Virus record (IMG/VR): IMGVR_UViG_3300005782_000015
Coordinates: 1-32,170 of that record
Length of the DNA stretch: 32,170 nucleotides
Strand: one strand, 5' to 3'
Origin: a virus
Below the pieces are notes generated by a model. That model was not told the origin of the DNA. It did no database searches and worked only from the letters and a program-made list of their open reading frames with translations. The translations under genes and the position numbers were made by a program. Positions 1 to 32,170 of this stretch are shown here, piece by piece. Within the stretch, counting starts at the first letter, position 1. Every line of letters starts with the position of its first letter.

Positions 1-1
1 C

Positions 2-97
2 CGGGCCAAGAACAAGCGGCTGCGGAGATTATTGAAAGAAATTAAAAAAGAACCTTTGGCCGCTATGAAAATCAAGCACTCCCTGAAAGGAGATTGA
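2..97 (+). CDS. C-terminal end of an unknown protein (5' truncated by window edge)
   Basis: An open frame enters from the left edge and ends at TGA 95-97, giving 31 visible residues rich in Lys, Arg and Leu (for example KRLRRLLKEIKKEP), which looks like a basic amphipathic helix. The next gene starts 3 nt after the stop, with its Shine-Dalgarno (AAAGGAG) inside the end of this frame, so the two are probably co-transcribed. No function can be assigned. Confidence 0.5.
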   Translation, partial: RAKNKRLRRLLKEIKKEPLAAMKIKHSLKGD

Positions 98-100
98 GCA

Positions 101-262
101 ATGGGTGAAGAAGAAATAATTAAAATAGCCAAACGGTTTAAGCGTAAGATGCAAAAAATCGTTAAAGATAGTAAAGGTGGTATAACAAAAATCACAATAC
201 AAATTGAAGACGAACCGCCCGTTATTATAGCCGAAAAAAAACAAGCCCCGGAAGGAGATTGA
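101..262 (+). CDS. small hypothetical protein, 53 aa
   Basis: ATG 101 follows AAAGGAG (86-92) at a good distance and the frame ends at TGA 260-262. The N-terminal half is basic and probably helical (IAKRFKRKMQKIVKD). The second half reads like beta strand (ITKITIQIEDEPPVII) and ends in a charged tail. The stop is followed after 2 nt by the next start, so the gene sits in a tight operon of tiny genes. I do not recognise the family. Confidence 0.6.
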   Translation: MGEEEIIKIAKRFKRKMQKIVKDSKGGITKITIQIEDEPPVIIAEKKQAPEGD

Positions 263-264
263 GT

Positions 265-507
265 ATGTATGAAGCGGTTTTTGCCAATATAACAGGCAAG
301 TTGAAATCTGGCATTAAATATGATTGCATACCGGTTGGGGCATATGACAAGCTCCAGGCCGAGAACGAACGGCTTAAAGAAGAAATAGCGCAGTTAAAAA
401 ATGAACTGGAGCAAAATATGATTGAGGCAATGGCTAAACCCAACTACTCCCAACTGAAAAGAAAAATTGCAAAGCTTGAGCAAGCCCTGATTGAGCACCC
501 CTACTAA
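265..507 (+). CDS. small coiled-coil protein, 80 aa
   Basis: I chose ATG 265 because GGAG (254-257) lies 7 nt upstream; an in-frame TTG at 259 is less likely. Residues about 28-50 form a heptad-rich, charged helix (LQAENERLKEEIAQLKNELE) typical of a two-stranded coiled coil, and a second helix follows near the C-terminus (LKRKIAKLEQALIEH). It is probably a dimerising phage accessory protein. No enzymatic motif is seen. It is the last gene before the promoter-bearing gap at 508-595. Confidence 0.65.
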   Translation: MYEAVFANITGKLKSGIKYDCIPVGAYDKLQAENERLKEEIAQLKNELEQNMIEAMAKPNYSQLKRKIAKLEQALIEHPY

Positions 508-524
508 GCCCCCACGTTTTTTTC

Positions 525-554
525 TTGACTTAATTTAGGGGGATTGTGTAAATT
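525..554 (+). promoter_or_regulatory. predicted sigma70 promoter (TTGACT - 18 bp - TAAATT)
   Basis: TTGACT at 525-530 matches five of six -35 positions. TAAATT at 549-554 follows after 18 bp and is preceded by TGTG, giving an extended -10 look. It lies in the 88-bp gap before the membrane-protein gene at 596. The match is moderate and the box assignment is inference. Confidence 0.4.
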
Positions 555-595
555 GGGGGGTATAGAGTTGCCGATAAGTAAGAAAGGAGTCTGAT

Positions 596-823
596 ATGAG
601 GTTTTTATTCTTTTTGCTACTCAAGTTGATTGAGTTAACGGCAGCAATTGTCATCGTAGGGATTTTGGCCCTTCTAAGAATCAACCCCAATTTACGGCTC
701 CTGATTTTCGGCATTATATTTTTGAGCGGAGTTCTCGGCGTTGTTGTGTGGCTCAACTGGATGGAGGCAGGAGATTGGGCGGACAAGTGGAGAAGGAAAA
801 GGCGGGAAAGGACTCGAAAATGA
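596..823 (+). CDS. small membrane protein with two transmembrane segments, 75 aa
   Basis: ATG 596 has AAAGGAG at 583-589. The protein has two hydrophobic stretches, about residues 3-26 (FFLLLKLIELTAAIVIVGIL) and 33-53 (LLIFGIIFLSGVLGVVVWL), joined by a short polar turn, and ends in a strongly basic tail (KWRRKRRERTRK). This is an inner-membrane hairpin with both ends probably cytoplasmic. Small two-segment membrane proteins in phages include holins, but nothing here proves that role and no endolysin gene is adjacent. The stop overlaps the next start as ATGA. Confidence 0.6.
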   Translation: MRFLFFLLLKLIELTAAIVIVGILALLRINPNLRLLIFGIIFLSGVLGVVVWLNWMEAGDWADKWRRKRRERTRK

Positions 824-1023
824 GCGACCCCGCAGAAAAAAACTTGACAGAGGAGGGTACTTCAAGTATAATAGTCTCTGGAAAGGAGAGAAGAATCCTT
901 ACAAACCTGAGACGGCTCAGCAAAAATTATCCCGATGGTGAGTATGCCGTTTTATTTAAGAACTATCGAGGGCAATTACAATACGGCACGGCATGCCATA
1001 AAGACATAACTGAACGAATTTAA
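820..1023 (+). CDS. small hypothetical protein, 67 aa
   Basis: ATG 820 overlaps the preceding TGA (ATGA), suggesting translational coupling. The first third is polar and low in structure. Residues 25-67 look like a small folded domain (RRILTNLRRLSKNYPDGEYA, then a beta-rich end with YRGQLQYGT). A perfect-consensus promoter lies inside the first third (844-872), and an AAGGAG follows at 883-888, six nt before an in-frame ATC. A shorter protein of 43 residues made from the internal promoter is therefore conceivable. I do not recognise the family. Confidence 0.5.
   Translation: MSDPAEKNLTEEGTSSIIVSGKERRILTNLRRLSKNYPDGEYAVLFKNYRGQLQYGTACHKDITERI
844..872 (+). promoter_or_regulatory. perfect-consensus sigma70 promoter inside a coding frame
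   Basis: TTGACA (844-849) and TATAAT (867-872) are separated by exactly 17 bp, the optimal spacing. Transcription would begin near 879 and meet the terminator ending at 1099, giving a transcript of about 220 nt. It is the strongest promoter-like sequence I found in the window. Confidence 0.7.
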
Positions 1024-1056
1024 ACGGGCTTACTTGCCCAACATAGCGAGAACGAG

Positions 1057-1099
1057 ACCCGGCAAGACAGAATAATAGCTGTCCTGGCCGGGTTTTTTT
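1057..1099 (+). terminator. rho-independent terminator
   Basis: ACCCGGC (1057-1063) pairs with GCCGGGT (1087-1093). Inside it GACAG (1066-1070) pairs with CTGTC (1079-1083), separated from the outer stem by a small internal loop. A run of T to 1099 follows. It closes the transcription unit begun at 844-872. The next coding frame starts directly at the end of its T tract. Confidence 0.85.
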
Positions 1100-1549
1100 A
1101 TGAACTACCGTAAAATACCGGAAAGCGTAAAGGTGAGGGTAAAGAAAAGAAGGAACCATTTTTACGTTTTGGCCCGAAATGGAAAGGGGTGGGAAGTTTT
1201 GGGCAAGGATAAAGATAGAAACGAGGCGCTGTTTGAAATAGAGAAATATCACACCGACAGGGACAAAAGATGGTCTCTGGACGTGAAGATGAGGGATTTC
1301 TTTGCCTGTGTGGAATGTGGCGAACGAAAACTCCTGGAATCTCATCACGTAAAGCCCAAAGAGCAATTCCCCGAATTAAGGTGCGACCTCAGCAATGGTG
1401 AGTGTGTTTGCTTGTGGCTTCACGCCTTGCGCCACAAAAACAACCCCGTAGTTATGAATATGATTTTGCTGCGCTTGGTCAAGTTGCTAACGAAACGGGT
1501 GTATGGTGGTCAGTTATCGAAATGCCAGAGAGACCTACTCTCACTATGA
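1100..1549 (+). CDS. HNH-type endonuclease-like protein near the terminase genes, 149 aa
   Basis: The N-terminal half is a small basic beta-rich region, followed by an HNH zinc-finger core: C70-x2-C73, the histidine pair H82-H83, N99, C104, H108 and H112 (CVECGERK ... SHHVKPKEQFPEL ... SNGECVC ... HALRH). HNH proteins beside terminase genes are known in several phages, where they assist TerL in cos cleavage and packaging; this role is an inference here. The usual second zinc cysteine in a CxxC before the last histidines is replaced (CLWLH), so metal binding may be altered. ATG 1100 directly follows the terminator T tract and has no Shine-Dalgarno; a GTG at 1133 is an alternative. The 3' end overlaps the next gene. 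Confidence 0.7.
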   Translation: MNYRKIPESVKVRVKKRRNHFYVLARNGKGWEVLGKDKDRNEALFEIEKYHTDRDKRWSLDVKMRDFFACVECGERKLLESHHVKPKEQFPELRCDLSNGECVCLWLHALRHKNNPVVMNMILLRLVKLLTKRVYGGQLSKCQRDLLSL

Positions 1550-1692
1550 AGCAAGTTTTCGCCCTATATCTTATCGAGGGTTGCGGATTAACTCATAGCC
1601 AAGCCGCAATAAAAATGAAAACTACCCGCTCGGCAGTATCCCAACTTATTCGTAAGGCAAGAGTTAGGAGCGGTCGGTGTCGAAAAATCTAA
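1522..1692 (+). CDS. small helix-turn-helix protein, 56 aa
   Basis: The frame contains a sigma70-region-4/LuxR-like helix-turn-helix: TMKQVFALYLIEGCGLTHSQ followed by AAIKMKTTRSAVSQLIRKAR. That is a helix, a turn at GLT, and a basic recognition helix. I place the start at ATG 1522 because the open frame upstream is only antiphase to the HNH gene; the Shine-Dalgarno is weak. It overlaps the HNH gene by 28 nt and the zinc-ribbon gene by 16 nt. It may bind DNA near the packaging site or act as a late regulator; both are inference. Confidence 0.55.
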   Translation: MPERPTLTMKQVFALYLIEGCGLTHSQAAIKMKTTRSAVSQLIRKARVRSGRCRKI

Positions 1693-1889
1693 CCGAATAC
1701 GCTAATTATAGAGAGGCGTTATGGCGCATAAGCTGGGGGAAGCCACAGCAAATAGTCATTGCGAAGCTCGATAGGAGATGTCCGAGATGCGGTAAAAGCG
1801 TAAAAGACGACCTCGGATTGGATTTAGGCTATGAAGAAAACGGCAAATTCTTCGGAGCAATCTGCTTCAACTGTGGTTGGACCTGTTAA
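1677..1889 (+). CDS. small zinc-ribbon protein, 70 aa
   Basis: GTG 1677 is supported by TTAGGAG (1664-1670) six nt upstream. The protein carries two Cys pairs, RCPRCGKS and CFNCGW, about 27 residues apart, forming a typical zinc ribbon with a final Cys after GWT. The N-terminal part is basic and aromatic. Zinc ribbons of this size in phage packaging operons are usually nucleic-acid or protein binding. No specific partner is visible. The gene overlaps both neighbours. Confidence 0.6.
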   Translation: MSKNLTEYANYREALWRISWGKPQQIVIAKLDRRCPRCGKSVKDDLGLDLGYEENGKFFGAICFNCGWTC

Positions 1890-2388
1890 GAGAAGGAAAG
1901 CGGCGAAGAAACATCAAAAAGGACCTAAAGTCACCGCTCCTTCTCTTGCTAAAAAGAAGGAAACAGCGAAATCAAAGGTAACGAATCTAAGGCATCGCAA
2001 AGTTTGTGAGCTATATGCTTTAGATATGGATTTTATGGGCAACGCAACAAGAGCGTATGCAATAGCCTTTGACATCGATTTAGACAATAGAGAAGTCTAT
2101 AAAAAGAGCTACGCTTCGTGTAGGGCCCAAGCATCAGAGCTACTAACAAAGGCTAACATTTTAGCGTATATCAATGAGCTTCTCGATGATTATTGCCTGA
2201 ATGATATTCAAGTTGACAAGCAATTAGCCTATGTAATATTCCAGCACACAGACTTAAAGGCCAAGATAGCGGGCATCAAGGAATACAATGCGTTAAAGCG
2301 AAGAATTGTGAAAAAAATGGAATTAACTGGCAAGGATGGCAAGCCGATACCATTAGCGATAGTGGACTTCAGGAAAGCTGCTAAATGA
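1831..2388 (+). CDS. terS: terminase small subunit (TerS), 185 aa
   Basis: The position directly before TerL and the sequence fit a Terminase_2-type small subunit. A Lys-rich flexible N-terminus (about 1-50) is followed by a helical DNA-binding region with the typical FMGNATRAYAIAF and KKSYASCRAQASELLTKANI pattern (helix-turn-helix with 'x-G-N-A-T-x-A'). An oligomerisation helix follows (DLKAKIAGIKEYNALKRRI) and a C-terminal tail that could contact TerL. ATG 1831 lies 59 nt inside the zinc-ribbon gene with a weak Shine-Dalgarno; GTG 1873 is an alternative that removes 14 residues of the disordered tail. The stop overlaps the TerL start (ATGA). TerS recognises the phage DNA and loads TerL. Confidence 0.75.
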   Translation: MKKTANSSEQSASTVVGPVKRRKAAKKHQKGPKVTAPSLAKKKETAKSKVTNLRHRKVCELYALDMDFMGNATRAYAIAFDIDLDNREVYKKSYASCRAQASELLTKANILAYINELLDDYCLNDIQVDKQLAYVIFQHTDLKAKIAGIKEYNALKRRIVKKMELTGKDGKPIPLAIVDFRKAAK

Positions 2389-3839
2389 TACCCAATGAGC
2401 GATTTACCAAAAAGATAGACTGGCACGAGATTGAGGCCTTAGCTGCCTTCGATAACGGCGCCCGTTATCTTATCTTGGAATGGCACAGGCGGGCCAGGAA
2501 AACTACGCTCGCAATCAACTTGCTTATCCGAGAATGTTGTAGAAACCCTAAGTCTAAATATGTTTACGTTGCACCCACTCAGGTATGGGCGAGGAATGTT
2601 GTCTGGGACGACCCTACAATGATATGGGATGCTATGCCATATCAAGAGGAGATTAGCTGGAAGCCCCACGGCCAGAAAATGCTCATAACTTTCGGTAATG
2701 GCTCAATGTTGAAAATATGCGGCAGTGACGACCCTGATACAAGTCGTGGCATTGACGCTTCTGGTGTGGTATTAGACGAATGGCCTTTGCACAAAGCAAA
2801 GGTTTGGACGCAGGTATTCCGGCCTATTATCGCGGGAGACCCCATTCCTGGAGCCACACACGCACGATGGGCGATGTTTCTTTACACACCTAAAGGGATT
2901 AACCACGCTACACTAATGTTCAATATCGCTGCTTGTGTTGAGTCCGAAGCTCAATTGCCCACAAGGGGTAAGGCCGCAAGATTCAAGGATGAATGGTTTG
3001 CGTCTCGTCTCACGGCTGATGAGAGTGGCATAATCGCCCGTTCAGAACTTGATAAGATGCTTGCAGAAGTGGCCGATGGTACACTAACACAGGCCGAATA
3101 TGACCAAGAAATGCAATGCAAACGGGTAACGGACGAGGAGCGAACACTGATAACGTCCGCTGCATTGGACAGACTAATTGCCGCCTTTCAGCTTAGAGAG
3201 AGGATGCCGTATTTAAGTTATCGGATAGTGGCCATTGACCCTGCTTTTGGCGGAGACATTTGTGCTATTAAAGGTATTGAGAACAATGAGATTAAGCTTG
3301 AGAAGAACGTCCATTTGACTTTAACTTCTGAAGTCTGCGCAGAGGCCAAGATAATGGCAAAACAACTTGGCACAAAGAACTTTATAGTTGATTGTATTGG
3401 GAGCGGTAAAGGGGTTGCCGATGGGTTAGTGGCTGATGCGGCTAATTACAATGTTCAATATTTCGATTCCGCTGCCAAAGCGGAGGGTTCGGATTTGTTC
3501 GCTAATCTTAAGGCTCAGGCCGTCTATTGGGTGGCCCAGAAGATACGCAAGTGCGAGGTATGGCCGATTAAGAGTATAGAGACTCGCAGGCAATTAGTTG
3601 CCTTGAGCCGATACAAAGTCCAGCAGGCGTCTGGTAAGATGATAATGTTACCCAATGATGAAGTCAAGAAAAACATTGGTTGTTCACCTGACCAAGGATT
3701 ATGTTATATTTATGGGATTTGGGGCTTAAAGAATATCCAAAGGAGCGAGGAGTTAAAGAGGGCTTTGGCTGGTGTTCGAGATGCCCCAAGCGTTTATAAT
3801 AACAAGGTCTTAACACGTGGAATGAGGAAAACAGTGTAA
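2385..3839 (+). CDS. terL: terminase large subunit (TerL), ATPase and nuclease, 484 aa
   Basis: TerL is the motor that pumps DNA through the portal and cuts the concatemer. Residues 33-41 (WHRRARKTT) form the Walker A site, with R38 where a Gly is most common before the Lys. VVLDE at 128-132 is Walker B with the catalytic Glu. The RNase H-like nuclease has its acidic residues at D285 (VAIDPAFGG), D336 (FIVDCIGSG) and D436 (CSPDQGLC). Length is normal for the family. It is translationally coupled to TerS and followed by two tiny zinc-finger genes. Confidence 0.9.
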   Translation: MIPNERFTKKIDWHEIEALAAFDNGARYLILEWHRRARKTTLAINLLIRECCRNPKSKYVYVAPTQVWARNVVWDDPTMIWDAMPYQEEISWKPHGQKMLITFGNGSMLKICGSDDPDTSRGIDASGVVLDEWPLHKAKVWTQVFRPIIAGDPIPGATHARWAMFLYTPKGINHATLMFNIAACVESEAQLPTRGKAARFKDEWFASRLTADESGIIARSELDKMLAEVADGTLTQAEYDQEMQCKRVTDEERTLITSAALDRLIAAFQLRERMPYLSYRIVAIDPAFGGDICAIKGIENNEIKLEKNVHLTLTSEVCAEAKIMAKQLGTKNFIVDCIGSGKGVADGLVADAANYNVQYFDSAAKAEGSDLFANLKAQAVYWVAQKIRKCEVWPIKSIETRRQLVALSRYKVQQASGKMIMLPNDEVKKNIGCSPDQGLCYIYGIWGLKNIQRSEELKRALAGVRDAPSVYNNKVLTRGMRKTV

Positions 3840-3849
3840 AGGAGACCAA

Positions 3850-4011
3850 ATGGACAAAGCAAAGAATCAGCACAAAATAAGGTCAGACAGATACAACAGG
3901 CATTATGTAGTATGTGTAAGTTGCAAAAAGAGATTTATTCGTGGGTACAAATGGGAATATGATGAATGTCCCATAGGAAAACAGTGTAATGCCAAAACCC
4001 AGCTTATTTAG
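3850..4011 (+). CDS. tiny zinc-finger protein, 53 aa
   Basis: ATG 3850 follows AAAGGAGACCAA with good spacing. Four cysteines are placed as VVCVSCKKRF and DECPIGKQC, compatible with one zinc site. The rest is basic and aromatic (KIRSDRYNRHY, FIRGYKWEY). Such proteins are common accessory genes in phages and often bind nucleic acid or host proteins. The start region is a near copy of the start region of the gene at 4160, suggesting insertion or duplication at this junction. Confidence 0.6.
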   Translation: MDKAKNQHKIRSDRYNRHYVVCVSCKKRFIRGYKWEYDECPIGKQCNAKTQLI

Positions 4012-4141
4012 ATGTTTAGCTTGTTGGTTATTCGGTCATAAATGGAAAGGTTTTCATATAAAATTAGTAGAGGGCGTTTATAAAGTGTGTGGGCGTTGTG
4101 GGAAGCGTGGGGAAAAGGTTTTATATGATATGGCGGTGTAA
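3989..4141 (+). CDS. tiny Cys-rich phage protein (DUF1660-like), 50 aa
   Basis: ATG 3989 overlaps the preceding gene by 23 nt, and AGGAAAA lies upstream. The pattern C-x2-C-WLFGHKW near the N-terminus followed by VCGRCGKRG near residue 34 is that of a common family of very short phage zinc-binding proteins. The two Cys pairs plus H17 would bind one zinc. Its function is unknown in the family. It lies in the presumed inserted segment between TerL and the glycine-zipper gene. Confidence 0.6.
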   Translation: MPKPSLFRCLACWLFGHKWKGFHIKLVEGVYKVCGRCGKRGEKVLYDMAV

Positions 4142-4159
4142 TGCAGAAAAGGAGGCCAA

Positions 4160-4588
4160 ATGGACACGAGCGATGACCCAGTATTCACACCAATACTTAT
4201 TGGTTCCGCCATTGGCGCTGGTACTGCTGCCGCTACTGGTGGCGATATTGGCAAGGGTGCAATGTTTGGTGCCGCTGGCGGGGCTGCTGGCGGCTTTATT
4301 GGCGGCACTGCTGCCTCAGCGGCCGGTGGTTTGACTGCAACGAAAGGGGCGCTGATTGGTGGCGCTTTAGGTGGTGGTGCAGGCGTAGCGGCTTCTTCTG
4401 TGTTTGGTAAGAAAAAAGTTGATGAATTTGGTATGCCTTCTGTCGAAGCTGGGCAAGCCAAGAGAACGGCTGGACCAGTTACGCAGTTATCAGAGCAGGC
4501 CAAGAAGACCAAGCGGTTAAGGGCCTCGATGCTAACGAGGGACTGGGGCAAGCCAACACTGGGTTACGCTGGATTGTTAGGGGAATAA
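4160..4588 (+). CDS. glycine-zipper structural protein, 142 aa
   Basis: ATG 4160 follows AAAAGGAGGCCAA. Residues about 11-82 are almost entirely Gly, Ala and small hydrophobics (for example GAAGGAAGGFIGGTAASAAG) with GxxxG spacing, suggesting membrane-inserting glycine-zipper helices. The last 45 residues are charged, then end in RDWGKPTLGYAGLLGE. Small virion-associated proteins with a glycine-rich part and a conserved 'LLG' tail are found near portal genes of podoviruses; an ejection or tail-assembly role is inference. Its stop overlaps the portal start (TAATG). Confidence 0.55.
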   Translation: MDTSDDPVFTPILIGSAIGAGTAAATGGDIGKGAMFGAAGGAAGGFIGGTAASAAGGLTATKGALIGGALGGGAGVAASSVFGKKKVDEFGMPSVEAGQAKRTAGPVTQLSEQAKKTKRLRASMLTRDWGKPTLGYAGLLGE

Positions 4589-6360
4589 TGGATTGGCGAG
4601 ATAAAACACTTTACGAGCGAATAGTTGACCGCTGGGTGGAGCTTGAGGCGGATTACACCAAAATAAACCGCAACAGGAGCATAATCACCGCCTATTTCCG
4701 AAGTGATGAGCTGCTTGATACGGACGACAAGGGCAATTTGTTAGGCCAGGACATTTACAACGGCAGCGGCCCGTGGTATTCGAGAATGATGGCAACAGGC
4801 TTTCAGGGTTCACTTGTCTCCAAAAACATACCCTGGATACGATACCAGATGAGAGAATTTGAGTTAAAAGGTATCGATAAGTTAGACCAATGGGTGCAAG
4901 ATATAAAAGAGTTTATGTCTGATGCGTATCAACGTTCTAACTTCTATGATGTTCAGCCCCAGTTTACACACGATGGCTTGACCGCTGGCAGTCCTCTAAT
5001 GTTCGCGGAAGAAAATATAATTAAGCGAAAGACGATATGGAAGCCCCAACACTTTAAGAACGTGCGTCTTTACTACGATAACGACAATGAGATTGAGGGC
5101 GTTATTCTAAAGGACAAGACCTGGACGGCAAAAAAAATATTCGACACCTTCATAAAAGAGGACGATGATAAAGGGACGAAGCGCAAGGAAAAGCTGACCA
5201 TAGAGGTCAATAAGGCATTGGAATCCGGCAAGCTGAATGATGAGTTTGTCGTTTATAGGGCGGTGTTCAAGGCAGATGACCCGATTTGGGATGGTGGCTG
5301 GAAGAAGCCTGTGGGTGGTTGGACGTGGCTCTCGGTATATTTTCTTGAGATTGACCAAGCAAATAATGATAAAAGAAATACACCACTCATTCCAGTGGGC
5401 AAAGGCCCGGGCTATTTCTCACAGCCTTTTGCTACCTGGGAGTTTGACAAGAAGCCGTGGGAGGTATCGAGCAGGACGCCTGCATTTTATGCTATCTGGG
5501 ACTGTATGAGTTTGCAGCAGTTAGATAAGAATTTTATGGAGAACATACAACTGAAGAACAGGCCGCCTTTTGTTGCTCTTGATACTATGAAGAACAGAAT
5601 GAGCTTGTCGCCGGAAGGTAAGATATGGGTATCGGAGCGGGAATATGAGAGACCGCCGAAATCAATGGACCTGGTTGGCGATGTTGAACTTAGTAAAGAA
5701 TTGATTGACATTAAGGATGGAGCCTTGAGACGGTGGTTCCTTGTAGATTTTTTCCAGTTGTTCACCGACTTGATTCGGACGCAAAAGCAACCTGTAACAG
5801 CTACGCAGATTTGGCAGATGGCCGGTGAAAAGGCCACGCTGTTAAGCCCCGCCATCGAGACGCACAGCAGGTATCTTGAAAGCTGCGATGACAGCATGAT
5901 GAACATTGAGATGAGGGCGGGACGTGGGCCGTTCAATCCACAAAGAATGGCAAATATTACCGATGTTGTTTTAAGCAACGCCAAGGGTCCGATTAGGAGT
6001 ATAGGCGTAGTTCCCGTTTTTATTGGAGCATTAGCACAGGCACAGAAGATAAGTCAGACACTTAAGCCTATACAGGCGACTATTGAGGCATTAGAGCCAT
6101 TGATGACAATGTACCCTGACTTGAGAATGGCTATACGTCCGTGGGACACTATGAATGATATAGCCGAGGCGTTGGACTTCCCGCAAAAGAATATAGTGCC
6201 GAAAGAGGAATACGAAAAGATTGTGGACGCTTTAGCGGAGAAAAGGGCGGAGGATGAGCAGCTTGCGAAAGCCCTTGAAATCGCCAAGGCCAGTAAGGAT
6301 GTTTCCGGCAAAGTAGAGCCGGACAGTGTTTTAGGTGCAATGGCGGGAGTGGAAGGATAG
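4588..6360 (+). CDS. portal protein (podovirus head-tail connector), 590 aa
   Basis: The protein fits the podovirus head-tail connector family (T7 gp8-like): an N-terminal helical segment with RSIITAYFRSDELL, the conserved GPWYSRMMATGFQGSL region near residue 65, then a wing/stem region rich in Trp and Asp. The clip/crown follows with ALRRWFLVDFFQLFTDL and a PVTATQIWQMAGEK segment near residue 400, where connectors have 'MTATEV'. The C-terminal 60 residues are helical and charged (EKIVDALAEKRAEDEQLAKA). It forms the dodecameric ring at the unique vertex through which TerL packages DNA and to which the adaptor binds. Length is typical. The start overlaps the previous stop by one base. Confidence 0.85.
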   Translation: MDWRDKTLYERIVDRWVELEADYTKINRNRSIITAYFRSDELLDTDDKGNLLGQDIYNGSGPWYSRMMATGFQGSLVSKNIPWIRYQMREFELKGIDKLDQWVQDIKEFMSDAYQRSNFYDVQPQFTHDGLTAGSPLMFAEENIIKRKTIWKPQHFKNVRLYYDNDNEIEGVILKDKTWTAKKIFDTFIKEDDDKGTKRKEKLTIEVNKALESGKLNDEFVVYRAVFKADDPIWDGGWKKPVGGWTWLSVYFLEIDQANNDKRNTPLIPVGKGPGYFSQPFATWEFDKKPWEVSSRTPAFYAIWDCMSLQQLDKNFMENIQLKNRPPFVALDTMKNRMSLSPEGKIWVSEREYERPPKSMDLVGDVELSKELIDIKDGALRRWFLVDFFQLFTDLIRTQKQPVTATQIWQMAGEKATLLSPAIETHSRYLESCDDSMMNIEMRAGRGPFNPQRMANITDVVLSNAKGPIRSIGVVPVFIGALAQAQKISQTLKPIQATIEALEPLMTMYPDLRMAIRPWDTMNDIAEALDFPQKNIVPKEEYEKIVDALAEKRAEDEQLAKALEIAKASKDVSGKVEPDSVLGAMAGVEG

Positions 6361-6363
6361 ATT

Positions 6364-6636
6364 ATGGGTTTACCCAGAATATTAAGACGGAATTTCCAGA
6401 AACAGTCAAAGGGCAAGCACGAGCAGGTACAGAACATCATCAACAGACTATTGTGGAAGATTGTCGCAAATCAAGGGGGCAAGATAACTATTCAGTGTTC
6501 TGAACTGGATGATTTGCCCGAAGGGGCGGCGATGAAGGCCGACTATGACCCCAAGACGCATACTATGACATTGGCCGCCGCCGTTCACAAACCCTCCGGG
6601 CTCATAACGCCCGACACGGGGATAATAACGGGATAA
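6364..6636 (+). CDS. hypothetical protein following the portal, 90 aa
   Basis: ATG 6364 follows GGAAGGATAGATT, a Shine-Dalgarno/start context that recurs at several genes downstream. The N-terminus is basic (RILRRNFQKQSKGKHEQ), the middle helical, and residues 40-75 look beta-rich (KITIQCSELDDLPEGAAM, YDPKTHTMTLAAAV). The gene sits 3 nt after the portal stop in an operon. I do not recognise the family. Confidence 0.65.
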   Translation: MGLPRILRRNFQKQSKGKHEQVQNIINRLLWKIVANQGGKITIQCSELDDLPEGAAMKADYDPKTHTMTLAAAVHKPSGLITPDTGIITG

Positions 6637-6637
6637 A

Positions 6638-6784
6638 ATGGGCAAAGGCGATGGAAGAAGGCCGTGTTTGACCAGTCAGAAAGAAAACACCCTGCGTTGG
6701 GACTTGAAAGAGGGAAAGATAACCCTTGAGGAGTTTGAGCGGAAAATGAAGAGGGTTAAGAAAGTGAGAAATTTAAGACGATAA
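6638..6784 (+). CDS. short conserved-type phage protein with GDGRRP start, 48 aa
   Basis: ATG 6638 begins one base after the preceding stop. The sequence MGKGDGRRPC, then TLRWDLKEGKITLEEFERKM, resembles a very common kind of short phage protein that starts 'MGKGDxRRP' and carries a 'LRWDLxxGKITxEEF' helix. I infer family membership from memory of this pattern only. The function is unknown. It ends in a basic tail. Confidence 0.6.
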   Translation: MGKGDGRRPCLTSQKENTLRWDLKEGKITLEEFERKMKRVKKVRNLRR

Positions 6785-6792
6785 GGGGAAAA

Positions 6793-6969
6793 ATGAGAAT
6801 GAATAGCATTTTGGGATTGATTGGTGGTAGTTTAGTGGGCATAGGTTGCCTTTTAATTGCAACTTCATGTCGCCCATCTATGCCCTCTAAAGTATGCGCT
6901 TCTCTGGGAGCGATGGTATTGTTTCTAACTATATTGAGCGCTCTGGCCTATCTTTATCCTTATCCTTAA
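6793..6969 (+). CDS. small two-transmembrane protein, 58 aa
   Basis: ATG 6793 follows AAGGGGAAAA. Two hydrophobic segments, about residues 5-25 (ILGLIGGSLVGIGCLLIA) and 35-56 (CASLGAMVLFLTILSALAYL), flank a short polar loop with CRPSMPSK. It is likely an inner-membrane hairpin. A lipoprotein reading around ATSC is less convincing because the second segment is equally hydrophobic. Lysis or superinfection functions are possible but unsupported. Confidence 0.55.
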   Translation: MRMNSILGLIGGSLVGIGCLLIATSCRPSMPSKVCASLGAMVLFLTILSALAYLYPYP

Positions 6970-6984
6970 AGATAGAGGGAAAAA

Positions 6985-7017
6985 ATGAGCAACGACATAG
7001 GCAAGGGCATACAATGA
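6985..7017 (+). pseudogene. ten-codon remnant of the start of the gene now at 7334
   Basis: ATG 6985 with GAGGGAAAAA upstream reads MSNDIGKGIQ and stops at TGA 7015-7017, overlapping the next ATG as ATGA. The same SNDIGKGI peptide opens the gene at 7334. This is best read as the original start and Shine-Dalgarno of that gene, separated from its body by insertion of the gene at 7014. It may now act as a translated leader coupling ribosomes into the inserted gene. Confidence 0.6.
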
Positions 7018-7363
7018 TTAACGCAAGAACTCATAGAAAGTTTGAACGGGCGGCCAAGATGAAATTCGTGGCCATTTTGCATAAAGGGCATTGGGGTGAT
7101 TATGCCAATTGCGCCGACAGAAATGGTGTCGTTTGGGAAGTTAATAAAAAAACGGGCGCTGTTCGTCAATTAAATGATGAAATATACAAAAACGGTTGTT
7201 TTGTAATGGTATTTAAGGAGAAGCCGCTACCAACAGACAAGGTCGGATTTATGCTGCGGCTAAAGCGTTTATTTTATACAGGAAAAAAACGGGCGTTAAT
7301 TAAGGAACTGCCGAAAACGTCAGACGCATTAAAATGGTAAGCAACGATATAGGCAAGGGCATA
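6988..7363 (+). repeat. direct repeat (24 bp, one mismatch) flanking an inserted gene
   Basis: The copies are 6988-7011 and 7340-7363, beginning AGCAACGA and differing at one C/T position. They are 352 bp apart and bracket the 108-residue gene at 7014-7340. Both copies encode the same eight amino acids. Confidence 0.75.
7014..7340 (+). CDS. hypothetical protein in a presumed insertion, 108 aa
   Basis: ATG 7014 overlaps the remnant leader stop (ATGA) and so borrows its ribosome binding site. The protein starts basic (INARTHRKFERAAKMKF), then has an alpha/beta middle with WGDYANCADRNGVVWEVN and ends in a basic helix (FMLRLKRLFYTGKKRALIKE). No motif identifies a function. The 24-bp direct repeat on both sides and the displaced start of the following gene indicate a later arrival. 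Confidence 0.55.
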   Translation: MINARTHRKFERAAKMKFVAILHKGHWGDYANCADRNGVVWEVNKKTGAVRQLNDEIYKNGCFVMVFKEKPLPTDKVGFMLRLKRLFYTGKKRALIKELPKTSDALKW

Positions 7364-7621
7364 TACAGGGGTTATCGTCAGGCGGGGCAGGATTTTCTCG
7401 CCTATCGCTTAGCGAAGCTGTTTATCAGGATAGAGACGCCAGCAGATATTGCCCTGCACAATGACATTCTGGCCGAGGTTTTACAGATTGTTCACGGAGA
7501 AGAAAAGGGGTTTTTCAAGGATTTAGCGGGAATAATACTTTACAAGAGAGACAAGCCGCAAAAGAGGTTCTTGTTCAGGGTTGCGGGTAAAATCTTAGAG
7601 CTTGGAATGAAGAAAGGTTAA
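7334..7621 (+). CDS. hypothetical protein with displaced start, 95 aa
   Basis: The frame starts at ATG 7334, which overlaps the end of the inserted gene by 7 nt and has no clear Shine-Dalgarno. The original start probably was the one now at 6985. The protein is helical: GYRQAGQDFLAYRLAKLFIR, then ETPADIALHNDILAEVLQIV, ending in a basic region. It may fold as a small helical bundle. No family is recognised. Confidence 0.6.
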   Translation: MVSNDIGKGIYRGYRQAGQDFLAYRLAKLFIRIETPADIALHNDILAEVLQIVHGEEKGFFKDLAGIILYKRDKPQKRFLFRVAGKILELGMKKG

Positions 7622-7623
7622 TT

Positions 7624-8262
7624 ATGGCACGAAAAACAAAAAAAGCAATTAAACCCAAAGGCAGAACCGCACGGCCAACCCGTCAAGCCCCTATCCCTGC
7701 CACAGAGCCTACGCCTGCTGTGGGGGGATCGCCTTCAGAGCAAACATCACCGCCCGAAGCCGAAACAACTCGTCCTGGCGAGGGTGCCGGAGCCGAAAAA
7801 TCACGTAAACCCCTTAAAACACAAGAGGTTACAGCAGAAAAAGAAAAATACACTCCCTTACCCGCGGCACTTATCGAACGTGCGAAGAAAATCGGCTTCT
7901 CAGATGAGCAGATTGCTGCCTACACCGACCCAGAGGCGCTTGAGATGGCTTGTAACCGGATTAAGCCGCAGGTTACAGCACCACCCCCAAAGAAGAAGAA
8001 GCGTCAGATTTTCAGGCCATTCAAGGACAAGCCAAAGGGCAAGCCGGCACAAGCGACCTGTATATCGGAAATAAACACTATTCGGGCGGCCCACGTAATT
8101 CGTGCGGGTTACGATGAGTCCAATATGGGTGTATTCTGCCGCCAGCATAAGCCCAAAATACTCCCTGAAAGCATCCAAAAAGTCACTGTCGTAAGGGACT
8201 ATGTTCCCAATAAGCGGGATATTTTGACGAGCACAATTACAATAGATTATCTGGAAGGATAA
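7624..8262 (+). CDS. hypothetical protein with disordered N-terminus and UBA-like helix region, 212 aa
   Basis: ATG 7624 follows AAGGTTAATT. Residues 1-78 are Pro, Thr, Lys and Glu rich and disordered. Residues 79-113 (ALIERAKKIGFSDEQIAAYT then DPEALEMAC) resemble a small three-helix UBA-like motif of the 'GFSxEQIxAY' type. A basic linker (PPPKKKKRQIFRPFKDKPKG) leads to a C-terminal alpha/beta part ending in TSTITIDYLEG. It could be a DNA-binding or scaffold-interacting protein of the packaging/head region. This is inference from composition. Confidence 0.55.
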   Translation: MARKTKKAIKPKGRTARPTRQAPIPATEPTPAVGGSPSEQTSPPEAETTRPGEGAGAEKSRKPLKTQEVTAEKEKYTPLPAALIERAKKIGFSDEQIAAYTDPEALEMACNRIKPQVTAPPPKKKKRQIFRPFKDKPKGKPAQATCISEINTIRAAHVIRAGYDESNMGVFCRQHKPKILPESIQKVTVVRDYVPNKRDILTSTITIDYLEG

Positions 8263-8265
8263 ATT

Positions 8266-8487
8266 ATGGTAAAGGTATTAGAGAGTCGAATTGTTGAAAA
8301 GCCAAAGAAAACAATTTATGATTGTTGTCGTGAAGATAGCGTGAGTCTTGACCAAATACAACGATATGGTCTTGATTATTTAATTGGACACAAACGATTT
8401 GGCGAAACAGCATCCGGTTTTTTTTATCGAGGCCACACCTTTAGTATAACTCTTGAAGGGAAATTAGCACACACGGATAATCCGTGA
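8266..8487 (+). CDS. hypothetical protein, 73 aa
   Basis: ATG 8266 follows GGAAGGATAAATT. The sequence contains ESRIVEKPKKTIYDCCRED, a short helix, and a beta-rich end (ETASGFFYRGHTFSITLEGK). It is compatible with a small DNA- or protein-binding fold, but no motif is conclusive. It is 3 nt from the preceding stop and shares its ribosome-binding context with neighbours. Confidence 0.55.
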   Translation: MVKVLESRIVEKPKKTIYDCCREDSVSLDQIQRYGLDYLIGHKRFGETASGFFYRGHTFSITLEGKLAHTDNP

Positions 8488-8618
8488 CAAATGAATTTCT
8501 GAACGAGCAAGATTATCATCAATTACTTGAAAGGATAGATTGTGGTTTTAATAATTGCACAAATACTTATGGTGGTTTCTTTTACTTGTATAGGTATCAG
8601 TTTGTGGAACCTTTATAA
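8484..8618 (+). CDS. possible short protein overlapping the next gene, 44 aa
   Basis: GTG 8484 overlaps the preceding TGA as GTGA. The frame reads NEQDYHQLLERIDCGF and GGFFYLYRYQFVEPL. There is no Shine-Dalgarno, and most of it overlaps the better-supported membrane protein at 8542 in another frame. It could be real by translational coupling or only an open frame by chance. Confidence 0.25.
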   Translation: MTNEFLNEQDYHQLLERIDCGFNNCTNTYGGFFYLYRYQFVEPL

Positions 8619-8691
8619 AGTCGTAGAAACTGAACGGATGTTAAAAGGCTTAAGGAAGATGCCAAAACTCAAAATGACAAAATCCTCATAA
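8542..8691 (+). CDS. small single-pass membrane protein, 49 aa
   Basis: GTG 8542 is preceded by AAGGATAGATT, the same context used by other genes here with ATG. Residues 1-22 are a clear transmembrane helix (VLIIAQILMVVSFTCIGISL). The remainder is basic and helical (KVVETERMLKGLRKMPKLKM), a typical N-out or signal-anchor arrangement. The role is unknown. A terminator follows 29 nt after the stop. Confidence 0.5.
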   Translation: MVLIIAQILMVVSFTCIGISLWNLYKVVETERMLKGLRKMPKLKMTKSS

Positions 8692-8719
8692 AATTGAATA
8701 ACAAGTTCGGCGAACCGAA

Positions 8720-8756
8720 GGCAATCTGGTGCCAAATCATCAGGTTGCCTTTTTTA
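8720..8756 (+). terminator. rho-independent terminator
   Basis: GGCAATCTG (8720-8728) pairs with CAGGTTGCC (8741-8749) as nine base pairs with one wobble. The loop is 12 nt and a run of T follows. It separates the small-gene cluster from the scaffold/capsid genes. Confidence 0.8.
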
Positions 8757-8785
8757 TTACCCACAAAGAAAGGATGAAGGAAATT

Positions 8786-8986
8786 ATGGCAGTAATTGGA
8801 ATACCAACAACTTTTGAGGCTACTGCTAAACTGGTTGAGTCTGTAAGGAATAGAACGATGCCAAAAGAATCCTACAAAAGTTTTCAGCATTCTATCCGAC
8901 GGCTTCGTTGGAAAACTAAAAAATGCCAACTATTTGCATCATTACTAAAGGATTTGAATAATGGAAAACTGGACAGACACATTTGA
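8786..8986 (+). CDS. small basic hypothetical protein before the scaffold gene, 66 aa
   Basis: I choose ATG 8786 (GAAGGAAATT upstream, as in neighbouring genes). ATG 8774 in frame would add four residues. The protein is helical and strongly basic in its second half (SFQHSIRRLRWKTKKCQLF, LLKDLNNGKLDRH). It overlaps the scaffold gene by 26 nt. A nucleic-acid binding role is plausible but no family is recognised. Confidence 0.55.
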   Translation: MAVIGIPTTFEATAKLVESVRNRTMPKESYKSFQHSIRRLRWKTKKCQLFASLLKDLNNGKLDRHI

Positions 8987-9746
8987 GCACCCAAATTTGG
9001 TAACGCCTGAATCTCAGGAAGCATTTAAGAAGGCAATGGGCAAGTATGATTCCCAGGAATCCGCCATTATGGGCGGGTTTGAGGCCATGAAGGCCGTAGG
9101 CAAGCCCTACAAGCTGCCTGAATCGTTAGATAAGCTGCCTGACGACAACATAAGGAGCGAATTTACCGCACAGGCGCATAAACTGCTCGGTATCGAAACC
9201 GCCGCCGACATTGAGGGGCTGGCAGAACTTGATATGAAGGCGGGGCAGGCTGAGGGCGCTTCGTTTGATGAGAACTTGGCAAATGACTTCAAGGCTTTTG
9301 TAGTCGAAAAGAAGATTAATAAGGCCAATGCTCAAGAGATGGTTGGTTTTTACAATCAGATGATGGCCAAGGCGAGAATAGCGCTAACCGCAAAGACCGA
9401 GACCGATAAGCTCGATGCGGCGACAAAGACCAACGAGGCGTTGATAGCTCATTTTGGCAGCAAGGAAAAGGTCGCCGAGCAATCGGAGCTTCTTCGCAGG
9501 GCCATTCAGAACTCAGGTATAACACCTGAGGAATACGAAGAAGTCGGCGAAGAACTGGCCAATAGTATGCTGACCAAGAACCCAGTTATGGCAAGGGTAA
9601 TGCTGACCTTATTAGCTCCACTTGCTGCCGAGGGGACAACCGAATCAGGTGGGGGGGGAACACCTAAGCCAGGGGAAATAACCGAAGAACAACAAACAGC
9701 CAAGGATTTGCCGAAAACGGCAAAGGTATTAGGCTGGCAAAAATAA
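8961..9746 (+). CDS. capsid scaffolding protein, 261 aa
   Basis: The position immediately before the major capsid gene and the sequence fit a podovirus scaffold: an acidic, helix-rich protein with an N-terminal part (WTDTFEHPNLVTPESQEAF, YKLPESLDKLPDDNI), a long helical middle (ENLANDFKAFVVEKKINKAN) and a Gly/Glu linker (ESGGGGTPKPGEITEEQQ). It ends in a short basic tail that could contact the capsid inner face. Scaffolds guide procapsid assembly and leave before DNA fills the head. AAAGGA 8 nt upstream supports ATG 8961. The stop lies in an A-rich stretch followed by a hairpin, which raises possible frameshifting. Confidence 0.75.
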   Translation: MENWTDTFEHPNLVTPESQEAFKKAMGKYDSQESAIMGGFEAMKAVGKPYKLPESLDKLPDDNIRSEFTAQAHKLLGIETAADIEGLAELDMKAGQAEGASFDENLANDFKAFVVEKKINKANAQEMVGFYNQMMAKARIALTAKTETDKLDAATKTNEALIAHFGSKEKVAEQSELLRRAIQNSGITPEEYEEVGEELANSMLTKNPVMARVMLTLLAPLAAEGTTESGGGGTPKPGEITEEQQTAKDLPKTAKVLGWQK

Positions 9747-9880
9747 AATCACAGCGCCCCGAAAGGGACACCGCTGTTATACGAATCAAGAGAGATACGG
9801 TAGCTAAGGCTGCCCCTCTTGACCGCTGGAAAGACGGCGAGCTTTATGCACGGCTTATTGTGCAAGGCGAAGCCTCGTAA
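9734..9880 (+). CDS. frame without canonical start after the scaffold gene (CTG start or -1 frameshift product), up to 48 aa
   Basis: An open frame runs from after TAA 9665-9667 to TAA 9878-9880. Its downstream part reads as ordinary protein (RDTAVIRIKRDTV, LDRWKDGELYARLIVQGEAS) but contains no ATG, GTG or TTG until its last residues. CTG 9734 has AAAGG (9722-9726) at 7 nt and would give 48 residues. Alternatively the scaffold ribosome slips -1 on CAA-AAA-TAA (A run 9739-9743), adding 45 residues; a hairpin starts 8 nt further on. A decayed gene fragment is the third option. Confidence 0.4.
   Translation: MAKIKSQRPERDTAVIRIKRDTVAKAAPLDRWKDGELYARLIVQGEAS
9752..9776 (+). other. RNA hairpin with GAAA tetraloop after the scaffold stop
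   Basis: CAGCG (9752-9756) pairs with CGCTG (9772-9776). Inside, CCC (9758-9760) pairs with GGG (9765-9767) closing a GAAA loop. It begins 8 nt after the A5 run at the scaffold stop, the spacing at which frameshift-stimulating hairpins occur. No T tract follows, so it is not a terminator. Confidence 0.5.
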
Positions 9881-9895
9881 GAGACACCTTCTCCG

Positions 9896-9934
9896 AAAAA
9901 TAATTGTTTAATCTCGAAGTCTATAATTATTTTT
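9896..9934 (+). promoter_or_regulatory. AT-rich perfect inverted repeat in the capsid gene leader
   Basis: AAAAATAATT (9896-9905) and AATTATTTTT (9925-9934) are perfect complements, with a 19-nt loop. AAGGAG follows at 9935-9940 and the capsid ATG at 9949. TATAAT at 9922-9927 lies within it, but no -35 box stands at the right distance. It could be a stabilising or processing hairpin of the abundant capsid mRNA, or a weak terminator. Confidence 0.45.
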
Positions 9935-9948
9935 AAGGAGAAACAGAA

Positions 9949-10992
9949 ATGGCAACACATACAACAACTGGCAGGCAAAACCTGTTTGATGTAGTGAAGT
10001 TAAAAGCGCCTGGCAGCGGTGCGGTTAGTGTATCCAACACCCTTGTCGAGACCAACGACCTCATAAATGACCTGCCGTCCATTCCCTCCAATGGCGGTCT
10101 GTTTCATCAGGGCGTAAGGGTAGCTGCGCTTCCTTCCGGCTCGTTAGTCAATGTCGGCGGGACGTGGGCGGCGTCAAAGAGTGAGAGAACGCCGTTTGTC
10201 GAGGTCCTCGCCACTGTTCGTTCCAGGTTCCAGTCCCCGAAGGACGTGCTTCAGACCGAGGGACCGGAGGTATCGCAATTACTCGTTTCCGAAGAAAAGA
10301 AGGACCACGTTGAGGGTATGGGCCAATCGTGGGTCAATCTTCTTATGAGCGGCCCTGATGACGTAGCAACCCCGGTGCAAAACTCTATTGTCGGCCTTGC
10401 AAACCGTGCCCCCTGGACAACTATTGACAGCGAGTTCTGCTACGACGTTGGCGGTTCCGGCAGCGACCTCAGAAGCGCATGGCTGATGCAGCCCGGCCCG
10501 ACCACCGTTCACCTTATCTACAATCCCAACCACCCGACTATGGGCGTTGCGATGGAGGACAAGGGCGAGGTGTTCGTTCAGGAATTTGGAACTGATGCCG
10601 ACCCTGCCAATTTGGATGCCGCCGAAGGGAGATGGGACATCATCATCGAATTTATGCTCCAGCAGGGTATCTGTGTAAGGGACCAGCGGGCGGTAAAGCG
10701 TATAGCCAACGTCCAATGCGGGGCCACCGATTCACCCGGGGCGGATTTGATAAACAACGTCATTCGCGCATCGCTCAAGCACAATGTTAATAAGTCAAAG
10801 ATGTGGTTTTTGTACTGCGATGCAGACCTTTATACGCAGCTCGTTCTTGGCGCAAACGACAAACTGAAGGTCTTTATGTCGGACAAGAACATCTACCAGA
10901 CGGTACTGCCGATGATAGGACCGAACGTGATAATTCGCCGGTTGGACGCTCTTAATCACGCAGCCAGCAGCGGTGAAACAGAAATAACTTAA
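9949..10992 (+). CDS. major capsid protein, 347 aa
   Basis: AAGGAG 8 nt upstream and ATG 9949 give a strong start. The protein follows the scaffold gene and has the length and texture of a podovirus major head protein. An N-terminal arm (THTTTGRQNLFDVVKLKAP) is followed by VETNDLINDLPSIPSNGG and a long alpha/beta core with FVEVLATVRSRFQSPKDV and KSKMWFLYCDADLYTQLV. The C-terminal segment is IGPNVIIRRLDALNHAASS, which resembles 'PIRRxDALxxTE' ends known from such proteins. HK97-fold shells are built from many copies of it. I infer the HK97 fold from family; no processing site is obvious. Confidence 0.8.
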   Translation: MATHTTTGRQNLFDVVKLKAPGSGAVSVSNTLVETNDLINDLPSIPSNGGLFHQGVRVAALPSGSLVNVGGTWAASKSERTPFVEVLATVRSRFQSPKDVLQTEGPEVSQLLVSEEKKDHVEGMGQSWVNLLMSGPDDVATPVQNSIVGLANRAPWTTIDSEFCYDVGGSGSDLRSAWLMQPGPTTVHLIYNPNHPTMGVAMEDKGEVFVQEFGTDADPANLDAAEGRWDIIIEFMLQQGICVRDQRAVKRIANVQCGATDSPGADLINNVIRASLKHNVNKSKMWFLYCDADLYTQLVLGANDKLKVFMSDKNIYQTVLPMIGPNVIIRRLDALNHAASSGETEIT

Positions 10993-11051
10993 TGCAGTGA
11001 AGTAACTGCTTAATAGCAAAGACAAAGAAACTCTAATTAAGGAGATAAAAG

Positions 11052-11522
11052 ATGATTTTGGAAAGTTTCGGAGTTCTTTCAGAGGCACAAGACATAACTG
11101 AAGCGGACGAAATTAGTGAGAATGTCATTCTTATGGCTGCGATAGACTATACGGCCATAACCGATTTGTGGTGGGTTGTCGATACAAACGTCGCCGCCGT
11201 GACCACAGGCACCTTGAAATTTGAATTGGTCATAGCAACTGCTGCCGCGCTCGGTACGGCTATACAGATTTGTTGTGTAGACCTTGCAGACGTAACCGAT
11301 GTTCGTAGTGCGACTGCAGGCAGGCATATCGCCGCATTCAACGTCGGCAACCAGGTTGTGAATATGCTCACTACGGCTGGTTCGGATTACCCGTATCTCG
11401 GCCAGAAGAATACCCTTGGGGCGGGCGTGACTATTACCATCGATGCTTCATTGTCAACGGGCAAGCCTCCCACCGAGTTCAACCAGCAGGTCATACGTTC
11501 CAACGTGACCGTGCCGTCGTAA
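11052..11522 (+). CDS. probable capsid cement/decoration protein (Bbp16-like), 156 aa
   Basis: The gene sits directly after the capsid gene with AAGGAGATAAAAG upstream. The protein is beta-rich: ESFGVLSEAQDIT, then a jelly-roll-like set of strands (DLWWVVDTNVAAVTTGTLKF, LVIATAAALGTAIQICCVDL). It ends with PTEFNQQVIRSNVTVPS, similar to the 'xxQVIRSNVxVP' ends of Bordetella phage Bbp16-type cement proteins. Such proteins trimerise on the capsid surface. Assignment rests on position, size and this ending. A strong terminator follows. Confidence 0.55.
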   Translation: MILESFGVLSEAQDITEADEISENVILMAAIDYTAITDLWWVVDTNVAAVTTGTLKFELVIATAAALGTAIQICCVDLADVTDVRSATAGRHIAAFNVGNQVVNMLTTAGSDYPYLGQKNTLGAGVTITIDASLSTGKPPTEFNQQVIRSNVTVPS

Positions 11523-11531
11523 CAGTTTTTA

Positions 11532-11577
11532 GGGGGCAGTCGGTTATCTATCCTTTCCGGCTGCCTCCGCTTTTTTT
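11532..11577 (+). terminator. rho-independent terminator after the cement gene
   Basis: A 12-bp stem is formed by 11532-11543 and 11557-11568 (core GGCAG/CTGCC, two wobbles), followed by GC and seven T. It separates the capsid genes from the tail-fibre module. Confidence 0.85.
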
Positions 11578-11591
11578 AGGAGAATCTTCAA

Positions 11592-14108
11592 ATGAAAAAA
11601 TTACTAACAATACTGATACTGCTTGCCCTTGCGAGTACAACGTATGCGGCCCTTACTTATGACCAGGATTATTACGTTAAGAACAGAAGGTCGGTGCTTT
11701 CAGGAAGCAGCAATGACCCGCTCTACAATTTTATTGGCGAAGTCGAAGACCTATTAGAGGGCACTACGGCGCAAGACTTTTTCTACCTTAATCCCACCAC
11801 CGTTCCAACTGCGGCAGAAGGTGTTTTCTATTACAACGACAGCCTTGATGTCATTCGTCTCTATACTGGCAGTGCGTGGGTGTCGTTGGAAAAGGGCGGT
11901 GATTACGCATCTCTTGATGAAGCCTATGACGGTGGGGCCGCTATTGCGGTAGATGCCGGTGCAATTGTCCTTACAGCGTCTAATGCAGCCAACAACACTA
12001 TCCTCCAACTTGTTCAATCAGATACAGGAACTTCGCTTGGCATTGACCTTAATAACGCAGGTACGGGTAACTCCATTGACATTCAAGCTGCTCAGGCTGG
12101 GACAGACATTGAAGGTACAGATGATACTTGGAACGTGGCTACTACCGGCGTAGGGACTTTTCTGAGCTTTGCTCTTGAAAACGGCGAGACAATTAAGAAC
12201 GATACCAATAACGAGATAGAGTTTGCTGTTCCCTCTGGTGAGGATATTAGTTTTAATCTGGCTACAAGCAACACTTGTACGTTAGCAACAGATTCAGGTT
12301 TAGACAGTTTTGCCTTTGGTGTTGTTGACGACCTTGAAGGCGTCGGGTCGATTGTTTTTGATGATGCAGCATCTACTATTACTTTGACTTCTACTGGTGC
12401 CACAGACCTTACTATTTCGCAAGCCACAGCCGACCAAGATGCAAGTCTTATCCTACAATCGTCTGGTACTGGTGCGGATGCTTTGAGTCTTATTGCGTCC
12501 GCTGCTTCCATCAATGTGGATTCAGCAGACAACCTTGATATTGATGTTGCAGATAACATCACAGTCGATACTGCAGGCGGTACTATTGCCGTTGTCTCTA
12601 TTGGTGGAGACATTACACTCGACTCTACCACCAAGTCCGTCATTATTGATGGCGCTGAAGCTGTTGATGATGCTATCAACATCGACTCTGCCGGTGGAGG
12701 CTTGGATGTAGATGTCGCTTTGAGTATATGCCTGACAACTACCGAGAGTGAATCGGATTCTGTCAATATTGACTCTGCCGGTGGTGTTGACATTGACATT
12801 AGTGGTGGTGGTGCTGGTGAGGATTTCGCTGTTACTACCGATACCAGTATTACGATGACGGCAACAGAGAACAATGCCGCCGCTATACACATCGAGGAAA
12901 ACGGCGGCACTTCCGGTGGTATCAACATTTATTCCAACCAGGGTGTTGGCGTTGCCGCGAGCACGGAGCACGATGCTTCTATCCAACTACAGTCTGACGC
13001 CGGTGGTATTGGTCTTTATACAACTGCCAACCTTGGCAATGCCATAAGAATAGAGACCAACGGCGGTGCGGACGAGAATATTTTTATCCAGGCCGTGAAG
13101 GGTACTGGTGCAGATTCGATAACTTTGACCTCTACGGTAGGTGGTATTGCGGTAACAGCTAATGCAGCGGGCAAAGATGTTGTACTTGATTCAGTATTAG
13201 GTTCTACCACCTTGATTGGCTCAGAGGATGCTGCAAGCGCTATCTCGCTAACGGTAGATGGCGGCGATTCAAGTACGATAAAGATTCACGCCGACAAGGG
13301 AACTGCTGTGGCTGAGAATGTTGCATCAATTCAGCTTTTGTCAGACGAAGGTGGTATCAGTATTCAGTCTGACGGTGACCTTGACGATGCCATTACCATA
13401 AGGGCTGATGGCGGTACTACTGCCGAAATCACAATCCACAACGACCAGGGTACTGCGACCGATTCGATTGAGATTGTATCTGATGACGGTGGTATCCTAA
13501 TAGATTCAGGCGGCGGTGCAGGCGATGAGATTACTTTAACGTCTTATTCCTCCGTTGTGTTCACAACCGGCCAGACCCGCAAGGTAACTCTTAGCGGGGT
13601 CAGCGATATTGTTCCTGACGGTGGTTCTGCACCTGCTACTATTGGTGCGTTAGGTTCAAACGGAACAGGCAAACTTTGGGCATGGCAGTTTGAAGCCGAC
13701 TCTGGTGGTGATGAGATTGTCCATTTGTTCTGGAACGTGCCTGATGGTTACATAGCTAATTCCGCTCGTCTTAATGTCGGTTGGAGTTATGCAACGGCTG
13801 AAGTAGATGACGATGACGTAGTGTTTGATATGACCGTTGAGGCCATTGCGCAGGGAACCGCTGGTACTGCCGGCGAAGCTCTTTATCAAGCTGGAGCAGC
13901 CTTCACCGAAGGCGATACGAACCTTGATAACGCCGATTCGGACAACAATAAACTGCTTGTTACTCAGCTTAATTTTGAAGTTGAGGACATTGCAGTAGAT
14001 GATACGGTATGTATTATGTTCTGGGTTGACGCCAGCGCAACTGATTTTGCTGACGGTGTTTCCGTAGATGTTCATTTCTGGGAGATTGAGTGGGAATCCA
14101 CTGAGTAA
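11592..14108 (+). CDS. large repetitive fibre protein with Sec signal peptide, 838 aa
   Basis: ATG 11592 follows TTAGGAGAATCTTCAA. The first 19 residues form a textbook signal peptide (MKKLLTILILLALASTTYA, cleavage likely before A20). Next comes a segment common in phage fibres (VPTAAEGVFYYNDS, IRLYTGSAWVSLE, about residues 70-100). Residues about 120-680 are degenerate beta repeats rich in Gly, Asp, Ser and Thr with recurring SDxGGI and xINIDSAGG blocks, indicating a beta-helix or triple-stranded fibre shaft. The last 160 residues form a distinct beta domain (WQFEADSGGDEIVHLFWNVP) that may be the trimerisation or receptor-binding head. A secreted fibre is unusual for a virion protein. Terminators flank the gene on both sides. 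Confidence 0.7.
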   Translation: MKKLLTILILLALASTTYAALTYDQDYYVKNRRSVLSGSSNDPLYNFIGEVEDLLEGTTAQDFFYLNPTTVPTAAEGVFYYNDSLDVIRLYTGSAWVSLEKGGDYASLDEAYDGGAAIAVDAGAIVLTASNAANNTILQLVQSDTGTSLGIDLNNAGTGNSIDIQAAQAGTDIEGTDDTWNVATTGVGTFLSFALENGETIKNDTNNEIEFAVPSGEDISFNLATSNTCTLATDSGLDSFAFGVVDDLEGVGSIVFDDAASTITLTSTGATDLTISQATADQDASLILQSSGTGADALSLIASAASINVDSADNLDIDVADNITVDTAGGTIAVVSIGGDITLDSTTKSVIIDGAEAVDDAINIDSAGGGLDVDVALSICLTTTESESDSVNIDSAGGVDIDISGGGAGEDFAVTTDTSITMTATENNAAAIHIEENGGTSGGINIYSNQGVGVAASTEHDASIQLQSDAGGIGLYTTANLGNAIRIETNGGADENIFIQAVKGTGADSITLTSTVGGIAVTANAAGKDVVLDSVLGSTTLIGSEDAASAISLTVDGGDSSTIKIHADKGTAVAENVASIQLLSDEGGISIQSDGDLDDAITIRADGGTTAEITIHNDQGTATDSIEIVSDDGGILIDSGGGAGDEITLTSYSSVVFTTGQTRKVTLSGVSDIVPDGGSAPATIGALGSNGTGKLWAWQFEADSGGDEIVHLFWNVPDGYIANSARLNVGWSYATAEVDDDDVVFDMTVEAIAQGTAGTAGEALYQAGAAFTEGDTNLDNADSDNNKLLVTQLNFEVEDIAVDDTVCIMFWVDASATDFADGVSVDVHFWEIEWESTE

Positions 14109-14117
14109 GTTTGTTAC

Positions 14118-14148
14118 GGGGGGCGGCACAAAGCTGCCCCCTTTTTTT
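14118..14148 (+). terminator. rho-independent terminator after the fibre gene
   Basis: GGGGGCGGC (14119-14127) pairs with GCTGCCCCC (14133-14141) in nine pairs with one wobble and a five-base loop, followed by seven T (14142-14148). Confidence 0.85.
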
Positions 14149-14160
14149 AAGGATAGAGAA

Positions 14161-14427
14161 ATGAAGATAAGTAAATGGAAGTACGAAGTGATTTTCATTG
14201 CCTTACTATTGTGTATAGGCGGTGGAATATGGTGGTACATGTCCACCAACACGGTACGCCGATATAAGGCACAGACCAAGGAAGTCTATTTGGTTGCCGA
14301 CCGGCTGAAAAGTCAAATTGAGGTGTTCAAACTAAACAGGGAATTGGACAGACTCAAGGTAGAGACGCCCATAATTGCCCCAACGAAACCGGATAAAAGA
14401 ATAGAGCCGCTACTGCCGGAGAAGTAA
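14161..14427 (+). CDS. membrane-anchored coiled-coil protein (spanin-like?), 88 aa
   Basis: ATG 14161 follows AAGGATAGAGAA. One transmembrane helix (about residues 9-28, VIFIALLLCIGGGIWWYM) is followed by a predicted periplasmic helix with coiled-coil character (YKAQTKEVYLVADRLKSQIE, FKLNRELDRLKVE) and a Pro-rich tail (IIAPTKPDKRIEPLLPEK). This is the shape of an inner-membrane spanin (Rz-like), which links the two membranes at lysis, but length and position also fit a tail-assembly membrane protein. No outer partner is adjacent; the lipoprotein at 22480 is distant. Confidence 0.5.
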   Translation: MKISKWKYEVIFIALLLCIGGGIWWYMSTNTVRRYKAQTKEVYLVADRLKSQIEVFKLNRELDRLKVETPIIAPTKPDKRIEPLLPEK

Positions 14428-14453
14428 AGCAGTTTAGTTATAGTTTAACTTTA

Positions 14454-14500
14454 ATCCGCCTACGGCGGATAAATGGGACGAGTTTCGCTCGTCCTTTTTT
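14454..14500 (+). terminator. double hairpin, the second a rho-independent terminator
   Basis: ATCCGCC (14454-14460) and GGCGGAT (14464-14470) form a first tight hairpin. GGACGAG (14476-14482) and CTCGTCC (14488-14494) form a second with a five-base loop and six T after it (14495-14500). The second has terminator form; the first may strengthen it. Confidence 0.75.
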
Positions 14501-14517
14501 AATTTAGGAGCAAGAAG

Positions 14518-15021
14518 ATGTCAATGTTCAAGGAAAGTTCGTCATACGTTGATAAAAACAAGTGGGCCAATGTCGGCTCAATAACCGTACAGCAAGCGGC
14601 CCTTACCGCAACGGGAAGGACCGACGCCGTTGTTGAGGCGTTGGCCACTGCGAATAAGGCCATTTATTATACGAAGACGAGAAGCCCCGCCCTGGAATTT
14701 CGGTTCCGGTCGGACTCTGACGATGACACTGCAACGAACACCTTGCAGCTTTATGCCTCTAATGGCGTGGACCACTACACGAGAATATCGCAGCTTGTGA
14801 TTAAAGAGGGTTTGCAGGAATACTCCTCGACCATCTTTTTCGCCGATGGCATAGCCGTAACCCTCGAAAACTGGATTACCGATACGAAGGCCGTTGTACC
14901 CATAACGACCGATGACCATATTGCCAGATACGTCCTCAATACCCACGGATACGACAGATTTCTTTTCATAGCTTCGACAAGAAACAGCACGACTGTCTAT
15001 ATTGACGTTCATCGAATTTAA
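14518..15021 (+). CDS. beta-rich structural protein without signal peptide, paralogue of the gene at 15864, 167 aa
   Basis: ATG 14518 follows TTAGGAGCAAGAAG. The protein has no hydrophobic N-terminus. Its C-terminal 100 residues align by eye with the protein at 15864: matching landmarks are EFRFRSDSDDD/VRIRLSTTTAA, DHYTR/DHYNR, a following L...G, an AD pair, NW, an I..D.IA stretch and a final TV.I strand. It is likely a virion surface or decoration protein. The two may be partners or alternative versions of one part. No enzyme motif is seen. Confidence 0.55.
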   Translation: MSMFKESSSYVDKNKWANVGSITVQQAALTATGRTDAVVEALATANKAIYYTKTRSPALEFRFRSDSDDDTATNTLQLYASNGVDHYTRISQLVIKEGLQEYSSTIFFADGIAVTLENWITDTKAVVPITTDDHIARYVLNTHGYDRFLFIASTRNSTTVYIDVHRI

Positions 15022-15033
15022 GGAGAGAGAACA

Positions 15034-15846
15034 ATGAGAAAATTGGCACTTATTGTCCTTCTGGTATTGGTTTATACGAGTTTAGGAATGCGCCAGAGAT
15101 ACGAGTCTGCAAGTACGGGTCTCGTTGCCCACTATAAGATGAATGATAATCTTGCTACTGATGTTATTATTGATGAGACTGGAAGTCATAATGGAACATT
15201 CAAAGATGCTACCGGCGACCCCAATACGGATGCACACGATGTTTCGGGCAAAATCAATGGGGCCTTGGATTTCGATGGGACAGATGATTACATTGAGGTA
15301 GCCCACCACGCAGATTTCACACCTATCTCTACTCCGTTTAGTATCTCCGGCTGGATGAATCCAAATGATTCAGAAGATTGCCCTTTAGCGACCAAGGGCG
15401 TTCTGTTCACTAATGGTGAATGGGATTTTGGTTTGTACGATGATGATTACATATACTTCATTCTTGTTGACAAAGACGCTGCGGCCTGGATAGGCCGCAC
15501 CGCCCAAATTTCAGCAGAGCCGCACCAGGATACGGATTTCTATGACTGGCTGGGCTGGCTTCACATAGTCGGGACTTACGACGGAGGTATATCCAGCTCC
15601 GGCATAAAAATATATGTGAACGGCGTGCGGGTTGATGAAACCACTTATAATTACGGCACTTTTGTTGCTATTGATAGTGGTCTTGGTGCTGCCGTTGTGA
15701 TAGGTAAACGGGACGCAGCATACACCAACGGTCTCATTGACAATGTAATGTTCTTCAGCACCGTGCTGACCCCCTCACAGGTCAGTAAAATATACAATTC
15801 CGGCAGGGGCACTGAATCCCCCGACACTTTACGAGAAAGATACTAA
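15034..15846 (+). CDS. exported LamG (concanavalin A-like) lectin-domain protein, 270 aa
   Basis: ATG 15034 follows AAGGAGAGAGAACA. Residues 1-18 are a signal peptide (MRKLALIVLLVLVYTSLG). Residues about 29-262 form one LamG jelly-roll domain: GLVAHYKMNDN at the first strand, GKINGALDFDGTDDYIEV, PFSISGWMNPND, GIKIYVNGVRVDE, and GLIDNVMFFSTVLTPSQVSK at the end. LamG domains bind carbohydrate or proteins on cell surfaces, so a receptor-binding or cell-decorating role is likely. Related LamG domains recur inside the nozzle-like protein at 24354. It is in an operon with signal-bearing neighbours. Confidence 0.75.
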   Translation: MRKLALIVLLVLVYTSLGMRQRYESASTGLVAHYKMNDNLATDVIIDETGSHNGTFKDATGDPNTDAHDVSGKINGALDFDGTDDYIEVAHHADFTPISTPFSISGWMNPNDSEDCPLATKGVLFTNGEWDFGLYDDDYIYFILVDKDAAAWIGRTAQISAEPHQDTDFYDWLGWLHIVGTYDGGISSSGIKIYVNGVRVDETTYNYGTFVAIDSGLGAAVVIGKRDAAYTNGLIDNVMFFSTVLTPSQVSKIYNSGRGTESPDTLRERY

Positions 15847-15863
15847 TTTTAGGAGACAAGACA

Positions 15864-16451
15864 ATGCGAAAAGTAAAAGAAATATCGATTGTGATGTTAG
15901 TCCTTCTGGGGCTTGTTATGGCGAGCTATGTGCTTGAGGCACAACCTATTGATTTTGTTGGCGGCAAGACTGAAATCCGATTAGCTACCAAACAGGATGG
16001 CTGGGAAACTTTAGGGACGTTCTCTGCCGGTGCCACCACACCGGCTGTTACCGCCCGGACCGCCGCAACTTTTAACGTAACCGACCCCAATAATATTGTT
16101 TGTTTAATAGAACCCGGTTGGAACGGAGTGCGGATAAGGCTCAGCACAACAACTGCGGCGGACAGTACGGTTACGGATGTGTTCTTGATGTCTTCTGTTT
16201 CCGACCACTATAACAGGGTCGCTACTTTGACCTGGGTTACTGGTACGCAAACCGCAACAACTTCCGGTCAGGAATATGCGGATGAGGTGGTTGAGACCAA
16301 CGCGAACTGGCACAAGGCCGCCTCTATAATGAGCATAGCCGACGCCGACTACATCGCGGAATGGAGCATAGATGTAATGGGCTCCAAGATGATAGGGCTA
16401 TGCCCAACCACGTATGCCCACGCCACAACGGTCGAAATAACTGGTTATTAA
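15864..16451 (+). CDS. exported beta-rich structural protein, paralogue of the gene at 14518, 195 aa
   Basis: ATG 15864 follows TTTTAGGAGACAAGACA. The N-terminus (KEISIVMLVLLGLVMASYVL then EAQP) is a signal peptide or signal anchor with likely cleavage after LEA. The rest, about 90-195, aligns with the protein at 14518, which lacks the signal. The core has VRIRLSTTTAADSTVTDVF, SDHYNRVATLTW and DADYIAEWSIDVMGSK. Its virion or surface role is inferred from neighbours. It is unclear whether the signal is cleaved. Confidence 0.6.
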   Translation: MRKVKEISIVMLVLLGLVMASYVLEAQPIDFVGGKTEIRLATKQDGWETLGTFSAGATTPAVTARTAATFNVTDPNNIVCLIEPGWNGVRIRLSTTTAADSTVTDVFLMSSVSDHYNRVATLTWVTGTQTATTSGQEYADEVVETNANWHKAASIMSIADADYIAEWSIDVMGSKMIGLCPTTYAHATTVEITGY

Positions 16452-16453
16452 GT

Positions 16454-18013
16454 ATGAAAAAGCTAATATTGTTAGTTCCTCTATTATTTTGCAGCATTTG
16501 TCTCGGTGGTGTTGTTAGGCCGATATTTGACCCTTTTGCTGCGCATCTCGACTGGATTAACCCCAAAAATTACGGTGCTGTCGGGGACGGTGATGCTAAT
16601 GATACGGATGCCATCCAAGCCGCTTTAGATTCTATGGTTGATGGGGATACGTTTTATCTACCAGCGGGCGACTTTAATACAACTTCTGTCCTTACTGCTG
16701 GAAGTAATGATGCAAACCTTCAGTCTTGTAATTTTATTTTCGATGGGATTATAAGGGCCAATGATTGTAGTGGTATCACATTTGAGAGGTTAATGGAATG
16801 TAATATCGACATCAATGGTGTGAGGCATAATACAGTAGATTGGGGGGACAGTAATTATTGGGGAATAAAATTCAAGCGATTGAATTACTGTAAAGTTAAT
16901 ATTAACCTATCCTGGCATTTTACCTACGGCCTTTACTTCGACGGAGACGGTGGGGGTATTTCATACAATCAATTTAGCTTTAACTCTGTGCGTGCAAAGT
17001 ACGGTTTGTATTTCAAGTCCCAAAACAACGGATGGTTAAACGCCAACAGCTATCACGGCGGTAGAATATGGGTAGATAGTGGAACTAAAAGGAATGTCAT
17101 AACCTATGAAGCTACTGGGACATTAGACCCTGATATAACAGGAACTTTTGAATACCATAACGAATACAATGACAAATCTTCTTACAAACTTTCTGGACAG
17201 GAATGGTATATCTGGTGGGACAATACTGACACTTGGGTAATATCAACTGCACAAGGAACAGCTGATGCTAATTATTGGGAAAGAACCAGTTCTATTCGTC
17301 ATGGCGATTATAGTCCAACAGGCGGGGCTTCTGGTGATGCAAGTGTACCGGTAGTGGGTGCTGGCTGGGGAATTTACTTTGCAGATGACCCCAGCAAGAA
17401 TTTTTATAATCATAGTTTCTATGACGCAGTTCTTGAGGGATTACACAATGGTATTCACTTCAGTAAGAATTATTACACTTTATTAGCTAATGTTTATTTT
17501 GAAGGTGTTGATGACAACCATATAGCCAGCAGCGGGTGGGCTCAATATACTACCTGGATTCTTGGTAATCAGGGATTAGATAGAACAAAGCTCGACTTAA
17601 CTACCTTTAGACAATTCGCTATAATTGGATACCACCCCGATGCGAACAGTTCCATTATGATAGATGGTAGCGATTATGGTGGCATTGTAGCAGTAGACGC
17701 CACCGATGATTTAGCAGCTTTAGGAAGATTGTCGTACGATAAGACAAATGACTACTGGAAATTCGAGGGAGGCGGCCTCACAGTTGATTCTAACAGCATT
17801 CGAGTGACGACAGCGAAAACGCCATCGGCTCCAAGCGATACAGGCACTCAGGGGGACATTTGCTGGGACAGTGATTATGTCTATGTTGCTGTCGCAAATA
17901 ATACCTGGAAGAGGTCGGCTCTGTCATCGTGGGGATTTGCAGGGGAAACGATGATTTATGAGGACACGAATACAATGGTGTTCGAGGACGGCAATACGAT
18001 GATTTATGATTAA
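16454..18013 (+). CDS. exported pectate-lyase-like beta-helix protein (tailspike-like), 519 aa
   Basis: ATG 16454 lies 2 nt after the preceding stop. No strong Shine-Dalgarno is seen, so coupling is likely. A signal peptide (MKKLILLVPLLFCSICLGG) is followed at about residue 34 by NPKNYGAVGDGDANDTDA, the hallmark start of Pectate_lyase_3-type right-handed beta-helices used in phage tailspikes that cut or bind surface polysaccharide. Beta-helix turns continue to about residue 400. A segment typical of fibre ends follows (TPSAPSDTGTQGDICWDSDY, VYVAVANNTWKRS). The last 21 residues repeat a short motif three times (TMIYED, TMVFED, TMIYD). Catalytic residues cannot be assigned by eye. Confidence 0.7.
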   Translation: MKKLILLVPLLFCSICLGGVVRPIFDPFAAHLDWINPKNYGAVGDGDANDTDAIQAALDSMVDGDTFYLPAGDFNTTSVLTAGSNDANLQSCNFIFDGIIRANDCSGITFERLMECNIDINGVRHNTVDWGDSNYWGIKFKRLNYCKVNINLSWHFTYGLYFDGDGGGISYNQFSFNSVRAKYGLYFKSQNNGWLNANSYHGGRIWVDSGTKRNVITYEATGTLDPDITGTFEYHNEYNDKSSYKLSGQEWYIWWDNTDTWVISTAQGTADANYWERTSSIRHGDYSPTGGASGDASVPVVGAGWGIYFADDPSKNFYNHSFYDAVLEGLHNGIHFSKNYYTLLANVYFEGVDDNHIASSGWAQYTTWILGNQGLDRTKLDLTTFRQFAIIGYHPDANSSIMIDGSDYGGIVAVDATDDLAALGRLSYDKTNDYWKFEGGGLTVDSNSIRVTTAKTPSAPSDTGTQGDICWDSDYVYVAVANNTWKRSALSSWGFAGETMIYEDTNTMVFEDGNTMIYD

Positions 18014-18022
18014 GGAGTAAAA

Positions 18023-19699
18023 ATGAGAAGCAAGATAATAGTCATAACCTTGGTTGTTTTTGTGTGTGTTACGATAGCATACGCGGCGGATGTAAAATGG
18101 ACTGCTCTTGCTGAACTTACTGCCGTTGCCGATGCTGATGTTCTTTGTATCGTTGATGACGTAGCTGGTACAGCGACTTCCAAAAAGATTACCGTACTCA
18201 ACCTCTTCGATACAATAGACACCTTCGCGGAATTAAACACCATTGTAGCCGACAAAACACTCGTCAATGAGGAGGATGCTGTCGGCTGGGATGCCCTCGG
18301 CACATTTAACCTCGGTATAACCATCACTACCGGCGACCCTTTTACTTTAGGAACGAACAGGATTGATGACGGCTCCGACCTGCTGGATGGTGAGATGATT
18401 GCCAACGATACCATAGACAATAACAGCATCGACTGGGGCGATATGACAGACTTGACTACGGATGGGGCAGTTTCTTGGGGAAACATAGCTGAAGGCGAGC
18501 TTGCTGATTCTACCGTAGTAACAGGAGATATTAAAGATGGTACTGTAACTGAAGTAGACCTGAATGTAACAAACGCTCCAGGTGCAGGTGAGGACAATTA
18601 CGTTCTGACCTATAATCACGCAGCCACCAATTTCACATGGGCAGCGGACGCTGACTCTGGCGGTGCTACGGCGTGGGATGATATAACTAATCCTGACGCC
18701 AATGATGAGATAGACTTTGGCGCTCACGTCATTGAATTGAATGTGGCCAATTTCCAAATCGGGGACGGCGGGGCTAACTATGTGGATTTTGACGGCACAC
18801 CAACCATAACTTTTGCCGGTAATGCCGATATAGACTTGCCTACCGGAAGTGTGGATTTAGTCGATTTAGTTGCGGGCGTTTACGCCAAAGACCTCGTAAC
18901 CACAGCCCCGATAACGGGAGCGGCTGACAACATTTTTGTCGGAGCAGACAGCGATGTAACCGTTGCCTTGACCCTGTTAAAAGACATAGTAACTACGGCC
19001 CCCATAACCGGCGGGGAAGATGATGTCCTGCCGGGCGCCGATGCGGATTTGACTATTGCTTTGACCCTGCTAAAAGACCTTGTAACTACCGCTCCGGTTA
19101 CGGGAGGGACAAATGACATATTCCCAGGAGCGGATGCGGATATTACAGTTGCTCTCGACTTTACTGCGGCCTGGGATTTTGGCGGAGCGACTTCCCTTGA
19201 GATACCAAACGCTGATGACCCTGATGTAGATGCCGTTGGGGAAATCACACAAGACGCGAACGGGGCGGGTGAAGCCAATGATGTCAGTCTCAGAGGTTTT
19301 GATGGAGTAAATCAATTTCTTTATGCCCGCAAGCTCAAGACTATTCAATGTACCATCATAAAGCCCAACGACCTGGCTGACGCCACTCGTGACGCCTGCC
19401 CTATCTGGTCTAACGAGACTGGTATGACTTTCACGGTCTGGAAAATCGAGGCTTGGTCTGACACCGATGACACGGTTTTAAATGTTGAAGAAGAAGATGC
19501 GGACGGGGCCAACAACGCTTCTGTCGATGAATTGACAATAGCCACCGATGGTACGGGTATGTACTACACAACGGAAACAACAATCACAGGGGCGACCATA
19601 GAAGCAAGCCACATATTGCTTCTGGACTTTGACGATACTGATGACCCCGGCTGGGTAAAAATAAGTATCTGCGGCTGGTTTAACGCAGATGTAGATTGA
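18023..19699 (+). CDS. exported fibre protein with three 31-residue repeats, 558 aa
   Basis: ATG 18023 follows TTAAGGAGTAAAA. Residues 1-21 are a signal peptide (MRSKIIVITLVVFVCVTIAYA, cleavage before AD). The chain is acidic, Gly/Asp/Thr rich and lacks enzyme motifs; MIANDTIDNNSIDWGDM and ADSTVVTGDIKDGTVTEVDL are typical of phage fibre shafts. Three repeats begin KDLVTTAPITG, KDIVTTAPITGG and KDLVTTAPVTGG. The C-terminal 130 residues form a separate beta domain with TIQCTIIKPNDLADATRD and a final WVKISICGWFNADVD. It is probably a fibre or surface adhesin. Confidence 0.65.
   Translation: MRSKIIVITLVVFVCVTIAYAADVKWTALAELTAVADADVLCIVDDVAGTATSKKITVLNLFDTIDTFAELNTIVADKTLVNEEDAVGWDALGTFNLGITITTGDPFTLGTNRIDDGSDLLDGEMIANDTIDNNSIDWGDMTDLTTDGAVSWGNIAEGELADSTVVTGDIKDGTVTEVDLNVTNAPGAGEDNYVLTYNHAATNFTWAADADSGGATAWDDITNPDANDEIDFGAHVIELNVANFQIGDGGANYVDFDGTPTITFAGNADIDLPTGSVDLVDLVAGVYAKDLVTTAPITGAADNIFVGADSDVTVALTLLKDIVTTAPITGGEDDVLPGADADLTIALTLLKDLVTTAPVTGGTNDIFPGADADITVALDFTAAWDFGGATSLEIPNADDPDVDAVGEITQDANGAGEANDVSLRGFDGVNQFLYARKLKTIQCTIIKPNDLADATRDACPIWSNETGMTFTVWKIEAWSDTDDTVLNVEEEDADGANNASVDELTIATDGTGMYYTTETTITGATIEASHILLLDFDDTDDPGWVKISICGWFNADVD
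18890..19168 (+). repeat. three tandem 93-bp coding repeats
   Basis: Units start at 18890, 18983 and 19076, exactly 93 bp apart. Each encodes D-(L/I)-VTTAP-(I/V)-TG, then an acidic GADADxTVALxLLK-type ending. The third unit diverges at its end into DFTAAWDFGG. DNA identity is moderate while protein identity is high, so the repeats are maintained as protein structure. Confidence 0.8.
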
Positions 19700-19707
19700 G
19701 GAAAAGT

Positions 19708-21009
19708 ATGAAAACACGACGGCAATTACTCAAGGAGTCTTTAGTTGCTCTCTTGTTTGTGCTGCGTACAGGAAAGGCTAAAGAAAGCCCGATAAGTAAA
19801 GTTAATTGGATTGAGTCGAACAAAACCTTTACTGACCTCTACGGAGACCATCTTAATAACGTGGTGGTCTTTGGCAATCCTGATAATACAAAGGACTTTG
19901 AAGCCCACGTTAAAATGCAATTCTGGGGTGAGGACACTATATGCCTTTCTGAAGAAAGCATTAAAGGTGAGCCAACTGTTGAAGGTGAGGTCGTTACTCT
20001 TGATTTACCCACACGAAAACTACAATGGTTTAAGGGTGACAGGCCGAAATGGGGCTCTATTCACTGGGTCGAGGTTCTTAAAGAAAAACCCTTGAGCAAT
20101 AAATGGTCTCTGAAGATTGCCGATGCCGGTCAATTTAAGTATTGTTATCAAACACCGTTCGCTGAGGTGTCCCTCCATATTCCTGGTTCGAGAATTGAGT
20201 ATATCGAAGCAAATGGCGTAGAGCATATACGTCTTATCTATCCCGAAGGCGGGCTGGTCGAATATGATGAACGCCCTCTGGATGTAGATGGCTCAATCGC
20301 TGTCTATCATAAAACAAAACGAGACCATTGTATAGGCGGTAAAAACTATCGCACCGGCAAAGTCCTTCATATCCCAAGACCGAAAGCCGTTGATGAAAAT
20401 GGCAAGTGGGTTTGGTGTGATATTCAAGTTAAAGATGATATTTACACCAGAACTATTCCACAATCTTTTCTTGATTCAGCAGCTTACCCTGTAATTATCA
20501 ATGATACATTCGGCTATTGGTCTTCAGGTGCCACAACACGGACTACTTCAGCCAAATATCAATATGCAAACTACAAAGGCTCTCCTGCTTCGGATGGGAG
20601 TGCTACCAGTATGAGTTTTTACGGCTGCGATAGAGGTGCTGGCTCGAATCCAACTTTGGGTATTTTTGCTGAAAACACTGGAGTACCTGGTAATCTACTT
20701 AGAGATACCGGAGCAATTACTGTAGATGATACGGTTCAATGGTGGTCGGATGACCTCGATAGTCCCCTTGATATTTTGGCCACCTCTGAGTATTGGCTGG
20801 GCCTAAATTCAGACCCCGGAGTTACTTGGTACGCTGATACTGATAGCCAGGACAGTTATTATCAAGAAGATAACACATATACGGGAGGAACCCTTATAAG
20901 TTTTTCCTCCCCATCAGAATGGTGGACAAACTACATTTTTTCAATTTATTTAACTTATACGCCTTCGGCAGCAGAAGGAGGCCAAGTAATAATCGTAAAT
21001 ACGAATTGA
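19708..21009 (+). CDS. tail-associated protein with twin-arginine-like signal, 433 aa
   Basis: I place the start at ATG 19708 (GAGGAAAAGT upstream). The N-terminus KTRRQLLKESLVALLFVL has a twin-arginine pattern (RRxLLK before a hydrophobic stretch), followed by RTGKA as a possible cleavage region. Residues about 30-270 are beta-rich, with SAAYPVIINDTFGYWSS near 255-275, a junction seen in large surface and fibre proteins. The C-terminal 160 residues form a jelly-roll-like domain (GNLLRDTGAITVDDTVQWWS, SPSEWWTNYIFSIYLTY). A role in the tail or on the host surface is inferred from neighbours. Confidence 0.6.
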   Translation: MKTRRQLLKESLVALLFVLRTGKAKESPISKVNWIESNKTFTDLYGDHLNNVVVFGNPDNTKDFEAHVKMQFWGEDTICLSEESIKGEPTVEGEVVTLDLPTRKLQWFKGDRPKWGSIHWVEVLKEKPLSNKWSLKIADAGQFKYCYQTPFAEVSLHIPGSRIEYIEANGVEHIRLIYPEGGLVEYDERPLDVDGSIAVYHKTKRDHCIGGKNYRTGKVLHIPRPKAVDENGKWVWCDIQVKDDIYTRTIPQSFLDSAAYPVIINDTFGYWSSGATTRTTSAKYQYANYKGSPASDGSATSMSFYGCDRGAGSNPTLGIFAENTGVPGNLLRDTGAITVDDTVQWWSDDLDSPLDILATSEYWLGLNSDPGVTWYADTDSQDSYYQEDNTYTGGTLISFSSPSEWWTNYIFSIYLTYTPSAAEGGQVIIVNTN

Positions 21010-21077
21010 AATCGGGGGCTTCGGTCTGATACTTATTTGGGTCGTTATAAAGAAATTAAGGAGAAAGGAAAAGCAAC

Positions 21078-21674
21078 ATTGCGGATGAAATTAAAGTTAT
21101 TTCAAGAACGGGTTATACTCTCGAAGCCGACGTATTTCAACCGGATGGTACTGAAAGGGAGTTTGCCGTTAGTCTGACCGAAACCGCACGGGGCCGCTTA
21201 TATCTCGGCGCTTGCGCTACCATACGGCCGGGGGACGTTATAGTCGCTTACGATACCGTCTCCGGCAATATAATCGCCGGTGGGGAATATAAACCCAGTG
21301 CCATCCACAGCGGTTCGGCGAAAGTAATACCCTTTGGTTATGCTGGTGATTACGAGGAAGAGGAGATTGTCTATTTCTTATGGGGAACGAAAGTAGCGCC
21401 GTCAGTAGCCGGAACAATAAAGGTTTATAAGAACGATGGTACGGGCGAGGTTACTTCGCCAACGGGTATCACAGATGACAGGGATTTCGATGGTAAAAGT
21501 GGTGTGCATTTGTGCACCATTGATTTATCGGCAAACAACTTTTATGCGGAAGAAAGAGATTACTTCGTAGTTTTAACCGGAGCCACAATAGACGGGCAGT
21601 CGGTAGATATTCCGATTGCAAGTTTCAGTATCAAGAACCGCTATCAAGGTAAGGCCTGGAAGCGGGACGTTTAA
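21078..21674 (+). CDS. structural protein with ATT start codon, 198 aa
   Basis: The frame is open from after TAA 21057-21059 to TAA 21672-21674 and has no ATG, GTG or TTG until about residue 140. ATT 21078 lies 8 nt after AAAGGA, with TAAGGAG slightly further upstream, and gives ADEIKVISRTGYTLEADVFQ after the initiator. This is a natural start for such phage proteins, which in my recollection often begin MADEIK. A domain with GRLYLGACATIRPGDVIVAY and GNIIAGGEYKP follows, then a second beta domain (KVAPSVAGTIKVYKNDGTG, YFVVLTGATIDGQSVDIPIA). It may be a tail-fibre base or adaptor, immediately before the collagen-like gene. Coding quality is high; the start codon is the unusual part. Confidence 0.7.
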   Translation: MADEIKVISRTGYTLEADVFQPDGTEREFAVSLTETARGRLYLGACATIRPGDVIVAYDTVSGNIIAGGEYKPSAIHSGSAKVIPFGYAGDYEEEEIVYFLWGTKVAPSVAGTIKVYKNDGTGEVTSPTGITDDRDFDGKSGVHLCTIDLSANNFYAEERDYFVVLTGATIDGQSVDIPIASFSIKNRYQGKAWKRDV

Positions 21675-21688
21675 GGAGTCAAATAAAA

Positions 21689-22339
21689 ATGGAAGACCAC
21701 AATTTTTCAAAAAAGAAACCAAAAAACCAAAACGAGCTGTTGGCTGAAAAACTCATAAGCCGCATAGTGGTTAAAGAAGGCGGGCTGTTCCTTGCTGGTG
21801 AGGGCGGTGGCCCTTTGAAGGTCTTAGCGCAAGGCGATAAAGGGCAAAAGGGCGTTCAAGGCATTCAAGGCGAGAAAGGCGAGCAAGGCATTCAAGGTGA
21901 GCAAGGTTCACAGGGTATAGAAGGACAGCAGGGTAAACAGGGCGATCGAGGTGAGCAAGGCACTCAAGGTGAGCAAGGTGCTCAAGGTGAGCAGGGATTA
22001 CAGGGTGAGATTGGGATACAAGGCGAAACTGGCCTTAAAGGTGATAAAGGGGACAAGGGGGACAAGGGCGACTCAATTCACGGCCAACAGGGTGAGCAGG
22101 GCGAACAAGGCCCGCAGGGAGGCCAGGGCGAGAAAGGTGAGCAAGGCCCCAAAGGCACTGATGGCACTAATGGTATCGATGGTAGAAACGGCAGGACGGG
22201 CGAGCAGGGAATACAGGGGTCACAAGGTGATAGGGGGCATGCAGGCATAGCGCCTGCGGAAGTTGCGTATTTCACCAATTCAATTATGCAACTGAAGGCA
22301 CAAGTCCAGGAATTGCAGGAGAAATTGAAAAATGCCTAA
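21689..22339 (+). CDS. collagen-like fibre protein, 216 aa
   Basis: ATG 21689 follows TTTAAGGAGTCAAATAAAA. The N-terminal 48 residues ([18 protein letters not shown]) may attach to the virion. Residues about 49-190 are continuous Gly-X-Y repeats ([41 protein letters not shown]) rich in Gln, Glu and Lys, which form a collagen triple helix. The C-terminal [20 protein letters not shown] is a trimerising coiled coil. Collagen-like proteins serve as fibre shafts in several phages. The DNA is repetitive on the GGNGANCANGG pattern. Confidence 0.8.
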
Positions 22340-22475
22340 AGGAACACGGGTACATAGACTTTATACGAAATTTCGGCGTCAAGGAAAGAGCAAGGCAAGC
22401 GCCGCTCGTATAGCACAACACCAAACAGGACAATCTTTGAAAACAGGCAGGAAACCTAAACACAGAAAAAGGTGA
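22332..22475 (+). CDS. short basic conserved-type phage protein (MPKG...), 47 aa
   Basis: ATG 22332 overlaps the collagen-like gene by 8 nt. The sequence starts [11 protein letters not shown], then [18 protein letters not shown] and ends [11 protein letters not shown]. This resembles a frequent family of tiny proteins (pattern 'K-G-S-A-x-R-I-A-Q-x-x-T-G-Q-S-L-x-T-G-x-x-P') seen in many phage genomes. Its function is unknown; the basic charge suggests nucleic-acid binding. Confidence 0.6.
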
Positions 22476-22479
22476 TTAG

Positions 22480-22665
22480 ATTAAAAAAGGGCTTGGCATT
22501 TTCCTATTAGTAATAATGGTTGGATGTCAAGCTGAGAGGAAGCCGCCTAATTGGCGCGATAATCCTGAAATATATCAAGAAGCCATTATGCGGTTATATG
22601 AACACGTTAGAAGGGTGCAAAATCACAGAAGATATATTCTTATCGACCCGAACAGTAAGGAATAA
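22480..22665 (+). CDS. small lipoprotein with ATT start codon, 61 aa
   Basis: The frame opens after TAG 22477-22479 and ends at TAA 22663-22665. From ATT 22480 it reads (M)KKGLGIFLLVIMVGCQAERK: a basic start, a hydrophobic core and the lipobox VGC, that is, a complete lipoprotein signal with the modified Cys at 16. AAGGTGA (22469-22475), which matches the anti-Shine-Dalgarno sequence, lies just upstream. The only ATG in the frame (22516) would remove the signal core and leave MVGC. The mature part is charged and helical (WRDNPEIYQEAIMRLYEHV). Small phage lipoproteins act in superinfection exclusion or as outer-membrane spanins; neither is shown here. Confidence 0.65.
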   Translation: MKKGLGIFLLVIMVGCQAERKPPNWRDNPEIYQEAIMRLYEHVRRVQNHRRYILIDPNSKE

Positions 22666-22668
22666 ATA

Positions 22669-23634
22669 ATGGCTCTTGTAGATATTGTCAATAACGCTCT
22701 CGGCAAAATCGGTGGTGCAGGCGATGCTTTAAGTGGTGAGGCGTTTCTTGAGAACCTTGATGGCACGGATAAAGTTACCGAATGGTGCAATATCAAGTAC
22801 CCCATAATTCGGCAGAAAATCATAGCCGACTTCGCCGCGATGCAGTGCCCTTTCAGGGAGAGCTTGAAGTTCGCCGATTTAGGCGATGACTTGAAGCAGG
22901 ATGACGTTGATATTTCGACCATCGTTTCTTCTGGCGGAACTGTTACGGTTACTACCGATACGGTACACGGTCGCAGCACAGATGATACGGTGTTTCTGGC
23001 CGATATTGTAGGGACGTTAGTAAATTCCCTGAATGGCACGACACCGAAGATTACCGTTGTAGATACCACGAGCTTCACGCTCCAAGACGTAACGGGGACG
23101 GCTTCCTGGGACCACACTGAGGATACGGGCATTGTGAGCTATGTGCCCGAAATCGGGCAATGGGCCTACGCCTTTAGCTTGCCAAGCGACTATTTCGCTA
23201 TGGTTCGGCATTGTAACGAGACTTATACCACCAAGGACGGCGTTCGCAAGGAACATCAGTATCAAACGATTCTCAATAAAGACGGCGATGGTCTTATTCT
23301 GCTTACCAATATCCTATCTAATGCGGACGCCGATTCTGCCTATATTGAGTATGTTATTGACCAGGACGATACAACCTTGTTCAGTGATGCCCTTGTCGAA
23401 TGTATCGCAACTTTATTAGCCGCCGAACTTTGCCCAATTATCGGGAGAAATTTAGAGGTCAGACAGCGACTGCTCCTGGAGTACAAAGAACTGACCGTGC
23501 CAGATGCGAAGAGGTTCAATCAGTCCCAATTCAATAATTCCGCAAAAACCGTGCCAGATTATTCCGGTGGCAGGACGCAGGTTTTGAGGGGGACGGGAAA
23601 CGCTCGTACCAATTACGGTTATCGGGCAGTGTGA
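22669..23634 (+). CDS. tail adaptor protein (T7 gp11-like), 321 aa
   Basis: The start is ATG 22669, with AAGGA just upstream. The sequence follows the podovirus adaptor pattern: ALVDIVNNALGKIG at the start, then WCNIKYPIIRQKIIADFAAM (the 'C...YP..R...L..F.W..A' helix), QWAYAFSLPSDYFAMVRH near residue 165 and VECIATLLAAELCPIIGRN near 245, with a helical C-terminal end. The adaptor ring sits between portal and nozzle. A middle segment (about 85-150; SSGGTVTVTTDTVHGRSTDD) is an extra beta region beyond the minimal fold. The 3' end overlaps the convergent HNH gene by 16 nt. Confidence 0.75.
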   Translation: MALVDIVNNALGKIGGAGDALSGEAFLENLDGTDKVTEWCNIKYPIIRQKIIADFAAMQCPFRESLKFADLGDDLKQDDVDISTIVSSGGTVTVTTDTVHGRSTDDTVFLADIVGTLVNSLNGTTPKITVVDTTSFTLQDVTGTASWDHTEDTGIVSYVPEIGQWAYAFSLPSDYFAMVRHCNETYTTKDGVRKEHQYQTILNKDGDGLILLTNILSNADADSAYIEYVIDQDDTTLFSDALVECIATLLAAELCPIIGRNLEVRQRLLLEYKELTVPDAKRFNQSQFNNSAKTVPDYSGGRTQVLRGTGNARTNYGYRAV

Positions 23635-24227
23635 GGTATTTTGCTATGACATTTTCGACAAAGAGGAACAACATCAAGCCAAAACTTAGGGGCGTAGCCC
23701 TTGTGGTGATGGTAGTGCTTGGTAGGTTCGCCGCAGGAACATTGCAGGGAATTAGGTCGGGGCAATCTGCCATCTCTAATTGCTTCCCTCACCGCTTTGC
23801 GAGCTGCAATTCGTTCAGGATATTGTTTGTAATAGCGTTTATAATAAGCCTTACCTTTTTCGCTCTGTTTGTAACGTTTGATGCAATCTTTTCTTGTATT
23901 CTTACCCTTTTCGCTTTGTTGGTATCGATTATCAGAAACTTTCTTTTTGGCTTTATATTCATCAGTATGCCGAAAGCGTTTTTGGGTCGTTTTGCCTTTT
24001 TCGCTTTGAGCATAACGTTTTCGAGCAGCTTTACCTTTTTCACTTTGATTATACCGCTTTATAGCAGCTTTACCTTTTTTGCTTTGTCTATCCCGCTTTT
24101 GATATATCTTCTGGCAATCTTTACAAGACCCTTGAAGTCCATCTTTTCTTTGACTTTTGTAAAATTCCGAAAGCGATTTGAATTGCTTGCAGGTGCAACA
24201 TCGTTTTGTTATGATTGTTTCAGACAT
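23619..24227 (-). CDS. HNH homing-type endonuclease with internal repeats (copy 1), 202 aa
   Basis: The gene is opposite to all structural genes. GGAG (rc of 24228-24237) supports its ATG at 24227. The N-terminus has a zinc knuckle, C10-x2-C13 and C35-x2-C38 (CCTCKQFKSLSEFY, GSCKDCQK). Residues about 55-135 contain repeats of 13 residues (RYNQSEKGKAARK, RYAQSEKGKTTQK, RYKQSEKGKAYYK). The C-terminus is an HNH nuclease core (QCSCGEPTKHYHHHKGY, DVVPLCRKCHSKI). It shares this design with the gene at 28073. Such enzymes cut unoccupied sites and spread by repair. The + strand is also open here, but that reading is antisense to the conserved motifs. Confidence 0.8.
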   Translation of the reverse strand: MSETIITKRCCTCKQFKSLSEFYKSQRKDGLQGSCKDCQKIYQKRDRQSKKGKAAIKRYNQSEKGKAARKRYAQSEKGKTTQKRFRHTDEYKAKKKVSDNRYQQSEKGKNTRKDCIKRYKQSEKGKAYYKRYYKQYPERIAARKAVREAIRDGRLPRPNSLQCSCGEPTKHYHHHKGYAPKFWLDVVPLCRKCHSKIPHTAR

Positions 24228-24259
24228 GGTTTTCTCCTATTCAGAAAATTATGTTTAGG

Positions 24260-24287
24260 GCCGATTGCAGCACATACTGCGGTCGGC
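24260..24287 (-). promoter_or_regulatory. 5'-UTR hairpin of HNH copy 1
   Basis: GCCGATTGCAG (24260-24270) pairs with CTGCGGTCGGC (24277-24287) over 11 pairs with two wobbles in the + orientation, with a six-base loop. It lies 33 nt from the HNH start and recurs upstream of HNH copy 2 at the same distance with a conserved stem and a different loop. A 5'-UTR regulatory or stabilising role, or a recognition feature of the mobile unit, is inferred. Confidence 0.65.
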
Positions 24288-24291
24288 TCGT

Positions 24292-24322
24292 TTTATACTA
24301 ACAGATTCTTGGGGGCTGGCAA
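24292..24322 (-). promoter_or_regulatory. possible promoter for HNH copy 1
   Basis: On the minus strand TTGCCA (rc of 24317-24322) and TATAAA (rc of 24292-24297) are separated by 19 bp, longer than ideal. The position relative to the hairpin matches the better promoter of copy 2. Confidence 0.35.
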
Positions 24323-24353
24323 GATATTTTTTATATTATTTTTATTAGCGGGG

Positions 24354-27300
24354 GTGACCTTTGGAGTATCTCCAAGTATCAATTCATTCAATACTGGCCA
24401 GGTGTCTCCCTTGTTAGAAGCTCGTAGCGATTTTCAAAAATACAATTCCTCTTCTCGCACGATTGAGAATATGCTTGTCGCCACACAGGGGCCGGTTTTC
24501 AGGAGGCCGGGGACGAAGTATATCGCCTCGCAAAAAACCTCATCCGCCGCAGGCAGGGTGGTCGCCTTCGAACATTCCGTAGATGATAATTACATTCTGT
24601 TGTTTGAAAATGAAGTCCTTAGATTCTTTCGTGATGGCGGGCAGATATTAGATGGTGTTGGCACGGAGACTTTAACTGCCGTGGATGGGGGAGCGCTCGT
24701 AGCCCACTGGTTATTAAATGAGGATGAGGGTGTTACCGTAGTAAATGCAGATAACGCAGGGACGTATGATGGCACTGCATCGACAGATTGCAGTACGCTT
24801 CACGCTGATGGCAAAGTCGGTACGGGCTGTTTTGATTTAGATGGTCAATATACAGTAGAAATAGCAGACGCCGCCGCTTTTAGCTTTTCAGACGATTCAA
24901 ATGATACCACTTTCAGTTTTGCCTGCTGGGCATACATAACACAGTTAAACGACCTTCAGGTTCTTTTATCGAAATGGCGAGATGACAATTCTGCAAGGGA
25001 ATGGCGATTTAGTCTAACCAATGACCGAAAATTGCAATTACATTTGGCTGATGCCAGTGCGGATTTATCCGGCGATAGAATTGCTCAATGGAAATTAAAC
25101 GAAGATGCCGCCAACACAACAGTATTGGACACGGATGCGACCTCCCACGATGGCACTACCCAAGTAGGCAATACTGAAGATGTAAATGCTGTTGGTAAAA
25201 TTAGTGGCGCTTTTGATTTTGGTGGAGCGGAATCCGTTGTTATTACCAATGACCACGCTGAATTAAGTTTTGGAGACGGGACGGATGATAGTCCCTTTAG
25301 TATTTCGGCGTGGGTCAAAGCCAGTAGTACAGCAGCAATCCAGCATATATTTAGTAAATATGATGCTACCGCAGGGTCGGAGGCCAGAGAATATAGATTA
25401 CTTATTAATGCGATAGGAGGAGTACAAATTAGATTGTATGATGAAAGTGCTCCCGGAACGACGTTAGCTCAGGCAGACGCGATACCAAGGACAATAGTAG
25501 CTGATAACTGGTATCTCATAACCGTTACATACGATGGTTCTGGAGGTTCAAGTGCGGCAGAGGGCATTAAAATATATGTAAATGGAACTGACGCAACATT
25601 TTCCACTCACACATTCCCCGGATATACAGCAATGGAAAATCTTGCAACTAAAGTTGTAATTGGGGCTTATTATGATGCAACTGGGATACTTGGCCAGTTT
25701 TTTGACGGTCTAATAGATAATGTAGTCTTATTTAATAAAGAACTTACACAAGCCAATGTTTCTGCTTTATGGAATGACGGCAGCGGCACAGAAACGATGG
25801 CGAGTGCTGAAGTTTCTGCGGTAACGGATAATGCTGTTTCACTCGGCTGGCATTTTCTCACTTGCACTTATAGTGCTCCTATCTCTGACGCTGCCGATGG
25901 AATAATTTTTTACGTGGATGGCGAGGCTGTTGACTCCACTGCTACCAACGATGCGACCTATACCGCAATGCAAGGTGCAGGAGAGGCAGTCCGTATTGGT
26001 TCACAAAACAATTCCGCCGATGATGCCAATGAAAAGTTCTGGGAAGATAAGATAGATGAGGTTTCTATATTCAGTGATGTCCTTACGCCTACGGAAGTTG
26101 CGAGTCTTTATTCTACAACTCCTTACGAAATAACAACACCTTATCTGACAGCAGACCTATTTGGTCTCGACTTCATAAAGAGTGAAGATGTTATGTATAT
26201 CACTCATTCCGATTACGAGCCGAGACAGCTTTCAAGGGCAGGTCATTCGTTATGGACAATGGAGGCGCTCGGGATAGATGATGGGCCGTTTCAGGAACAA
26301 AATACCGATACGACTTTTACGATAACGCCTTCGGCAGCGACCGGCTCGATTACGCTTACTGCAAGCGATGACTTTTTTGTTTCAGGACACATCGGGTCGG
26401 TATGGCAGATAGACCAGCCGCGGGCCTCATCGGTTTTCACGGCAACCATCAACGCCAATGAGTCGGGGGCCATAATACCATATTTTGTCGGCGGATATTC
26501 GTTTACAACGACAGGAACCTGGACAGGAACAGTAACCTTGCAGAGAAGCTCTGACGATGGCGCTAACTGGAGCGCGGCCTTAACGGCACTGGTAGATACG
26601 AATTTCGATAATCCCGCCGAAACAGAAGTAGAGGGGGCCATATACAGGGTGACGGGAAGTAGTTGGGGGGAGGGTAATTGCGTTTATACATTCACAATTG
26701 CCGACCAGGACAATCACGGTGTCGTTGAGATTACCGGCGTTGATAGCGGAACTGTCGCCGTGGCCACCGTTTTAACGGATTTAGTAAATACCGATGCTAC
26801 ATCTCTCTGGCGGGAGGGTTACTGGAGTGATTACAGGGGATGGCCCCAGACGGTTACGGTCCATCAGCAGAGGCTTGTTTTCGGCGGCTCAGAGAGTTTT
26901 CCACAGACGATATGGTTCGGTAAGGCCGACCCTGACGATTACACCAATTTTACCGAAGGAACGCTGGACACATCGGCATTCACAATCGCTTTACCAGGCC
27001 AAAATCCTATTGAATGGCTTTTATCACAGGACTATTTACTTGTAGGCACTGCGGGTAGTTGCGGCAAGTACGGTGAGCAGAGCGAGGCGATTACACCGAC
27101 AAGTCCAATCTATCAGGAACAGACAAGGCACGGTTCAGCGTCAATTCGCGGAGTTATTGCAGGCGATACGGTACTCTATATCGAAAGAGGGAGCCGGAAA
27201 GTAAGGGAGTTTGCTTATAGTCTGCAATTCGACAAGTATCTCTCGCCCGAATTAACTATCCTTTCACCAGAAATAACGGACAGCGGTATTAAGGATGTCG

Positions 27301-28082
27301 CTTTCCAATTAAGGTCCGACCCTGTTTTGTGGTGCGTTTTGAATAACGGAGATATAGCGACTTTGACTTATCAGAGAGAGCAATTGGTTATTGCCTGGAC
27401 GAAACAAATAACGGACGGCGATTTTGAGAGTGTTGCGATTATATCCGGTGATGACGAAGATGAGGTATGGGTATCCGTTAGAAGAACTATCGAAGATAGT
27501 AATGCGAGGTATGTCGAGCAGTTCCAGCCGTTCGACTGGGGAAGCGATGCGAACGACTGCTGGTATGTCGATTCGGGTCTTTCTTACGATGATACAGATG
27601 CAAATAGCTTCAGTGGTCTCGACCATCTTATTGGCGAAAGCGTTTCCATTTACGCAGACACACTCATTGAGTCTCCAGAAGTCGTCGATGCTAACGGTGA
27701 AATTGTTATTGATAATGATGCGGCCAGAGTGCTTGCGGGACTGCCTTATACATCCAAACTTGAGACTTTGCCACTTGTAATCGCACCCCAGGACAAGGCA
27801 ACAAACAAAAAGATACGGACTGTTTCGTTTGATTTTTATGAGACTGGCGCTTGTCAATATACCAACGGAGCAAACGGTACTTTAGAGAACATCAATTTCA
27901 AAAACAGTCTCATTTTAGACCCAAACGCTACGGCGCAAGACCTCTACACATCAACCGTTAGTTTCAAGAAGGTATATTGGCCGTTTGGGAGTCGCAAAAA
28001 ACAAACAATCTACCTCGAAAGTTCGCAACCAATGCCGTTGACCATCAGAAGTATAACGCCAAACTACGATATTTACCCTTGA
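24354..28082 (+). CDS. tail nozzle-like protein with a LamG domain nested in a LamG domain, 1242 aa
   Basis: The core fits the large tail/nozzle protein that follows the adaptor in podoviruses (T7 gp12-like position). It starts at VSPSINSFNTGQVSPLLEAR and RTIENMLVATQGPVFRRPGT and later has FIKSEDVMYITHSDYEPRQL, VHQQRLVFGGSES and VLYIERGSRKVREFAYSLQ. About residues 117-588 are inserted LamG domains: one is split at about 237/487, with a second complete LamG between. GTG 24354 is chosen because homologous starts lie just before SPSIN. TTG 24309 or ATA 24324 would add a hydrophobic, signal-like stretch. No good Shine-Dalgarno is seen, perhaps because the HNH unit inserted upstream. The nozzle forms the lower tail tube. 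Confidence 0.75.
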   Translation: MTFGVSPSINSFNTGQVSPLLEARSDFQKYNSSSRTIENMLVATQGPVFRRPGTKYIASQKTSSAAGRVVAFEHSVDDNYILLFENEVLRFFRDGGQILDGVGTETLTAVDGGALVAHWLLNEDEGVTVVNADNAGTYDGTASTDCSTLHADGKVGTGCFDLDGQYTVEIADAAAFSFSDDSNDTTFSFACWAYITQLNDLQVLLSKWRDDNSAREWRFSLTNDRKLQLHLADASADLSGDRIAQWKLNEDAANTTVLDTDATSHDGTTQVGNTEDVNAVGKISGAFDFGGAESVVITNDHAELSFGDGTDDSPFSISAWVKASSTAAIQHIFSKYDATAGSEAREYRLLINAIGGVQIRLYDESAPGTTLAQADAIPRTIVADNWYLITVTYDGSGGSSAAEGIKIYVNGTDATFSTHTFPGYTAMENLATKVVIGAYYDATGILGQFFDGLIDNVVLFNKELTQANVSALWNDGSGTETMASAEVSAVTDNAVSLGWHFLTCTYSAPISDAADGIIFYVDGEAVDSTATNDATYTAMQGAGEAVRIGSQNNSADDANEKFWEDKIDEVSIFSDVLTPTEVASLYSTTPYEITTPYLTADLFGLDFIKSEDVMYITHSDYEPRQLSRAGHSLWTMEALGIDDGPFQEQNTDTTFTITPSAATGSITLTASDDFFVSGHIGSVWQIDQPRASSVFTATINANESGAIIPYFVGGYSFTTTGTWTGTVTLQRSSDDGANWSAALTALVDTNFDNPAETEVEGAIYRVTGSSWGEGNCVYTFTIADQDNHGVVEITGVDSGTVAVATVLTDLVNTDATSLWREGYWSDYRGWPQTVTVHQQRLVFGGSESFPQTIWFGKADPDDYTNFTEGTLDTSAFTIALPGQNPIEWLLSQDYLLVGTAGSCGKYGEQSEAITPTSPIYQEQTRHGSASIRGVIAGDTVLYIERGSRKVREFAYSLQFDKYLSPELTILSPEITDSGIKDVAFQLRSDPVLWCVLNNGDIATLTYQREQLVIAWTKQITDGDFESVAIISGDDEDEVWVSVRRTIEDSNARYVEQFQPFDWGSDANDCWYVDSGLSYDDTDANSFSGLDHLIGESVSIYADTLIESPEVVDANGEIVIDNDAARVLAGLPYTSKLETLPLVIAPQDKATNKKIRTVSFDFYETGACQYTNGANGTLENINFKNSLILDPNATAQDLYTSTVSFKKVYWPFGSRKKQTIYLESSQPMPLTIRSITPNYDIYP

Positions 28083-28657
28083 TTACGGAGTTTAGTATGA
28101 CATTCAAGACAAGCAGGAACAACATCAAGCCAATGTTCTGGTTCGTAACCTTTGTGGTGATGATAATGCTTGGCCTGTTCGCCGCACGAGCATTGCAGAG
28201 TATCGGGGTGGGGCAACTTGCCGGCAGCAATAGCGTGATTAACAGCATTGCGTGCTTTTATTTGTTCGGGATACTTTGCTTTTTGTTTGAGGTCGTGTCG
28301 TTTTTGAGCAGCCCTACCTTTTTCGCTTTGCCTATAAGCTTTTCTGGCAGCTTTGCATTTATCAGTTTGCTCATAGCGTTTTTGGGTTGCCTTGCATTTC
28401 TCACTTTGCCAATAGCGTTTTTGATAAGCTTTGCCTTTTTCGCTTTGCAGATAGCGAAACCTAACAACCTTGCCCTGTTCACTTTGCTGATAAACTTGCC
28501 TAACAGCCTTGCCTTTTTCAGTCTGGTCGTAAGCTTTTCGGCAAATCTTGCACTTGCGCTGAAGTCCATCTTTTCTACTACGGTCTTTATGAAATTCAGA
28601 AATAGGTTTGATTTCTTTACAAGCAGTGCATTGTTTTGTTATGCTTAGTTCAGCCAT
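28073..28657 (-). CDS. HNH homing-type endonuclease with internal repeats (copy 2), 194 aa
   Basis: ATG at 28657 (minus) has AGGAGT upstream on its strand. Design equals copy 1: N-terminal CTACKEIKPISEFHKD and KCKICRK zinc knuckle, six or more 13-residue-like repeats (RYLQSEKGKAYQK, RYWQSEKCKATQK, AYRQSEKGRAAQK) and a C-terminal HNH core (QCSCGEQAKHYHHHKGY, LDVVPACLECHTKL). The 3' end overlaps the nozzle stop by 10 nt. The DNA of the HNH core shares long identical stretches with copy 1 starting at ATGACATT (28097), while the last few codons differ because they use the flanking structural gene. Recent duplication is indicated. Confidence 0.8.
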   Translation of the reverse strand: MAELSITKQCTACKEIKPISEFHKDRSRKDGLQRKCKICRKAYDQTEKGKAVRQVYQQSEQGKVVRFRYLQSEKGKAYQKRYWQSEKCKATQKRYEQTDKCKAARKAYRQSEKGRAAQKRHDLKQKAKYPEQIKARNAVNHAIAAGKLPHPDTLQCSCGEQAKHYHHHKGYEPEHWLDVVPACLECHTKLRNQG

Positions 28658-28689
28658 AATCAACTCCTATGAAGTTGGTTGCGGTTAGA

Positions 28690-28720
28690 GCCGGTTGCAG
28701 TTCACACGACTGCGGTCGGC
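28690..28720 (-). promoter_or_regulatory. 5'-UTR hairpin of HNH copy 2
   Basis: GCCGGTTGCAGT (28690-28701) pairs with ACTGCGGTCGGC (28709-28720), 12 pairs, with a seven-base loop. The distance to the HNH start is 33 nt, as in copy 1. No T run follows on the + strand, so it is not simply a terminator of the structural operon. Confidence 0.65.
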
Positions 28721-28726
28721 TCGCTT

Positions 28727-28755
28727 ATTATAGGGGTTTGCACCAATGATTACAA
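28727..28755 (-). promoter_or_regulatory. sigma70-like promoter for HNH copy 2
   Basis: On the minus strand TTGTAA (rc of 28750-28755) and a perfect TATAAT (rc of 28727-28732) stand 17 bp apart. Transcription would start a few bases before the hairpin. The -35 box lies inside the first codons of the gene at 28746. Confidence 0.6.
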
Positions 28756-29150
28756 CTGAAAATATGACAGTTGAAGATTTTTTATCGGTGATGGGATTGA
28801 ACGCAGACGTTTATCCCGAATTTGCCGAACTGCTGGACGAACAGAAGAAATATTTAGCAAACGTCAATATCGCAACTGGAACCGCACAGTCATTTTTTGA
28901 GGATGGCAAGCTCGTTGCGGTCGGAGGGATTCGCTGCGTTGGTGTTGGTGAAGCTTGGATGATTTCTTCTCCGCAGATACGGGACAATAGGGGTCTTTCG
29001 CTGCTCAAGGAAACCCGAAGGAACTTTATTGAGACGAGAGACAAGCATAATCTCTGGCGGGTATTTGCTGAGAGCAAAATCAGTGAGACTTTTCTTAAAC
29101 ATCTGGGGTTTGAAGCGCATCCACAAGGATTCGTATGGACGAGAACTTAA
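28746..29150 (+). CDS. GNAT-fold protein, probable internal virion protein A-like (T7 gp13-like), 134 aa
   Basis: Position after the nozzle gene and the sequence suggest the T7 gp13-like family, which has a GNAT acetyltransferase fold. A beta-strand with GKLVAVGGIRCVGVGEAWMI is followed by ISSPQIRDNRGLSLLKETRR (acetyl-CoA-loop region), then LWRVFAESKISETFLKHLGF and EAHPQGFVWTR, the classic GNAT end 'FLKxLGF'. Whether it acetylates anything is unknown; T7 gp13 helps virion assembly. ATG 28746 has only a weak Shine-Dalgarno, perhaps altered by the neighbouring HNH unit. Confidence 0.65.
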   Translation: MITTENMTVEDFLSVMGLNADVYPEFAELLDEQKKYLANVNIATGTAQSFFEDGKLVAVGGIRCVGVGEAWMISSPQIRDNRGLSLLKETRRNFIETRDKHNLWRVFAESKISETFLKHLGFEAHPQGFVWTRT

Positions 29151-29218
29151 AAAAATCGATGTATGATATTACTGATGGATTTCTTGAGCTTGAGCTTAAA
29201 TGTATAAGGAGGTGTATT

Positions 29219-29368
29219 ATGAAATCGACAAGCTGTATTGTCTCCGGCTACCCTCATTGGTTGTTTCGGATTATCCAAACACATATTATCGGAATTTCTA
29301 AATTTGTTACAACTACTACAATATGGAGCTTGAGGTACTTTTTGCATAATTTCAAATCTAACATATAA
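29219..29368 (+). CDS. possible small protein with strong ribosome binding site, 49 aa
   Basis: ATAAGGAGGTG stands 6-8 nt before ATG 29219, the best Shine-Dalgarno of the region. The frame reads KSTSCIVSGYPHWLFRIIQT, then a mildly hydrophobic stretch IIGISKFVTTTTIWSLRYFL. The amino-acid texture is not convincingly natural and other frames overlap it. An in-frame extension to ATG 29135 exists. Confidence 0.3.
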   Translation: MKSTSCIVSGYPHWLFRIIQTHIIGISKFVTTTTIWSLRYFLHNFKSNI

Positions 29369-29381
29369 AAAGTAAGAGTCA

Positions 29382-30035
29382 ATGAAAAATTTTGCAGATT
29401 TTTGCAATCATAACAATTTATACGAATTGAAGCCCAGCTGGGTAATAAGAAAGCCGCCCTGGTTTACTGATATGGATATGGCAAGGTGGCGGTTCGACCC
29501 GATTATAACGCCACTGGTGGTGGGTACAATGGTTGCCGGAACTGTGATGGAGATGAAGGGCACTCTGGAAGAGGGCAAGCAAGCCGAAAAGATAGCTGAA
29601 CAGCGAGCTGCCATTGATATTAAAAGCGCAGAGGCGGCAAGGGCGGCCAGTGTCGAGGAGGCGAAAATACGAAAGGAGCAGGGCCGCAGACTTATAGAGC
29701 GGCAGAAAGGTATAGTCGCCGCAAGCGGTATAAGACTGGGCGTTGGCGCTCCTTTGGTGATAGAGGCACAGACAAAGGCAGATATCGCCAGAGATATAGG
29801 CTTCATCTTAGAACGGGGCAGGGAAGAGGCAGGCTTTTACCGGTCGAGGGCGGGGATAGAAAGAGCCACCGGCAAGGCCGCCAGGAGAAGGTCGAAGTGG
29901 GAGGCAATTTCACAAGGCTTAACAGGGTTTGGAAGCCTCGCTATGATGGGGACTGAAGCCGGATGGTTTAAGAAGAAGAAGGCAAGTCCGTGGGCGAGGA
30001 GTATGGCAGCAGCAACAAATCCCTGGTTGGATTAG
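29382..30035 (+). CDS. internal virion / DNA-ejection protein B-like (T7 gp14-like), 217 aa
   Basis: Gene order and sequence fit gp14-like ejection proteins: a hydrophobic N-terminal region (FDPIITPLVVGTMVAGTVME, about residues 37-57) that may enter the outer membrane. A long Ala/Glu/Lys/Arg helical body follows (AEKIAEQRAAIDIKSAEAAR, then GIVAASGIRLGVGAPLVIEA) and a short hydrophobic and basic end. The start is uncertain: ATG 29382 has a poor ribosome site, and ATG 29472 or 29478 would begin just before the hydrophobic region, which is closer to typical family starts. It is packaged in the head and ejected to form part of the DNA channel. Confidence 0.65.
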   Translation: MKNFADFCNHNNLYELKPSWVIRKPPWFTDMDMARWRFDPIITPLVVGTMVAGTVMEMKGTLEEGKQAEKIAEQRAAIDIKSAEAARAASVEEAKIRKEQGRRLIERQKGIVAASGIRLGVGAPLVIEAQTKADIARDIGFILERGREEAGFYRSRAGIERATGKAARRRSKWEAISQGLTGFGSLAMMGTEAGWFKKKKASPWARSMAAATNPWLD

Positions 30036-30045
30036 GAATTTCTAA

Positions 30046-31569
30046 ATGGCAACGAATATCCCAATATACCAGCGCACAGAATTACCACCTGCAAGGGCGG
30101 GGATAGCGAAGCCCCCCTATGAATTGGCTGATAGACCAGAGATACAATTTGGGCAAACGCTGACGGGGTTTGGCGGGGCCATATTTGATAAGCTCGTTAA
30201 GGCACAAGCCGCTAATGAAGAAGCCGAGGCAAGGGGGCAGGTTAATACCCTTATAGAAAGTTTCAGTACCTTTGTCGCAGACAGACCCAATGCAAGTCCC
30301 GAAGAGTTGCAGAAGGAATGGGACAAGATTTCGGCCCAGATTAAAGCCATACCAGGGACATTAAAGACTGGAATTGCAGAGGCTAATTTCACGAACTTCC
30401 TTGCACTGAACGAGGGTTTGATAAATCAAAGAGCGCAGACATCTATGGAGGCAATAAAGTCAAAGCAGGAATTGGGAAGGTTTAACGCCGGACGAGAACG
30501 GGCTATGACCGAGTTTGATATACCTGGATTGACAGCTATCTATGAAGCGCAGTTTGAATCGGGATTACTTGAGGAAAAAACCGGCAGAATCCAACTTGAA
30601 AATGATATTGCGGTTATTGAAGAAGCAGAGAAAAAGTTTCTATCGCAACAGCTCATCGATGCCATCTACGAAACGGCAAAGGCAAAGCCTTATGAAGAGG
30701 CAATGATGTATATCAATGAATATGAGGGCATAACCGAAACCCAGCGGAACGCCATAAAGAAAAGGAGAGAAGACCAGAACAGATACGAAATAGCTGAATA
30801 TACAACATCAGACCCAGAGATAGAAGCAAAAGTATTAGACCAGATACGAGACCCGAAATCAGGTATTACGGAAGAAGATATATCGGCTCTGGTTGGCAAG
30901 GGCTTGAACGTTAAAGACGGCGATTTACTTATAGGACGACTTGACGTTTTCAAGTCCTTTTGGTTCAAACGAGCCGATATGTATTTGAAACAAAACCTTG
31001 GATGGTCTGATACATTCACAAAGTTTGAACACCCTGAAGGTGCTTTGGCTTATTCGCTGGCAATGGACGAACTGTTTAGTGCAATAGAGACCGAGAAACT
31101 AAAAGACAAAGACCTTTATGATAGAGCGAGAGCAATTGCCGTACCGCACTTTATCGACTATTGGGAGAAGGCTTTAATTTTATCGCCAGAAAAAATCGCT
31201 CGTTTGACACGAATGCTGAAAATTAAACCACCTACCGCTAAACCGCCCTCTGAAGCTGTCGAGAAGCCCCCTGAAGCGCCGCCTGTGGCCATAACGCCCG
31301 AAAAACGTCCTACGGTATCTATCAAGGAACAAGCCGCCAGAAAAGCAAGAATACGTTCCTGGATTGTGCCTTTTAATCGTAAGTACAAAGCCCGATTACA
31401 GCCGAGCGTTTTGGATAAGATGAGTGATGAGTTTATTGATTGGCTGGCTTCGCTTTCGCCAGCGGCGCGAGAAAGAATCCTGAAAAAAATAGAGGCCGGT
31501 GAAACAGTGGAAATCAAAAAAACTAAAAGGGTCGGGAGCGAACTCGACCCTGAAAGAATATGGCAATAA
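30046..31569 (+). CDS. internal virion protein C-like (T7 gp15-like), 507 aa
   Basis: The gene follows the gp14-like gene by 10 nt. The protein is mostly helical, with charged repeats (AQAANEEAEARGQVNTLIES, EELQKEWDKISAQIKAIPGT, AEKKFLSQQLIDAIYETAKA) and a Pro-rich linker near residues 395-420 (PPTAKPPSEAVEKPPEAPP), then a basic helical end. Size and place match ejection proteins that form the periplasmic tunnel. Sequence similarity within this family is low, so the assignment rests on gene order and texture. Confidence 0.6.
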   Translation: MATNIPIYQRTELPPARAGIAKPPYELADRPEIQFGQTLTGFGGAIFDKLVKAQAANEEAEARGQVNTLIESFSTFVADRPNASPEELQKEWDKISAQIKAIPGTLKTGIAEANFTNFLALNEGLINQRAQTSMEAIKSKQELGRFNAGRERAMTEFDIPGLTAIYEAQFESGLLEEKTGRIQLENDIAVIEEAEKKFLSQQLIDAIYETAKAKPYEEAMMYINEYEGITETQRNAIKKRREDQNRYEIAEYTTSDPEIEAKVLDQIRDPKSGITEEDISALVGKGLNVKDGDLLIGRLDVFKSFWFKRADMYLKQNLGWSDTFTKFEHPEGALAYSLAMDELFSAIETEKLKDKDLYDRARAIAVPHFIDYWEKALILSPEKIARLTRMLKIKPPTAKPPSEAVEKPPEAPPVAITPEKRPTVSIKEQAARKARIRSWIVPFNRKYKARLQPSVLDKMSDEFIDWLASLSPAARERILKKIEAGETVEIKKTKRVGSELDPERIWQ

Positions 31570-32170
31570 TGCTAAAATACCAACCGACACAATTTGCAGA
31601 CCCGTCCGAGCCGCCAATACGGTTCCTTGACTCTGAACCGCTTGTGAAGCTCGACCTCGGCTTTCAGTACGGCATACCGCCGTTAAGTCCAGGGAGACAA
31701 TGGCTGTATGAACACAGACCCGCAAAGATGAAACCCTACGTTGACTTTGATGCTGCGGGCGGGCCTGTTGTCAGAGGTGGCCTTGAAAAATATTATCCAG
31801 GCGTAGCCGACAAAATCACCGCTTCTCGAAACGCCGGATATTCGGATGAACTGATTTTGTTTCATATCAGCCGGAAAGTTGAACAATCATTAAACGCCGG
31901 ATACAGCGATGGGCAGATAGAAAGACAGCTTTTCTATGGCTATCAGGACTATGGCTTCTGGGACAGGCCGATAAATTCTTATTTTTACGGCAGGCCAGCG
32001 AACCTTTTAGAGAAGGCTTGGGACTACTTGGGGACATCACCGAACTACGAGACCGACCCGATAAAGCACGAACTCCGAGCGGTGGTCGAAAGGGCTATGA
32101 GCGGCTTTACTGGCGGGTTAAGTGATGCCCTTCAGGAAGAAGCCGCAATACCTGAAACGATACCTGGTAC
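31569..32170 (+). CDS. start of a large internal virion protein D-like gene (T7 gp16-like), truncated at window end
   Basis: The frame begins at ATG 31569 overlapping the preceding stop (TAATG); ATG 31560 is an in-frame alternative. It stays open to the window edge for 200 residues. A pair of short repeats, RNAGYSDELILFHISRKVEQ and LNAGYSDGQIERQLFYGYQD, is the 'A-G-Y-S-x-x-x-I' motif seen in very large phage internal proteins. A transglycosylase domain, common in this family, would lie further on and is not visible. A role in DNA ejection is inferred from order. Confidence 0.6.
   Translation, partial: MLKYQPTQFADPSEPPIRFLDSEPLVKLDLGFQYGIPPLSPGRQWLYEHRPAKMKPYVDFDAAGGPVVRGGLEKYYPGVADKITASRNAGYSDELILFHISRKVEQSLNAGYSDGQIERQLFYGYQDYGFWDRPINSYFYGRPANLLEKAWDYLGTSPNYETDPIKHELRAVVERAMSGFTGGLSDALQEEAAIPETIPG

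Follow-up and report, generated by a model that had tools for sequence, protein, structure and literature searches.

Gene content and order of the window

The whole IMG/VR virus record IMGVR_UViG_3300005782_000015, with a length of 32,170 bases, was analysed and is referred to as the window. Its gene set is of the tailed dsDNA phage type, and homologues of the portal, capsid, tail tubular A and tail tubular B proteins of epsilon15 were identified by PHROG matches in conserved order (Table 1). On the basis of these matches and the gene order, the window is classified as an epsilon15-like podovirus. The order is the same as in epsilon15, but in the window approximately nine genes are added between the cement gene and the gene of tail tubular protein A.

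Table 1. Genes and features of the window. A slash marks the cut judged likeliest; in some proteins the best site of the scorer lies a few residues off.
Gene or feature	Position	Strand	Signal region	N-terminus, score	Basis and remarks
TerL	2385				
Portal (head-tail adaptor)	4588..6360	+			phrog_332, E = 4e-41; without signal peptide
Scaffold/protease-like	8961				
Major capsid protein	9949..10992	+			phrog_212, E = 1e-20; without signal peptide
Cement-like	11052				
F1, large repetitive fibre-like protein	11592..14108	+	11592-11648 (predicted)	MKKLLTILILLALASTTYA/ALTY, 6.11	first gene past the cement gene
Open reading frame	14161..14427	+			translation; not called exported
Paralogue of the 15864 protein	14518..15021	+			BLASTP; signal-less
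LamG/concanavalin-A-like lectin-domain protein	15034..15846	+	15034-15087 (predicted)	MRKLALIVLLVLVYTSLG/MRQR, 5.74	PF13385, E = 2e-19; phrog_8510 virion structural protein, E = 1e-12
15864 protein	15864..16451	+	15864-15941 (predicted)	MRKVKEISIVMLVLLGLVMASYVLEA/QPID, 5.88	homologue L075:10304
Tail-spike-like, pectate-lyase-type N-domain	16454..18013	+	16454-16507 (probable)	MKKLILLVPLLFCSICLG/GVV, 4.76	PF12708; tail families phrog_17312 and phrog_2234
F2, fibre-like protein	18023..19699	+	18023-18085 (predicted)	MRSKIIVITLVVFVCVTIAYA/ADVK, 6.47	conserved TSKKITVLNLFDTIDT motif after the signal (alignment with relatives)
19708 protein	19708..21009	+		MKTRRQLLKESLVALLFVL..., 6.03	twin-arginine-like N-terminus
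Open frame	21078..21674	+			without ATG, GTG or TTG start
Collagen-repeat tail-fibre-like protein	21689..22339	+			PF01391, E = 6e-23; phrog_6320 tail fiber; no signal call
Lipoprotein-like open frame	22480..22665	+			without ATG, GTG or TTG start
Tail tubular protein A (gatekeeper-like)	22669..23634	+			phrog_394, E = 3e-16; signal-less in window and relatives
HNH-endonuclease-like	23619..24227	-			by eye
Tail tubular protein B (nozzle), LamG insertions	24309..28082	+	24309-24365 (signal-like)		phrog_376, E = 2e-167
HNH-endonuclease-like	28073..28657	-			by eye
GNAT-like	28746				
Internal virion (ejection) protein	29382..30035	+			phrog_418, E = 2e-24; without signal peptide

Signal peptides in the block between cement and tail tubular protein A

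Start codons were picked by rule, and N-termini were evaluated with a purpose-written rule-based scorer, which takes into account a positive n-region, an uncharged hydrophobic core and either a small-x-small cleavage site or a lipobox. The cut-off of 4.9 was taken from its own calibration control set; at this value 15 of 17 secreted proteins of E. coli K-12 were called, as were 0 of 40 cytosolic and 1 of 10 membrane proteins. Shuffled N-termini scored as high as the real ones in 0.2% of trials. According to this calibrated scorer, the signal-bearing proteins described below possess the features of Sec/SPI substrates (n-region, core and small-x-small site), and most of their genes are preceded by motifs resembling a ribosome site.

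A first-pass annotation of the window, which was made from the letters of the sequence, had assigned Sec-type signal peptides to the proteins starting at 11592, 15034, 15864, 16454 and 18023. With the rule-based scorer the proteins at 11592, 15034, 15864 and 18023 were all clearly above the cut-off, while the signal of the tail-spike-like protein at 16454, which scored slightly below it, is probable. In F1 and F2 the motifs directly after the cut are conserved while the signals themselves are variable; among the relatives of F1, for instance, the signals have diverged and the start of the mature protein (LTY...) has been retained. Neither F1 nor F2 had a match among 50,697 phage records. Genes resembling the one at 15864 directly precede tail tubular protein A in several relatives, as seen in the group alignment. 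AlphaFold modelling of this group reached a pLDDT of only 61, and a reliable fold match was not obtained. The window also harbors a natural pair, as the protein at 14518 lacks a signal and its paralogue at 15864 carries one (BLASTP of this pair alone, E = 3e-5).

For the protein at 19708 a twin-arginine signal had been proposed. Its N-terminus does resemble the twin-arginine consensus, with a TRRQLLK motif, and passed the general scorer, but the Tat models of NCBIfam and Pfam gave no match. Its sole relative in the phage collection, from the spring-water podovirus MW202647.1, is signal-less. The lipoprotein that had been proposed at 22480 could not be upheld: the frame is present and contains a lipobox-like MVGC, but only an ATT could serve as its start. 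The frame at 21078 has the same property, and in both frames the in-frame ATT follows a ribosome-site-like stretch, so that ATT starts or assembly errors are possible.

The nozzle carries a signal-type leader ahead of its canonical N-terminus

Tail tubular protein B is undoubtedly a virion protein. Its gene lies downstream of the block delimited in the first-pass annotation and was missed there; its product has an N-terminus of the same kind. The start of this gene in the window is doubtful, because an HNH gene is inserted on the minus strand right upstream and the closest ordinary start codon, a TTG, lacks a ribosome site. The nozzle gene is flanked by two such HNH-like genes, which are similar to each other and carry QSEKGKAxxKRY-type repeats. 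The upstream one overlaps the 3' end of the tail tubular A gene and occupies the place expected for the start region of the nozzle, and the downstream one overlaps the 3' end of the nozzle gene.

A signal-type leader was detected on 6/6 nozzles, namely those of the window, L025 (MKKILFLLLCSVSFG/YIGPVTNFNSG), L013 (MKKILFVSVLLFFTEGLLA/EQHFTPTIESLNTG), the L003 contig (MKRLALVLVLCSASFG/YMPSMTNFNTG), L014 and L005, of which the last is barely over the cut-off (4.96). The signal consists of 15-19 extra residues directly ahead of the canonical N-terminus. The conserved FNxG motif occupies residues 9-11 where nozzles lack the signal and residues 23-30 where they carry it, and the predicted cut would therefore restore a normal nozzle. 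All signal-bearing nozzles fall into a single clade (support 100/100), within which the signals share 38% identity on average and the first 90 residues of the mature protein 64%. The low identity of the signals is expected for a leader that is retained for its physical character.

Further nozzles were sought using a DNA pattern of the mature motif FNxGQ[VI]SPLxE, of which the leader is not a part. Four additional nozzles were recovered and all of them have a signal-type leader; three passed the cut-off (6.69, 6.26 and 5.44), and the fourth (MIKKILLTVCLLVGLCFG/YSPTIQSFNSG), which has a TTG start, scored slightly below it (4.87). Thus, a nozzle signal was present in 10/10 clade members examined, including the one at 4.87 and the doubtful start of the window. 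No internal start that would yield a signal-less nozzle was conserved across the nozzles checked, and in L005, L025, L061 and L075 there was no internal start at all ahead of the motif. Cysteine counts, which might have hinted at disulphides, showed no clear difference between signal-bearing and signal-less nozzles.

In the sister pair L015/L016 the nozzle is signal-less (read directly in L015, the gene model of L016 being incomplete at its start) while the fibre-like F1 carries a signal, indicating that the split of signals differs among relatives. The nozzles of the window and of L013 (L013:9974-13729) contain long insertions that are absent from L005, and those of the window were recognized as LamG by Pfam.

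Signals are sorted by position in the virion

Genes of the window and its relatives were assigned to classes by homology and position. No signal was called among the packaging, capsid, cement, gatekeeper and ejection genes (0/51), in contrast to the other genes of the morphogenesis segment, which encode fibres, spikes and lectin-like proteins (28/36; Fisher 4e-18, with the genes being homologous sets and not independent events). The exterior genes without a signal (8/36), to which the borderline 16454 was counted, are mostly small (95-216 aa). As controls, the structural genes of seven named podoviruses (0/71) and the non-structural genes of the relative G014 (0/29) were scored. The contig of G014 (L072-L074; IMGVR_UViG_3300028610_000533) has 50,710 bases and its two ends overlap inside the nozzle gene. 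The genome is therefore probably complete, and would serve well as the type of the group. The first-pass annotation rightly treated the signals as a coordinated trait of this module and as unusual for virion proteins.

Among the exterior parts of relatives, a fibre or spike of L014, whose gene lies between those of tail tubular A and B, matches the tail-protein family phrog_1640, beginning with position 2 of the profile. In the protein the match starts at residue 19, directly behind the predicted signal. Signals were also found on two tail-spike-type proteins, L012:19881 and L006:5208. A search of PDB sequences with the tail-fibre profile gave matches at chance level only. In L006, L009, L010, L026, L028 and L029, which have other tail genes, signal-type N-termini were found on fibre-, spike- or F1/F2-like genes and the packaging genes are signal-less. 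The trait consequently extends past the nozzle clade.

Possible routes of assembly

Signal-type N-termini are confined to the outer parts of the virion, abut canonical mature N-termini and are conserved across the clade. We infer that these leaders act as Sec signals and are cleaved. As judged from the sequences, it is an even call that the outer tail parts are synthesised with Sec signals, mature in the periplasm and join heads formed in the cytoplasm at a late stage. That the group would constitute a tailed lineage with a two-compartment virion, in which capsid, packaging and gatekeeper functions are cytoplasmic, nozzle, spikes and fibres are exported by Sec, and both are joined upon breach of the inner membrane, is put forward more tentatively, as a proposal with slightly less than an even chance of being right.

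In such a route, the nozzle, fibres, spikes and lectin-like decorations would be synthesised as Sec precursors. The signal-less head, portal, gatekeeper and ejection proteins would, by homology, be assembled in the cytoplasm, where DNA would also be packaged. The outer parts would be exported and lose their signal, and folding or trimerisation might take place in the periplasm. The gatekeeper would retain the DNA until nozzle and fibres dock, and the two halves could join once lysis disrupts the inner membrane and the compartments mix. The P22 tailspike is reportedly added late, in vitro, to finished heads, and head-tail joining in vitro is known for other phages too. Counting against the two-compartment reading are the exterior genes without a signal, the signal-less nozzle of L015/L016 and the doubtful nozzle start in the window.

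Two explanations had been offered in the first-pass annotation, decoration of the host surface and tail maturation either from the periplasm or following lysis. Of these, the latter agrees better with the data, because the strongest signal case is the nozzle, which belongs to the core of the virion and has no evident function at the surface, and because a signal is also present on a fibre or spike whose N-terminal domain is known from tail proteins. LamG, pectate-lyase-like and repetitive fibre-like proteins would nevertheless be suited to coat or alter the infected cell surface, for superinfection exclusion, as decoys or for adhesion, rather than to serve mainly as virion parts. Phage surface proteins exist, for example Lom of lambda (PMC12309495), and signal-bearing genes of Porphyromonas gingivalis phages have been proposed to act in this way (PMC10367356). 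However, with a leader on all ten clade nozzles examined (the one below the cut-off and the doubtful window start included), no conserved internal start and the signal on the fibre with the tail-protein domain, we regard this explanation as unlikely; it is the nozzle signal that makes pure surface decoration unlikely.

Identical N-terminal features direct proteins to the membrane either way, and the hydrophobic N-termini might accordingly target proteins to the inner membrane, with tails being built there on docked heads and no mature parts released into the periplasm. The regular cleavage-type sites (P1 is Ala in 30 of 34 proteins and Gly in the other 4, at a position where the scorer demands a small residue) speak against this, as does the length of the hydrophobic stretches in the nozzle leaders, which are short for a membrane span. 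It is held to be quite unlikely.

A dual fate, in which export is inefficient, a cytoplasmic share enters virions and the remainder is exported, would reconcile the signals with ordinary cytoplasmic assembly and could draw on the low score of the L005 nozzle leader. Since the signals are mostly strong (scores of 5.5-6.7), an uncleaved leader would occupy the N-terminus of the nozzle and the internal start is not conserved, such a fate appears improbable. Finally, it is very improbable that the signals are an artefact of misassigned start codons, or leaders cut by the phage prohead protease instead of Sec (the processing assigned to signal-like capsid leaders of P. gingivalis phages; PMC10367356), because, even though starts were chosen by rule, shuffled N-termini, core genes and control genes rarely or never scored (0.2%, 0/51 and 0/71), all four newly recovered nozzles bear leaders, ribosome-site-like motifs are found at most signal genes, and the leaders sit on tail parts and are missing from the capsid protein.

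Implications for podovirus morphogenesis

Assembly of tailed phages is regarded as entirely cytoplasmic. A nozzle made solely as a Sec precursor would, if true, break this rule, and whether a T7-like tail can be completed outside the cytoplasm thereby becomes a testable question. Given the sorting of the signals, the virion may be made as two halves, one on each side of the membrane. Podovirus morphogenesis and the timing of lysis would then be understood differently, and if the two-compartment reading is true, final assembly would be coupled to lysis. If demonstrated, this kind of assembly would be categorically new, while the present evidence is a sequence feature only. For the annotation of viral genes, a predicted export signal alone should not exclude a function in the virion.

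Comparison with known systems

The coat proteins pIII and pVIII of the filamentous phages M13 and fd are made with Sec signal peptides, and these phages are put together in the inner membrane and leave the cell by extrusion, without lysis. To our knowledge, filamentous phages are the case of Sec signals among virion proteins. The window differs from them in that, as read from its genes, it represents a tailed dsDNA phage with head proteins of the cytoplasmic type. In open-licence PMC full texts, no published signal peptide on the nozzle or fibres of a tailed phage was found.

The host Sec pathway is used by the endolysin Lys44 of fOg44 and by SAR endolysins (PMC6116005). These act in lysis and are no parts of the virion. 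Phages of Porphyromonas gingivalis (proposed Nixviridae) have several signal-bearing genes with unassigned function (PMC10367356). Their signals follow the Q rule of Bacteroidetes and none was reported on a tail nozzle, and in both respects they differ from the group of the window. There, only 11 of 74 proteins have a potential small-x-Ala/Gly site with Gln as the next residue, which would count weakly against a Bacteroidota host. Neither the nozzle profile nor the F2 N-terminal profile detected a relative in scans of GTDB genome contigs.

Uetakevirus (epsilon15 and phiV10) and, more distantly, BPP-1 and HTVC010P share with the window the order TerL, portal, protease/scaffold, capsid, cement, tail tubular A, tail tubular B and internal virion protein, but these named podoviruses lack the block of signal-bearing genes between cement and tail tubular A. 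The signal-bearing tail proteins are a difference from the named podoviruses and are no reason to doubt the kinship with epsilon15.
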